From: Deltaproteobacteria bacterium
GTDB taxonomy: Bacteria > Desulfobacterota > BSN033 > UBA1163
Direction of reading: 5' to 3'
Length of the DNA: 52,937 nt
Assembly: GCA_018333535.1 (NCBI GenBank)
Contig: JAGXTA010000010.1
Span: 1 to 52,937 of the forward strand
The notes beneath the pieces are model-generated. The model did no database searches and was not told where the DNA came from. It saw only the letters and a list, made by a program, of their open reading frames with translations. Positions 1 through 52,937 of this stretch are shown here, in pieces. The translations under genes were made by a program, and so were the position numbers. Position 1 is the first letter of the stretch. Each line of letters begins with the position of its first letter.

Positions 1-243
1 TTCAAAGAACTTCGTAACAAACGGACCGCAGTGGAAAGAATTTTCTCTCGCTTGCTCTCCGTCGCAATGCAAAATCCTCCTGCAATCGGATGGCATGCGA
101 TTCAAAACTATTGTACCATTGCTCATATTACTGTGCTTCTGGTAGCCATAGCTGCAAAACGTTCCGGGCATGATGATAAAATTCGTTTCGTCAAATCATT
201 CATCCCTACCCTATCCCATGAGGCTTCAAAACGAATTTTGTGA
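1..243 (+). CDS. DDE transposase, C-terminal fragment (5' end outside window)
   Basis: The reading frame is open from the first base and ends at TGA 241-243. The opening residues, NKRTAVERIFSRL, resemble the end of the catalytic domain of IS4/IS5/IS1182-type DDE transposases, where an N-K-R-x-x-V-E-R-x-F block carries the last acidic residue. It is followed by a hydrophobic helix (AHITVLLVAIAA) common at the C-terminus of these enzymes. The first Met in the frame (base 31) lies inside this motif, so it is not a real start. The rest of the element lies upstream of the window, so it cannot be said whether the gene is intact. No inverted repeat is visible between its stop and purM, only a palindrome at 271-291. 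Confidence 0.7.
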   Translation, partial: FKELRNKRTAVERIFSRLLSVAMQNPPAIGWHAIQNYCTIAHITVLLVAIAAKRSGHDDKIRFVKSFIPTLSHEASKRIL

Positions 244-270
244 AGCCCTATTTGCTAAAGGGAGGAATTA

Positions 271-291
271 CCCCTCTTTGGCAAAGAGGGG
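271..291. repeat. Palindrome upstream of purM (copy 1 of a dispersed hairpin)
   Basis: A perfect 10-bp stem (CCCCTCTTTG / CAAAGAGGGG) around a single base. A related palindrome with the same CTTTG-N-CAAAG core lies at 31302-31322 in front of the FrhB-like gene. The outer stem bases differ between the copies but stay paired. It has no T-run, so a REP-like repeat is a better reading than a terminator. Confidence 0.65.
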
Positions 292-356
292 CGGGGGGAG
301 ATTTTCCAATGTCTGCGTTAATTCAATTTTGAGAATCTTATTAACTCGAGGCAAGG

Positions 357-1397
357 ATGAAAACATTTTCGTATAAAGATTCGGGCGTTGATGTTGAGAA
401 AGGGGACTCGTTCGTCCGGGCGATCAAAACGATGGTGGAGGCGACCTTTCGGCCGGAGGTGATGACAAAGATCGGCGGTTTTGCGGGTTGCGTCTCTCTC
501 AACCTCGAAAGGTATAAGAAACCCATTCTGGTCTCTTCAACGGATGGCGTGGGAACGAAATTGAAGATCGCATTCCTGATGGACCGCCACGATACCGTGG
601 GAATCGATCTGGTGGCCATGTGCGTCAACGACATCGTGGTCAGCGGAGCCAGGCCGCTCTTCCTGCTCGACTATTTTGCCACCTCGAGGCTGGATCAGGA
701 AAAAGCGATCCAGGTGGTAAGCGGCATCGCCAAAGGATGCGTCGAGGCGGAATGTTCCCTCATCGGCGGCGAGACAGCCGAGATGCCCGGATTTTACGGG
801 GAAGGCGAATATGACCTTGCCGGTTTTGCCGTTGGCATTGTGGAGGACACTCAGATGATCGATGGCTCCGGTGTCACCGTCGGGGACAGGTTGATCGGCA
901 TCGCTTCAAGCGGACTTCACAGCAACGGGTACTCCCTGGTGAGAAAGGTTGTCCTCGAACATCACCGGATGGACCTTGGTAAAAAGGTGGAGGAGATCGG
1001 AGAGGTTCTGGGAGAAGCGCTCCTTCGGCCCACCCGAATCTATGTCAAAACGGTTCTCAATCTTGTCAGGGATTTCAAAATCGGAGGGATCGCCCATATC
1101 ACAGGCGGAGGGGTCACCGGAAATCTTCCGAGGGTCATTCCAACCGGCTGTAAGGCGGTCGTCCATAAAGGGACCTGGGACATCCCTCCCATCTTTCCCT
1201 TCTTAAAAGAGAGAGGAAATATTCCGGAAGACGAAATGTTTAAAACCTTTAATAATGGAATCGGCATGGTCCTCATTGTTAAAAGCAAAGAAGCAGGGGA
1301 GATTTTGGAAAGACTTCACTCCATGGGCGAGAAGGCCTTCCTGATCGGAGAGGTTGGAAAGGCTGAAAAGGAGCAGGAGCCCATCGAATACATTTAG
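357..1397 (+). CDS. purM: Phosphoribosylformylglycinamidine cyclo-ligase (AIR synthetase)
   Basis: Makes 5-aminoimidazole ribotide from FGAM and ATP in cytosolic de novo purine synthesis. The protein has 346 residues, the normal size for PurM. It shows the family's glycine-rich ATP-binding blocks: STDGVGTKLKIA near residue 62, GIDLVAMCVNDIV near 82, the GARPLFLLDYF segment, and GGETAEMPGFY near 140. The C-terminal half carries the HITGGG motif. A purine-rich AGGCAAGG stretch precedes the ATG. No other pur gene is adjacent and the next gene is a DUF523 protein, so purM stands alone here as it often does in this group. The identification rests on motifs along the whole length and is very secure. 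Confidence 0.97.
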   Translation: MKTFSYKDSGVDVEKGDSFVRAIKTMVEATFRPEVMTKIGGFAGCVSLNLERYKKPILVSSTDGVGTKLKIAFLMDRHDTVGIDLVAMCVNDIVVSGARPLFLLDYFATSRLDQEKAIQVVSGIAKGCVEAECSLIGGETAEMPGFYGEGEYDLAGFAVGIVEDTQMIDGSGVTVGDRLIGIASSGLHSNGYSLVRKVVLEHHRMDLGKKVEEIGEVLGEALLRPTRIYVKTVLNLVRDFKIGGIAHITGGGVTGNLPRVIPTGCKAVVHKGTWDIPPIFPFLKERGNIPEDEMFKTFNNGIGMVLIVKSKEAGEILERLHSMGEKAFLIGEVGKAEKEQEPIEYI

Positions 1398-1456
1398 TAG
1401 CGAAAAGACGCCTCAACCTTTCTATCCCATTTTTATATCTTCAACATCCTATTCTT

Positions 1457-1918
1457 ATGGTGAAAAAAACGGAACACTCCGGAACGAAGGATCGAGTATT
1501 GGTGAGCGCCTGTTTGGTGGGGGTTAAGAGCCGTTATGATGGAAATCAGAAGTTGAGAAAAAACCTTTTAAAGAAATTAAAGGGATATGCGATCATTCCC
1601 GTTTGTCCTGAACAGTTAGGCGGAATGTCCACCCCAAGAAGCCGCTCCACCCTCATCGGAGGAAATGGGATGGATGTCCTGAGAGGGAGAGCCAGGGTAA
1701 TCGATAGGGGAGGAAAGGATGTGACGCAATCCTTCATCAAAGGAGCAAAAGAGGCGCTCAAGATCGCACGGCTCAATGGTATTCAATCGGTCTATCTTAA
1801 AGAGGGAAGCCCTTCCTGCGGGACAAAACAGTGCGTCCGTAAGACGAAGAAATCCGGCCCCGGAGTGACCACAGCGCTTTTCCTCAAAGAAGAAATTGAG
1901 GTTATAGGGGTAAAGTGA
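1457..1918 (+). CDS. DUF523 family protein
   Basis: A 153-residue protein that matches the DUF523 pattern over its length: VSACLVGVKSRYDG near the N-terminus, PVCPEQLGGMSTPR in the middle and LKEGSPSCG near residue 118. The conserved cysteines in these motifs suggest metal or cluster binding, or thiol chemistry, but the biochemical role is unsettled and none is assigned. The N-terminal 12 residues are polar and may be a short extension. Its TGA (1916-1918) overlaps the GTG at 1915 of the downstream FAD oxidoreductase, so the two are very likely cotranscribed and translationally coupled. Confidence 0.88.
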   Translation: MVKKTEHSGTKDRVLVSACLVGVKSRYDGNQKLRKNLLKKLKGYAIIPVCPEQLGGMSTPRSRSTLIGGNGMDVLRGRARVIDRGGKDVTQSFIKGAKEALKIARLNGIQSVYLKEGSPSCGTKQCVRKTKKSGPGVTTALFLKEEIEVIGVK

Positions 1919-3390
1919 GGATGAAGGTGAGAAAGCAACCCTTCATGAACCACGATCCTGAAGTCTTTGATGTGACTATCCTGGGAACGGACCTGGGTGG
2001 CTTGATCGCCGCCATCCGGTTGGTAAAAGAAAGCCGCAGCGTTCTGCTCCTTAAAGAAGAAAGATATCGATCCTCCTATGCAAGAGATGGGTACCGCTTT
2101 CTTCCTTTTTCAAACTTTTCAGAAAAACAGATTCAAACAAACCTCCTGAAGAAGATTTCATTTACAGCGGATCACCGTGAAAATCGAAAGAAAGGAGATC
2201 AACCGGGACAGGATGTCTCTTTTCAGGTGATCCTCCCCGAAGCGAGGATCGACCTTTATCGTGAGCGTTCCCTTCTTCAGAGGGAGTGGAAAAGGGAATT
2301 CCCAGACGAATCAAATCAAATCGAAACCTTCTATGCTGAACTGGACCGAGTTAAAAAGATTTTGAAAGAGATAAAAAGCAAGGTTCCCCCTGTGTCCAGT
2401 TTTCCTGTCTGGGGAAGGTCTTTCCTTAGGAGATGGCTATCATTTGATGGCCTTCCTAAAGAGGGAACAAACAAACGGCTCTCTAACTTCTCGCGTGAAT
2501 TTAAAAAATTTATTGAGCTTCAGATGATCTCTCACGGGGCCCTCCAATCCAACTCTTATCCCATCCCTCTGGTTTCGCACCTTTTGTTGAATGATGAAGG
2601 GGACGGATGGGAGGAGAACCTTGATCTGGAAAAAGTGACGCAGGGCATGATCGAAAAATTTACCCAATCCGGAGGAAGCATTGTAGAAATCGAGGGCGTA
2701 GAGAAAGTGGAGACGAAATGGAGGGGAGGGGTTAGCGTTTTCTTAAAAGGAGGGAAGTCCGCCTACCGATCCCGCTCTCTCGTTCTGAATTCTCCTTTCC
2801 ATTCCCTTTCAGGCCTGTTCGGGAAGAGAGGAAAGGCCCTTTCGAGATTGGGGAAAAAGATTCGCCCCCGCTATGCGCTGGCTCCGTTCTTTTTGGGAAT
2901 TCATGAGAAAGCGATTCCGGTCGGCATGAGAAACCTCCTCATCTCCATTTTCGACCTTGAAAAGCCGTATGAAGGCGGAAATCTCCTCTTTCTCAGCCTG
3001 AGCAGAAAAGGGGATGAGCGTCAGGCCCCGGAAGGGAAAAGAGCGCTTACGGCCCAGGCCTTCATGTCTTGTGGAGGATCGCCAAAGGAGTCCGTCTCTG
3101 ACCTGCAGGATGGGGTGATGAATCATTTAAAACATCTCTTCCCGTTTCTCGAAAATCATATTGAGTTCATCGACAGGAAATGGGCGGAAGTTCAGATGGA
3201 CTGCTGGTCCTATCCCCATTATTTTTACGAGATCGATTCGGGTTTTAAGTGGAGAAAAGGGATTGTTCCGATCAAGATTTCAAAAAATATCTATTTCTGC
3301 GGGAATGAAAATTTTCCTTATCTGGGGTTGGAGGGAGAGATTCTTAGCGGAGGGTTGGTTGGGGAGGAAATCTCGGGGAGAAAACGTTAA
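1915..3390 (+). CDS. FAD-dependent oxidoreductase, phytoene-desaturase-like
   Basis: The N-terminal dinucleotide-binding fold reads VTILGTDLGGLIAAIRL near residues 20-36, a variant of GxGxxG with Asp at the middle position. The C-terminus has the matching flavin motif, GNENFPYLGLEGEILSGG, near residue 465. The overall pattern is that of the NAD(P)/FAD amine-oxidase and phytoene-dehydrogenase superfamily, at a typical length of 491 residues. The substrate cannot be inferred, because no carotenoid, squalene or polyprenyl genes are nearby. Start choice is uncertain: GTG at 1915 overlaps the previous stop and has AGGGG about 6 bases upstream, while ATG at 1921 lies two codons further on. Translation coupled to the DUF523 gene is likely. 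There are no predicted membrane spans. Confidence 0.75.
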   Translation: MRMKVRKQPFMNHDPEVFDVTILGTDLGGLIAAIRLVKESRSVLLLKEERYRSSYARDGYRFLPFSNFSEKQIQTNLLKKISFTADHRENRKKGDQPGQDVSFQVILPEARIDLYRERSLLQREWKREFPDESNQIETFYAELDRVKKILKEIKSKVPPVSSFPVWGRSFLRRWLSFDGLPKEGTNKRLSNFSREFKKFIELQMISHGALQSNSYPIPLVSHLLLNDEGDGWEENLDLEKVTQGMIEKFTQSGGSIVEIEGVEKVETKWRGGVSVFLKGGKSAYRSRSLVLNSPFHSLSGLFGKRGKALSRLGKKIRPRYALAPFFLGIHEKAIPVGMRNLLISIFDLEKPYEGGNLLFLSLSRKGDERQAPEGKRALTAQAFMSCGGSPKESVSDLQDGVMNHLKHLFPFLENHIEFIDRKWAEVQMDCWSYPHYFYEIDSGFKWRKGIVPIKISKNIYFCGNENFPYLGLEGEILSGGLVGEEISGRKR

Positions 3391-3397
3391 TAGATTC

Positions 3398-3577
3398 TTA
3401 GACCTTCACCCTCTTCGATTGAGAGCCTGACAATTCTTCATCTTCAATATCATCACCGTACATATAATAAAGCTTATCGAGAGACTTCGGTTTTTCCTCC
3501 TCATAAGAAAAGATTTCTTTGCCCGTTAGTTCCGACCATTTCTCATAACTGATGTGATTTTCCTGATCCCTTATCAT
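3398..3577 (-). CDS. Small acidic hypothetical protein
   Basis: An open frame of 59 residues from ATG at 3577 (a TTG at 3610 would add 11). The product is strongly acidic and polar, with a run of Glu/Asp around GDDIEDEE and a basic tail. A weak GGGAAT precedes the ATG. No family is recognised. It converges on the FAD oxidoreductase with only a few bases between the stops. It could be a small real gene or chance, and composition is the only support. Confidence 0.3.
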   Translation of the reverse strand: MIRDQENHISYEKWSELTGKEIFSYEEEKPKSLDKLYYMYGDDIEDEELSGSQSKRVKV

Positions 3578-3610
3578 CTTATTCCCACAATAATTGCTTT
3601 TGTTATTCAA

Positions 3611-4204
3611 TAAAAAGCAAATTCCTTGCCAACCCTTAACAAAACTTGGATAATAGCTTAACTAATTGATAATAAATAACAATAATTAAATTCATTTGAA
3701 AGAATTTACAAAAAATAAGTGACACCATAACATTAATTGTCACCTGTTTTAGCAGTATTTGTCTCCCTATATATGGGAAGCTGAGATGGTTATAAAAATT
3801 TCTACGTAATTTTCATGGCCGGTAGACCACTCACAAACCATGAAAACGGTCCATAGTTCACTATTAGGATTAGGAGGCCCGTATCGTTTAGCGTCAATCG
3901 GTTAAGGTGACCACCAAAGAAAATGGGTTTACGGTGACGAAGCTGGTATCGAAGCAAGTCGAATAGACCCGACCACGGGAAGCTCGGAAAACGAAGCTCG
4001 AGCATCCAGTTTCTATTGACGAGCCTCGATACGAGCATCGACAACGACAAACGTTGGTTCCACTAAGAGTCATTTGGTGAAAGACGTAACCCCTCAACGA
4101 AACGGGCATCTTAACCTTTACCTTTTGACCCTTAACAGTTATTTACTATGTTACCGTAAACTAAAATTAAGAAAAATATCCTTACTATCCCGTGTTCTTT
4201 TTGC
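3611..4204. other. Long AT-rich gap without a recognisable gene
   Basis: About 600 bp with many stops in all frames. Two antisense frames (3802-4050, 3894-4109) look random and have no start signal. A weak period-7 pattern (words like CTTAACC, TTTACCT, TTTGACC, CTTAACA) occurs at 4111-4138. The block near 3953-3990 (AGTCGAATAGACCCGACCAC) resembles 30704-30735, suggesting remnants of a shared repeat. Nothing else is supported. Confidence 0.5.
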
Positions 4205-4254
4205 TTGACATATCACTTCGCTGTTCGTATATTTAACACTGCCTAAAGCGAAGT
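4205..4254 (+). promoter_or_regulatory. Sigma-70 promoter and possible operator of the aap operon
   Basis: TTGACA at 4205-4210, a 17-bp spacer and TATATT at 4228-4233, close to the housekeeping consensus. An exact inverted pair, ACTTCGCT (4215-4222, inside the spacer) and AGCGAAGT (4247-4254, just past the expected start site), straddles the promoter. It could be a repressor operator or a 5' hairpin. The AGGAGG for aapJ follows at 4271-4276. Confidence 0.7.
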
Positions 4255-4283
4255 AAACATTAAATTAGAAAGGAGGAATTGAG

Positions 4284-5297
4284 ATGAAAGTATTCAAATG
4301 TTTTACGATGGTTTTGATGCTCCTTGCAGTGGGCAGCATGGCTGTTGCAGGAACCCTTGACGAAGTTCGTGCAAAGGGGGTTGTGACTGCCGGCGTGAAC
4401 CCGGGTGTGGCCGGGTTCAGCATGCCCGATGAAAAGGGGGTGTGGAAAGGGCTTGACGTGGATACGGCTAAAGCGATTGCAGCCGCTGTATTTGGCGATG
4501 TCAACAAGGTGAAATATGTCGCCCTTACAGCCGTCCAGCGCCTCCCAGCTTTACAATCAAAGGAAGTGGATGTCCTGTGCCGTAACACCACCGCCACTCT
4601 TACGCGGGAAACCGTGAACGGCCTCAATTTTGTTCATCCGAATTATTATGACGGTCAGGGATTTCTGATCTCTAATAAAAAGAAAGTAAAGACCGCCAAG
4701 GGATTGAAAGGCGCCACTGTCTGTACCCTTCCCGGGACAACCACCGAGATGAATGCTGCGGACTATTTCCGGAAAAACGCAATGCCATGGAAACCGGTCG
4801 TCATTGAGAGCAACGCCGAGCTGAACAAGGCCTTTTTCGCAGGCCGCTGTGATGTCCTGACCTCAGACGCTTCTCAGCTGGCTGCCGTCCGCTCCGTGGC
4901 TCCCAATCCTGATGATTACATCATCTTACCCGAGATCATTTCCAAGGAGCCCCTTGCCCCCGCAGTCCGTCATGGAGATGATCAATGGTATGACATCGTC
5001 AACTGGACGGTGATGGCTCTGATTGAGGCTGAGGAACTTGGCATTACATCAAGCAATGTTGATGAGATGCTAAAAAGCACAGACCCCCAAATCCAGCGTT
5101 TTCTTGGAGTCAATCCTGGTTTTGGCAAAGCCCTCGGCCTTGATGAAAAATGGGCCTATAACATCATTAAACAGGTCGGCAATTACGGCGAAATCTTCGA
5201 TCGCAACGTGGGTCCGAAAACACCCCTTAAGCTTGATCGCGGGTTAAATAACCTGTGGACAAAGGGTGGACTCATGTATGCTATCCCATTTAGATAA
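4284..5297 (+). CDS. aapJ: Polar amino acid ABC transporter, periplasmic binding protein (AapJ/BztA type)
   Basis: The periplasmic receptor of a general L-amino acid importer. It has 337 residues with a cleavable signal peptide (MKVFKCFTMVLMLL... ending near AVAG). The mature protein has the AapJ/BztA signatures: DEVRAKGVVTAGVNPGVAGF near the start, the CRNTTATLTRE motif near residue 95, and the GRCDVLTSDASQL block near 195. The start is set by AGGAGG seven bases upstream of the ATG. It is the first gene of a four-gene operon (aapJQMP). A stable hairpin between aapJ and aapQ probably raises the binding protein above the permeases. The family takes up acidic, polar and sometimes branched amino acids, and exact specificity cannot be read from sequence. 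Confidence 0.93.
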   Translation: MKVFKCFTMVLMLLAVGSMAVAGTLDEVRAKGVVTAGVNPGVAGFSMPDEKGVWKGLDVDTAKAIAAAVFGDVNKVKYVALTAVQRLPALQSKEVDVLCRNTTATLTRETVNGLNFVHPNYYDGQGFLISNKKKVKTAKGLKGATVCTLPGTTTEMNAADYFRKNAMPWKPVVIESNAELNKAFFAGRCDVLTSDASQLAAVRSVAPNPDDYIILPEIISKEPLAPAVRHGDDQWYDIVNWTVMALIEAEELGITSSNVDEMLKSTDPQIQRFLGVNPGFGKALGLDEKWAYNIIKQVGNYGEIFDRNVGPKTPLKLDRGLNNLWTKGGLMYAIPFR

Positions 5298-5303
5298 TCC
5301 CCG

Positions 5304-5339
5304 ATAAAGGGTGCTCCCACAAACGGAAGCACCCTTTAT
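5304..5339 (+). terminator. Intercistronic hairpin between aapJ and aapQ
   Basis: A perfect 12-bp inverted repeat, ATAAAGGGTGCT / AGCACCCTTTAT, with a 12-base loop, starting six bases after the aapJ stop. The sequence after the stem is only weakly T-rich, so partial termination or 3'-end protection of the aapJ message is more likely than a full stop. Confidence 0.6.
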
Positions 5340-5446
5340 TATATCACTGTTAATTGGAAGACGATTAGTTTGAAGCATAAGAATTTCTCCCCTTGGGGAC
5401 CGACAAAACAAGCCTCTTTAGGAAGCAACCCACCCTTTGAAGGAAG

Positions 5447-6631
5447 ATGAAAGACTTCAAGGACAGCGCAGCGAGGGAAAAGGTACCATTTTGGCTTGAC
5501 CCCAAGAAAAGGGCCATCCTGTTTCAATTGATGACCTTTGCGATGGTGGGATTGCTGGCCTACTATCTTACTTCAAACACCCTGATCAACCTCGAAAAAC
5601 AAAGTATTGCCACGGGATTTAGCTTTCTCCAGAAAGAGTCCTCCTTTGAAATCGGTGAATCCCTGATTCCCTATTCGGCAGCCAATACTTACGCACGCGC
5701 CCTTCTGGTGGGCGCTCTGAATACCATCAAGGTCGCTTTCATAGGGATCGTCCTCACCATTATCCTGGGCACGATCATTGGAATGGCAAGGCTTTCGACC
5801 AACTGGCTTCTCTCAAAGCTGGCAGCCATCTACATCGAATTCATGCAGGATATCCCAATCCTTCTGCAGTTATTTTTCTGGTATGCCATCTTTTATGAAA
5901 CCCTTCCCTCTTCACAGGAGGCCCTTAACCCGGGTGCCGGAATCTACCTTTCCAATCGCGGGGTCGCTTTTACGATCCCTGAACCACATCCTGCTCACCT
6001 CTATATGCTTTTAGCTTTTCTGGTCGGGTGTGTGATCGTTTATCTGATCCGGCGTTGGGCAAGAAAACGGCAGGAAAAAACAGGGCAGATCTTTCCTGTT
6101 TTCCTCGTCTCCATGGGGATTCTCGTAGGATTCCCGCTGTTGACCTGGTGGGTCCTCGGCGCCCCCTTGAAGATGAATGTCCCCAAACTCGGGGGCTTTA
6201 ACTTTGAGGGCGGATTAACAGTAAGTCCCGAGTTCATTGCCCTCCTCCTTGGCCTCGTCCTCTATACCGCCGCTTTTGTTGCCGAGGTAGTCCGTGCAGG
6301 AATCCAGTCAGTCAGCAAAGGCCAAAGAGAGGCGGCCATGTCCATCGGTCTCAGACCGGTTCCCGTCTTAAATCTGGTGATCTTACCCCAAGCCCTCAGG
6401 GTCATTGTTCCACCTTTGACCAGCCAGATGCTCAACCTGACAAAGAACAGTTCTCTAGCCGTAGCCATTGGTTACCCGGATTTTGTCTCCGTGGCCAACA
6501 CAACCATCAATCAGACTGGACAATCCATAGAGGGAGTAGCCCTGATCATGGCAGTGTATCTCTTTTTCAGTCTCTCCACGTCAGTCTTCATGAACTGGTA
6601 CAATAAGAGAGTGGCTCTTGTAGAGAGATAA
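5447..6631 (+). CDS. aapQ: Polar amino acid ABC transporter permease (AapQ type)
   Basis: An inner-membrane permease of 394 residues, the long AapQ form. It has an N-terminal membrane span near residues 25-45, then the transport core beginning with GALNTIKVAFIGIV near 85. The EMQDIPILLQLFFWY block in the middle and EVVRAGIQSVSKGQREAA near 280 form the EAA loop that docks on the ATPase. The extra segment between the core halves (about residues 160-260) is normal for AapQ compared with shorter HisQ-type permeases. It is followed one base later by aapM, which supports translation as a pair. Function follows from family and operon. Confidence 0.92.
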   Translation: MKDFKDSAAREKVPFWLDPKKRAILFQLMTFAMVGLLAYYLTSNTLINLEKQSIATGFSFLQKESSFEIGESLIPYSAANTYARALLVGALNTIKVAFIGIVLTIILGTIIGMARLSTNWLLSKLAAIYIEFMQDIPILLQLFFWYAIFYETLPSSQEALNPGAGIYLSNRGVAFTIPEPHPAHLYMLLAFLVGCVIVYLIRRWARKRQEKTGQIFPVFLVSMGILVGFPLLTWWVLGAPLKMNVPKLGGFNFEGGLTVSPEFIALLLGLVLYTAAFVAEVVRAGIQSVSKGQREAAMSIGLRPVPVLNLVILPQALRVIVPPLTSQMLNLTKNSSLAVAIGYPDFVSVANTTINQTGQSIEGVALIMAVYLFFSLSTSVFMNWYNKRVALVER

Positions 6632-6632
6632 T

Positions 6633-7718
6633 ATGAAACAAGTCGTCCAGGCAGAAGAGATAAGACCTCCTATAACCCACATTGGCGTCATCGGTTGGGT
6701 AAAAAACAACTTGTTTAATGGGGTGTTCAACTCCATCCTTACCGTCGTGACCCTTTTCCTGTTGTGGAAAGTGGTGCCTCCTTTCTTCCGATGGGCGTTC
6801 ATTGACAGCGCATGGCATACAACCAGCCAGGCATGCAGAGAGGCTGCGGGCGCCTGCTGGTCGATCATTTCAATGAACTACCGTTTTATTCTCTTCGGCT
6901 TCTACCCATATGAAGAGCAATGGCGCCCTTTGCTCTCGATGTTGATCCTTTTCGGCCTTCTCTTTTACAGCAGGGACCGGAGCCACTGGAAAAAACCCCT
7001 TGCCTATGGTTGGATCATCGGCCTTTTCACAATGGGCCTCCTTATGAAAGGAGGCATCTTGGGACTTCCCTCCGTAGAGAGCACGCAGTGGGGAGGTTTG
7101 CCTCTTACGCTCCTTCTTGCCGTTTTCGGCCTTACCGCGGCTTATCCTTTAGGGGTGATTCTGGCGCTGGGGCGGCGTTCCAGAATGCCCGGCGTTAAAA
7201 TCCTCTGTATCCTTTATATCGAAATGATCCGTGGGGTCCCCCTGATCAGCCTCCTCTTCATGTCTTCCATCATCTTCCCTCTCTTCTTGCCGGAAGGGGT
7301 CACCTTCAATAAGATCCTGAGAGCCCAAGTGGCTATTATCCTGTTTACAGCCGCTTATATTGCTGAGGTGGTCCGTGGTGGTTTGCAGGGAATGTCACGC
7401 GGACAGTATGAGGCCGCGGAGTCGATCGGGCTGAACTATTACCTGACCATGCGGCTGGTCATTTTGCCCCAGGCATTAAAGATCGTCATTCCTCCCACAG
7501 TGAGCATTCTCATATCAGCCTTCAAGGACACCTCCCTGGTGGTGATCATCGCCCTCTTTGACCTGCTCAAGACAACTCAGTCCGTGCTCTCCAATCCCGA
7601 GTGGATGGGATTCAGTCGGGAAGCCTATGTGTTTGTTGCCATCTTATATTTCTTAGGGTGTTTTTCCATGTCCAACTACAGCCGGAAACTGGAAAAAGAA
7701 TTGTCGAGAGGGGATTGA
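6633..7718 (+). CDS. aapM: Polar amino acid ABC transporter permease (AapM type)
   Basis: The second permease subunit, 361 residues. The N-terminal half carries extra membrane segments, as in AapM proteins. The core shows [14 protein letters not shown] near residue 195 and the EAA loop, [23 protein letters not shown], near 245. It begins one base after the aapQ stop and ends five bases before the aapP ATG. The tight spacing on both sides means it is produced with its partners. It is expected to form a heterodimer with AapQ in the cytoplasmic membrane. Confidence 0.92.
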
Positions 7719-7723
7719 ACGAA

Positions 7724-8482
7724 ATGAATATTGAAAAGAAAGCTTCCGAAGGGCAGATGATCGAGTTTATCGATGTCCACAAATGGTTTGGCGAATTCCA
7801 TGTGCTCCAGGGCATCAACCTGTCCGTGGACAGGCAGGAGCGAATTGTTATCTGCGGCCCTTCGGGCTCGGGGAAATCGACATTGATCCGATGCATCAAT
7901 CGCCTGGAGGAACATCAGAGGGGCCGTATCGTTGTCGATGGAATTGAGCTGACGAATAACATCAAGAACATTGAAAAGATCCGGGCTGAAGTGGGCATGG
8001 TGTTCCAGCACTTCAACCTCTTTCCTCACCTCACGATTGTTCAAAATTTGTCCCTGGGACCTATCTGGGTGAGAAAGGTCCCAAAGAAAGAAGCGGAAGA
8101 GACGGCCATGTATTATCTGGAAAAGGTGCATATTGCTGAACAGGCCCGGAAATTTCCCGGCCAGCTCTCCGGAGGGCAGCAGCAACGAGTCGCCATTGCC
8201 CGAAGCCTGTGTATGAATCCCAAGGTCATGCTCTTCGATGAACCTACTTCTGCCCTCGATCCAGAGATGATCAAAGAGGTGCTTGACGTCATGATCGAGC
8301 TTGCCCAGGAGGGGATGACCATGATTGTGGTGACACACGAAATGGGTTTTGCCAAGAGTGTGGCCCACAGAGTGCTCTTCATGGACTTCGGTAAGATTGT
8401 AGAGGGAAACACGCCTGAGGAATTCTTCGAACACCCACAGCACGAACGGACCAAACTTTTTCTGAGCCAGATCCTTCACTAA
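7724..8482 (+). CDS. aapP: Polar amino acid ABC transporter ATP-binding protein (AapP type)
   Basis: The cytoplasmic ATPase of the importer, 252 residues from the ATG at 7724. The upstream frame extension to 7601 lies inside aapM and is rejected. GAGAGGGG ten bases upstream of the ATG supports this start. All nucleotide-binding motifs are visible: Walker [10 protein letters not shown] near residue 45, Q-loop [12 protein letters not shown], signature [15 protein letters not shown] near 147, Walker [15 protein letters not shown] and the switch His in VVTHEMGFA. The C-terminus ([18 protein letters not shown]) is typical of the amino acid subfamily. It is the last gene of the operon, and a new promoter follows directly. 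Confidence 0.95.
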
Positions 8483-8507
8483 ACCGTAATACCCGGCCTC
8501 TATCCCT

Positions 8508-8536
8508 TTGACATACAAGACTGCTTTTAATATACT
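8508..8536 (+). promoter_or_regulatory. Sigma-70 promoter of the glycogen phosphorylase gene
   Basis: TTGACA at 8508-8513, a 17-bp spacer and TATACT at 8531-8536, a near-perfect housekeeping promoter directly after aapP. Transcription should start near 8543. That leaves only about a dozen leader bases before the GTG at 8555, which argues that translation may begin at one of the in-frame ATGs further down. Confidence 0.7.
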
Positions 8537-8554
8537 TAACCCATCAAAAAGTGA

Positions 8555-11098
8555 GTGGACCAGGCGATGGTTGATTTCAAAAAAAGAGGTCCAACATTTT
8601 CCAATCCTGCGGGGAACAAAAACATGTCTGTTCGGATGACGTCGGATGACGTTCGGAAAGGCCTCACCACGGAGGCGATCAAGCGCGCCATACATGAAAG
8701 CCTCTTGTATCTCCAGGCCAGATTTCCAGCCGTTGCCACCAGGAACGATTGCTATCTGGCTTTGGCCTATGCCGTTCGTGATCGATTATTGCACCGGTGG
8801 TTGAGAGCCGCCCAAACCTACTATGAGAAGGCAAGCCGCACGGTTTGTTACCTGTCCGCTGAATTTTTACTGGGCCCGCAACTCAGAAACAACATGATCA
8901 ATTTGGATATTGAGGATCAGGTGCGGCAAGCGGTCGAAGAAATGGGGCTGGATCTGAATGGACTGCTCGAACAGGAGGAAGAGCCTGGCCTCGGCAACGG
9001 CGGTCTTGGACGATTGGCCGCGTGTTATATGGACTCCTTGGCGACATTGGAAATTCCCGCCATCGGATATGGGATCCGCTATGAATTCGGCATCTTTGAC
9101 CAGGAGATTCGTGACGGATGGCAGGTTGAAGTGACCGACAAGTGGCTGCACTTAGGCAATCCCTGGGAGATCCTCCGCCCCGAGATTGCTTTTAACGTTA
9201 AATTCGGCGGCTACACGGAAGCCGGTTGCGATGAACAGGGCCATTTTCGGGTGCGCTGGATTCCGGATCGAGTGGTCAAAGGCATTGCCTACGACACGCC
9301 CCTGGTCGGTTATAAGGTCAATACGGCAAATTTTCTCCGTCTCTGGAAAGCCGAAGCCTGTGAATCGTTCGATTTTCAATCGTTCAACATCGGCGATTAC
9401 TACGGGGCGGTCGATGAAAAAGTCTTCTCGGAAAACATCACCAAAGTGCTTTACCCGAATGATGAGCCGGCCGCAGGAAAGCAATTGCGATTGGAACAGC
9501 AATATTTTTTCGTCTCCTGCGCCCTGCAGGACATGATCCGCATCTACCTTCAGCGCGAAAAGACCCTGGATCACTTTCATATCAAATATGCGGCGCAACT
9601 GAACGACACCCATCCCTCCATCGCGGTAGCGGAACTGATGCGGTTATTGGTGGATGAGCATCGGATGAGCTGGGATCAGGCCTGGGAGATCACCCGGCAA
9701 ACTTTCGCTTACACCAACCATACCTTACTGCCAGAGGCGCTGGAAAAGTGGCCCCTTCCGCTCTTTGGACGGCTGTTGCCCAGGCACCTGGAAATCATCT
9801 ACGAAATCAACCGCCGTTTTTTGGACGAGGTGCGGCTGAAGGATCCGGGGGATGAGGGGCGGGCGGCCCGTTTGTCCGTGATCGACGAGGCCGGAGAACG
9901 TTATCTTAGGATGGCTCACCTGGCCTGTGTGGGCAGCCATAAGATTAATGGAGTGGCCAAACTCCACACCGAACTTTTAAAACAGGATGTCCTCCGCGAT
10001 TTCTACGAGCTTTGGCCGGAGAGGTTTTTAAACATTACGAATGGGGTGACCCCCAGGCGCTTTCTCATTCTTATCAATCCACGATTAGTAAAATTAATAA
10101 CACGCCGGATAGGCGATGGGTGGATGAAAAACCTGGACGAACTCAAACGTTTAGGACCCTTGGCGGATGCCCCTGATTTTAAGGCGGAGTGGCGCCAGTT
10201 GAAGCACGAGGTCAAATGCGATCTGGCCTCACAAATCCGGCAGCGCGTTGGCGCTGTCGTCAATCCTGATTCGATGTTTGACATTCAGGTAAAGCGGTTT
10301 CACGAATATAAACGCCAACACCTGAATGTGCTTCATATCATCACGCTGTTTAATCGCATCAAGAAAAACCCGAATATCGAGGTGACGCCACGCACCTTCA
10401 TTTTCGGGGGCAAGGCCGCCCCGGGTTACTACATGGCAAAACTGATCATCAAGTTAATCCACTCCGTGGCAGACAGGGTGAACCATGACCCGGATGTCAG
10501 CGGTCGTCTCAAAGTGGTCTTTTTCCCGGATTTTAACGTCAAAAATGGCCAGCGGATTTATCCTGCCGCGGACCTGTCGGAACAGATTTCGACGGCAGGA
10601 AAAGAAGCTTCCGGCACCGGAAACATGAAATTCGCCTTGAATGGAGCATTGACGATTGGCACTCTGGATGGAGCCAATATCGAAATCCTGGAAGAGGTTG
10701 GGGCTGGACAGTTCTTCATGTTTGGGTTGACGGCCGAAGAGGTGTTACACCTCAAACGCAAGGGCTACCGTCCATGGGAATATTATGATTCAAATCCATC
10801 CCTCCGGGAGGCAATCGATCTCATCCGGTCCGGGTTCTTTTCTAACGGTGACACCAAACTCTTTGAGCCCCTGGTGAATTCCCTGCTCTATCAGGATGAA
10901 TATATGCTCAGCGCCGATTATCAATCGTATATCGACTGCCAGGATAAAGTGAGTCAAGCCTATCGTAATCAGGAAGAATGGTCGAAGATGTCAATTTTGA
11001 CCGTTTCCCGAATGGGGAAATTTTCCTCAGACCGATCCATCCGTGAATATTGCAAAAAAATCTGGCGGGCAGAGCCGGTCCACATCCAGTTAGAATAA
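8555..11098 (+). CDS. glgP: Glycogen/maltodextrin phosphorylase
   Basis: Releases glucose-1-phosphate from alpha-1,4-glucans in the cytosol, using pyridoxal phosphate. The frame gives 847 residues from GTG 8555. Starting at ATG 8624 would give 824, closer to the usual 800-830, and neither start has a strong ribosome site. Motifs in order: the EEEPGLGNGGLGRLAACY block near residue 140, LNDTHPSIAVAELMR near 350, KRFHEYKRQHLN near 580, GGKAAPGYYMAK near 620, and the PLP-lysine motif SGTGNMKFALNGALTIG near 690. The gene is complete. It is preceded by its own promoter. The downstream hydrolase has a separate leader of about 120 bases, so a common transcript is uncertain. Confidence 0.95.
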   Translation: MDQAMVDFKKRGPTFSNPAGNKNMSVRMTSDDVRKGLTTEAIKRAIHESLLYLQARFPAVATRNDCYLALAYAVRDRLLHRWLRAAQTYYEKASRTVCYLSAEFLLGPQLRNNMINLDIEDQVRQAVEEMGLDLNGLLEQEEEPGLGNGGLGRLAACYMDSLATLEIPAIGYGIRYEFGIFDQEIRDGWQVEVTDKWLHLGNPWEILRPEIAFNVKFGGYTEAGCDEQGHFRVRWIPDRVVKGIAYDTPLVGYKVNTANFLRLWKAEACESFDFQSFNIGDYYGAVDEKVFSENITKVLYPNDEPAAGKQLRLEQQYFFVSCALQDMIRIYLQREKTLDHFHIKYAAQLNDTHPSIAVAELMRLLVDEHRMSWDQAWEITRQTFAYTNHTLLPEALEKWPLPLFGRLLPRHLEIIYEINRRFLDEVRLKDPGDEGRAARLSVIDEAGERYLRMAHLACVGSHKINGVAKLHTELLKQDVLRDFYELWPERFLNITNGVTPRRFLILINPRLVKLITRRIGDGWMKNLDELKRLGPLADAPDFKAEWRQLKHEVKCDLASQIRQRVGAVVNPDSMFDIQVKRFHEYKRQHLNVLHIITLFNRIKKNPNIEVTPRTFIFGGKAAPGYYMAKLIIKLIHSVADRVNHDPDVSGRLKVVFFPDFNVKNGQRIYPAADLSEQISTAGKEASGTGNMKFALNGALTIGTLDGANIEILEEVGAGQFFMFGLTAEEVLHLKRKGYRPWEYYDSNPSLREAIDLIRSGFFSNGDTKLFEPLVNSLLYQDEYMLSADYQSYIDCQDKVSQAYRNQEEWSKMSILTVSRMGKFSSDRSIREYCKKIWRAEPVHIQLE

Positions 11099-11217
11099 AC
11101 AATAATGGTGACCTATTCCCTTCCCATAAAAAACCGGCCTTTTAACCTTCCTTCCCGAAAGGCTTCGTTGGTATTGATTGTGAAACTCAACAGTATACTC
11201 TTTATAGGGGGGCAGAT

Positions 11218-12129
11218 GTGAATGCTAAGAAAATAGACCTGATGGAGAATGGGAAAATGAAACACCAAGAAGGGTTCTTCAAAGGTGTTCGGAATATCAG
11301 CATCTATTTCCAAAGCTGGTTGCCGGAAAACGAGCCAAAAGCAATACTACTCATTGTTCACGGGTTGGCTGAACACAGTGGGCGTTATATGAACATTGTC
11401 AATCGCTTCGTCTCGCTGGGCTATGGTGTGTACGGAATCGATCACCTCGGTCATGGCAAATCGGATGGGAAGCGAGTGCACGTGGAACGCTTTGAGGATT
11501 ATACGAATACGCTCAAGGTTTATCTTGATATGATACGCCGCTGGCAGCCCGGTAAACCGATCTTCTTGGTCGGGCACAGCATGGGTGGACTGATCGGTGC
11601 AGTCTACCTGATCGAACACCAAACTGAACTGACAGGTGCGGTTCTTTCTGGAGCGGCTGTCAAAGTACCCAAAAACATCACACCGGCTATCCTTGTTGTA
11701 GGAAAGATGCTTTCAGCCTTGGCGCCCAGGTTTGGGCTGATTGGGTTAGAGGCAGACGGAGTGTGCCGAGACCCAGCGGTGGTGAAGGCATATATCAGTG
11801 ATCCTCTGGTGTATAAAGGGAAAGCCACTGCGCGGTTAGCTGCTGAAATACTCAAGGCGATGCAGTATGTCAGCGCTCAAGCAACCAAGATTACGCTGCC
11901 GATCCTGATGGTACAGGGCAGCGCAGACAGGTTGGTCGATCCGGCTGGCTCCCAGATGCTGTATGAGGCGGTGAGCTCTGACGATAAAGAGATCAGAATT
12001 TATGATGGTTTCTACCATGAAGTGTTTAATGAACCTGAACATGACGAGGTGTTGCGCGACGTCGAAATATGGTTAGAAGCACATCTTGGTTCTTGTAAGT
12101 CTACCCCGTTAGAAAGGGCAGGGCTTTGA
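11218..12129 (+). CDS. Alpha/beta hydrolase, monoacylglycerol lipase / lysophospholipase type
   Basis: Likely hydrolyses monoglycerides or lysophospholipids. The 303-residue protein has the fold's oxyanion HG motif (LIVHGLAEHSGRY near residue 45), the nucleophile elbow VGHSMGG near 120, a cap region, the acid in VQGSADRLVDP near 232 and the histidine in FYHEVFNE near 265. The start is GTG 11218 behind AGGGGG. Oddly, the last dozen or so codons are supplied by the left end of a palindromic repeat (12100-12219), so the natural C-terminus has been replaced. The catalytic residues are unaffected. Glycerol kinase follows, which fits lipid-glycerol use, although a terminator lies between. Confidence 0.85.
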   Translation: MNAKKIDLMENGKMKHQEGFFKGVRNISIYFQSWLPENEPKAILLIVHGLAEHSGRYMNIVNRFVSLGYGVYGIDHLGHGKSDGKRVHVERFEDYTNTLKVYLDMIRRWQPGKPIFLVGHSMGGLIGAVYLIEHQTELTGAVLSGAAVKVPKNITPAILVVGKMLSALAPRFGLIGLEADGVCRDPAVVKAYISDPLVYKGKATARLAAEILKAMQYVSAQATKITLPILMVQGSADRLVDPAGSQMLYEAVSSDDKEIRIYDGFYHEVFNEPEHDEVLRDVEIWLEAHLGSCKSTPLERAGL

Positions 12130-12219
12130 CCCCAACCTCAATAAGGAGCTGATGCTCCTGCTTTTGCAGGTATTTCTACCATCCCCAGCATAAATACTGG
12201 GGCTTTTTAACGGGGTAGA
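12100..12219. repeat. MITE-like palindromic element inserted at the end of the hydrolase gene
   Basis: The 17-bp ends TCTACCCCGTTAGAAAG (12100-12116) and CTTTTTAACGGGGTAGA (12203-12219) are inverted repeats with one mismatch. The left end overlaps the last codons and stop of the hydrolase, and the right end includes the T-run of a terminator hairpin. No clear target duplication was found. Confidence 0.65.
12183..12208 (+). terminator. Rho-independent terminator after the hydrolase gene
   Basis: Stem CCCCAG / CTGGGG (12183-12188 with 12197-12202), an eight-base loop, then CTTTTT. It lies at the right end of the palindromic element, so the element appears to have brought a terminator with it. 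Confidence 0.65.
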
Positions 12220-12291
12220 ACTGCCGGCAAAAACGGACTGCGGGCGACAGGTTTTGCCGAGGCTCCGATGGAACCAGGCTGGAGGAGAAGG

Positions 12292-13797
12292 ATGGGCAAC
12301 TACATCATGGCCGTGGATCAGGGAACGACCAGCTCGAGGACAATTATTTTCAACCACGCCGGCGAAATCGTTTCATCGTCCCAGCAGGAATTCGAACAGA
12401 TCTATCCCCGACCCGGATGGGTGGAACACGATCCCGAGCTGATCTGGGCCTCCCAGCTCAAAACGATCCGTGAGGCACTCGACAGGGCAAATCTCCAGGC
12501 TGGCGAAATTTCCGCCATCGGAATCACCAACCAGAGGGAGACCACGGTCCTCTGGGACCGGAGAACGGGCAAACCGATATACAACGCCATCGTCTGGCAA
12601 TGCCGAAGGACCGCCGACTTCTGCAAGGAGCTTCAGGAAGAAGGGTTCGACGCCAAGCTGAGGGAGAAGACCGGACTGGTTACGGATGCCTATTTTTCCG
12701 GGACCAAGCTCAAGTGGATTCTGGACCACGTACCCGGGGCAAGAAGAGAGGCGGAGCAAGGCCACCTCGCCTTCGGCACCATTGACAGCTGGCTCGTGAA
12801 CAGGCTCTCCGGGGGCAAGGTGCACGTCACAGATTACTCAAACGCCTCCCGAACACTCCTGTATAATATCCACGAGCTGAGATGGGATGATGAGATTCTG
12901 GAGCGTTTCGACATTCCTTCCGCTCTCCTTCCCGAGGTCGTGCCTTCCAGCCACCCTGTGGCCTGCACCGACTTGGAGATCCTGGGCATCTCCGTTCCCA
13001 TCGCCGGGATCGCCGGAGATCAGCAGGCAGCCCTTTTCGGCCAGTGCTGTTTCGACCCGGGCACGGTCAAAACTACCTATGGGACGGGTTGTTTCATGCT
13101 GATGAACACCGGCCGGGAGGCTAAACCCTCTGCATGCGGCCTCCTGACCACCATCGCGTGGGGATTGGGAGGGGAAATTACCTACGCCCTTGAAGGAAGC
13201 ACCTTCATCGCGGGCGCAGTCATCCAGTGGCTGAGAGATGAGCTAAAGCTGATCCGTTCCGCCGAGGAGAGCGAATACTGGGCGTCAATGGTGGAGGATT
13301 CAAACGGGGTTTACCTGGTCCCAGCCTTTGTCGGGCTGGGCGCCCCCCATTGGGATCCCCATGCCCGGGGCGCCATCTTTGGGCTGACGCGGGGCGTCAA
13401 CCGCAGCCATCTCGTGCGGGCGGCCCTCGAATCGATCGCTTTTCAGAGCAAGGAGATCGTCGACTGCATGGCCCGCGACTCCGGCCTTGGCCTGACAGAG
13501 CTGAGGGTGGACGGGGGCGCCGCCGCCAACAGTCTGCTCTGTCAGTTTCAAGCCGACCTCCTCGACATCCCCGTCAGGCGGCCGAAGGTTCTCGAAACCA
13601 CGGCTCTGGGAGCCGCCTACTTAGCCGGGCTGGCTGTCGGATACTGGAGGGATAAAGAAGAGATTTCAGCCAACTGGTCCGTGGACCGCGAATTCCATCC
13701 CCGGATGTCCCAGAACCGGCGCCGGAATCTCGTCACAGGATGGGAGCGGGCGGTGGCCCGCTCAAAGAACTGGGTCTCTCCAGAAGAGGAAGGATAA
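12292..13797 (+). CDS. glpK: Glycerol kinase
   Basis: Phosphorylates glycerol to sn-glycerol-3-phosphate with ATP, in the cytosol. The start at ATG 12292 is chosen because GGAGGAGAAGG lies immediately upstream. It gives 501 residues beginning [16 protein letters not shown], as in other GlpK proteins, whereas the upstream in-frame ATG at 12268 has no ribosome site. FGGY-family motifs run the full length: [11 protein letters not shown] near residue 82, [11 protein letters not shown] near 165, [16 protein letters not shown] near 240, [21 protein letters not shown] near 350 and [17 protein letters not shown] near 405. No glpF or glpD is adjacent. A short inverted repeat (12225-12232 with 12252-12259) lies in the leader. 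Confidence 0.96.
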
Positions 13798-13810
13798 TGG
13801 CGAGAAAGGA

Positions 13811-14024
13811 TGCTGGGTGGTCACGCTTGGGCGGGGCACACCGGATACTGATAACGCTTAGATTCAGAGTTCGTCATGGGCGAGAGATTCGTCGAGTTTA
13901 AGGCAAATCTGTCATAGGATTCGATGGGAAGAGTGTTCCCAAAATCAGAAGGGTTTTATAACTTGCTGTTTTTATAAAAGATAATATTTTTTCGTTTTCC
14001 CTCTTGACAGGATCAACATAGGAT
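13811..14024 (-). repeat. Long dispersed repeat, inverted copy of 30684-30915
   Basis: Read on the minus strand, this segment aligns along its length with 30684-30915. Shared blocks include AACAGCAAGTTATAAAA, CTCGACGAATCTCTCGCCCA and CGTTATCAGTATCCGGTGTG. The other copy has an extra stretch of about 18 bases after GTCAAG. No protein family is recognised in it. Confidence 0.75.
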
Positions 14025-14317
14025 GTCCCCTCATGTTTGAATTGGCGGTTTTGGAGAAGTTCTTTGGGGAGGCATTTGTAGGAGTAGGTGGGGCTAATCC
14101 CACATGGTCTGATGGGGGGGGGACTATTAACAGTTCATTACATTGTTAACTAATGATTACAGTTTGATCCCTTTCTTTTTAATATCAAAGAACCAACCGG
14201 AATTAAAATAACCTTAGAAATCAACCAATTACAAAAACTTTCCAAAAATTAAAACTTTGGAATGTAAATTGCTAATAGAGAAAAGGGATGGATTCTGACT
14301 GATGGAGGAAGAATGAT

Positions 14318-14345
14318 AAATGGGAAATAGGAAATGGGAAATTGC
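14318..14345. repeat. Heptanucleotide tandem array (AAATGGG type)
   Basis: Four consecutive 7-base words: AAATGGG, AAATAGG, AAATGGG, AAATTGC. The first three words recur exactly at 31193-31213. The array belongs to a set of period-7 intergenic arrays in this window. Confidence 0.7.
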
Positions 14346-14460
14346 AGATAAAAAGGCTTGGGACGAACTTCTGATGAGATGTATTAGAGAAAAAGTGCAC
14401 AAGGTAAAAATTGATCAGATTTTGATTGACATTGGTTATTGGTTGTTGTTTAAATACGGG

Positions 14461-14625
14461 CATGACATAGGTGGTATTCAAATATAGGGTATGGTTTAAA
14501 CAGGACCTCTCATTCAGGAGGGGGAAATGGTTCCAAACCAGCCAAAAGAGAAAGCCCTTGTAGTTCTAATCGGTCCCGATAATATCGGGAGAGGCATTAG
14601 ACTGTAAGGGCTTTTTGTTTTCTTA
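14461..14625 (+). ncRNA. Candidate intergenic small RNA with a large 3' hairpin
   Basis: A possible promoter (TTGACA 14426-14431, 17-bp spacer, TTTAAA) is followed by three stem-loops: CCTC/GAGG near 14515, TGGTT/AACCA near 14530, and a long two-part hairpin. The outer stem of the last pairs 14551-14570 with 14596-14613 and encloses the perfect hairpin TCCCGAT-AAT-ATCGGGA at 14574-14590. The run CTTTTTGTTTTC follows. There is no ORF with a ribosome site. The 3' hairpin could instead be just the terminator of an unrecognised transcript. Confidence 0.35.
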
Positions 14626-14631
14626 TGGACA

Positions 14632-14867
14632 CGCCTGCGTGCCCTGCCTTCGCGAAGCGCCTGCCCGCCGCACGAGGCTTTGGCAGGTGGGGCTTCGCGC
14701 AGGAAGGCGAAACATTTACTTGAACGACATGTTTGTCGAATAAGTTCCTTGGCAGGCGAGATCGTTACTATGAAAACAAGCACTTCGGCGTGCAGGCACG
14801 GATAACGGTCATGCCTGCCTGCCGGAGGCAGGGTCACGATCAAATAAATAAGGGAGGCTCAAGAAAG
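14632..14867. other. GC-rich palindromic stretch
   Basis: This block is clearly richer in G+C than its surroundings. It contains several overlapping imperfect palindromes built from GCCTGCC/GGCAGG words (for example 14813-14832). No gene is recognised. A minus-strand frame across it (14514-14843) also runs through the structured hairpin before it and is rejected. Confidence 0.5.
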
Positions 14868-15014
14868 ATGAAGAAGGAAAATAGAATCAGCAGGCTGTTC
14901 CATTTATTATCTTATACTGAGGAAATTAGAAAAATAGAAAACCACGTCCCAAAGATTTCACAGTTGTCGAAAACGAATTTGCCAATCCAAAAGTCCGGTC
15001 TGCATCATGATTGA
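14868..15014 (+). CDS. Small hypothetical protein
   Basis: A frame of 48 residues beginning MKKENRISRLFHLLSYTEE, with AGGGAGG ten bases upstream of the ATG, the best ribosome site in this gap. The peptide is basic and polar with one weak amphipathic helix and resembles no family I know. It lies between a palindrome-rich block and the PDZ lipoprotein. It could be a real small protein or a remnant, and the only support is the Shine-Dalgarno sequence. Confidence 0.3.
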   Translation: MKKENRISRLFHLLSYTEEIRKIENHVPKISQLSKTNLPIQKSGLHHD

Positions 15015-15150
15015 TCCCTCTGCATTGATTTCGATGCCTGACCATAACACACCTATAGTTAGATTGGTATATTTTGGGTAGTAAAAATTGCTAATTTTTA
15101 GAGGAACCCATAAGACTTGTAATGATCTCACCGAAAGGGGGCAAGAAAGA

Positions 15151-15618
15151 ATGAGGAAACTAACGTTTATTTTATTGGCTGCGGTGTTTCTGAGTGGGTG
15201 TGCTAAATCCCAAGTATTGGTACGTCCTTATTCAGGGGAAACTATTAGATGTTGGTATTACGGGACCCAGCTTCTTCCTTATTTAAGCTACCAACAATGC
15301 ATTAAGGATGCTGAAAGCTTAGGATATGTAAAACTTGAAGAATTAGCAACAACAGGTATATACGGCCCCAGCGATCCAACTAAACCACTTACTATTCTTC
15401 GGATTGACCCTGGTTCCCCGGCTGCTCTTGCTGGATTAAAAGTCGGAGATAGAATAATCGAAAGAGATGGTGTAAAGATAAACACAGCAGGGGATTTTCA
15501 ATCAATGCCCTTAATAAGGATTGGACAGCAGGTTGTGTATAAGATTTTGAGAGATGGACAACAAATAATAGTAACATTAAAAGCTGTACCTATTAAAGTG
15601 GTTCATCCGACTTTTTAA
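15151..15618 (+). CDS. PDZ-domain lipoprotein
   Basis: The start at ATG 15151 is set by AAAGGGGG nine bases upstream. It gives 155 residues with a lipoprotein signal peptide (MRKLTFILLAAVFLSGC), the lipobox Cys at residue 17. From about residue 70 to the end it has a PDZ-like fold: LRIDPGSPAALAGLKVGDRI, then a domain core ending in a strand (VVYKILRDGQQIIVTLKAV). PDZ domains of this type bind exposed peptide termini in the envelope, often beside proteases, but here there is no protease domain in the same chain. The stop codon overlaps the left end of a small ISL3-derived element. Precise role unknown. Confidence 0.75.
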   Translation: MRKLTFILLAAVFLSGCAKSQVLVRPYSGETIRCWYYGTQLLPYLSYQQCIKDAESLGYVKLEELATTGIYGPSDPTKPLTILRIDPGSPAALAGLKVGDRIIERDGVKINTAGDFQSMPLIRIGQQVVYKILRDGQQIIVTLKAVPIKVVHPTF

Positions 15619-15710
15619 TGGGTAATTTGTTAAGGTAAAATGGCTCCAAGGAGGGCTGGAGCCATGGAAGAAATTAGTCATGCCTGACACCAAACCACTG
15701 ACTACCCAAT
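15617..15710. mobile_element. Short ISL3-derived element (deleted copy) with SD-hairpin
   Basis: About 94 bp. The left 50 bp (TAATGGGTA..., then AAAATGGCTCCAAGGAGG and CTGGAGCCATG) match the left end and start region of the ISL3 transposase gene at 52702-52751. The right end (ACTACCCAATAG) is roughly inverted to the left end. It looks like an IS in which everything between start codon and right terminus was lost. The hairpin GGCTCCA/TGGAGCC with the AGGAGG in its loop (15642-15663) is kept. Confidence 0.6.
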
Positions 15711-15786
15711 AGATAAAACGGTCTGGAAGACCGATGAGGTATTTGAGAAATTGATACGAAGCATTAGCTGAGGGGGGGAGAGGGAG

Positions 15787-16434
15787 ATGGAAAAGATAAA
15801 CCGAGGACTACTCCAGTTTTTCAACGAGCATTACAAACCTGGGATCATAGGCATTGTGGGGACCAAACACACAATAGGAATGGCAATCCGGGAGGCACAG
15901 AAGAAAGTGACAGTTGATGGAGAACACTCTCTCTGGTCACACTGTTTCATTTTCGGAGATTTGAGACTTGATAGAAGAGGGAAGGGCGGTAAGAAGAGCA
16001 GAAGCCCTTACATATTCGAATCCGATCTCAAGGTGAATCTCTTTAAACCACAGCTTCGAAATGGTGCCCAGGAAAACTGGATCGGAAAGTATTGTAGAGA
16101 AAGAGTGGAAAATGCTGGAGTCATAGACCTCGGGCTTTCGGAGGATGAAACAGAGGATATTCTTGCAACTGCCCTTCAGCTTGTTGACGAACAGGTTCTC
16201 TATCCTATCCATGAGCTTCTCGGCACGTGGTGGGCGATCATCACCAAAAAAGAATGGCGTCCTAATCCAGTTGATGATACTCATGCCATGTACTGCAGCG
16301 CATTCGTGAGGCACTGTTATAAAGAGGCAAGGGCAGACTTTCTGAGCGGGAAGGTAAGCATTTCGAACACTACCCCCGAGCACATCGCCCAAGCCGGAAT
16401 CAAAGCAGGGAAGTTGATTCGCTATAAGCAATAA
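15787..16434 (+). CDS. Permuted papain-fold (NlpC/P60-like, YiiX type) protein
   Basis: A 215-residue protein behind a strong purine-rich ribosome site (GGGGGGAGAGGGAG). It has a histidine early (HSLWSHCFIFGD near residue 47) and a cysteine late in a Y-C-S motif (HAMYCSAFVRHCYKEA near 177). That is the order seen in circularly permuted NlpC/P60 enzymes such as YiiX and LRAT-like proteins, where His precedes Cys. A Thr-Pro-x-H segment (TTPEHIAQAG) near the end is also common in the group. There is no signal peptide, so the site of action is unclear. The family includes amidases, peptidases and acyltransferases. Assignment rests on motif order alone and is moderate. Confidence 0.5.
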   Translation: MEKINRGLLQFFNEHYKPGIIGIVGTKHTIGMAIREAQKKVTVDGEHSLWSHCFIFGDLRLDRRGKGGKKSRSPYIFESDLKVNLFKPQLRNGAQENWIGKYCRERVENAGVIDLGLSEDETEDILATALQLVDEQVLYPIHELLGTWWAIITKKEWRPNPVDDTHAMYCSAFVRHCYKEARADFLSGKVSISNTTPEHIAQAGIKAGKLIRYKQ

Positions 16435-16709
16435 TTTGGAAGTCAATATAATCAGGGAGACAATTTCAAATAGGTATTGACTTCCTGAAGTCATCGATTT
16501 TAACTTCTGGCCCCAAATGCCACATTTCGCTCGATAATCGCTAAAGATAAGTGGGAAAAGTTTTTCTCTTTTTAATGGAAGTTTTTCGGGATTTTTGTGT
16601 AAATCGTTTCCACTTTTTAGGACGTCGGTTTCCGAATACATTTGGATCAGATTTGCTAACTATTTAAGTAAACTACTAGTTTCTTACATCCTTCTAATGA
16701 TAGCAAGAT
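16435..16709. other. AT-rich gap without a gene
   Basis: No sense-strand ORF with a ribosome site. A long minus-strand frame (15937-16641) extends from here back over the papain-fold gene and is treated as its shadow. The only signal seen is the promoter and riboswitch that begin at 16710. Confidence 0.5.
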
Positions 16710-16739
16710 TTGGTATGGAAAATGCTTGAAATGTATAAT
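16710..16739 (+). promoter_or_regulatory. Promoter of the riboswitch-PEP-CTERM transcript
   Basis: TTGGTA at 16710-16715, an 18-bp spacer and a perfect TATAAT at 16734-16739. Transcription would start near 16746, about ten bases before the riboswitch aptamer. Confidence 0.5.
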
Positions 16740-16756
16740 GTAGAGGTTTCTATTTA

Positions 16757-16866
16757 TCCCGATAAAGCCAAACTCTCCATGAGAAGGGGACAGAAAGTGG
16801 AGGATCTTTCGATAAGATGACCGAGCTGCCGAAGCATTAGCTTTTGGTATGTTCGGCTTTTTTGTT
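16757..16866 (+). promoter_or_regulatory. GEMM-type (cyclic di-GMP-I class) riboswitch with overlapping terminator
   Basis: The layout follows the GEMM-I aptamer: CCCGATAAAGCCAAAC, a P2 stem with a GAGA tetraloop (16775-16790), the joining segment GGGGACAGAAAG, a P3 stem AUCUU/AAGAU (16804-16817) followed by GACC, and the closing GAGCTGCCG. The consensus joining segment is GGGACGCAAAG, so two core bases differ. The closing strand is also the 5' arm of a terminator: GCCGAA-CAT (16828-16837) pairs with ATG-TTCGGC (16849-16857), then TTTTTT. Folding of the aptamer and the terminator is therefore mutually exclusive. Whether the ligand is c-di-GMP or cGAMP cannot be told by eye. Confidence 0.65.
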
Positions 16867-16895
16867 TTAACAATCTAAAAAAATGGGGGAAAGAA

Positions 16896-18470
16896 ATGAA
16901 AAAATTTAACTTAATTAATTTTTTGGGATTATTTCTCTGTGTAACCATTATTTATACTAACTCTTATGCAATACCAACAATAAATGATGTTTATTTATTT
17001 ACTGATAACAGACCAACAAGTGAAGGCACCTATCCTGGGTTTAGATTCCATATTGAAGCAATTATCTCAGACCCCTTTGGGGTTCCGGGGAACATCTCTT
17101 CAGTCTCAGGATACGGATTTACGGCAGGTGATAGTTACTTTTTAAAATATAACCCTGAACTTGGCACCAAGTATTATTCTCTCTATCCCACTTATTCTGG
17201 TCAATCCGGAACTTATAAAATAACAGCAATCAATAACCAGGGGGAAAAAGTTGAGAGACTTTCTCATAATCTCAACAATACTTCGCCATTGCCATTACCT
17301 ACAGGTCTTAAAGCAAGTGATTACAGCACAACCCCTATGTTTACTTTTAATCCTGTCCCTGGAGCTGATTACTACAATTATAAAATATTTGATTCGAGCT
17401 GGAAGGTCATTTATGATAGCCCAATTTCAACTACCCCTAACTTCACTACTCCCTCGGGCATTATTCAGCCAATGCAAAAATATTATTTATCAGCCCGAGG
17501 TTTAGATTTTGACTTTTCAGAACCATATACAGGAGTGAGTAGATTAGAGAGGAGATCTGTAAAATATTTAGAGTTCAATCCTAAGTTTAATATGCCAAAT
17601 TATGGCAATTACTATGCGTTACTTACAGGGGGGGATTCTGAAAAGGGAATGATTGACAACTTTTCTTCTTGGTTGGTAAAACTTGGTTGGAAAAAGGAGA
17701 ACATTATAAATATGGTAGGGGATTCTTGGACTAAGAATGCAATCCGAACTATGGTTAATAATATTTCTAATAAGGTGAACCCTGATAATTTTCTCTATTT
17801 TTATTTGGGCCATGGCGATGCTGATAAAAACGATCCAGTATATATGGATGAGAGTCGAGCTGGCAGCTTTACTATCTTAAATGCTTCTGAAAAAAAATTT
17901 ATTACATATCCTTATAGAAGCGATGAATATTTGTACCTCCCGAGTGGAGAAAGAATATATGATGATGAGCTTGCGGAATGGTTTAATACTGACCAATGGA
18001 AAAATGTCAAAAAGACCTTTATATTAGACAGTTGTTTTTCTGGAGGATTTTGGGGAGGTAATGATACAAATTCTTTTGGAGATTTGGAAAGACTTAGCGA
18101 TGTTAGACTGTTAGCTGCGTCTGATGAGAACCAAGTGGCCTTTAGGTACAATTATTATTTCACATTAGAACTTGCCCTTGGCTTTAAACAGGCGGATTTA
18201 AACAATGATGGATTTATTACGTTCGAGGAACTCGAAAGTTACCTAAGTGTTATGCCATTGCGTCATTTCGAAGCATCAAATATCATGGGGCTTGATTACA
18301 ATGACCTTTATACAGGGGATCAAGCTTTCCAAGTATTTTCAAATATTCCTTTTGATGGCAGTGTATTTGGAAATTATAATCCCGTTCCCGAACCCGCCAC
18401 CATGCTCCTTCTTGGGTCTGGCCTGCTTGGGCTGGCAGGATATGGGAGGAAGAAGTTGTTTAAGAAGTAA
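16896..18470 (+). CDS. Secreted caspase-like (C14) protein with EF-hand and PEP-CTERM sorting signal
   Basis: A 524-residue exported protein. In order: signal peptide (MKKFNLINFLGLFLCVTIIY, cleavage near residue 25), a beta-rich N-terminal region with a fibronectin-like segment near 145-210, then a caspase-like p20 domain. The catalytic dyad is visible as YLGHGD near residue 306 and ILDSCFSGGF near 376. An EF-hand-like loop, DLNNDGFITFEEL, follows near 432. It ends with a classic PEP-CTERM tail: VPEPATM, a hydrophobic span (LLLGSGLLGLAG) and a basic end (YGRKKLFKK). It is probably handled by an exosortase and held at the cell surface or in exopolysaccharide. The riboswitch in its leader implies control by a cyclic dinucleotide. 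A clean terminator follows. Confidence 0.85.
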   Translation: MKKFNLINFLGLFLCVTIIYTNSYAIPTINDVYLFTDNRPTSEGTYPGFRFHIEAIISDPFGVPGNISSVSGYGFTAGDSYFLKYNPELGTKYYSLYPTYSGQSGTYKITAINNQGEKVERLSHNLNNTSPLPLPTGLKASDYSTTPMFTFNPVPGADYYNYKIFDSSWKVIYDSPISTTPNFTTPSGIIQPMQKYYLSARGLDFDFSEPYTGVSRLERRSVKYLEFNPKFNMPNYGNYYALLTGGDSEKGMIDNFSSWLVKLGWKKENIINMVGDSWTKNAIRTMVNNISNKVNPDNFLYFYLGHGDADKNDPVYMDESRAGSFTILNASEKKFITYPYRSDEYLYLPSGERIYDDELAEWFNTDQWKNVKKTFILDSCFSGGFWGGNDTNSFGDLERLSDVRLLAASDENQVAFRYNYYFTLELALGFKQADLNNDGFITFEELESYLSVMPLRHFEASNIMGLDYNDLYTGDQAFQVFSNIPFDGSVFGNYNPVPEPATMLLLGSGLLGLAGYGRKKLFKK

Positions 18471-18494
18471 ATCAATGTTTAAGCAGAGGAAGGC

Positions 18495-18529
18495 AAAGGC
18501 AGGGTCAATATTTGACCTTGCCTTTTTTT
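18495..18529 (+). terminator. Rho-independent terminator of the PEP-CTERM gene
   Basis: A 14-bp stem, AAAGGCAGGGTCAA / TTGACCTTGCCTTT, with one G-T pair and a three-base loop, followed by a run of T to 18529. Confidence 0.85.
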
Positions 18530-18548
18530 ATAAAAATGTGCCAGAATA

Positions 18549-18715
18549 CCCCCCAGCTCTGCTGGGGGGATGAATGGCCTTCCCTCTCCCCTGGGGGGAG
18601 AGGGGTAGGGTGAGGGGGGAATGATCTTGCTCATCACCCCCACCTTAATCCTCCCCCATCAAGGGGAGGAAGGTTTTTTGAGGAATTGGATACCCCGCAG
18701 CTCTGCTGCGGGGTA
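18549..18715. repeat. Cluster of four palindromic hairpins
   Basis: Four stem-loops in 170 bp: CCCCCCAGC-TCT-GCTGGGGGG (18549-18569), CCCTCTCCCC-TGG-GGGGAGAGGG (18582-18604), TCCTCCCC/GGGGAGGA (18649-18670) and TACCCCGCAGC-TCT-GCTGCGGGGTA (18691-18715). The first and last share loop and inner stem and differ by a paired base exchange. The cluster sits at the breakpoint where the HlyD gene has lost its 5' end. Confidence 0.8.
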
Positions 18716-18749
18716 CTTCATTGCAAGCTTTCTCCATGCTTCCTTTCTT

Positions 18750-19790
18750 TCCGTAATCATCGAGCTTGATCCCACCATGAGCCAGGCTGAGGTTGAGAGT
18801 TCGGAGAGGTCTTTAACAATCAACCGGTATGATATGGAGAGGCTGAAGGCTGAACTGAGAGGAGAGGAAATCTATGGAACAGGAAAGAATCCTGATAAGT
18901 TACTACTTCTCCAGAAAAGCCTGAAGCAGGCGAGAGAGGATGAGCACCGAGCAAAAGTGGCTTCCTTAGAACTGGTCATCTCGCAGAAGAGAACAGCCCT
19001 TCTGTCTTCGGAGGAGAGTATAGTCAAACTTGAGAAGGCGCTGGAACTGGTGGCAAAACAGGAAGAGGCTTTAAAACAATTAGCAGAAAAAGGGTATGCC
19101 TCCATGATGGAACACCTCCAGAGACAGAAGGAATTGGTCAGGACAGAAAAAGAGCTGAATGAACAGAGAAAGCTGTCCGAACAGATCAGGGATAGTTTAA
19201 AAGAGGCAGAGAAAAATCTGGAGGCGTTAAAAAAGGAGAGGGAACGGTCCATTTTAGGGGAGATTCTTGAGAAGGAGAAAAATATAACGGTTCTCGAAGG
19301 GGAATTTACCAAGGCGAGCAAAAGATCCCAATTGGAGAAACTTTACAGCCCTGTCAATGGGACGGTTCATGGACTTGCCATGCATACCATCGGAGGGGTT
19401 GTCACTTCGGCCCAGCCCATTATCACCATTGTCCCGGAGGGAACACCCCTGATTGTGGAGGCCATGGCTCTCAATAAGGATGTTGGTTTCATTCATCCCG
19501 GGCAGAAGGCGGAGCTAAAACTGGATACCTTCCCCTTTCAGAAATACGGGACGATTGAGGCTGAACTCTTCTTTGTAAGCCCCGACGCCCAGGAGGATCA
19601 GAAGATCGGGCTGGTTTATAAGATCAAGTTAAGACCGAATCGATTGAAGATTCGGGTCAAGGAAAAGGATATCCCTCTCAGTCCAGGGATGGCAGTCACC
19701 GCAGAGATCAAGACCGGGGAGAGGAGGGTCATCGAGTTTTTCATTTCCCCCTTCATCAAGCATGTGGATGAGTCGCTGACCCTGAGGTAA
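18750..19790 (+). pseudogene. Type I secretion membrane-fusion protein (HlyD family), 5'-truncated
   Basis: Homology to HlyD adaptors begins abruptly at VIIELDPT (18753), which lies roughly 100 residues into full-length proteins. The membrane anchor and first half of the lipoyl-like domain are missing. What remains is complete: a long Glu/Lys-rich coiled coil (about 19000-19320), the second half-motif VNGTVHGLAMHTIGGVV, the beta-barrel region and the usual end (KTGERRVIEFF...). The open frame continues upstream into the palindrome cluster without a start codon that has a ribosome site; ATG 18777 has none. No ABC transporter or outer-membrane partner is nearby. The last 120 bp are duplicated at 31065-31184. 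Probably non-functional. Confidence 0.75.
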
Positions 19791-20248
19791 ATTCCACGCT
19801 TAGTTGATCAGGCAGAGTACTATATTTAATGAACCACTGATCCTCAAAACCTTCCAACCTTTTTTCTCTTAAAACTGGTCTACCTGGGTTAAGAGACTTT
19901 GTATCGATCCCTCAATAGAATCGATTACAATTTTGTTATCTTTTAAACAGGAATGGTCATTAAATTATTTCTTGTCCGGTAACCGAATATCCTGCATTTT
20001 ATCCGATTTTTCACAAGCTGCTCCCATTGAACTTCAAAATCCTTTGGCACCTTTTTTGAAGGTAATTTAACGCCCACGAAATTATTTTACAGGGGATATC
20101 CGGAAGCAAAAATTGTAATCCAAACAGAAAAGGGGATTACGGATCGCTTATTGATATTTTGATTGTCCTAAAAATTCCATTACTTATTCAATTCATATTT
20201 GCAGATTTAGTCTTTGGCATTTTCTATACAATAAAATCGGATGGATCC
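19791..20248. other. AT-rich gap, no recognised gene
   Basis: Stops in all frames. A short frame at 20075-20160 reads like protein (YRGYPEAKIVIQTEKG) and could be the tail of a decayed gene, but it is too short to assign. Confidence 0.4.
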
Positions 20249-21619
20249 ATGCAAAGATGCCGTTTAACAATTTGCTCTAAATCGATTGTGTACCACTTTT
20301 TTATTTTTTCTCTGATAATCCTTATTTCCACCCCTTGTCTGAGCCAGACGCTGAATGAATCCTCTGATCAAATATGGGAAGTCGGCCTCAACCGATGGAC
20401 GATTGAAGAAGAGTATCGGTTTGGAAAATGGGTGGAGGAAAATATTACAGAGGACTTTTTCATTCGCTACAGGACCCCAACCGACTGCGCGGATGTCCCT
20501 TATGCGATCCGATGGATCTATGCACGGATCGCCCATCTTCCTGCCGCTGCTACTACAAAGGACGGCAAACTGATCGGCCACTGGTCCAAAAAATGGAAGC
20601 ATTTTCCAACCCACCCAGACTGGCGCCAGGACCAACGTTTTCGTGCCGCCCTTCTCCACCTCCTTTCGGAGACCTGGACAGGGACTCTTCCTCTTGATAG
20701 CTATCCCATCCGAATTTCTCCCGATTCGGTCACACCGGGAACGCTTCTTTGTATGGCAAAATCACATTGCGCCATCGTGGGTCATGTCTCCTTAGGGGGA
20801 AGCCAAGCCCATCCTCTGCAAACGTGGGAGTCGATGCTTCCACCGAAGACTAGGAAACTGGTTTTGAGAAATTTTTTTTCTGCCAAGCCGGAATCGAAAA
20901 TCCGCACAGGTCTGGTGAAGTTTCGATGGCCGGTTCTTGCAAATGGCGGATGGAAGTATCTCCCTGTCAAAGAACATCCCTTCTATTCTGAAGAGCAATA
21001 TACCCCTGGTTTTTATGAGGGGTACGAAGATTATGTTGAGGCTGTGGCCAAGAGGATCGACCCAAAAAACTATGAGCCTATGGAAAAGTTTGTAAACGTT
21101 ATGGGAACGATCACCCGATTTCTCAGGGATAGGGTTTCTATTGCCCTGGCAGGGTACCAGCAATGTCGTAATGGGGGCTGTCCCGAAGGTTCAGAGCTAT
21201 GGGAGATTCACAATACCCTTGGCCTTGACGGGATGATCAATCTCCTGATGGACCATCTTTCCCAAATCATCGAATCGAATCAACTCGACAATGAGATGAT
21301 GGAAGGGATGATGAAGGCCATTTCCATCGATATCTCAAAGAACCGCTCGGTCACATTTTATGATGTTTATCAGAACTGTTCCTGGCTATCCCCTCATCCG
21401 AAGGATCCGATCGAAGCACGTTGGGGGATGAAGAAGTGTGAGATGATCCAGGCACAGATCCGCATCGCCAGAGACTGCATCGCCTTCATTGATAAGTTAT
21501 ATGGAAAAAAAGACCCTAAATATGCCGACTTATCGATCCGGCAGCAGAAGGAAATCCTACGGAGACTCAACGAGCAGTTGATGAAGTCCGAATGCTATTT
21601 GACTGCCCAAGTCAATTAG
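20249..21619 (+). CDS. Secreted protein of unknown function with a possible Cys-His catalytic pair
   Basis: The start at ATG 20249 is preferred over an upstream TTG because it gives a proper signal peptide (basic start, then a hydrophobic stretch ending near TPCLSQ), and GGATGG precedes it. The mature protein of about 425 residues carries TDCADVPYAIRWIY soon after the signal. This resembles the active-site Cys helix of transglutaminase-like and NlpC/P60 enzymes, which often read D-C-A-D. A later HCAIVGHVSL could supply the His. The C-terminal half is helical and has Cys residues (QQCRNGGCPEGSE, YQNCSWLS) that may form disulfides. No family is recognised. It lies between the HlyD remnant and the ExeA-like ATPase. 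Confidence 0.6.
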   Translation: MQRCRLTICSKSIVYHFFIFSLIILISTPCLSQTLNESSDQIWEVGLNRWTIEEEYRFGKWVEENITEDFFIRYRTPTDCADVPYAIRWIYARIAHLPAAATTKDGKLIGHWSKKWKHFPTHPDWRQDQRFRAALLHLLSETWTGTLPLDSYPIRISPDSVTPGTLLCMAKSHCAIVGHVSLGGSQAHPLQTWESMLPPKTRKLVLRNFFSAKPESKIRTGLVKFRWPVLANGGWKYLPVKEHPFYSEEQYTPGFYEGYEDYVEAVAKRIDPKNYEPMEKFVNVMGTITRFLRDRVSIALAGYQQCRNGGCPEGSELWEIHNTLGLDGMINLLMDHLSQIIESNQLDNEMMEGMMKAISIDISKNRSVTFYDVYQNCSWLSPHPKDPIEARWGMKKCEMIQAQIRIARDCIAFIDKLYGKKDPKYADLSIRQQKEILRRLNEQLMKSECYLTAQVN

Positions 21620-22160
21620 TAGCTCCCGCGCAGAACCCGACCCCCAGCTTTAATTGCCAAAGGTGAAGCCTTTAGTAAGAAGCTCACACATCTAAACGTA
21701 TTCATCTCCTACGTTTCCTCCTTTCTAAACACCTTCTGGGGGTGGATTAGGTAAACCCCCCACCCCAACAAAACGCTGTCTACAAAAATAGGAGGCATCT
21801 AAATATCTTCAATGGAGAAATATGTATTTTCAGCTGGAAAGGAGTCCATTGCTTCTTACCAGATAGCCGAGCTAATCTATGCTTTGAATTTTATTGCTCT
21901 AATTATTGCAATCATTATTCTGTTTCTTTTTATTCCAAATCATTTGATCGTGTATTGGGCCTCCAAGTTCTATCAAGGACTCCAATGCTCTCGTAATCTT
22001 GTTGACTCCTTTCTGAAACTTTCTATTCCCATACATTTGACAGATCATATGAAAAAGGTGTAGATTCTGGACGGTGGTCGAACAAGGGTGTTTTCTAAGG
22101 AATGATTTCCATTTTTTGAATGGAATGGACTCATCTCTCCTGTCCGTAATGGGTTAATGG
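21620..22160. other. Gap with one possible small membrane protein
   Basis: Contains a C-rich/G-rich imperfect palindrome near 21736-21775 and the small frame at 21812-22063. No other feature is supported. Confidence 0.4.
21812..22063 (+). CDS. Possible small membrane protein
   Basis: An 83-residue frame with one strong hydrophobic span (LNFIALIIAIIILFLFI, about residues 26-42), an acidic start and a basic tail. AGGAGG occurs at 21790-21795, which is 16 bases from the ATG and too far for efficient use. No family is recognised. The hydrophobic helix is the main argument in favour. Confidence 0.3.
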   Translation: MEKYVFSAGKESIASYQIAELIYALNFIALIIAIIILFLFIPNHLIVYWASKFYQGLQCSRNLVDSFLKLSIPIHLTDHMKKV

Positions 22161-23699
22161 ATGTATAACGGATTTTATGGTTTTTCAGAAAAGCCTTTTG
22201 AAACCATCCCGGACCCCAGATTTATTTATTTAACACCTCATCACCAAGACCTACTGGATTCTGTGATCGGCGGAATCAAAGAGCAAAAAGAGTTCATCTC
22301 TGTCACGGGAGCAGCAGGCACGGGTAAGACCGCGCTCTTTTACTATTTATTAACGACCCTTGAGAAGAAGATCAAAGGGGTCTTTATTCCCCGCCCCTTT
22401 ACTACTTTTAGAGATTTCGTAAGAAACATCCTATTGGAGTTGGACCCAGCGGCTGCGCATGAAGACAAGATAATTCCTTTTGATCAATTGATAAATTATT
22501 TGAATCAGATGAGCGCCAGGGATGAACGATTGGTCCTCATTATCGATGAAGCCCAATCCCTTTCCAGGGAGGTGATTGAGGAATTGGAGATATTTTTTAA
22601 TCGGGCGCCAAAACTCGTTCAAATCATTTTCGTAGGACAAACCGGGTTTGAAGACAAACTCAATTCACCAGGGTTAAGATGGCTTAAACAGAGGATAAAA
22701 ATTCAACTTCAAATGAAGTCATTATCCGAGGAGGAATCTTCAGATTATATTAATCATCGGCTTAGATTGGTCGGGAGGAACGCCCTTGAGCTATTTACTC
22801 CAAAAGCCATCTCTATGATTTACAACTACACCCAGGGAACTCCACTCAGCCTGAATATCCTTTGTGATAATGCCTTTCGGGTTGGCTATACGTTATCTCG
22901 AAAAAGCATTGATGTAGATATCATTCAGAAGGTTATAAATGAATTGGAAGGCCCAGGTTCACAAAAAGCTCCCCTTCATTCAATCCAGCAGACTAAAACA
23001 CTATGGCCATCCCCCGTTCGTTTAAAAGTATCACTCAAAATAGTTTCATTTGCCATCCTGGTTTTGGTTTGTTTGGGAGGACTCATTCTTCTGGTCCGTG
23101 GTGGCTTTCAGCAAGGATCTGTCAAATGGGGGGATTTCAAAACATTAAAAAGCCCTCCTGATGATACCCATCCGCCTGAACCCAAGCCCATCTCGCCTGA
23201 ATCCCTTAAACTTCCTTCACCCCCTCCCGCTTCTCTTACGGCTAAAAGAAAAGAGGATCCATTCATAGAAATTGCAACCGTAAAAGCGGGGGAAACCATT
23301 TCTTTCCTGTCACAAAAATATTACCGCATGACCCATACGACCCTTGTTGACATCATTTTGGATTTCAATCCTGAGATTACCAATGCCCATCTCATTTTAG
23401 TAAACCAAGAAATTAAGATACCCAGGATCACGGAAGAATTGTTTATCATCCAATCTTCCGAAAGCACTTATAAAATTTATGTTGGAACCTTTTCGACTCC
23501 TGATATTACAAAAATTTATCGCGGTGAACCATTACTGGGGGGAAAGGAAATAGAAATTATCCCACGAAAGGTATCGGCACAAGAAACCTGGTACCGAGTG
23601 GAAGTCGGAAAGTTTGACAATAAAGGAGAGGCTTTGAAAGTAATCCATCTCCTAAAAGAGAAAGGATTGCTGCCTTCTTTTAGAAAAAGCCCCCAATAG
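22161..23699 (+). CDS. ExeA/GspA-like AAA ATPase with LysM-like and SPOR-like periplasmic modules
   Basis: The first 265 residues are an ExeA-type ATPase. It opens with the family signature MYNGFYGFSEKPFETIPDPRF, then Walker A GAAGTGKT near residue 51, Walker B LVLIIDEAQ near 123 and a sensor region (LRWLKQRIKIQL). A single membrane span near 299-321 is followed by a Pro-rich linker. The periplasmic part has a LysM-like repeat (VKAGETISFLSQKYY near 374) and a C-terminal SPOR-like segment (YRVEVGKFDNKGEAL near 475), both peptidoglycan-binding types. In GspA/ExeA the ATPase helps pass secretin subunits through the peptidoglycan, and related ATPases accompany exosortase loci. Here it stands alone, so its partner is unknown. 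Confidence 0.8.
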   Translation: MYNGFYGFSEKPFETIPDPRFIYLTPHHQDLLDSVIGGIKEQKEFISVTGAAGTGKTALFYYLLTTLEKKIKGVFIPRPFTTFRDFVRNILLELDPAAAHEDKIIPFDQLINYLNQMSARDERLVLIIDEAQSLSREVIEELEIFFNRAPKLVQIIFVGQTGFEDKLNSPGLRWLKQRIKIQLQMKSLSEEESSDYINHRLRLVGRNALELFTPKAISMIYNYTQGTPLSLNILCDNAFRVGYTLSRKSIDVDIIQKVINELEGPGSQKAPLHSIQQTKTLWPSPVRLKVSLKIVSFAILVLVCLGGLILLVRGGFQQGSVKWGDFKTLKSPPDDTHPPEPKPISPESLKLPSPPPASLTAKRKEDPFIEIATVKAGETISFLSQKYYRMTHTTLVDIILDFNPEITNAHLILVNQEIKIPRITEELFIIQSSESTYKIYVGTFSTPDITKIYRGEPLLGGKEIEIIPRKVSAQETWYRVEVGKFDNKGEALKVIHLLKEKGLLPSFRKSPQ

Positions 23700-23819
23700 A
23701 GGCCCTGTCATGTTGTAGTAAGAGTCAGGTCTTCCAATGCAACAAATCTAAGAATGGTTCAAAATGCCTTAATATAAGACCTTTTTTATCATTGTTCATC
23801 GAATATGTTTGTTCGGACA

Positions 23820-24069
23820 GAGACAAAGAAGAGCAAGAGATAATGGAGAAGATGGCTAAGTCCATCGATTCATAAATTCGGTAACGTATTTATTTACTCA
23901 GGACTTAGTGCTGAGTGAGCAATTATTTCAATTCGCAGCATGAGGGTGCGTGATTGTATTTGCGAATCGAAGCACTAAGAGAGCCATTGGGGCGGCAGGG
24001 TTTCGGGAGCAGATGGATAAAAAGGCGATTGAGATTAAGCGACCCAGAAGGGGAAGGCAAAGAAAATAG
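23820..24069 (+). pseudogene. Decayed REP-associated (Y1) transposase, C-terminal remnant
   Basis: Two pieces of one frame pattern survive. One is RDKEEQEIMEKMAK (about 23824-23865). The other is TKRAIGAAGFREQMDKKA, continuing to a basic end RPRRGRQRK and TAG at 24067-24069. These resemble the C-terminal tail of IS200-like RAYT proteins, where a G-R-P-L-G-S-E-x-F block precedes a basic R/K/P/G tail. The HUH domain is missing. A related remnant lies at 30918-31064. The rest of the gap 23700-24344 shows nothing else. Confidence 0.55.
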
Positions 24070-24238
24070 TTTGTATCAATTTGATATCTCAAAACAATAT
24101 CAGAACCGTCCCCAAATTAAATATTTTCTACCGCATCAGGGGCTACATCTCCACCGTCAGAAAGAACTCCCTTTCTGTCATCAACACCATTCAAGCTGCC
24201 TTCGAGGGGAATCCTTTTATTCCGGCATGCAGAGAACC

Positions 24239-24267
24239 TTGACAATGTTCTACTTTATTGGCATGAT
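24239..24267 (+). promoter_or_regulatory. Possible promoter of the sugar-acid operon
   Basis: TTGACA at 24239-24244, a 17-bp spacer and CATGAT at 24262-24267. The -35 is perfect and the -10 matches four of six. It lies about 75 bases before the first gene of the DHDPS-DgoK-TctA run. Confidence 0.4.
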
Positions 24268-24344
24268 TCGACAGGCTGAATAGTTACAATTTAACTTACT
24301 TTCCAAAGAGTTTCTGAAACAAAATAATGAAGGAGGCTTGAAGG

Positions 24345-25232
24345 ATGTTTAGGATGAAGGGGGCTGTCCCACCGATGATTACTCCGTTTACCCGTGACGG
24401 AGAGGTTGATTATAAGGGCTTGGAGATTTTGGTCGACTTTCTCAAAGAGCGAGTGGACGGGTTATTCATTACTGGATCCTATGGATCTGGTGCACTTATG
24501 TCGGTGGAAGAAAGAAAGAAGGTTGCAGAAACTACTATAAAGACTGCGAACGGAAAAATACCGGTGATTGTCCAGACCGGTTCAACCAATAACCGCACGA
24601 CTGTGGAGTTAACGAAGCATGCTCAATCTATCGGGGCGCAGGCCGTTTCTGCTGTAGGCCCGTATTATTTCAAGCATAATGAAGATAGCGTCTCCTATTT
24701 CTTTGACGATATGGTCAAGGCGGTTGGCTCCGCATTTCCGGTGTATGTGTACAATAATCCCCAATTTCAGGGCTACCCGATGAGCTTGCAGCTCCTCAAA
24801 CGGCTCAAAAACCTGGGTGTCAAAGGGATGAAAGATGCAACCTTTGATATTTTGCTTCACGCAACCTACCAGCGAACTCTCAAAGACAATGCCTTCGATG
24901 TGGTCCTGGGGACTGAAGCGATGTGGCTCTCCGCTAGGGCCCTTGGTTGCGAGGCTTTTGTACCAGGGCTTGCCAATGCCTTTCCTGAAATTATCCGCAA
25001 AATGTACCTACAAGGTATGGCCAATGACTTTGAGGCATGCCGGCAGACCCAGTTTGAGGTGAACCGGATGCGGGAGGTCATGTATCTGGCAAAGTCTACG
25101 CAGCTCGCGATCTATGCTATGTTAGAGCTCAGGGGGGTGTTGAAGGCGTACCCCCGGGCCCCTTTCATCGCAGCCAGTGAGGATGAAAAGAAAGCGATCC
25201 GTGAAGAATTGACGAAGTTAGGCGTCTTATAA
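24345..25232 (+). CDS. Dihydrodipicolinate synthase / N-acetylneuraminate lyase family protein
   Basis: A class I aldolase of 295 residues with the DHDPS/NAL fold, behind GGAGG. The N-terminal MKGAVPPMITPFTRDG, the tyrosine motif VYVYNNP near residue 136 and the Schiff-base lysine in VKGMKDATFD near 165 are all present, so aldol chemistry on a pyruvate adduct is expected. The substrate loop reads GSYGSGALMS where DapA and NanA have GTTGE or GSTGE, so a true DapA is unlikely. The context is a 2-keto-3-deoxy sugar-acid kinase, a TctABC importer and an SDR. This favours a 2-keto-3-deoxy-aldonate aldolase or dehydratase acting on an imported sugar acid. The substrate is inferred. Confidence 0.8.
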   Translation: MFRMKGAVPPMITPFTRDGEVDYKGLEILVDFLKERVDGLFITGSYGSGALMSVEERKKVAETTIKTANGKIPVIVQTGSTNNRTTVELTKHAQSIGAQAVSAVGPYYFKHNEDSVSYFFDDMVKAVGSAFPVYVYNNPQFQGYPMSLQLLKRLKNLGVKGMKDATFDILLHATYQRTLKDNAFDVVLGTEAMWLSARALGCEAFVPGLANAFPEIIRKMYLQGMANDFEACRQTQFEVNRMREVMYLAKSTQLAIYAMLELRGVLKAYPRAPFIAASEDEKKAIREELTKLGVL

Positions 25233-25271
25233 GGACAAAAATTGACGTCCTCATCCCAAAGGACTTGAACT

Positions 25272-26357
25272 ATGTTTGCGGTCATTGATTGTGGCACTAC
25301 GAATTCAAGAGTTTACGTCATCGATGAAAACGAAAGAATTGTGGGACAAAGTTCCGCCCAAGTTGGAGTCCGTGATGTTGCTGTTTCCGGAACCAAGCAG
25401 GTTTTGAAAGATGGCCTCAAACAAGTTTTTATAAAAGCCGCAGAAAGTGTTCCCGTTCCACTCCAAGGGATTGAATTCGCGATAGCCTCTGGAATGATCA
25501 CATCCGAAATCGGTCTCCTGGAAATTCCACATTTGATCGCACCGGTTGGTATCGATGAATTGGTTGAGAATATCCGTTTGGTGAAAGACGAGCAGATCTT
25601 TCCACTTGATATCCCGATCATCTTTATCCGGGGGGTAAAAAACAATCTCGGAAGACTTCCCGTATTCGGGGATCTTCGAAAGCTGGATTTTTTGAGAGGA
25701 GAGGAAGTGCAAACCATCGGGTTACTCCACCATCTCAATCCTCTTTTACCGTTGAATATTGTTTTTTTGTCCTCCCACACCAAGCTTGTTCACGTGAACA
25801 CCGAAAGAAAGATTGCCGGCTGCATTACCACCATTAGTGGCCAGATTTATGAAGCGCTGAAACAGACCAGTATCGCAAAGAGCATCTTCGAACATCCTAC
25901 GGATGGAGGGGTTGGCCTACCGACGGCCTTGGGCTCTGAAGAAATTCTCGAGATGGCGTATGAGAGTGTTCAAAAGGCCGGCCTGCTGCGCGCTTTATTG
26001 ATGCCCAGATTCATGCAGACCTTACTTGTGTCCACCGTTGCGGAACGGCTTCTTTTCACAGAGGCGGCCATTGCCGCCGATGACATGCACGTCTTCGACG
26101 AGTTGGCCCAGCTGGGTTTTCATTCCGATACAAACTACATCCTGATTGGCCAGGAAACCCGCTGTAATATACACGCGGCCTTCATCCATAAAAAGCTCGG
26201 CCGACATTGTCAGGTGGAGATCGTTTCCAAACCGGAGAAAATCGCCGAGTTCACTGTCGGAGGGGCCATTGAAATCGCTCGGAGGGTGACCGGTAAAATT
26301 AGACCCCCGTCAGAAGAATCATACCTGCCATGCGAAAAGAGAGGCGGTCATGTTTGA
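25272..26357 (+). CDS. 2-dehydro-3-deoxygalactonokinase-like sugar-acid kinase
   Basis: A 361-residue DgoK-family protein: phosphate-binding VIDCGTTNSRVYVID at the start, ASGMITSEIGL near residue 75, the FLRGEEVQTIG motif near 138, SSHTKLVHVN near 165 and a closing FTVGGAIEIARRV. DgoK phosphorylates 2-keto-3-deoxygalactonate at C6 before aldol cleavage. The family similarity is good but some positions differ (for example SSHTK for GTHSK), so the exact sugar acid is open. It begins 39 bases after the lyase gene and overlaps tctA by eight bases, so all three are one operon. Cytosolic. Confidence 0.8.
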   Translation: MFAVIDCGTTNSRVYVIDENERIVGQSSAQVGVRDVAVSGTKQVLKDGLKQVFIKAAESVPVPLQGIEFAIASGMITSEIGLLEIPHLIAPVGIDELVENIRLVKDEQIFPLDIPIIFIRGVKNNLGRLPVFGDLRKLDFLRGEEVQTIGLLHHLNPLLPLNIVFLSSHTKLVHVNTERKIAGCITTISGQIYEALKQTSIAKSIFEHPTDGGVGLPTALGSEEILEMAYESVQKAGLLRALLMPRFMQTLLVSTVAERLLFTEAAIAADDMHVFDELAQLGFHSDTNYILIGQETRCNIHAAFIHKKLGRHCQVEIVSKPEKIAEFTVGGAIEIARRVTGKIRPPSEESYLPCEKRGGHV

Positions 26358-27849
26358 AAACTTGATTCTGGGGCTTAAATCCATTTCTAACCCCGGCGTC
26401 CAAGTCGTGACCCTTCTCGGAGTACTGGCGGGTATTTTAGTCTCGTGTCTGCCCGGGCTGAGCGCGACGATGGCGGTGGCCTTGTTACTACCGTTTACCT
26501 TTGGGTTATCTCCGGTGAGCGCTTTACTACTCTTAGCGGGAATCTATGTGGGAGCCATGTTCGGTGGTGCCATTCCGGCAATCCTGCTGTCAACTCCCGG
26601 CACTCCTGCCGCAGTCAGTACTACTTTCGACGGATACCCTATGGCCCAAAAGGGCTACGCGGGCAAGGCCATATCTGTGGCCTGCATTGCCTCCGTTTCG
26701 GCGGGGCTTTTTGGCGTGTTGGTTTTGGCTCTGGTTGCCCCTCCTTTGGCCGAGTTTGCCCTGAAATTTAGTGCGCCTGAATACTTTGCCGTTGCCGTTT
26801 TTGGCCTTGCTGTGATTTCGAGCCTCTCTGAAGGTTCGATTTTGAAGGCCTTTGCCTCAGGTATGATCGGTCTCCTCCTGGCCGTAATTGGTATGGATCC
26901 AATGACTGGTTTCGCACGGTTTACCTTTGGGAGCACCTCCCTTTTGGGAGGGGTCTCGTTTTTGGCCGTTATGGTGGGGACAGCAGCAACGGCAGAGGTT
27001 CTCTTCCAGATCGACCAACCTGTGAAAGAGGTAAAGCAGAAATTTGAAATCGGGACCTTAAGGCTTAGAAAGGCCGATTTGCAGCGCATGGTTAAACCAA
27101 CAGCTATTGGTTGTGTTGTGGGTGTTATCGTTGGCATTATGCCGGCAGCGGGCGCGAATATCGCGTCCTTTGTGTCATGGGCTCAAGCCAAGGTTTGGTC
27201 CAAACACCCGGAGGAGTTTGGCCACGGGTCCATTGAGGGTTTGACGGCATCGGAGGCTGGAAATAATTCAGTGGTGGGAGGCGATCTGGTGCCCATGCTG
27301 ACGCTTGGGATTCCTGGTGACCCGGTGACCGCGATCATGATGGGTGCATTGATTTTGCAGGGTTTGCGACCGGGGCCGATGTTATTCGCGGAACGCCCGG
27401 ACATCGTTTATGGATTATTTCTGGGTTTAATCATCTCCAACTTTTGGGTGTTGCCCCTCGGATTGTTCGGAGCCAGATTTTTCGCAAAAATGACCTCAGT
27501 GCCTAAACCAATCCTGTGGCCGACCATCTTGGCGCTTTGTGTAACCGGCGCCTATGCTTCCGAGGCCAACATGATCCCTGTATATACCCTGGGTTTGTTC
27601 GGCGTGATCGGGTATTTTATGAAAAAGGCAAAATTCCCAGTAGCCCCGCTTATTTTGGGCGTACTGCTTGGCCCCATAGCCGAGGAGAATTTGAGACGTT
27701 CTCTGTTGATGTCCGAAATGGATGCCACGGTCTTTATCACTCGCCCGATTTCTCTTGTCTTGTTCATAATTGCGGCGCTGACCTTGATCTGGCCTTGGAT
27801 CCAAGAACGCTATAGGAAAAAGGTTGTCGAAAGGAACGTTATAAAATAA
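26350..27849 (+). CDS. tctA: Tripartite tricarboxylate transporter, large membrane subunit (TctA)
   Basis: A 499-residue protein with about a dozen membrane spans. It has the TctA signatures SCLPGLSATMAVALLLPFTF near residue 32, GGAIPAILLSTPGTPAA near 73, and the second-half repeat GIMPAAGANIASFVSW near 257. The start codon lies inside the end of the kinase gene, so translation is coupled. With a periplasmic receptor (TctC) and a small membrane subunit (TctB) it forms a secondary importer for carboxylates. The kinase and lyase upstream suggest an aldonate- or uronate-like substrate. A small transposon remnant separates tctA from tctC. Confidence 0.92.
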   Translation: MFENLILGLKSISNPGVQVVTLLGVLAGILVSCLPGLSATMAVALLLPFTFGLSPVSALLLLAGIYVGAMFGGAIPAILLSTPGTPAAVSTTFDGYPMAQKGYAGKAISVACIASVSAGLFGVLVLALVAPPLAEFALKFSAPEYFAVAVFGLAVISSLSEGSILKAFASGMIGLLLAVIGMDPMTGFARFTFGSTSLLGGVSFLAVMVGTAATAEVLFQIDQPVKEVKQKFEIGTLRLRKADLQRMVKPTAIGCVVGVIVGIMPAAGANIASFVSWAQAKVWSKHPEEFGHGSIEGLTASEAGNNSVVGGDLVPMLTLGIPGDPVTAIMMGALILQGLRPGPMLFAERPDIVYGLFLGLIISNFWVLPLGLFGARFFAKMTSVPKPILWPTILALCVTGAYASEANMIPVYTLGLFGVIGYFMKKAKFPVAPLILGVLLGPIAEENLRRSLLMSEMDATVFITRPISLVLFIIAALTLIWPWIQERYRKKVVERNVIK

Positions 27850-27949
27850 AGAGAAACCTTGAATAGATCTTTTATCGGATTTTACGAGGTATAAGTATAC
27901 AGGCTGTCCAAAAAGTCCGGGTGGAAGATAGCAGGAGGAAGATAGCTCC

Positions 27950-27977
27950 TTGACAGAAACACACGATGAACTATAAT
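27950..27977 (+). promoter_or_regulatory. Consensus promoter inside the IS remnant, reading into tctC
   Basis: TTGACA (27950-27955), a 16-bp spacer and TATAAT (27972-27977). Both hexamers are perfect. It was presumably the transposase promoter. It now points at tctC, with no terminator seen in between. Confidence 0.65.
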
Positions 27978-28013
27978 GTGTGAAAAGGATGCTTCGCTTG
28001 GAGGTAATTGGGA

Positions 28014-28124
28014 ATGAAGATGTTCAGGGAATATAGTCAGGGTCAGATGTTTTTGCTTCCTCCATCGTTGGATGAATTTGTGCCTGAGAATCATGAGGTA
28101 CGCATTATTATTGATGGCCGGTGA
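28014..28124 (+). pseudogene. Transposase N-terminal remnant (IS1182-like)
   Basis: GGAGG precedes ATG 28014. The frame runs 36 codons to TGA with FREYSQGQMFLLPPSLDEF and VPENHEVR, the standard opening of IS1182-type transposases. The rest of the gene has been lost. Confidence 0.75.
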
Positions 28125-28204
28125 TTTAGCCTCCGGCAGAAAAGGTTTTTAGACGGCCTGTATAAGTATTAGTAGTAAATCCACTCAAAAGGAGGGCGAA
28201 TTCT

Positions 28205-29173
28205 ATGTTACGAAAATTCACGGTTTATGTTATTGGTGCATGCTTGGCGGCCTTTGTAGCAGCTGGACCTGCGAGTTCAGCCGGTTTCCCCGAAAAACCT
28301 GTGACTCTTCTGGTGCCCCATGCCGCGGGAGGAGGGACCGACGCCATTGCCCGGTCCTTGGCTAGGGCTGTTGAGCCGAGATTGGGACAGCCGATCACGG
28401 TTGTAAATAAACCTGGTGCCAGCGGTGCTGTTGGGATGACTGAGGGACTGAATGCACCAGCGGACGGATACACGGTCATATTCGCCACTGTTGAAATCTG
28501 TCTTCATCCCACGATGGGAAACGTTAAATGGACTCCGGCCGATTTTAAACCAGTGATGCGAGTCAATTTCGATGCTGCGGCAGTGTCGGTAAAAGCGGAC
28601 AGCCCATACAAGACCCTGGAGGAGTTTATCAAAGCAGCCAAGGATAACCCTCGGAAACTAAAGGTTGGGGGCAGCGCGCCTGGTACGGTCTGGCATTTAG
28701 CGGCCCTGGGACTTCAGGAAAAAACAAATACCCAAATGAATATTATTCCCTACCCGGGCGGAGCGGCTCCAGCGATTACAGACTTACTAGGTGGTCATGT
28801 GGATGCAATCACAGTGAGCGCTGCGGAAGTAGGCCAGTATGAAAAAGCCGGAAAAGTGAGAATACTTGCCGTAATGGCCCCGGAGCGTCTGAAAGGTTTT
28901 CCAAACGTGCCCACCACCAAAGAGAAAGGCTATGATCTGGATATGAGCACGTGGAGAGCCTTCGTGGTTCCTGGTAAGACCCCGGACTCAGTAGTCAAAG
29001 TCCTGCATGACAATTTCAAAAAAGGCATGGAATCTCCCCAATTTGTCGAGTTTATGGAAAAGGGCGGATTCGGCATGGGGTATATGTCCGGTGATGCTCT
29101 GGCGAAGTTCATGGTTCAGCAAACCGCTCAGTTCAAACCGTTGCTCGAAGAGGCGGGGCTAGCCAAGAAGTGA
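28205..29173 (+). CDS. tctC: Tripartite tricarboxylate transporter, periplasmic receptor (TctC)
   Basis: A 322-residue receptor with a signal peptide ending near GPASSAG and an excellent ribosome site (AAAGGAGGG). TctC/BugT-family marks: FPEKPVTLLVPHAAGGGTDAIAR just after the signal, VVNKPGASGAVG near residue 62 and the YPGGAAPAITDLLGGHVDA block near 182. It delivers a carboxylate to TctAB. Its position after an IS remnant means it may now be expressed from the IS promoter. The stop codon is part of a strong hairpin (29172-29200) that may protect or end the message. Confidence 0.92.
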   Translation: MLRKFTVYVIGACLAAFVAAGPASSAGFPEKPVTLLVPHAAGGGTDAIARSLARAVEPRLGQPITVVNKPGASGAVGMTEGLNAPADGYTVIFATVEICLHPTMGNVKWTPADFKPVMRVNFDAAAVSVKADSPYKTLEEFIKAAKDNPRKLKVGGSAPGTVWHLAALGLQEKTNTQMNIIPYPGGAAPAITDLLGGHVDAITVSAAEVGQYEKAGKVRILAVMAPERLKGFPNVPTTKEKGYDLDMSTWRAFVVPGKTPDSVVKVLHDNFKKGMESPQFVEFMEKGGFGMGYMSGDALAKFMVQQTAQFKPLLEEAGLAKK

Positions 29174-29269
29174 AGCTCCCCGCCCCAAGGGCGGGGCTTC
29201 CGGGTAAGGTAATTACATTTTACATTGTCGGCTTTCATCCCCGCCTACAAGGCGGGGCATTCAGCCGAC
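29172..29269. repeat. Pair of strong REP-like hairpins between tctC and tctB
   Basis: Hairpin 1: GAAGC-t-CCCCGCCC / GGGCGGGGCTTC (29172-29200), overlapping the tctC stop. Hairpin 2: GTCGGCT / AGCCGAC enclosing CCCCGCC / GGCGGGG (29227-29269). The GGCGGGG core also occurs in the palindrome in front of the RAYT gene (52180-52213), which suggests one REP family. Confidence 0.75.
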
Positions 29270-29309
29270 TTTCCCGTAAAACCGAGTGCTGATGATCATT
29301 GCTTGACCC

Positions 29310-29741
29310 ATGGCTAAAGTAAACATTATCTCAGCTTTTGTGTTGCTGTTTATCGCAGGGTATGTGATGTGGGTCACACGGTCCTATCCTCCACAAAAGA
29401 TGACCCTGGGGCCCGCATTCTTCCCCAAATTGGTCAGTGGCTTTTTAGCGGCATTTTCGCTTGGCATTCTGCTCATGGCATTTTTGAAGGGTGGAAAGGA
29501 AGAAAATCCTTCTACTCCCAGGCGAGCATTGATCATGGCCTTGGTCTGCTTAGGCATTTATATTTTTGCCCTTCCCTGGATTGGCTTTTTGTTCTCTACT
29601 CCACCATTCTTGATTGCTTCAGGGTTTTTCCTTGCCGACGATCCACGAAAATGTTGGAAGGCCATGGCCATATCAGCAGTTCCGATCACCGGTGGTTTGT
29701 ATTACCTATTTGTGGTTTTACTGAAGGTTCCTTTACCATAG
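29310..29741 (+). CDS. tctB: Tripartite tricarboxylate transporter, small membrane subunit (TctB)
   Basis: A 143-residue protein with four hydrophobic spans, about residues 5-25, 40-60, 70-95 and 115-140. It has the TctB/DUF1468 feel, including the early GYVMWVTRSYP and the conserved GPAFFPKLVSGFLA segment. The ribosome site is weak. The gene order tctA-tctC-tctB is unusual (tctC-B-A is common) and may reflect insertions: an IS remnant before tctC and hairpins before tctB. Confidence 0.85.
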   Translation: MAKVNIISAFVLLFIAGYVMWVTRSYPPQKMTLGPAFFPKLVSGFLAAFSLGILLMAFLKGGKEENPSTPRRALIMALVCLGIYIFALPWIGFLFSTPPFLIASGFFLADDPRKCWKAMAISAVPITGGLYYLFVVLLKVPLP

Positions 29742-29793
29742 GTTTTCCTATAATCTTTTAGCAAGATTCCTGGTGGGTTTAATGCCATTTTAT

Positions 29794-29821
29794 CTTCCTC
29801 CCCCCTTTGTGGGGGAGGAAG
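29794..29821. repeat. Hairpin in the leader of the SDR gene
   Basis: CTTCCTCCCCC / GGGGGAGGAAG (11-bp stem). A GTG start at 29807 proposed for the SDR frame would lie in its loop, which argues for the start at 29852. Confidence 0.65.
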
Positions 29822-29851
29822 TCGGCATGGAAAAATATGTGGAAAAGGTTG

Positions 29852-30586
29852 ATGTCCAATAGGGGCTTTGATTTTCGAGGAAAAACAGCGATTGTTACAG
29901 GAGCTACAAGAGGTATCGGCAAGAGTATAGCAGAATATTTTTTAGCCCTTGGCTGTGAAGTCATTGGGACTGGAACCCAGGTTAAGAAAAGAATTCAGGG
30001 GAATTTCATCTGTTTACCCTTGGACCTCTTAGATGATCGCAATCTCGATTCGTTTTTTCGTGGAATTCAAGATTTTCCCAGAATAGATATCCTCGTCAAT
30101 AATGCTGGAATCAATCGGATTGAATCGATTCATAGAATTCAAAAAGAAAATTGGGAAGAGATTATCAAAGTGAATTTAACGGGCCCGATGCGAATGATGA
30201 GGGAAGTCGCCGCGTTGATGATTGAAAAGAAAATCGCTGGTAAGATTTTGAATATCGGCTCGATTTTTGGAGTTGTCTCCAAGGAGAAGCGCGATTCCTA
30301 TTCAGCGAGTAAATTTGGGTTGATTGGGTTGACGGAAGCCAGTGCGTTAGACTTGGCTCCGTACAATATCTTGGTAAATGCTCTTTGTCCGGGTTTCGTA
30401 AAGACCGATGCCACAAAAACGATTCTTTCACCCCTGCAACGTAAGAAAATTTCTTCTGAAATTCCTTTGGGCCGTTTCGCTAATCCCGAAGAAATTGCCC
30501 GAATTGCAGTTTTTCTGTGTTCGGATCTGAATACGTACATTACGGGGCAGACGATCATTGTTGATGGGGGTTACGTGATAAGATAA
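29852..30586 (+). CDS. Short-chain dehydrogenase/reductase
   Basis: A classical SDR of 244 residues from ATG 29852 (AAAAGG upstream; MSNRGFDFRGKTAIVTGATRGIG). The cofactor motif TGATRGIG is at residues 14-21, NNAG near 80, the catalytic serine in NIGSIFG near 130 and YSASK near 145. The end has the GxTIxVDGG pattern. It is probably an NAD(P)-dependent dehydrogenase of a hydroxy or keto sugar acid, as it is the last gene of the lyase-kinase-TctACB run. Many SDRs of this type are annotated as 3-oxoacyl-ACP reductases, but the context argues against fatty acid synthesis. Substrate not determinable. Confidence 0.85.
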   Translation: MSNRGFDFRGKTAIVTGATRGIGKSIAEYFLALGCEVIGTGTQVKKRIQGNFICLPLDLLDDRNLDSFFRGIQDFPRIDILVNNAGINRIESIHRIQKENWEEIIKVNLTGPMRMMREVAALMIEKKIAGKILNIGSIFGVVSKEKRDSYSASKFGLIGLTEASALDLAPYNILVNALCPGFVKTDATKTILSPLQRKKISSEIPLGRFANPEEIARIAVFLCSDLNTYITGQTIIVDGGYVIR

Positions 30587-30683
30587 AAAACGTCGAGAGT
30601 GGCCAGCTATCGACTTATTAAGCCATTATGCAAATCGTTATCATTTTCCTCTTGACAATAGTTTAAAAGAGAAAAAGGGGGGG

Positions 30684-30915
30684 ATCCTATGTTCCTTCTG
30701 TCAAGTCGATAAGACCCGACCACGAGAGGGAAAACAGAAAAATTTTATCTATTATAAAAACAGCAAGTTATAAAATCCTTCTGATTTTGGGAACATCTTC
30801 CCGTTGAATCCTATGACAGATTTGCCTTTAACTCGACGAATCTCTCGCCCATGACGAACTCTGAATTTCAGCGTTATCAGTATCCGGTGTGTCACACCCT
30901 CTTGACCACCCAGCA
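30684..30915 (+). repeat. Long dispersed repeat, inverted copy of 13811-14024
   Basis: Aligns with the minus strand of 13811-14024. It has an extra block near 30706-30724 (TCGATAAGACCCGACCACG), which itself resembles 3955-3975. Confidence 0.75.
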
Positions 30916-30917
30916 TC

Positions 30918-31064
30918 CCTTATCCAGATTCCAAAGTTCAGCGAGAGGCCATGGATTGTCCCGCACGAGGTCCCTACTTTCTGGAGATAAAGAAGAGCAA
31001 GAGATAAGGGGGAAGATGACTAATGGAGCCATTGGGGCGGCAGGGTTTCAGGAGCAGATGGATA
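30918..31064 (+). pseudogene. Decayed REP-associated (Y1) transposase, C-terminal remnant
   Basis: One frame reads FQSSARGHGLSRTRSLLSGD, then DKEEQEIRGKM and AIGAAGFQEQMD. This follows the C-terminal logic of IS200-like RAYT proteins (W-S-S-A-x-x-H, then R-x-L-L, then G-R-P-L-G-S-E-x-F). The segment stops in mid-frame where the copied HlyD tail begins at 31065. It is related to the remnant at 23820-24069. Confidence 0.55.
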
Positions 31065-31184
31065 ATCCCTCTCAGTCCGGGGATGGCGGTAACCGCGGAG
31101 ATCAAGACCGGGGAGAGGAGGGTCATCGAGTTTTTCATTTCCCCCTTCATAAAGCATGTGGATGAGTCGCTGACCCTGAGGTAA
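31065..31184 (+). pseudogene. Duplicated 3' end of the HlyD gene
   Basis: These 120 bases match 19671-19790 with only about half a dozen differences, down to the shared TAA. The left edge is a sharp joint with the RAYT remnant. After the stop codon the two loci diverge at once. Confidence 0.85.
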
Positions 31185-31192
31185 TTTTTCAA

Positions 31193-31258
31193 AAATGGGA
31201 AATAGGAAATGGGAAAGATAAAGTTTGTATCAGTTGTCTGTTGTCCGTAGTCCGTCGT
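31193..31258. repeat. Two heptanucleotide tandem arrays
   Basis: AAATGGG, AAATAGG, AAATGGG at 31193-31213 (identical to words at 14318-14338). Then, after a short spacer, CAGTTGT, CTGTTGT, CCGTAGT, CCGTCGT at 31231-31258. Confidence 0.7.
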
Positions 31259-31301
31259 TAAACTCCAATTGAGTTAAAAATATCTAATAAATCCCCTCTA
31301 A

Positions 31302-31322
31302 CTCCCCTTTGCCAAAGGGGAG
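31302..31322. repeat. Palindrome before the FrhB-like gene (copy 2)
   Basis: CTCCCCTTTG-C-CAAAGGGGAG, a perfect 10-bp stem with the same core as the palindrome at 271-291. Confidence 0.65.
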
Positions 31323-31439
31323 GACCCATTATTATCTCCCTTAAAAATCAAAGAGTTGATTTTCGCTCAATTTGGGTTTAAGAAAAACTTCACCGGGGTT
31401 GACTTTTCCTGGTGGTCTGTAATAATTTCCTCCAGTCAT

Positions 31440-32507
31440 ATGAATAGAGGACTGAAGGGTTTAGAAGAAAGGGTTTTATCGCAGAATCTCTGCATCTCGT
31501 GCGGGGCCTGTCTCTCTCTCTGCCCCTATCTTCGTTCATGGCAGGGGAGGGTGGTCAAGCTTCACGATTGCGGTCTTGACGAAGGCCGTTGCTTTGCCTA
31601 TTGCCCCCGGATAGATGTTGATCAGGGCTCGCTCCAAGGAAAAGCACATGGTAAGGATGATCGTGATGTTGTGATGGGGCCTGTTCGGGCCATTTTGATG
31701 GCCAGAGCAAAAGATCCCATCTGGAGGCAGAGAGCTCAGAGCGGCGGGGTAGTCTCTGCACTGATCGACTTTGCGCTCAGAAAGAAGGCCATTGATGCGG
31801 CCATTCTGACGCTTCGGGATACCGACTTACTTCCAAAAGGTCGAATGGTCAGGAATCGTGAAGATATTTTGACCTGTGCCGGTTCGAGTTATGTCTCGGG
31901 TCCGACACTCGAAGCGCTCCATAAGGGTCCGTGGCAGGAAGAAGAGAAGATCGGAGTGGTGGGCCTGCCCTGCCAGGCACTTGCACTGGCAAAAATGGGG
32001 ACAACCCCCGTAGAAAAGAAAGGATCTATTGATAAAGTGAACCTCGTCATCGGTCTCTTCTGCACCTGGGCCCTCGAATATGAAAAATTGATGGTCTTCT
32101 TAAAAAAGAGAGTGGGAGAAGGATGTATTGAAAAGATGGATATCACTTCACCTCCGGAAAGGCTTTTTAAGATAAAGATGGCGGACGGATTACACAGCCT
32201 CCCTGTTGATGAGATTCGTCCCTTCATCCGCAACGGCTGCCGCGTCTGTTTCGATATGACGGCTGAGTTTTCGGATATCTCAGTCGGCACAGTGGAGGGC
32301 ATTGAGGGATGGAGCACCGTGATCCTCCGCTCTGACACAGGTGAAGACCTTTTTAAAAAAGCGGAAGGAGAAGGCATTATCGAATCCCGGCCCTTACCGG
32401 AGGATCATTTGAATCATCTTAGAGAAGCCTCTCTCCTCAAGAAGGAACGAGCGTTTATCGCCATCAAGGAGAGAAAAAAACAACAGATAATCCTTCAAAA
32501 GCCGTGA
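31440..32507 (+). CDS. F420-hydrogenase/dehydrogenase beta-subunit-like iron-sulfur protein (FrhB family)
   Basis: About 355 residues from ATG 31440. Upstream TTG 31356 gives an unconvincing extension. Near the N-terminus lies a ferredoxin-like cluster motif, LCISCGACLSLCPY (C-x2-C-x2-C-x3-C-P), followed by more cysteines (DEGRCFAYCP). The body carries the FrhB pattern: AQSGGVVSALIDFAL near residue 103, VGLPCQALALAKM near 175 and RNGCRVCFDMTAEFSDISVG near 260, which in the family bind flavin and a second cluster. FrhB-like proteins pass electrons between ferredoxin, flavin and a partner enzyme. Here it lies ahead of iorAB, so it may connect that oxidoreductase to another electron carrier. The ribosome site is poor. 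Confidence 0.75.
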   Translation: MNRGLKGLEERVLSQNLCISCGACLSLCPYLRSWQGRVVKLHDCGLDEGRCFAYCPRIDVDQGSLQGKAHGKDDRDVVMGPVRAILMARAKDPIWRQRAQSGGVVSALIDFALRKKAIDAAILTLRDTDLLPKGRMVRNREDILTCAGSSYVSGPTLEALHKGPWQEEEKIGVVGLPCQALALAKMGTTPVEKKGSIDKVNLVIGLFCTWALEYEKLMVFLKKRVGEGCIEKMDITSPPERLFKIKMADGLHSLPVDEIRPFIRNGCRVCFDMTAEFSDISVGTVEGIEGWSTVILRSDTGEDLFKKAEGEGIIESRPLPEDHLNHLREASLLKKERAFIAIKERKKQQIILQKP

Positions 32508-32528
32508 AAAAATTGGCGCCCTGTGCCT

Positions 32529-32699
32529 CGGCCCATAGGGTTGGGAGTATTGAAAAAACTTTAGAAGGCGGGTCATTAGATGTTATGGGTAACCTTCATT
32601 TTAAGTTAGATAGCGGTATCACCCAGGTTTGGGCAATGGAGTTTAATATGAGAGGTTCCGCCCTAAAGTTCCTCCAATCCCCCCAACCCTATGGGCCGG
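32529..32699. repeat. MITE-like element with long terminal inverted repeats
   Basis: The outer 17 bp, CGGCCCATAGGGTTGGG (32529-32545) and its exact reverse complement (32682-32698), are perfect. The pairing continues inward with mismatches to about 43 bp per arm (GGCGG at 32567-32571 facing CCGCC at 32658-32662). The core has no ORF with a start signal, and no clear target duplication is seen. It separates the FrhB-like gene from iorA. Confidence 0.75.
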
Positions 32700-32800
32700 A
32701 AGGATGCTGATTTTGGGAACATAACTTTTTACAGTTTTTCACTGAAGCGTGGATGTGAGCCGAAAGAGTAAGGCATTACATCAATAGAAGGGGTAAGCGG

Positions 32801-34705
32801 ATGAGTTCCATTGCTCAGAATAGTCCCGGAAAAGTGTCGCTTTTGATGGGGAACGAGGCCATTGCCCGGGGAGCGCTTGAGGCAGGGGTGAAGGTCTGCG
32901 CAGCCTATCCGGGAAATCCGTCCTCGGAGATCATCGGGACCCTTGCCGGAGTCGCTGAGGAGTTGGGGCTCCATGTGGAGTGGTCGATCAATGAGAAGGT
33001 TGCCCTTGAGGTGGCGGCGGCGGCCTCTCTGTCAGGGCTCAGAGGCCTTTGCGCTATGAAGCAGAACGGACTCAATGTGGCCTCTGATTTCCTCCTCAAT
33101 CTCAATCTGACCGGATGCCGCGGAGGTCTTGTCGTGGTCGTTGCGGATGACCCCGGAGGAATCTCTTCGAGCAACGAGGAGGACTCGCGCCTCTTCGCCA
33201 AAATCGGAGATTTGCCCCTTCTGGAGCCTGCCAATTTTCAGGAAGCCAAGGAGATGACCCGGGAGGCTTTCAACCTCTCGGAGAGGCTGGGTCTCCCTGT
33301 GCTGATCCGGAGCGTGACCCGTGTTTCACACGCCAGGGGCAATGTCACTTTCGACGAACTCCCTCAGTCCAGCCCGAAGCCTCGATTTGACCTTTCCCGG
33401 CCAAGCCTCGCCTTTCCAGCCATGCCCAATCATAAAGTCCTTCATGAGAAATTTGAAAGGGCGAAGAAGATGTTTGAAGAGTCCCCTTTCAATTTTTACA
33501 GGGGGCCGGAGAAACCTGATTTCATGGTGATCACGAGCGGAAGCGGATATATGTATTCCCTTGAAGCGGTGATCAATCTGAAAGTTGAAAAAAGGATCGG
33601 CATTCTCAAGATCGGGACGACCTGGCCTCTGCCGGAGGAATTTGTCCTGAGACATCTCCGGAGGTCTGAGAATTTCTTGTTCATCGAGGAGGTGGACCCA
33701 TTTCTCGAGAATAATGTGAAGGAGCTCTTTGCACAGAATTGTTCCGACTTAGGAGTAAAACGGTTCTCCGGAAAGGCGAACCATACGGTTCCGGATGTGG
33801 GCGAGCTCAACCCGGAGATCGTTACTTCCGCGCTCCAGACGCTCTTAAGTGTTGACTATATGCCAAGGCCTGAAGATTATCGCCGGCGGGCCGATGAAGC
33901 GGTTGCCAAACAGGTGCCGCCAAGAGCGCACAGCTTCTGCGCCGGATGTCCTCATCGGGCGACTTACTGGGCGATTAAGACCGCTCTGGCATTGGATGGA
34001 CGGGATGGCTTTGTCCTGGGCGACATCGGCTGTTATTCGCTGGGAATGGGGCCTTCCGGTTTTTCCCAGATGAAGACGCTTCATGCGATGGGCTCCGGAA
34101 CCGGATTGGCCAGCGGGTTCGGCCAGCTTGAGCGCTTCGGGATGGAGCAGCCTGTGGTGGCTGTTTGCGGCGATTCGACTTTCTATCATGCAGCCATGCC
34201 CGCCCTGGCCAATGCCTACTATAATGGAGCAAACTTTTTATTGCTTCTTCTTGATAACAACGCCACTGCCATGACCGGTTTTCAGCCCCATCCGGGCACC
34301 GGCTCAACGGCAACCGGAGGCCCGGCGCCGGTTATTAATCTCAAGGCGATCTGCGAAGCTTTGGGGTCCCAAGTGGAGGTGGTTGATCCTTTCGATGCGG
34401 GGGAAACCGTTGAGACGATCCTGAGGCTCATTCGAATGGAAAGAGGAGTAAAGGCCCTCATCCTTAAGAGAGAATGCGCGCTGGTGAGCGGAAAGCGTCA
34501 GAAAAATCTTTTTAAGGTCGAGATAGATCAGGAGAGATGTCTGGGAGAGGCGTGTGGCTGCAACCGGCTCTGTACGAGGGTTTTCAAATGTCCCGGGTTG
34601 ATATGGAATCAGAGTGATGGAAAGGCACAGATTGACGAGGCAATCTGCAATGGATGCGGGGTATGTGCAGAAATCTGCCCTGCTTCAGCCATCCATCGTT
34701 CATAA
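32801..34705 (+). CDS. iorA: Indolepyruvate:ferredoxin oxidoreductase, alpha subunit
   Basis: Oxidatively decarboxylates aryl 2-oxoacids to acyl-CoA, reducing ferredoxin, in anaerobic aromatic amino acid breakdown. It has 634 residues with GAAGGGG before the ATG. Domains in order: N-terminal pyrimidine-binding domain (GNEAIARGALEAGV, AAYPGNPSSEI, with SINEKVALEVAAAAS near residue 64 and MKQNGLNVASD near 87); a central region; the TPP domain (FCAGCPHRATYWAI near 378, GDIGCYSLG near 405, and the metal/TPP site GDST...DNNATAMTG near 455-490); and a C-terminal ferredoxin domain (CGCNRLC and CNGCGVCAEICPASAI). It has the usual size and motifs. Its partner iorB lies 240 bases on. Confidence 0.94.
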   Translation: MSSIAQNSPGKVSLLMGNEAIARGALEAGVKVCAAYPGNPSSEIIGTLAGVAEELGLHVEWSINEKVALEVAAAASLSGLRGLCAMKQNGLNVASDFLLNLNLTGCRGGLVVVVADDPGGISSSNEEDSRLFAKIGDLPLLEPANFQEAKEMTREAFNLSERLGLPVLIRSVTRVSHARGNVTFDELPQSSPKPRFDLSRPSLAFPAMPNHKVLHEKFERAKKMFEESPFNFYRGPEKPDFMVITSGSGYMYSLEAVINLKVEKRIGILKIGTTWPLPEEFVLRHLRRSENFLFIEEVDPFLENNVKELFAQNCSDLGVKRFSGKANHTVPDVGELNPEIVTSALQTLLSVDYMPRPEDYRRRADEAVAKQVPPRAHSFCAGCPHRATYWAIKTALALDGRDGFVLGDIGCYSLGMGPSGFSQMKTLHAMGSGTGLASGFGQLERFGMEQPVVAVCGDSTFYHAAMPALANAYYNGANFLLLLLDNNATAMTGFQPHPGTGSTATGGPAPVINLKAICEALGSQVEVVDPFDAGETVETILRLIRMERGVKALILKRECALVSGKRQKNLFKVEIDQERCLGEACGCNRLCTRVFKCPGLIWNQSDGKAQIDEAICNGCGVCAEICPASAIHRS

Positions 34706-34756
34706 ATTAAGTTATGCATAGTCGAAACAGGTTTTTAGCGATTGTTCCGGATATAA

Positions 34757-34895
34757 ATCCAAAGCACGAATTTCGAAATCCGAAACAATACCAAATGACC
34801 AAATTTCAAATGTTTGGAAAAAGTTTTTAATAATTTGAATTTCGGAAATTCGAGTTTGTTTCGTGCTTCGATATTCGAATTTCGGATTTTTAATC
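34757..34895. repeat. Facing heptanucleotide arrays between iorA and iorB
   Basis: In the left arm CG recurs every seven bases (CGAATTT, CGAAATC, CGAAACA from 34767). The right arm shows the same rhythm on the other strand (TTTCGTG, CTTCGAT, ATTCGAA, TTTCGGA at 34859-34886). The arms share reverse-complement words such as GTTTCG and TTTCGGATTT, so the whole is an imperfect inverted repeat. Confidence 0.65.
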
Positions 34896-34944
34896 AAGGG
34901 CTGTTTGGGTCTGGTTACGCAAGATGGTAAAAGAGGCCATATCG

Positions 34945-35568
34945 ATGTTCCTTCCCAAAGATCCATTTAATGTGATCATCGGCGGGGTGGGAGGACAGGG
35001 GAATGTCCTGGCATCACGGATTCTGGGCGAGATGCTTGTCTCTCAGGGGTATGTCATCACGATCGGGGAGACTTACGGCGCCTCACAGCGGGGAGGCTCG
35101 GTCATGAGCCATCTGCGGATTTCAAAGACGGAACCGTTTTCTCCCCTGATTCCCGAGGGACAATGCGATCTTCTCATCGCTCTTGAACCGGTTGAGGGCC
35201 TCAGGATACTGGCTCCCTATGGAAATCCGAAGATCATAACCTTACTCAATACGAGACCGATCCATCCCATTGATGTCATCGCCGGCAATGCGGCTTATCC
35301 GGAGGTGTCGAGCGTGATCGCAAAAATTCAGGAACTGAGCAGACGGGTCTGGACGCTTAACGCCACAGAGGTTGCCCTGGAGATGGGCGATCCGATATTT
35401 GCCAATATTGTCATGCTTGGCGCGCTCTCTGCCATTCAAGTCCTGCCCATTGACCGGCAGGTCTTTAAATCGGTCATCGGAGATTTACTTCCCTCTCGCA
35501 CGATGGATGAAAATTTACGGGCTTTTGAAAGAGGTGGAGAGGCGGTCGAGGAGAGGACAAACCATTAA
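34945..35568 (+). CDS. iorB: Indolepyruvate:ferredoxin oxidoreductase, beta subunit
   Basis: The small gamma-like subunit of 2-oxoacid:ferredoxin oxidoreductases. Just after the start it reads NVIIGGVGGQGNVLASRILGE, followed by GETYGASQRGGSVMSHLRIS near residue 45, both hallmark segments. ATG 34945 has AAGAGG at good spacing. ATG 34924 would add seven residues and has no clear site. The gap to iorA contains the heptanucleotide inverted repeat, so the pair is probably still cotranscribed but with a structured spacer. It ends four bases into the converging histidine-kinase-like gene. Confidence 0.92.
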   Translation: MFLPKDPFNVIIGGVGGQGNVLASRILGEMLVSQGYVITIGETYGASQRGGSVMSHLRISKTEPFSPLIPEGQCDLLIALEPVEGLRILAPYGNPKIITLLNTRPIHPIDVIAGNAAYPEVSSVIAKIQELSRRVWTLNATEVALEMGDPIFANIVMLGALSAIQVLPIDRQVFKSVIGDLLPSRTMDENLRAFERGGEAVEERTNH

Positions 35569-36476
35569 TCTCCCCTTCCCACTTTTTTCTGTCGATCCGC
35601 AGGCAACAAGAATTGGAACACATTTCTCCTCTCAATGGGTAAGAATAAAGAAATCAACCTCATGCCTTTTTGGGCATACGATTTTGTTTCCATCGCCCCT
35701 CTGTTTTTCTCCACCGTCTTTTTAACCATTTGCAGTATTAAATCCGTTCCTTCTTCACGATGGTCGGTTGGAAGGGAAGGCAAAAGGTCTAACGATTTTT
35801 CCTGAGAGTCGAAATGGGTTAAAATAATGAGTATTTCGATATATTTCATATCTTTCTGAAATCGTTCCTTTGCCTCAACCTTCCACCCTTGGGGCTCAAC
35901 GGATCGGGTCAGGATACCTAATCCGCCATTTAACGAAATCGAAAAGAGAACATATTGAAAGAGAGAGTTTAAAATAAACCTCATCTGTTCGTCCGTTACC
36001 GTTGTTTCAGGCAAGTCTGGCTCAAATTGTTTTTTGATGATTCGGATGTTTTTATTTTCAAATTCCTTCCCGTTCTCTTTTAAAATTTCTTCCAACAGGG
36101 AATGAATGGTGTTTGTCTTTTTGACAGGAGTGATGATATTTAGATAATCACAAAAGCAGTCCAAAACAGAAATAGACTTCTCAATGTCTTCAGAGACAAC
36201 CGTGTAAAAATAGTCTCCTAAATCCCTATCCCTGAAGTTCTCCTGAGAATAGTACGCCAGGGTTTTCATGGCGGCGAGGCTCCCCCTGATGTGGTCAATC
36301 AATTCGAGGAGAAAAGGAAATAAAGAATTGGGGCCCTGTTCAGGAGAAAGATTTTTATCCTTCGGCGAGGATGATTCGGGCCCGCCATGAAAGGTAAAAA
36401 AATCAGATATGTTGTTTTTATTTTTATCGTCCTCTTGAAACATGATATTCTTAATATTTTCCTGAGCGCTTTCCAT
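35565..36476 (-). CDS. Degenerate histidine-kinase-like protein
   Basis: 303 residues with AGAGGAT before the ATG. After a charged N-terminal stretch of about 50 residues comes a helical segment, LLELIDHIRGSLAAMKTLAYYS, that looks like the phosphoacceptor helix of a sensor kinase (D-H-I-R-G-S-L in place of the usual H-E-x-x-x-P-L). The later part resembles an ATPase fold, with an N-box-like region (DEQMRFILNSLFQYVLFSIS near residue 160). The clear D-x-G-x-G and G-x-G boxes are missing, however. No sensor domain, membrane span or response regulator is present. It may be a pseudo-kinase acting as a scaffold or phosphatase, or another helical protein. Convergent with iorB. Confidence 0.5.
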   Translation of the reverse strand: MESAQENIKNIMFQEDDKNKNNISDFFTFHGGPESSSPKDKNLSPEQGPNSLFPFLLELIDHIRGSLAAMKTLAYYSQENFRDRDLGDYFYTVVSEDIEKSISVLDCFCDYLNIITPVKKTNTIHSLLEEILKENGKEFENKNIRIIKKQFEPDLPETTVTDEQMRFILNSLFQYVLFSISLNGGLGILTRSVEPQGWKVEAKERFQKDMKYIEILIILTHFDSQEKSLDLLPSLPTDHREEGTDLILQMVKKTVEKNRGAMETKSYAQKGMRLISLFLPIERRNVFQFLLPADRQKKVGRGD

Positions 36477-36891
36477 TTTTTAAATCCTCTCTATTCTTTG
36501 CCGAAATATGCTCCATCATAGTTTTTCTAAGAATATTCAATCCTGAGGATAATTACAGCAAGTCTTATGCCAATTTATTTTAAATTGTATAATATATTGA
36601 ATGTATTATGTAATTAGAACTATTTAATTATGCTTTGGCCAATTCTATTTCTGAAAATTGTCACAAAAGTTATGAAAAGATTAAAATAAAGAAGATGGTC
36701 TCGCGAACGTCTGAAAAACCCATTATCAGTCATTCCTGCGCAAGTCCCGCTCTTAGCGGGATGTTTTCAACTAGTTAAAATTCTCTGGATTCCCGTTTTT
36801 CCACATGAGGCGGACCCGCTCTTCGGCGGGCACGGGAATGACGACTTTTTACGATTCCATCAAAGAAAAGATGAAAGAAAAAGGAGGGAGG
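36477..36891. other. Gap with a REP-like palindromic unit
   Basis: AT-rich upstream region of the kinase-like gene, then at 36741-36841 a compound palindrome: CCCGCT-CTT-AGCGGG near 36747, and TTCCCGT (36791-36797) facing ACGGGAA (36831-36837) with CCCGC/GCGGG between. The phrase CATTCC...GGGAATGACG is typical of dispersed REP units in this group. Otherwise nothing is seen. Confidence 0.6.
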
Positions 36892-37045
36892 TTATTCTTT
36901 GGAAAGGGTTTCCAATATCCCTTTGAGGTAGCCGATGGAGTGGCTGGCGATGGTCTGAGGGTCGGGGCTGAAATTGAAGACCTCCACGGAGATGTAGCCT
37001 TTATAACCATTTTTGAGCAATGTTTTTAAAATCGGCGTAAACTTC
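36892..37045 (-). pseudogene. Fragment of a TIM-barrel isomerase gene (copy of the 3' end of the gene at 38626)
   Basis: On the minus strand it encodes the last ~45 residues of the isomerase (GYISVEVFNFSPDPQTIAS and so on) with its own stop (TAA at 36894-36892). Over 36927-37030 it differs from 38659-38760 by a single base. The extreme C-terminus differs (ends ILETLSKE rather than LLEGLVE), and upstream of about 37045 similarity stops. It is a partial duplicate, not an intact gene. Confidence 0.85.
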
Positions 37046-37079
37046 TTATAAATAAGAATGGGCCTACCCCCAAGAATTT

Positions 37080-37619
37080 TTATTGAAGTTTTTCTAATTC
37101 CTGTTTTTTTAGTTCCTTGATCTTTTCTAATGTGTCCCTGTATATGTGGTCCTTTAATGGGTTGAGTTCGATTGCCCTCAAGGCATATCTTTCTGCCACA
37201 TCGAGTTTTTCACGCTTAATATAATAAAGCCAGGCGAGATTGTTATGGGCATCGGCATTCCGGGGGTCCTTCTTGATCATTTTTTTATAGTAGGTTTCTG
37301 CTTCGCCAAACTCATTTTTCAAAAAATGAGCGTTTCCAAGATAATGATAGGCGATCGTGAGTTTTTTAGCAGCCAGTTTATATTCTTGAATGGCAGAATC
37401 GAGCAGGCCCTTTTTCTCATAGGCCAATCCGAGATTTAAATGTTCTTCAGGAGTAAGCGGGTCCTTCAGGACGACGATCTTCGGCAGAGAGCAATTAGGA
37501 AAAAGCATCAGTACAAAAATGCCCAAGAGAAGGGCAGATAATATCCTCCATTTGACTATTGCGTGATTGCTTGTTATCGGGGGGTGATCAAAAGTGTCCA
37601 GAATTTCTTTCTCTTCCAT
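37080..37619 (-). CDS. TPR-repeat protein linked to the C39-like peptidase
   Basis: 179 residues. A hydrophobic segment near residues 25-42 ends in LFPNCS, a possible lipobox or membrane anchor. Then come TPR units: TPEEHLNLGLAYEKKG, a central IAYHYLGNAHFLKNEFGEAE, and NADAHNNLAWLYYIK. It overlaps the end of the peptidase gene by 46 bases. In PA2778-type proteins of Pseudomonas the C39-like peptidase and TPR part are one polypeptide. Here they are split between two overlapping frames, through either natural fission or an old frameshift. It probably acts with the peptidase in the envelope. Confidence 0.7.
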   Translation of the reverse strand: MEEKEILDTFDHPPITSNHAIVKWRILSALLLGIFVLMLFPNCSLPKIVVLKDPLTPEEHLNLGLAYEKKGLLDSAIQEYKLAAKKLTIAYHYLGNAHFLKNEFGEAETYYKKMIKKDPRNADAHNNLAWLYYIKREKLDVAERYALRAIELNPLKDHIYRDTLEKIKELKKQELEKLQ

Positions 37620-38098
37620 GATTTAATAAAATCCTTCAGTGAGATGGCCTTGAATCGTTCCCTACCGGAATTGGCAATGATGCCCTTTTCGTCATAACCC
37701 ACCACCACCATAAAATGGTTCTGCTGGTATACCCAGAAACCATAATCGACCAAGACAATGAGGGGGAACCCCAAGTCAATCTTATCCTTCAGGTCTTTCA
37801 CAGAGCCTTCATAGGAATCAGCCTTTAGGCCTTTTTTCTCCGCGTATAAGAGCATATCGATATTGAGCGTCCCTTTTGCTGACGGGCTGAATATTTCAAT
37901 GGCAATTTCTTCGGGGCTGACCGGAGTCCCCCAATAATTCAACACGCCCGCAAGGGAGGCGGGGCCGCACTGGTAGGTCTCCTGGGGAAAAAACGGGACG
38001 TCTTTAATAAGATGAAGAGATTTAACCCCTTTTAAATGGGGAGTGACCGCACAGGAAGATAAACAAGTTAAGGCCAAAAAGATGAAGGAGAGGCGCAC
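37574..38098 (-). CDS. C39-like cysteine peptidase lipoprotein (PA2778 family)
   Basis: GTG 38098 gives 174 residues with a lipoprotein signal (VRLSFIFLALTCLSSC). GGGGAGG lies upstream at a rather long spacing. The longer frame to 38248 runs back into the PA2779-like gene and has no ribosome site. The catalytic pattern is C39/papain-like: Cys in YQCGPASLAGVLNYWG near residue 45, His in QNHFMVVVGYD near 130 and a following Asn in IIANSG. PA2778/PA2779 pairs are conserved in proteobacteria, but the biological role is not established. The order PA2779-like, peptidase, TPR on this strand suggests one transcript. Confidence 0.75.
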   Translation of the reverse strand: MRLSFIFLALTCLSSCAVTPHLKGVKSLHLIKDVPFFPQETYQCGPASLAGVLNYWGTPVSPEEIAIEIFSPSAKGTLNIDMLLYAEKKGLKADSYEGSVKDLKDKIDLGFPLIVLVDYGFWVYQQNHFMVVVGYDEKGIIANSGRERFKAISLKDFIKSWKRKKFWTLLITPR

Positions 38099-38151
38099 CC
38101 ATTTGAGAGCGCCTCCCCAGAAATAACTTTCTGACAAAATAAGTTCCCTTG

Positions 38152-38550
38152 CTATTTCTCTTTTTCGATGACAACCCGGTGTCCCGAAACATAAATAACG
38201 ACACCGATGATGATGGCGATTAACAAGATGACAATAAGCACGGCCCAACCGCTGCCACCCACCTGGAGTTGATCGAGGTTGAGGGCCAGTTGATGGATCT
38301 GATGGTCGCGGAGTTGGGTTAATCTCTTTTCAATCTCATCAGGAGTGAAACCCAGATCCCTCAGCCTTTCTTCCACCATCTTCATCTCAAGCACCTTTCG
38401 AATCTTCTCAAGATCGGAAGACCGATCGAAAGATAGCATTGAAATGGCCTCGGAAGGGGAGAATCCTGCATAGACCCTCGGTGTGATGCCAATGATGAAC
38501 ATGGCCACCACCAAATAGCATGCAACATACTTCATCCACGATGGTTTCAC
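38152..38550 (-). CDS. PA2779 family small membrane protein
   Basis: A 132-residue protein with an N-terminal export signal (MKYVACYLVVAMFIIGITP), a central helical part (SPSEAISMLSFDRSSDLEKI, KRLTQLRDHQIHQLA) and a C-terminal membrane span near residues 100-122. This is the arrangement of PA2779-type proteins. The start is GTG 38550 behind AAAGGAGA. It is the first gene of the run PA2779-like, peptidase, TPR. Function unknown; it is conserved next to the peptidase and may anchor or control it. Confidence 0.75.
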   Translation of the reverse strand: MKPSWMKYVACYLVVAMFIIGITPRVYAGFSPSEAISMLSFDRSSDLEKIRKVLEMKMVEERLRDLGFTPDEIEKRLTQLRDHQIHQLALNLDQLQVGGSGWAVLIVILLIAIIIGVVIYVSGHRVVIEKEK

Positions 38551-38625
38551 CTTTCTTATCTCCTTTCATGAAATTTACTTCATAGAAATATATTATAAAA
38601 AGAAGGATTGAGTGTCAAGGAAAAA

Positions 38626-39456
38626 CTACTCTACTAATCCCTCAAGGAGTCCTTTCAGGTAGCCGATGGAGCGGCTGGCGATGGTCTGAGGGTCGGGGCT
38701 GAAATTGAAGACCTCCACGGAGATGTAGCCTTTATAACCATTTTTGAGCAATGTTTTTAGGATCGGTGCGAATTTCGTCTCGCCAAAGCCGGGGCCCGAT
38801 CCATTGGCGTCATTGACATGGACATGGCGGAGATACCCGGAGTCGAGAGCCTGGAGGAGGGCGCCTGTCAATGACTTCTCAGAGGCGAAGGCGCTCTTGC
38901 AGTCAAAGGTCATCTTCAAATTGGGATGCCGCACCTCTTTGACAAATCGGGTTGCATCCTTGATGGTATTGATAAAATTGGTCTGGTCGGGAGAGAGGGG
39001 TTCGAGGCAGTAGAAGACATTTCTCTGCCGGGCGGCCTTCAGGGAAACCTTGAACGTCTCGATAGCGTAATCCCAGGAATTCTTGGCGTTCCATCCCTCC
39101 TTGACGGTCCTCTGATGGGGTGAACCGTGGACGAGGACTTTCCCTCCGATGTCGGCGCAGAAGTGGATGAGGGCTTCGATATATTCCTGGGTCTGGATGC
39201 GGATATATTCGTCAGGGTGATTGATGTAGAGCCCTTCGGGCTTGACGAGAAGCCAGTGAAGGCCGACGATCTCAATTCCGTTGTCCTCTGCGGCACGGCG
39301 GATCGCATTTCGCCTCTTCGTTGATATCTCAGTGACAGAATCGGCCAGCGTGAAGGGTGCGATCTCCACTCCATCGTATCCCAATTTCGCCGCATACTCG
39401 AAGACTCTTTCGATGGGCCATCCCTGAAAAAGCTCATTGCAGATGGAGATCTTCAT
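38626..39456 (-). CDS. Xylose-isomerase-like TIM barrel (sugar phosphate isomerase/epimerase family)
   Basis: 276 residues with an AP-endonuclease-2/xylose-isomerase-like barrel. The metal ligands of the fold are visible: Glu in YCLEPLSPDQTN near residue 148, Asp in MTFDCKSAF near 183, His in HVHVNDANG near 210 and Glu in YISVEVFNF near 247. This set is shared with hexulose-6-phosphate 3-epimerase-type and inosose-dehydratase-type enzymes, so the substrate is open. It overlaps the end of the MttB gene by four bases, so it is the last gene of the tctCBA-mttB operon. Part of its 3' end was copied to 36892-37045. Confidence 0.85.
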   Translation of the reverse strand: MKISICNELFQGWPIERVFEYAAKLGYDGVEIAPFTLADSVTEISTKRRNAIRRAAEDNGIEIVGLHWLLVKPEGLYINHPDEYIRIQTQEYIEALIHFCADIGGKVLVHGSPHQRTVKEGWNAKNSWDYAIETFKVSLKAARQRNVFYCLEPLSPDQTNFINTIKDATRFVKEVRHPNLKMTFDCKSAFASEKSLTGALLQALDSGYLRHVHVNDANGSGPGFGETKFAPILKTLLKNGYKGYISVEVFNFSPDPQTIASRSIGYLKGLLEGLVE

Positions 39457-40871
39457 GTGATTCTCTCTAAACCCTTTTTTTCGATCCGTTCAAGCTTTTC
39501 TCTCTGTGATCCGCTCAAATGTTCGATGGGAGGATTATTTAATAACATTTTAACACGTTCCTTTGCCACTTCAAGCAATTCTTTTTTGCCCGCCGTTTCC
39601 CAGACCGTCCACCGTTCACGGCTCAAGAGGTCGGTGAGGCGCAACTCGTTTTTGAAATGCCTGAGGGTATGTTCACTCGAAAGATAGTCTCCCTTCTGTC
39701 CCATCTCTTTGATCAGAGGGAGAGCCATCCGTTCCTCATCCATTTCGATTCCCTTAAAGGCACGGAGAATCCCTGCTGCAATTTCATTATCCATGATGGC
39801 CTGCTCCGGGCAGAGAGAGAGGGTGGATTCGAGATTTCCGATTCCCCATATGAGATTGACTCCTCCGAGGCCATGCAGAAGCCCGAGAAGCGTTTTTTCA
39901 TAGGCAGCCTGGGCGTCCGGGATCTTGGATTCGGTGTTCATCCAGGAGGCTGATGGGAGATGGTGAAAATGGGCGATGGCGCTTCCCGCAGCCCCCAACA
40001 GTCCGCCCTCCGGCGCACCGGTCAGAGTTTCCGCAACTTTCATGTCGAAGGTATGAGAGAAACCGAGATTGAAGACAACTGGCCGGCCGGGTTCGAGGAG
40101 TTGGGCAATCACCACTCCGCTCAATGCCTCTGCATTGGCAAGGACAAGCGACCCTGCGAGCGTCACCGGACCGGTTGCTCCTGAGATGACCTCCGAATTG
40201 ATCATGAGGGGAATTCCGTATCCGGAAGATACACGGAAGACCTCCAGGGCTGAATCTGACCAGCGGAGAGGGCTGACGCAAGTAAAACCGAGGCTGAAAA
40301 TGGGATGATTCTTCAAAGACTTTCCGTTGAGAAGAACGTCCGCCATTTCAAGGATGACCTCTATCCCTTTGGGTGTGAAGATGACAGGGCGAAGATGTTT
40401 TTGGGTATATTCCGCCATTGCCCGGAAACCCACAAAGTCTCTGGCCGAGGGAGGGTAATCCGAAAGATTGGTTCCCACAATGGCGTGGAGATGAGGCAGG
40501 TGATCTGCCACACGACAGAACTCTGTGTAGAGTTCCCTGGTTAATTCTCTCCTCTCCGGTCCACGAAGATAGAACATGGCGTTTCCTGTCCAGAAGAGGG
40601 GAGGAGCACCGGGTTTTACCTTTACCCTATTTCCCTTCAAGTCCATAAAGTCAATGGACCGGGGCGCCTTTTTGAGCGATGCTTCTATCAGATCGGGAGG
40701 GAAAAGAAGAGCGAAATCGTTTCCCTCTTTTGCCCCGGCTTCGAGGAGGAGAGACCGGATTTCCGGATGGGTAATCTTGACACCGGTCCCGGAGAGGACC
40801 TCCAGGCTCGATTCATGGATTGACTGAATCTCTTTTTTTGATAAAAACCCTTCGATTCTTCTCTCTCTCAT
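39453..40871 (-). CDS. MttB-family (non-pyrrolysine) trimethylamine/betaine methyltransferase-like protein
   Basis: 472 residues, matching the MttB superfamily: IHESSLEVLSGTGVKITHPEIR at the start, the FWTGNAMFYLR segment near 97 and INSEVISGATGPVTLAGSLVLANAEALSG near residues 228-256. There is no in-frame TAG, so it lacks pyrrolysine, like the MtgB/MtpB enzymes that demethylate glycine betaine or proline betaine. Those enzymes need a corrinoid protein and a methyltetrahydrofolate methyltransferase, and neither is found here. It sits after tctA with a 17-base gap, which suggests that the transported compound, possibly a methylated amine or betaine, is its substrate. Confidence 0.85.
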   Translation of the reverse strand: MRERRIEGFLSKKEIQSIHESSLEVLSGTGVKITHPEIRSLLLEAGAKEGNDFALLFPPDLIEASLKKAPRSIDFMDLKGNRVKVKPGAPPLFWTGNAMFYLRGPERRELTRELYTEFCRVADHLPHLHAIVGTNLSDYPPSARDFVGFRAMAEYTQKHLRPVIFTPKGIEVILEMADVLLNGKSLKNHPIFSLGFTCVSPLRWSDSALEVFRVSSGYGIPLMINSEVISGATGPVTLAGSLVLANAEALSGVVIAQLLEPGRPVVFNLGFSHTFDMKVAETLTGAPEGGLLGAAGSAIAHFHHLPSASWMNTESKIPDAQAAYEKTLLGLLHGLGGVNLIWGIGNLESTLSLCPEQAIMDNEIAAGILRAFKGIEMDEERMALPLIKEMGQKGDYLSSEHTLRHFKNELRLTDLLSRERWTVWETAGKKELLEVAKERVKMLLNNPPIEHLSGSQREKLERIEKKGLERIT

Positions 40872-40888
40872 GGAAATTGCTTCTCCCT

Positions 40889-42418
40889 CTACTTCTTCTT
40901 TCGGCGGATGCCAAGGGTTCGGGACACCGTCTCCCGGCTCTCGCTCATCATGCTTTTGAAATGTTGGCTCCGGGTCATTATGGTCAGAGCAATGAGAATG
41001 ATGAGAACGATGCAGATGGGGCGGGTCAGGAGGGGGATGATAGAACCCGATGTCAGCATGAGACTTCTCCGGAGGTTTTCGTCCAGCATATCCCCAAGGA
41101 TGAGGCCGAGAATGAGAGGGGCGTCAGCATACTCCATCTTCCTCACCCCGTAACCGATGATTCCGAAGATCAGCATGACCAGGATGTCAAAGATCCTTCC
41201 GCTGATGGCAAAAGAACCAATGGCACACAGGACAAAGACGATCGGCATCAGGATTGCATTCTTGATATTTAAGATTTTCACCATGGTTCTGACCATGGAA
41301 AGACCCAGAATCAGCATGGCAAAGGTGGCCATCAGGAACATGGCCGAGACCTCATAGATATAGTTCGGTGTTTCGATCATGAGCAGTGGCCCCGGCCTTA
41401 CTCCATGAAGCCACATGGCTGCCATCAGAACCGCAGCCGGAGGGCTTCCCGGGACGGCCAGCGCCAGTACAGGAATGATTGCACCGCCCACACAGGCGTT
41501 GTTGGCGGTCTCTGCGGCGATGAGCCCCTCTTCAGACCCTTTTCCGAATTTCTCAGGATTTTTACTTGCCCGATGGGCAAAATCATAGGCGATATAGGAG
41601 GCAATATTCTCTCCCACTCCTGGGATGGCGCCCACAATGACACCTGTAATCCCGGATCGGACGATATTTTTTCGGTTAATCCAGAGGTCTCTCAGTCTGG
41701 GAATGACCCGCTTGATCTGTATCGGCTTTTCCTGCTTCCGGATTTCAGAGAGGGAACTCAGAACTTCAGGGACGCCATAAAGTCCGACCAGGGCGGGGAT
41801 AAGGGAAAGCCCTCCGGAGAGCTGGATGCTTCCAAAGGTAAACCTTGGGTAGGCCTGGATCACATCCATTCCGATCGTCGCAAGAAAGAGGCCGAAGACC
41901 CCTGACATCCACCCTTTGAGCGGATCTTTCGGAGCGGTCAGGTTGCCACAGATGATCACCCCGAAGAGACTCAACCAGAAGAATTCAAAAGACCTGAACT
42001 CAAGAGCGATCCGACCCAGCCAGGGAGTGAAGAAAGACAGAAAGAAAAGGGCGATGATCGAGCCCAGAAATGAGGCAGTTGTGGCAAGGCCGATGGCCTC
42101 TCCTGCGCGGCCGCTCCGTGCCAGCGGGTAGCCATCAAAAACCGTGGCTGCCGCTGCCGGGGTTCCCGGGATATTAACAAGAATGGCTGAACGACTTCCC
42201 CCGTAGATGGCCCCGATATACATGCAGATGAGGATGAGAATGGCGTCCTTAGTGGCCCACTGAAAGGTCAACCCGGTCAGGAGGGCGATTCCCATCGTGG
42301 CCGTGAGGCCGGGCATCATTCCGACCATGATCCCGAGAAGTGTCGCCCAGAAGACCTCGAAGAGGATGGAGGGGGTCATCAAATTCCACAATTCTTGCAT
42401 CAGGATAACAGGACCCAT
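40889..42418 (-). CDS. tctA: Tripartite tricarboxylate transporter, large membrane subunit (TctA), second system
   Basis: 509 residues with about twelve membrane spans. TctA marks: GMMPGLTATMGIALLTGLTFQW near residue 33, GSRSAILVNIPGTPAAAATVFDGYP near 75 and GAIPGVGENIASYIAYDFAHRA near 262. GAAGGAG precedes the ATG. It is the third gene of the minus-strand order tctC-tctB-tctA. It is clearly a different system from the one at 26350 and has a different set of catabolic partners. Confidence 0.92.
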   Translation of the reverse strand: MGPVILMQELWNLMTPSILFEVFWATLLGIMVGMMPGLTATMGIALLTGLTFQWATKDAILILICMYIGAIYGGSRSAILVNIPGTPAAAATVFDGYPLARSGRAGEAIGLATTASFLGSIIALFFLSFFTPWLGRIALEFRSFEFFWLSLFGVIICGNLTAPKDPLKGWMSGVFGLFLATIGMDVIQAYPRFTFGSIQLSGGLSLIPALVGLYGVPEVLSSLSEIRKQEKPIQIKRVIPRLRDLWINRKNIVRSGITGVIVGAIPGVGENIASYIAYDFAHRASKNPEKFGKGSEEGLIAAETANNACVGGAIIPVLALAVPGSPPAAVLMAAMWLHGVRPGPLLMIETPNYIYEVSAMFLMATFAMLILGLSMVRTMVKILNIKNAILMPIVFVLCAIGSFAISGRIFDILVMLIFGIIGYGVRKMEYADAPLILGLILGDMLDENLRRSLMLTSGSIIPLLTRPICIVLIILIALTIMTRSQHFKSMMSESRETVSRTLGIRRKKK

Positions 42419-42431
42419 TCAACATACTCCT

Positions 42432-42914
42432 TCAGGGAAGTGGGACAAGGAAAACCCTTATAAAGATCAAGTAGACGGCCAGGGAGGTGGCTGCGGATAT
42501 GATGAGAGCGATATACCACTTGCCTTGGCCGAAGATAATGATGGACAAAAAAAGATAAAGGGCCGTATTGATCATGAATGGAATGCGACCCAGGAGGAGA
42601 TAATAGAGGATGAAAAGCCCAAAGCAGATGAAAATCCGGACTACCACCGTAGAGCGAAAGAAGAGCCCCAGCCCTTCCCGCGAGATTCGAACGAGGTGTC
42701 CCTGCCTTCTCAGCGAACGGGTCAACAGGTAACTGCTCATGAGAAAGAGGGTGAGCCCCAGAAGAAAGGGAACAAAACCGGGATTTGAATAGATCCCTCC
42801 CCACTCCGGAAATCTCGGGAACTTGAACACGGTGTAAATCATGATGAGGAGCGAAAATAGGATGAGGAAAATCGAGGTGATGAAATCGGCCTTGGCCAAG
42901 TGCTTTTCATCCAT
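42432..42914 (-). CDS. tctB: Tripartite tricarboxylate transporter, small membrane subunit (TctB), second system
   Basis: 160 residues with four hydrophobic spans, about residues 12-30, 45-62, 85-110 and 130-152, and the early GFVPFLLGLTLFLMSSYL segment expected for TctB/DUF1468. It lies between tctC and tctA with short gaps. AGGGG precedes the ATG. Assignment rests on membrane pattern and position. Confidence 0.85.
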   Translation of the reverse strand: MDEKHLAKADFITSIFLILFSLLIMIYTVFKFPRFPEWGGIYSNPGFVPFLLGLTLFLMSSYLLTRSLRRQGHLVRISREGLGLFFRSTVVVRIFICFGLFILYYLLLGRIPFMINTALYLFLSIIIFGQGKWYIALIISAATSLAVYLIFIRVFLVPLP

Positions 42915-42999
42915 TGCCAGACCCCTGGAGATAGAATAGAAAGCAGGGATTCCCCTTGATCAGCGGAAATCCCTGCGAAAAGATTCCTTCTTTTACGGA

Positions 43000-44001
43000 T
43001 CAGGGTTTCTTAAAACCAAACTCAGCCGGCGACTTTTTCGCCTGACCAATATCCTGGAACATCCAGTTGACAATTGACCCAATGCTTTCGATGGCTTCAT
43101 CCGCCTCCTTGCCGCGGATGTTCACAGCCTTACAGGCCTTCTGGTCGGCTAATCGTTTAAGTGATTCCGATTGGCTTGCCTTATCGAAGGCGTCGTCAAT
43201 GACCTTCTTTGCTCCCTCAGGAATACCTTTCGGGATCTGGAGGCCAAAGAGGTAACCGAGAGGGAGGTGATTCGGGATGAATTTCATGACAGGAGGGATT
43301 TCTCCATAGCCGGAGATCACCAGCGGGTCTTTTGACATGACGGCAAGGGCTTTCAGTTTTTTTGCCCTGAGCATATCCGCCACTTCCAGCGAGAGCTGCA
43401 TGACGGCGTCCGTTTCTCCCTGAACGGTAGCCACCACAGCAGGATAACCGCCTTTATATGGGATATGTTTATATTCGATGCCCGTTGCCTTCCTGAATGT
43501 TTCAGCCGCTGCATGACCGCCTGCTCCAACGCCGGCCGAAGCCACCTTCACCTCGCCAGGCCTTTTTTTCATTTCGGCTGCCAGGTCAAGAACAGAGTTG
43601 AACTTGGAATCTGCCGGAACGGTGATGACAATGGGGGTGAAGATGGCGTAATAGTGAAGCCAATCTTTGTGAGAGGGATAATCGAGAAGTCCCAGGGTCT
43701 GATAGGTCACAACGCTTCCGTCCGCGTTTCCAGCCCAGGTATAGCCATCATGTTTGGCATCGTAAACTCCCTTCTGGCCGATGGAGCCAGAACCACCCGG
43801 TTGATTGACTACAGCGATCTTCTGACCCAAGGACTTTTCCATTTCTCCTGCAAGAACCCGCGCAGTCTGGTCGGAAGCGCCTCCTGCCGCCCAAGGCACG
43901 ATGAGCGAGATTGGCCTCTCAAATTTGAACTGGGCCGAGGCTAATGTGGCCGAGAATACGACGAACAACCCAACAACAACGCACAATTTCCAACTTCTCA
44001 T
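43000..44001 (-). CDS. tctC: Tripartite tricarboxylate transporter, periplasmic receptor (TctC), second system
   Basis: 333 residues with a signal peptide (MRSWKLCVVVGLFVVFSATLAS), then the receptor motifs ISLIVPWAAGGASDQTARVL near residue 31, VVNQPGGSGSIG near 58 and the HIPYKGGYPAVVATVQGE block near 180. GAGGAGG lies six bases before the ATG, and a good promoter is seen upstream. It is the first gene of the second Tct operon. The ligand is unknown; the linked MttB gene points to a quaternary amine or other methylated carboxylate. Confidence 0.92.
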   Translation of the reverse strand: MRSWKLCVVVGLFVVFSATLASAQFKFERPISLIVPWAAGGASDQTARVLAGEMEKSLGQKIAVVNQPGGSGSIGQKGVYDAKHDGYTWAGNADGSVVTYQTLGLLDYPSHKDWLHYYAIFTPIVITVPADSKFNSVLDLAAEMKKRPGEVKVASAGVGAGGHAAAETFRKATGIEYKHIPYKGGYPAVVATVQGETDAVMQLSLEVADMLRAKKLKALAVMSKDPLVISGYGEIPPVMKFIPNHLPLGYLFGLQIPKGIPEGAKKVIDDAFDKASQSESLKRLADQKACKAVNIRGKEADEAIESIGSIVNWMFQDIGQAKKSPAEFGFKKP

Positions 44002-44042
44002 AAATTCCTCCTCACTGAAAGTATTTGAAAACAGTTAACGGC

Positions 44043-44070
44043 ATTGTATAATGTTCTTAAAAATTGTCAA
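44043..44070 (-). promoter_or_regulatory. Promoter of the tctCBA-mttB operon
   Basis: On the minus strand, TTGACA (44070-44065), a 16-bp spacer and TACAAT (44048-44043). Transcription would begin about 35 bases before the tctC ATG. It lies in the 110-bp divergent gap with nagB. Confidence 0.6.
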
Positions 44071-44111
44071 GAGTATAAAACCATCCCAAATTGGATAGAG
44101 GAGAAAAAGCG

Positions 44112-44915
44112 ATGGAGAAAGGTTGTTTCATCGCAGATCAATTAAAGGTGCAGATTTTCGAGAGCAGAAAAACGATGGGAAAGGCAGCAGGCCAGGCGGT
44201 GGCTAAAAAGATGAGAGAGATGCTGAAGGAGAAGGAAGAACTTGTCATGGTTTTTGCCGCCGCCCCATCCCAGAATGAATTTTTGGAAGAATTAAGCAAA
44301 AGTCGGGGCGTGGACTGGAAGAGGGTGGCCGCTTTTCATCTTGATGAATATGTGGGTCTCCCTAACACAGCTCCTCAGAATTTCGGACAGTATTTGCGGA
44401 AACAATTGTTCGATCAAGTCCGTCCCGGGAAGGTTCACTACCTGAATGGAATGGCCGAAGATCCTGAGGCTGAGTGTGATCGTTATGCCGCTCTTCTCCG
44501 ACAGAATCCAATCGATATCGCCTGCATCGGGATCGGAGAGAATGGTCATCTTGCTTTTAATGACCCGCCGGTTGCGGATTTTGATGATCCGAAGCCGGTC
44601 AAGGTCGTTGAATTGGATTTGACTTCGAGACAACAACAGGTGAACGACGGCTGTTTTCAAATTCTGGAAGAAGTTCCAAAGAAAGCGATGACCCTCACCC
44701 TTCCGACGATTTTTTCAGCGAGATTCATTTACTGCATCGTTCCAGGTTCCCAAAAGGCCGAAGCGGTGAAAAAGACATTGGAGGGGCCGATCGCTCCCGT
44801 CTGTCCGGCGAGCATTTTAAGGAAACATGGAGATGCCACTCTTTTTATGGATCAAGATTCAGCAAAAGGAATTTCGGATTTAAGAGCGCGAATTGGAGAT
44901 TTAAGGCGATCATGA
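44112..44915 (+). CDS. nagB: Glucosamine-6-phosphate deaminase
   Basis: Converts glucosamine-6-phosphate to fructose-6-phosphate and ammonia. ATG 44112 follows AGAGGAGA and gives 267 residues, the family's usual size; an upstream TTG at 44091 has no site. The motifs are AAAPSQNEFLEEL near residue 50 (sugar-phosphate loop), the catalytic Asp region FHLDEYVGLP near 77, and GIGENGHLAFNDPP near 138 with the catalytic His and Glu. The phosphate loop reads AAAPSQ where E. coli NagB has GGTP, so a related amino sugar is possible. The stop overlaps the nagA start (ATGA). Confidence 0.88.
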   Translation: MEKGCFIADQLKVQIFESRKTMGKAAGQAVAKKMREMLKEKEELVMVFAAAPSQNEFLEELSKSRGVDWKRVAAFHLDEYVGLPNTAPQNFGQYLRKQLFDQVRPGKVHYLNGMAEDPEAECDRYAALLRQNPIDIACIGIGENGHLAFNDPPVADFDDPKPVKVVELDLTSRQQQVNDGCFQILEEVPKKAMTLTLPTIFSARFIYCIVPGSQKAEAVKKTLEGPIAPVCPASILRKHGDATLFMDQDSAKGISDLRARIGDLRRS

Positions 44916-46054
44916 TCATTCAAGGTAAGCTACCTGGAACTGAGAACCCTGTAAATGTCACCATTGAAGGAGGAATAATCTCCCGTATTGAACCCTTCAG
45001 GGAAGGAACTTTGCATCATTTTGGAGGGCCTGATCTCTATATATGTCCCGGTTTTTTCGATCCCCAGGTGAATGGTTTTGCAGGGGTGGATTTCAATGGA
45101 AAGGGTTTGACCCCCGAGAGAATCCTACGGGCCGTTCAATGCCTTGCCCTTTCCGGGGTGACTCGTTTCCTCCCGACACTCATTACTGCCACTCATGAAA
45201 AGATAGAACGGCAGCTAAAAATTCTTACAAGCGCCCTGGAATGCAATTCTCTTCTTCGGAGGATGATTCCAGGGATTCACCTCGAAGGACCGTATATTTC
45301 TCCTGAGGATGGTCCAAGAGGAGCTCACCCCCGTGAGGCGGTTCGGCATCCTGATTGGGAGGAGTTCAAGAGATTTCAAGAGGTATGCAATGGGAAAATC
45401 AAGTGCATCACCCTGGCCCCGGAGATGGAGGGAGCGATCCCTTTTATTGAAAAGGCCGTGGCCAATGGCATTGTCGTGGGGTTGGGACATACCAATGCTT
45501 CTGAAACAGTCTTTGAGGATGCTCTTAGCGCAGGAGCGCGTCTCTCCATTCACCTGGGCAACGGAACCCCCGCGTTCATACCCAGACATCAAAACCCCAT
45601 CCAGAAACAGTTGTCGATGGATGGGCTGATGGCATCCATCATCGTAGACGGAATCCATCTTCCGGATTATGTGGTGAAAAACTTCGTCCGCGCCAAAGGG
45701 ATCGAACGAATCCTGCTGACGACCGATTCCATGGCCGGGGCAGGGGCTCCTCCTGGAAAATATACACTGGGTGACCTGGAGGTAGAGGTCGGGCCTGATC
45801 GGGCAGTCCGCTTTGCCGGAACGCCCTACCTTGCAGGGTCGACATTGAGCATGGAAAGGGCGATCAACAATATCATCCGTTTTGCCGGCGTCGATCTAAT
45901 GGATGCACTTCAGATGGCAAGAAAAAACGGTGAAAAAGTGTTTCCCGAGATTGGTGGGGAGATCATTTCGGGTAGTCCTGCTGATATCGTCCTTTTCGAG
46001 TATAAGGATGAAATGAGGGTCAAAGCGACCTGGGTTAACGGAGAAAAAATATAA
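44912..46054 (+). CDS. nagA: N-acetylglucosamine-6-phosphate deacetylase
   Basis: An amidohydrolase of 380 residues whose ATG overlaps the nagB stop. NagA marks: CPGFFDPQVNGFAGVDFNG near residue 45 (where NagA has Gln in place of the H-x-H pair), the metal Glu in IHLEGPYISPEDG near 118, His in VGLGHTNASE near 188, His in SIHLGNG near 210 and the catalytic Asp in LTTDSMAGAGAPPG near 270. It produces the substrate for NagB, so the two genes form a complete entry into glycolysis. No transporter or kinase for the sugar is in the window. A heptanucleotide array begins at its stop codon. Confidence 0.9.
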   Translation: MIIQGKLPGTENPVNVTIEGGIISRIEPFREGTLHHFGGPDLYICPGFFDPQVNGFAGVDFNGKGLTPERILRAVQCLALSGVTRFLPTLITATHEKIERQLKILTSALECNSLLRRMIPGIHLEGPYISPEDGPRGAHPREAVRHPDWEEFKRFQEVCNGKIKCITLAPEMEGAIPFIEKAVANGIVVGLGHTNASETVFEDALSAGARLSIHLGNGTPAFIPRHQNPIQKQLSMDGLMASIIVDGIHLPDYVVKNFVRAKGIERILLTTDSMAGAGAPPGKYTLGDLEVEVGPDRAVRFAGTPYLAGSTLSMERAINNIIRFAGVDLMDALQMARKNGEKVFPEIGGEIISGSPADIVLFEYKDEMRVKATWVNGEKI

Positions 46055-46087
46055 AGCAGCAGGCAGTAAGCAGAAAGCAGAAGGCAG
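46053..46087. repeat. Heptanucleotide tandem array (AAAGCAG type)
   Basis: Five perfect 7-base registers: AAAGCAG, CAGGCAG, TAAGCAG, AAAGCAG, AAGGCAG, beginning inside the nagA stop codon. This is the cleanest of the period-7 arrays in the window. Confidence 0.8.
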
Positions 46088-46136
46088 AAATTGCTAAGAC
46101 GTTAAATCTTAAAAGAGGACTAAAAGGAGGAAGAAA

Positions 46137-47324
46137 ATGGAAAAGGTTAGAGTCGGGATCGTGGGGTCGCAGTTTGCCGCCCACCTTCATCTTAACAACT
46201 ATGCAAAGCTGAGGGGCTCAAAGATGGAGATCCTCGGGATCGCTTCAAAGACCGAAAAGAACGCCCGGGAAACGGCCAGGCAGTTCAACATTCCATCGGT
46301 CTATACGGATTATCGCAAACTTCTGGAAAGGAAGGACATCGATGTGATTGACCTCTGCATCCCTAACAATCTCCATGAGGAGATGGTCATCGCCTCGGCA
46401 GAGGCGGGAAAGCATATCATCTGTGAGAAACCCCTGACCGGGTACTTCGGGGAGGAGATCGAGGGGGAAGACATTGGATTCAGGATATCTAAGGATGTGA
46501 TGCTCCGTAGTGCAATGGAGAGCTGCGCCAGGATCAGGAAGGCGATTGAGAAGAGCCGCATCCTGTTCTGCTATGCCGAGGACTGGGTCTATGCGCCTTC
46601 GGTGGAAAAGATGAAAAGAATTGTTAAGGTGAGCGGTGGGACCATCATGGACATACGGGCCGAAGAAAGCCATTCGGGTTCCCACGCTGCCTACTCACGG
46701 AAATGGAAGACCTCCGGTGGCGGGGCCCTCCTCCGGCTGGGTTGCCATCCGATCGGAGCAGCTATCTACCTCAAGTATTTCGAAGGCGAGCTACGGGATG
46801 GAAAGCCCATCCGGCCAAAATATGTAACCGCAGAGGTAGGACAGCATACCCGGATTCCCTCCTTTCAAAGAGAACCAAAGAAATGGCTGGTCACTTTATC
46901 GGAGGACGTGGAAGACTGGTCTGCCGTCATCATCACCTTCGAGGACAACTCCAAGGCGTCCATTTTTGCATCGGATGGGGTCCTGGGTGGAACCCGGAAC
47001 ACGATGCAGGTCTATCTCTCGAATGCGGTGGCCTTCGCCAACATCAATCCCAATAATGCGGTTGAGGTCTACGCTCCGGATCCGAAGATCTTTGGGGACG
47101 AGTACATTTCGGAAAAGCTCGAGACGAAAGCGGGGTGGAACTTTGCCAGCCCCGATGAAGACTGGATGAGAGGGTTTCCGCAGGAGCTGGAGGACTTCAT
47201 TGATAGTATCCTCAAGGGAAAGGAACCGGTATCCGGTTTGAGACTGGCCGAGGATACGATGGAAGTCGTCTATGCCTCCTATCTTTCGGCAGAGAAGGGC
47301 CAGAGAATCCAGCTTACCTCTTAG
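46137..47324 (+). CDS. Gfo/Idh/MocA family oxidoreductase
   Basis: 395 residues behind an excellent AAAGGAGG. The N-terminal NAD(P)-binding fold starts VRVGIVGSQFAAHLHLNNYA. The family lysine lies in HIICEKPLTG near residue 97, and the second domain has the GGGALLRLGCHPIGAAIYL block near 196, containing the catalytic-type His. Proteins of this family oxidise or epimerise hexoses, inositols and uronates. The chain is slightly longer than usual (about 340-390). It follows nagBA and meets the transaldolase-like gene head on, overlapping it by 11 bases, so transcripts from the two strands may interfere. Confidence 0.87.
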   Translation: MEKVRVGIVGSQFAAHLHLNNYAKLRGSKMEILGIASKTEKNARETARQFNIPSVYTDYRKLLERKDIDVIDLCIPNNLHEEMVIASAEAGKHIICEKPLTGYFGEEIEGEDIGFRISKDVMLRSAMESCARIRKAIEKSRILFCYAEDWVYAPSVEKMKRIVKVSGGTIMDIRAEESHSGSHAAYSRKWKTSGGGALLRLGCHPIGAAIYLKYFEGELRDGKPIRPKYVTAEVGQHTRIPSFQREPKKWLVTLSEDVEDWSAVIITFEDNSKASIFASDGVLGGTRNTMQVYLSNAVAFANINPNNAVEVYAPDPKIFGDEYISEKLETKAGWNFASPDEDWMRGFPQELEDFIDSILKGKEPVSGLRLAEDTMEVVYASYLSAEKGQRIQLTS

Positions 47325-49464
47325 TGGTGGGTCTTTTTTTTGGACGAGAAGCCGAGCCCTTTAAAATAGAAACCATCTCTTTCTGGAAGGTGTCGTAGGC
47401 CCCTTTAAATTCGGCGGAGGTCTTTTGAACAGGGCCAAACTCCGGCCAATCCGATGGGGTTAGGCCTCCGAGGCCAAAGTCCCCTGATATTCCAGCATCT
47501 TTAAAAATGTTAGCCAGCTCCGGGTTGATCTCATAGGCCTTCCGAAAATCTTCCATCTGATTTAGAAGATCGAGGACTTCTCCTGGAAAAGTGTGCGAAA
47601 TGGACTCATTGATCCCTTCCAGGTCAAGCTGAGATGTTTCAGCCATCTTCCTCACGTTTTCCTGATGGTCGGGAAATTCGGTATGGACAAGGTTACGGGA
47701 GGTAAGGGTCCAGTAAGTGTCAAACGGTTTCCTTTTAGAGGCAGGAAGGTAGTGAATTCGGTCCATGATCAGGCGCGCCTGAACTTGGGTTATTCCTTTT
47801 CTATTCATTAAGTAAGCGATCCATTTTTTTCGGTTCTCATCCGAAAAGAAGAGCCCCCAGACCCTTCTTGCCACAAGCGTCCCCGATTTGCCGATCACGT
47901 CCTCCCACTTCTTAAGAAATTCATTAGAAGCGACTTCTTCCAAGGCGTTGAAGATGGGCTCGTTCAAGGTCTTTTGACCATGGGCGAATCGTGTTGCTGC
48001 CAGGACCTTCTCTTCATAACTCTTTGCCCCGGAGACTTTCTCTTTTGTTCCGTTCGCTTCAGAGAGGTGTTCAACCTTCTGAAGGGCTTTCTTTTCGCCA
48101 ACCTTTCTTTTCAATTCTTTGAAGAGTTCTTCGAGCTTGATTTCTCTCAGATGGCTTTCGAGACGTCCGCCCATATTGGTCATATAGAGCTGGGTGGGCC
48201 GGATTCCCTTTTTAATTGCATCAGCCATCCCTTCCATCTCTTCCAGGATGAGGGTGGCTTCCTGGCTGACGCTGTAGTCGACCGTGATGTTTGATCCGAA
48301 GCCAAAGGAGTTGATTGTCCGGGTGATGGTTCTGGCGGCAGGGGTTGTAGCCGCCACTTTGATGACGAGATTGGGCCTTCCTTTCCATCCGTCCATCCGA
48401 TAACCTGCCAGAAGGTACTGGTCATAGAGGGAGAGGTTTTCAGAGGCGAGAGAGAATGCCGCAAATACATCCCGGATGGACTCTTCAACGAGGTGGGCAA
48501 TATTAGGGTTGAGCTGGAAGCTGACGACCCCGCCTCCGGAGATCTCACGGAGGTTGAAGAAGAGGGGGCGGAAGACATGGAGGTTATCCCAGAGGGCGAG
48601 CAGGGTTGCGTAAAGCGTGATCTCATCTCCATATCTGGAGGAATTGGCGGACCAGCGCTTAAAATCAGGATGCCGCTTCACCTCGTTTTGAAAGAGCGTG
48701 GTTAAGGCAGGTTCATCCTGATAAGCCCTTGCGGCCAGAACAGGATTGGTCGAGACCTGCTCAAAGCCGAGATGCCTGAGCCATCTCAAGCCGATGGCGT
48801 AGTCATTGCCGAACTTACAGAATCCCTCTTTCACCATCTGGTAGTAGATATTCTCCTTGATCTCCCTTTCAGCCCTTTTCAAAAATTGGGCGAAGAGATT
48901 CTTCTTAAAATCGATTCCCTCTTCGATCCGGAGGGCTGTTTTGGCGGCCATACTGCTTCCCTTCTGGACCCTCTTCATCTTCGAAAGCCATTTCGAGATC
49001 ACAGCCTCTGCAATCGATCCCTCTCCCTCTTCTCTCTCGCGATCCTCCCACTCCTCCAGAACATTGAGAATGTAGCCAAGGGAGTCTGACTTCTCTTTCT
49101 CGTCAAGCCAACGGCTTTCGAGGCCGTAAAAGTTGAGCGCCATCTCCAGCATGACCTCATAGGAGTATTGTCTGAGACGGATCTTTCGCTCCAATGATTC
49201 ATTCGGTTCATGGAGTCCAGGTCTGGAAAGGGAGAAGAGGAGGTTTAGTTTTCTGATGAAGCCCCCTACGATTTCGGATAACCTTCCATTGATTTCGGGG
49301 AAGAGGAGATGGTCGGAGGCCAGGGTGGTCTGGCCCATCCGGGCAAGGGAGAGGAGATGGGCGACATGGTCATCCGGAATGGGGGGGCTTTCCTTCAGCG
49401 AAAGGCTTTCGGGAAGGCTTAATTCTACGATACGATTGGTGGTTTCATGGGCGGTTGCCTTCAT
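47314..49464 (-). CDS. Very large transaldolase-like protein
   Basis: About 716 residues from ATG 49464 (AAAGGAGAG upstream), twice a normal transaldolase. The middle contains a recognisable Schiff-base barrel: QVSTNPVLAARAY near residue 235, VVSFQLNPNIAHL near 325, NLVIKVAATTPAARTI near 375 with the likely catalytic lysine, and FGFGSNITVDYSVSQ near 396. The N-terminal ~220 and C-terminal ~270 residues match nothing I recognise, and the latter includes a basic tail (SRPKKRPTTKR). Barrel, lysine and asparagine positions fit transaldolase chemistry, which is the transfer of dihydroxyacetone. It is the last gene of the iolB/uxaE-like operon, two bases after the uxaE stop. Confidence 0.65.
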   Translation of the reverse strand: MKATAHETTNRIVELSLPESLSLKESPPIPDDHVAHLLSLARMGQTTLASDHLLFPEINGRLSEIVGGFIRKLNLLFSLSRPGLHEPNESLERKIRLRQYSYEVMLEMALNFYGLESRWLDEKEKSDSLGYILNVLEEWEDREREEGEGSIAEAVISKWLSKMKRVQKGSSMAAKTALRIEEGIDFKKNLFAQFLKRAEREIKENIYYQMVKEGFCKFGNDYAIGLRWLRHLGFEQVSTNPVLAARAYQDEPALTTLFQNEVKRHPDFKRWSANSSRYGDEITLYATLLALWDNLHVFRPLFFNLREISGGGVVSFQLNPNIAHLVEESIRDVFAAFSLASENLSLYDQYLLAGYRMDGWKGRPNLVIKVAATTPAARTITRTINSFGFGSNITVDYSVSQEATLILEEMEGMADAIKKGIRPTQLYMTNMGGRLESHLREIKLEELFKELKRKVGEKKALQKVEHLSEANGTKEKVSGAKSYEEKVLAATRFAHGQKTLNEPIFNALEEVASNEFLKKWEDVIGKSGTLVARRVWGLFFSDENRKKWIAYLMNRKGITQVQARLIMDRIHYLPASKRKPFDTYWTLTSRNLVHTEFPDHQENVRKMAETSQLDLEGINESISHTFPGEVLDLLNQMEDFRKAYEINPELANIFKDAGISGDFGLGGLTPSDWPEFGPVQKTSAEFKGAYDTFQKEMVSILKGSASRPKKRPTTKR

Positions 49465-49466
49465 AT

Positions 49467-50999
49467 TCAATCTCTCCTTTCAACCCCGAGATACTCTAAA
49501 TGTTTTTCAATATGGTTTTCAAGGAGGGAGGCGTAGTCCTCCTCACAGTGGATCAACATCTTAAAAAACCCGCCCCTCAATTCGCTCTTCAGTAAAAAGC
49601 CATACGTAATATGAAGAAGCTGCCTGGCGTTTTCCTGATCGAGGAGGCCGGGAAGCTCCGAGTCAATGAGATCTTTGGTTGGGGGGATACGGGAGAGGTC
49701 TGTCGTCACATGATACTGTTTGGAAGCCTCCCCGAATGAGGACAAAGCCTCTTGATGCATCTCCCGGTAGAGGGAAGGGTCCTTCAGGCTGATGAGGCGG
49801 ACGGCTTCAAGCCAGCTTGTCCCTGCTGTTTTAAGATGGATTTTTCCCTGAGAGATCTCGCCGATATCCGGAAAGATTGAAAACTTATCGCTTCCCGAGT
49901 GGATGGAGAGCTTATAATTCCCGTAATGCTGGCTGATGAGGACATGGCGATAGAACTTCTCCCTGAAGGCCGCCGCCTCTCCCCGGTAATCGATTCCTTT
50001 CTGAAACTCACCGATGAAGCGGGGCGCAAGGGAATCGATCCGGACCCCCCTGTGGCGGAGAGCGATCATCAGGAAGAGATGGGTCTCCGGAGAGGTGGGA
50101 AAGGGGATTTCGTCGATGGAAATCTCAAAATCGATGAGAGGTTTTCTACCTGTGCGCCGGATAAGAAATTGATGGACCTCCTCTGAAAAGTCAATGGCCT
50201 GATGAAAGAGAAGGACATGTCGCTTTACTTCTTCCTCTGAAAACCGGATGGAGAGATCGCCGCGTGAGCCACTGAATCTAAATTCCTTATCGAGGAAGAG
50301 ATGGAGGAGGACTTCTGCATCGCCTGGGTCGATCTCCTCCTTGAATCTTTGCCCGACGACTTCCCCTGGAAGTGAAAAAGCTTCGAAATTTAATTTTTCT
50401 GAGAGATCGAGCGTGATCATGGAGACGCCCGCATCAATAGCCAGTTTCACCTCATCCAGAGACTTCAGATGGTCTCCGTCCGCACCGTAGCCTTCCTGGT
50501 AGTTCTCCTGAAAGACGGACCAGGCCGCATCTGCGATAACCTCTTTATAATTTCTGCCAGTCTGGCCATTCTCGCGGATCGACTGTTGGGCAAAAACAGG
50601 CCGAACTTTAAATTTTCTGACTGCACGGATGTGGCCGGAAGTGGCCAGACCGAGACGGTCTCCGGTTCCGATGGTCGCAGGGTAATTGAGGACGGAGACC
50701 GGCCGGGTAAAAGGGAAGAGTTCCATAAGAAGGAGGGTATTTTCCGTGGAGAGACCGCACACCTTGAGCGAAGGGGCGTGATGAAGGATTTTCCCTTTAA
50801 AAGAATCCTTAAAAAGAGTTTCCTTTTCACCAAGGATGATCAACTTCTTGCCCTGGTCTGTTCGAATCATTCCATAGAGTAACCCGTTCATTGAACAGAA
50901 GGATTGGGGATAGATCTTTTGGAAGTTTAGGGGAAAGACTTGAAGGATTTTTAATATCTCTTCCGAGGAAGGAATCCGGCTCGATTCAATCGATGTCAT
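49467..50999 (-). CDS. Tagaturonate/fructuronate epimerase-like protein (UxaE family)
   Basis: 510 residues resembling UxaE, the C4 epimerase that interconverts D-tagaturonate and D-fructuronate in Thermotoga. The strongest block runs from residue 108: PATIGTGDRLGLATSGHIRAV, then RPVFAQQSIRENGQTGRNYKEV, and GYGADGDHLKSLDEVKLAIDAG near 168, which includes likely metal-binding Asp/His. A later histidine pair is seen in IHSGSDKFSIFPDIG near 367. The gene begins 14 bases inside the end of the IolB-like gene and ends next to the transaldolase-like gene, so the three work together. The substrate may be a related ketouronate. Confidence 0.78.
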   Translation of the reverse strand: MTSIESSRIPSSEEILKILQVFPLNFQKIYPQSFCSMNGLLYGMIRTDQGKKLIILGEKETLFKDSFKGKILHHAPSLKVCGLSTENTLLLMELFPFTRPVSVLNYPATIGTGDRLGLATSGHIRAVRKFKVRPVFAQQSIRENGQTGRNYKEVIADAAWSVFQENYQEGYGADGDHLKSLDEVKLAIDAGVSMITLDLSEKLNFEAFSLPGEVVGQRFKEEIDPGDAEVLLHLFLDKEFRFSGSRGDLSIRFSEEEVKRHVLLFHQAIDFSEEVHQFLIRRTGRKPLIDFEISIDEIPFPTSPETHLFLMIALRHRGVRIDSLAPRFIGEFQKGIDYRGEAAAFREKFYRHVLISQHYGNYKLSIHSGSDKFSIFPDIGEISQGKIHLKTAGTSWLEAVRLISLKDPSLYREMHQEALSSFGEASKQYHVTTDLSRIPPTKDLIDSELPGLLDQENARQLLHITYGFLLKSELRGGFFKMLIHCEEDYASLLENHIEKHLEYLGVERRD

Positions 51000-51999
51000 A
51001 CCCTTTTTCTCTCAGCATTGCGAATAAGAGGTTTTTCTGCTCACCCGTAAAAGGGTAGGGCTCACACATTCTATCGAAATCATTTTTTGGAATGGCCTTC
51101 TTCCGATCCTCTTCAAGAGTTTTAAAAATTTCTTCGAAGGACTTAAGATGAACGAACTCTGGGATATCCCTCATCGCCAGTTCTTCACCCTTTCCAGCTA
51201 GGCCCCACAAGTAGAGAAGCTCGGACACAGGGGAAGCAACAACAGGGTGGCACCCTCCTGGAATGGCGAAGATGCTTTTCTCTCCAATAAGATAAACCTT
51301 GTTCATCCTTTTTCCATCCATTAAGATTTGAACCCCATACGGTCCAAATTGGTCCCTCGGATTCTTTTTCAAGTTGAAACGGTGGTAATAGACCTCTTCA
51401 TGATCTGACTCACCTGATTGGAATTGATCCTTATCGTGCTGATGGAGCGGCGTGCCAGACCAGAAACCCGGAGGGCTATAGGTCTCTCCGACAACCAGAT
51501 TGGAGCTTGCATCCTTTGGACTGATCAGGGGAGTGATATCCCTGCGCCAGATCCAGTTTCCTCTCGACACGACTTTCACTTCCTGGGCCGGAAGGTAGAA
51601 GGGAGGTTTTTCTTTGAGGGCAGGGGCCTCAAAGAAAGCAATCTCCCCTTTTCCTCTCATTTTTAACCTGGAATCGCAGGGGATATAGAGTGCAGAGGCA
51701 TTGGATCGACCAGGCCCACAGGAGAAAGGGCCGCCCTTTCTCTCCCCGGAGAATATCTTTCCGTTGATCTCTGCCTCAAATCTTCCCTCCTGAGGGACGA
51801 GGACCATCTCCTTCTCTTTCGTGTTCTTTGTGACGAAATCGGATTTGAGTTGATAGATTCCGAATCCTAAGATCTGGAGGGGGACCTCTTCTTTTCGAGG
51901 GTCCAGGATGAGTCCGCTCCTCTTTCCATTATATCGAATATGTGGATTCACCCGGTTCATTTCAATCCGAATGGCATATTTCTTTACGGTGCTTTCCAT
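50986..51999 (-). CDS. IolB-like (5-deoxy-glucuronate isomerase family) cupin protein
   Basis: 337 residues from ATG 51999, which has GGAGG eight bases upstream. The frame to 52029 would start inside the promoter's -10 box. The IolB pattern is clear in the C-terminal cupin: VVGETYSPPGFWSG near residue 180, PLHQHDKDQFQSGESDHEEVYYHRF near 195-219 with the metal-binding His and Glu, and IPGGCHPVVASP near 258. Myo-inositol IolB is about 270 residues, and this protein has an extra ~60 residues at the C-terminus. No other iol gene is nearby, so a different sugar acid is likely. It probably isomerises an aldose acid to a ketose acid ahead of the UxaE-like epimerase. Confidence 0.8.
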   Translation of the reverse strand: MESTVKKYAIRIEMNRVNPHIRYNGKRSGLILDPRKEEVPLQILGFGIYQLKSDFVTKNTKEKEMVLVPQEGRFEAEINGKIFSGERKGGPFSCGPGRSNASALYIPCDSRLKMRGKGEIAFFEAPALKEKPPFYLPAQEVKVVSRGNWIWRRDITPLISPKDASSNLVVGETYSPPGFWSGTPLHQHDKDQFQSGESDHEEVYYHRFNLKKNPRDQFGPYGVQILMDGKRMNKVYLIGEKSIFAIPGGCHPVVASPVSELLYLWGLAGKGEELAMRDIPEFVHLKSFEEIFKTLEEDRKKAIPKNDFDRMCEPYPFTGEQKNLLFAMLREKGYDID

Positions 52000-52027
52000 T
52001 TTGAGTCCTCCGAATAAAAGTTGCCCC

Positions 52028-52057
52028 ATTATATCTCTTTGCGCTTTTGACTGTCAA
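52028..52057 (-). promoter_or_regulatory. Promoter and palindromic operator of the iolB/uxaE-like operon
   Basis: On the minus strand, TTGACA (52057-52052), an 18-bp spacer and TATAAT (52033-52028), both perfect hexamers. The -35 overlaps an 11-bp palindrome TTGACAGTCAA (52057-52047). A second TTGAC/GTCAA pair lies about 20 bases further upstream (52079-52097). Such spaced half-sites would suit a GntR- or LacI-type repressor, but no regulator gene is in the window. Confidence 0.65.
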
Positions 52058-52117
52058 TTTGGGGCAAGACTATTTCTTGACTTTTCAGTTGTCAAAAATA
52101 ATAATCAATCATCCCAC

Positions 52118-52213
52118 GGGGTTGGAAAACCCCATCTACCGAGGAATGAAGAAAATGATGGAAGTGAGTTAAATCCCGATAGGCGGGGCCTGCTGCAGGT
52201 CCAACCCCGCCTA
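52118..52213. repeat. REP-like hairpins at the 5' end of the RAYT gene
   Basis: Hairpin GGGGTT-GGAA-AACCCC (52118-52133). A larger hairpin follows, TAGGCGGGG (52180-52188) facing CCCCGCCTA (52205-52213), enclosing CCTGC-T-GCAGG (52189-52199). The last base of the stem is the A of an in-frame ATG. The GGCGGGG core recurs in 29172-29269. Confidence 0.75.
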
Positions 52214-52221
52214 TGAGATTG

Positions 52222-52710
52222 ATGATGCCAAAGCTTAAACACATTAACATAGAAGAATATCCTTATTTGGTAACAACGGTTACTCTTAAAAGAAAACCGA
52301 TATTCGCAAGCCCTGATGCGGCAAATATCGTATTGGAAGCCATATTGTTTGGGAAAAAACAGAAATGGTATTATCTTTTATCGTTTGTTATAATGCCTGA
52401 CCATATCCACTTCATTATCATTCCAAAAGGAAAAAACATTTCAGAATGCGTGAAATCGATTAAGGGATATTCGGCAAGACGAATCAATTCCGTATTGGGG
52501 GAAAAGGGTTCCATTTGGCAAAGCGGGTTTTATGATTACATCCTTGAGAGTGAGGAGAAAGTATTAAGTAGGATGAGATACATAGAGGATAATCCGGTGA
52601 GAAAAGGCATGGTCGCATATCCGGAAGATTACAAGTTCAATTCAGTAAATTACAGGGAAGAGACAGATTTAAAAGAATATTTTTGGTTCTTCCGGGTTTT
52701 TAATGGGTGA
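52222..52710 (+). CDS. REP-associated tyrosine transposase (Y1/IS200-like, RAYT)
   Basis: About 162 residues. The HUH motif is intact: FVIMPDHIHFIIIP near residue 60 gives H-x-H. The catalytic tyrosine follows in IKGYSARRINSVLG near 85. The C-terminal helix carries YIEDNPVRKGMVAYPEDYKFNS, standard in RAYTs. The frame opens at ATG 52213, but that codon sits in the stem of the REP hairpin, so ATG 52222 or 52225 is preferred. The protein would nick at REP-type hairpins. The 3' end runs into the left end of an ISL3 element, so the natural stop may have been changed. Confidence 0.85.
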   Translation: MMPKLKHINIEEYPYLVTTVTLKRKPIFASPDAANIVLEAILFGKKQKWYYLLSFVIMPDHIHFIIIPKGKNISECVKSIKGYSARRINSVLGEKGSIWQSGFYDYILESEEKVLSRMRYIEDNPVRKGMVAYPEDYKFNSVNYREETDLKEYFWFFRVFNG

Positions 52711-52748
52711 TAGTTTAGGGTAAAATGGCTCCAAGGAGGACTGGAGCC
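52702..52748. mobile_element. Left end of an ISL3-type insertion sequence with Shine-Dalgarno hairpin
   Basis: The terminal sequence AATGGGTGATAG is followed by the stem GGCTCCA (52727-52733) / TGGAGCC (52742-52748), whose loop holds AGGAGG. The transposase ATG comes immediately after the stem. The same arrangement is seen in the short element at 15617-15710. Confidence 0.7.
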
Positions 52749-52937
52749 ATGCGAGACACTGAACTTTACCGTTACTTGTTGGGTATTGAAGAACCTTGGA
52801 CGGTGGGACGAGTGACGTTGGATGTCGAGAACCAGAGAGTAGATGTATGGGCAACCCATCCGGAAGGGATCCGTTGGCCCTGTCCGGAATGTGGAGCCAT
52901 GACATCCCTGTATGATCATGCTCCTGAGCGGGTGTGG
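52749..52937 (+). CDS. ISL3 family transposase, N-terminal part (runs off the window)
   Basis: The ATG directly follows the SD-containing hairpin, with AAGGAGG ten bases upstream. The 63 visible codons are open to the window edge. They show the N-terminal zinc-binding region of ISL3 transposases: RVDVWATHPEGIRWPCPECG, then CGAMTSLYDHAPERVW, where C-P-x-C-G begins the metal site. The catalytic DDE domain is outside the window. Orientation and left terminus agree with an intact element. Confidence 0.85.
   Translation, partial: MRDTELYRYLLGIEEPWTVGRVTLDVENQRVDVWATHPEGIRWPCPECGAMTSLYDHAPERVW

Follow-up and report, generated by a model that had tools for sequence, protein, structure and literature searches.

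A UxaE and transaldolase-like operon of uncultured Desulfobacterota, with a possible role in the cleavage of ketohexuronates

The question raised by this locus is whether a transaldolase-like enzyme takes part in the breakdown of hexuronates. The window, which is the whole stretch of 52,937 nucleotides analysed here, carries on its minus strand an operon of three overlapping genes (47314–51999): an IolB/KduI-like gene (50986–51999, 337 residues), uxaE (49467–50999, 510 residues) and a giant transaldolase-like gene, called TAL here (47314–49470, 718 residues). The IolB-like and uxaE genes overlap by 14 nt, and uxaE and TAL by 4 nt; both overlaps are kept in relatives. The ATG of the first gene at 51999 stands behind a GGAGG Shine–Dalgarno sequence (52007–52011, minus strand), and the alternative start of a longer IolB-like frame, at 52029, falls within the −10 box. 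This box belongs to a sigma-70-type promoter, TTGACA-N18-TATAAT (52057–52028, minus strand), which matches the consensus at 12 of 12 positions, and the promoter block recurs 5′ of the orthologous iolB-like gene in the loci L011, L012 and L020. The sequence-only reading had described three overlapping or abutting genes under one strong promoter, and the overlaps and the promoter bear this out. As the gene order recurs across the GTDB family of the window and in a second phylum with divergent partners, the three-gene operon is real and not a chance arrangement. A gene for a Y1 transposase (IS200/REP type, 52213–52710) is located directly upstream of the operon promoter, and a 94% identical copy is located upstream of uxaE in L018 (7235–7711).

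The second gene encodes a full-length member of the UxaE (tagaturonate/fructuronate epimerase) family, for which epimerase activity is predicted. The protein matches PF16257 with E = 4.9e-161 over profile positions 1–475 of 475, and the Cohnella UxaE structure 6ilb with E = 1.1e-122. A short PF16257 subfamily of about 415 residues, 27–28% identical to the UxaE of the window, was observed in NC10 (L025:8523–9380 and L059:7782–9032); it has no match among the curated NCBIfam models.

The product of the first gene had been read as IolB-like. It belongs to the KduI/IolB superfamily (PF04962, E = 5.5e-42, 144 bits against a cut-off of 23.9), and like the KduI/IolB isomerases it retains the cupin metal ligands HxH...E...H, according to an alignment with 2qjv. 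It falls outside the IolB equivalog, however. The protein scores 115.5 bits on the IolB equivalog model (NCBIfam TIGR04378), for which the cut-off is 205 bits, and its orthologue in G237 scores 112 bits. Unlike KduI and IolB, it is encoded with UxaE–TAL or with KdgK–Eda and not in a full iol cluster. The related proteins are 58–89% identical to each other and share about 25–30% identity with those NC10 IolB/KduI proteins that could be aligned, and the motif LHxHD...HEE[VI]YYHRF...GGCHPV is preserved throughout. By these comparisons, the first gene represents a separate clade of the superfamily, distinct from the IolB equivalog. Ten genomes of the family were tested for both isomerases: the IolB-like gene was found in five, UxaC in two, neither in three and both in none. 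The fact that the two never occur together suggests that the IolB-like protein is a hexuronate isomerase. It is likely to act as such, and we infer that it is a non-homologous replacement of UxaC. A precedent is the KduI of E. coli, which in extracts converts galacturonate and glucuronate or lowers their amounts (PMC3578941).

The TAL protein shares several features with the transaldolase/FSA superfamily (PF00923): the fold, the Schiff-base lysine, the TNP and NxT motifs and an Arg near the phosphate site. It differs in a helical N-terminal part of about 200 residues, in long insertions, in two substituted catalytic positions (Glu96 to Gln and Phe178 to Met, in TalB numbering) and in the absence of a curated subfamily match. 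Against PF00923 (TAL_FSA), the protein of the window gives E = 4.1e-4 and 20.2 bits, below the 27-bit cut-off; its orthologues in G045, G279 and G298 exceed the cut-off. Its best score among the curated NCBIfam transaldolase models is 20 bits against a cut-off of 367 (NF002881). Searches of PDB sequences with the protein or its profile gave the transaldolase 3r5e as the best match, with non-significant E values (0.78 and 0.034). The protein consists of a predicted helical N-terminal part (about residues 1–206) and a divergent transaldolase fold (about 222–704); in Pfam, neither its first 198 nor its last 276 residues had a significant match. Two structure models were prepared, both of low confidence (pLDDT 58.8 for the first, with 8 close sequences, and 57.5 for the second, with 19 rows), so that only the fold, and no active-site geometry, was taken from them. 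In the VIA fold search, the full-length model from orthologues only gave 3r5e at rank 1 (Z 8.2, rmsd 6.3 Å, 247 residues spanning 227–704), and the domain model with three canonical rows aligned gave transaldolases as the top matches (3r5e, Z 12.8, rmsd 4.9 Å, 263 residues). The modelled fold is the transaldolase (β/α)8 fold. Judged by its sequence, TAL is an undescribed and uncurated family of the transaldolase superfamily. Other PF00923 genes were detected in all 10 family genomes tested (in G000, the genome of the window, as open frames of 383, 404, 217 and 224 residues). Given these ordinary small transaldolases in the same genomes, a housekeeping transaldolase function as the sole role of TAL was ruled out.

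The catalytic residues indicate which chemistry may be expected. The TNP, VSFQL (canonical VSxEV), VIKVAA and NIT (canonical NVT) motifs are in register with those of canonical transaldolases, and K371 in VIKVAA corresponds to the Schiff-base lysine in the profile alignment. K371, N242, N394, T396 and R436 are invariant in 16 of 16 TAL members from two phyla. Thus the lysine, for which the sequence-only reading had proposed an alignment check, is in place. The transaldolase mechanism assumed there needs to be modified, since the catalytic Glu is not kept: the position of TalB Glu96 is Gln319 in all 16 members. The position of TalB Phe178 is Met433, also in 16 of 16, in a column aligned by hand. 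With both residues replaced, the TAL sequences differ from transaldolase proper (EC 2.2.1.2). Gln at the acid–base Glu site is the state of the fructose-6-phosphate aldolases (FSA). The PDB entries TalB E96Q, TalB E96Q/F178Y and FSA Q59E are among the structure-search matches, and the substitution Phe178Tyr turns TalB from a transaldolase into an aldolase (PMC3962226). As Glu96 is replaced by Gln throughout the family, it cannot be taken for granted that dihydroxyacetone (DHA) is handed on to a sugar phosphate; TAL may instead perform plain aldol cleavage.

TAL has a narrow distribution. In a sample of 297 genomes of the phylum, 8 carry it, all of them in the family of the window, and within this GTDB family it is present in 12 of 17 genomes. 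When 84,980 species genomes were scanned with two exact peptide patterns, which remote homologues may escape, 13 TAL loci were obtained, located in MAGs of Deltaproteobacteria/Syntrophaceae/Thermodesulfobacteriota, in uncultured bins matching family contigs and in NC10. In each TAL-bearing family genome (12/12), uxaE is the upstream neighbour of TAL, overlapping or side by side, and TAL without UxaE was never seen in the family. The iolB-like gene lies upstream of uxaE in six genomes (G000, G192, G215, G045, G393 and G394). Five of 95 NC10 genomes carry TAL, which is about 60% identical to that of the window's family. The NC10 homologue of UxaE, only 27–28% identical, adjoins TAL in L025 and L059 and lies about 6 kb away in L061. 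At the TAL locus of G302, UxaE was not found within the stretch examined. A divergent GntR-FCD regulator gene and TRAP transporter genes are present at the NC10 TAL in L025, L029 and L059, the call for L059 being based on sequence likeness to L025 and L029. Thus co-location of the homologues in other genomes, also proposed earlier as a check, was observed in the family and in NC10, and this recurrence with divergent partners is the strongest evidence that UxaE and TAL are functionally linked. Among the family genomes lacking TAL, G167 has UxaE and an IolO-like gene, G397 has IolB-like and IolO-like genes at the same site, and G237 is without both UxaE and TAL. As G167 keeps UxaE and IolO in the absence of TAL, the hub works without TAL.

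Involvement of the operon in hexuronate metabolism is well supported by the gene contexts. In G279, the operon has the order zinc alcohol dehydrogenase (ZnADH), 2-hydroxyacid dehydrogenase (2HADH), UxaE, TAL and UxaC, with 4-nt overlaps from UxaE through UxaC, and the UxaC exceeds the NCBIfam equivalog cut-off (498 against 387 bits). A second locus encodes a KDG-kinase-like protein (KdgK), Eda, a LarA-like protein, ZnADH and 2HADH. It is present in G000 itself (L098:311–5596, contig C96) and, complete or partial, in L099, L101, L126, L129, L130 and L133, and its Eda is over the NCBIfam cut-off. This KDG locus carries TRAP/TTT transporter genes and Gfo/Idh/MocA paralogues, terminates in UxaC in G007 and contains an IolB-like orthologue in G237 and G396. 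One downstream gene flanks it alike in G007, G237 and G279, and in G279 uxaE–TAL appears to sit inside the KDG locus; this placing rests on synteny, with a contig break before ZnADH and two contigs that have no exact end overlap. LarA-family proteins are racemases or epimerases, and a LarA-family nickel racemase is unusual in a hexuronate context. The UxaC in the G279 operon, the mutual replacement of IolB-like protein and UxaC, and the KdgK–Eda locus strengthen the hexuronate assignment. To this extent the uronate pathway suggested from the sequence stands; the KDG arm is also present, and TAL as the sole exit is not established.

The same locus leads to a different explanation, which we regard as possible but doubtful: the operon would be the isomerase and epimerase front end of a KDG pathway finished by KdgK, Eda, LarA, ZnADH and 2HADH, and TAL would be accessory or act on another substrate, e.g. 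in recycling DHA or pentose-phosphate intermediates. The occurrence of the five genes together in G000 and its relatives is consistent with this, as are the isomerase genes within the cluster, and the UxaE of Thermotoga joins the two KDG branches (PMC6353982). The known dehydratases, however, are missing in most genomes. UxuA was found in none of the 10 family genomes examined for it, and UxaA was missing from 15 of 17; in G000 (97% complete) neither was found by PF03786 and PF04295; in most family genomes the KDG locus is without a recognised aldonate dehydratase. A front-end role also leaves the constant pairing of TAL and UxaE, including the divergent NC10 UxaE, unexplained. As G000 has KdgK, Eda, ZnADH and LarA elsewhere, ketouronates may leave by the KDG arm, and a partly conventional route may coexist.

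The explanation we prefer, tentatively and at somewhat less than an even chance, is that the operon forms a ketohexuronate-cleaving branch of hexuronate catabolism. In the first step, the IolB/KduI-like protein would isomerise D-glucuronate or D-galacturonate to D-fructuronate or D-tagaturonate in the place of UxaC. UxaE, according to its family membership, would then interconvert tagaturonate and fructuronate and deliver fructuronate from tagaturonate. Transaldolase donors have the fructose configuration (3S,4R). Among the ketouronates considered here, this points to D-fructuronate, and cleavage between C3 and C4 would give a DHA unit and tartronate semialdehyde. Thus K371 of TAL would form a Schiff base with D-fructuronate, cleave the C3–C4 bond and free tartronate semialdehyde, and the DHA unit would be either transferred onto a sugar phosphate to form fructose-6-phosphate or freed as dihydroxyacetone, as FSA-type aldolases do. 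We consider this transaldolase-type cleavage of fructuronate plausible, with slightly less confidence than the branch as a whole; the main reservations are the replacement of the catalytic Glu by Gln and the existence of a KDG arm. Isomerisation by a KduI/IolB-type enzyme, epimerisation to D-fructuronate and cleavage by the large TAL would together make a third bacterial hexuronate route beside the isomerase (KDG) and oxidative ones, and the carboxylate equivalent of sulfo-TAL, a proposal that we likewise put forward with caution.

An enzyme for the three-carbon product is not present in the operon of the window, and a weak candidate of the Hyi/IolO family is nearby. Among the genes adjacent to the operon, no tartronate-semialdehyde reductase and no DHA kinase was found. 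A 2HADH is encoded in the G279 operon, and a MOFRL glycerate kinase is present in every TAL-bearing genome of the family; these two would be candidates to finish the three-carbon piece. The MOFRL kinase is also present in relatives lacking TAL, so its co-occurrence with TAL is uninformative.

Further neighbours suggest additional inputs. An IolO/tagatose-3-epimerase-like TIM barrel (PF01261) is encoded at 38626–39456 (minus strand), parted from TAL in the window by an inserted block. In six relatives (G045, G081, G111, G007, G392 and G395; loci L012, L013, L014, L015, L028 and L065), the gene is located directly 3′ of TAL. The protein shares PF01261 with the IolO/LguG 5-keto-L-gluconate epimerases and scores below the IolO equivalog cut-off (NF041099, 106 against 300 bits). 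It matches the structure of TM_0416 with E = 8.5e-16, and D-psicose/tagatose 3-epimerases are similar. IolO-type enzymes produce D-tagaturonate (PMC12632266), the substrate of UxaE, which fits this neighbour; acting beside the keto group, the IolO-like protein could feed 5-keto-L-gluconate into tagaturonate. A Gfo/Idh/MocA (IolG-superfamily) oxidoreductase gene (46137–47324, plus strand) is convergent with TAL and is conserved beside it in L010, L011 and L017/L063. The earlier statement that no uxaB, uxaC or iol genes accompany the operon is correct for uxaC and uxaB in the stretch of the window examined, but the IolO-like and Gfo/Idh/MocA genes are nearby, and in relatives the statement fails, as an IolO-like gene or UxaC directly follows TAL.

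The block between these two neighbours (39453–46054) is a probable insertion, since the flanking Gfo/Idh/MocA and IolO-like genes adjoin each other in L010. It contains genes for an MTTB-family methyltransferase, a TctA/TctC-type tripartite tricarboxylate transporter and NagB/NagA-like proteins. The methyltransferase gene has no in-frame stop, hence it is not of the pyrrolysine type. At 37080–38248, a C39-family peptidase and a TPR protein are encoded, and in L010 too these are neighbours of the IolO-like gene. At 31356–35568, indolepyruvate:ferredoxin oxidoreductase subunits and an F420-hydrogenase FrhB-like protein are encoded, conserved beside the uronate locus in L010, L012, L018 and L028.

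The IolO-like and Gfo/Idh/MocA genes beside TAL also suggest that the substrates are 5-ketoaldonates derived from inositol or L-sugars, which Gfo/Idh/MocA, ZnADH and IolO-like proteins would convert to D-tagaturonate, or else neutral ketohexoses; TAL would then cleave the product. The ZnADH resembles the scyllo-inosose dehydrogenase IolM (2e-65, under the cut-off), and the L-glucose route of Luteolibacter passes through 5-keto-L-gluconate and tagaturonate (PMC12632266). However, the UxaC in the G279 operon indicates aldohexuronates and the IolB-like clade also occurs in the KDG locus, and we consider these substrates improbable. The synthetic direction, in which TAL would condense a carboxylated aldehyde with a DHA unit to ketouronates, which would then be converted by epimerisation and isomerisation to the uronates of surface glycans, is very improbable. 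In principle each of the three reactions could run backwards, and the operon of the window's family is without an uptake system. Uronates are usually made from UDP-sugars, however, the genes lie in a catabolic locus in G279, and the TRAP transporters and GntR-FCD regulators at the NC10 loci and the TRAP/TTT transporter genes in the KDG locus also speak against synthesis.

The ketohexuronate-cleaving scheme can be compared with two known systems. The hexuronate isomerase pathway of Thermotoga maritima (UxaC–UxaB–UxaA/UxuB–UxuA–KdgK–KdgA), with UxaE, shares with the present genomes the UxaE member, the UxaC in the operon of one relative, and KdgK and Eda in the second locus. Here, in contrast, UxuA is absent and UxaA nearly so, the IolB/KduI-like protein would replace UxaC, and the regular partner of UxaE is a transaldolase-like enzyme. 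In the sulfo-TAL pathway of sulfoquinovose (SqvD and SqvA/SftT), the logic is like that proposed here: an aldose acid is converted to a ketose acid, and transaldolase cleavage gives a three-carbon acidic aldehyde. The parallel with this pathway drawn from the sequence would hold in outline, isomerase followed by transaldolase, but the operon is not a member of it. The isomerase SqvD belongs to the FucI family (PMC9594981), whereas that of the operon belongs to the KduI/IolB superfamily. BmSF-TAL has about 220 residues, whereas TAL, three times as long and very divergent, is of another subfamily. The operon has an extra 4-epimerase, and the acid would be a carboxylate and not a sulfonate. The hexuronate-pathway review distinguishes an isomerase route, an oxidative route and those of fungi and animals, and its consulted passages name no transaldolase step (PMC6353982). 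A search of the literature outside the subscription journals found no transaldolase route for uronates.

Even if the substrate is another one, these genomes contain an uncurated family of the transaldolase superfamily with an altered acid–base residue, and a probable hexuronate isomerase other than UxaC. If the proposed cleavage is true, uncultured bacteria of the anaerobe type would have a route of uronic-acid breakdown that uses neither the textbook dehydratases nor KDG kinase, and transaldolase cleavage of acidic sugars would be a general strategy, not specific to sulfosugars.
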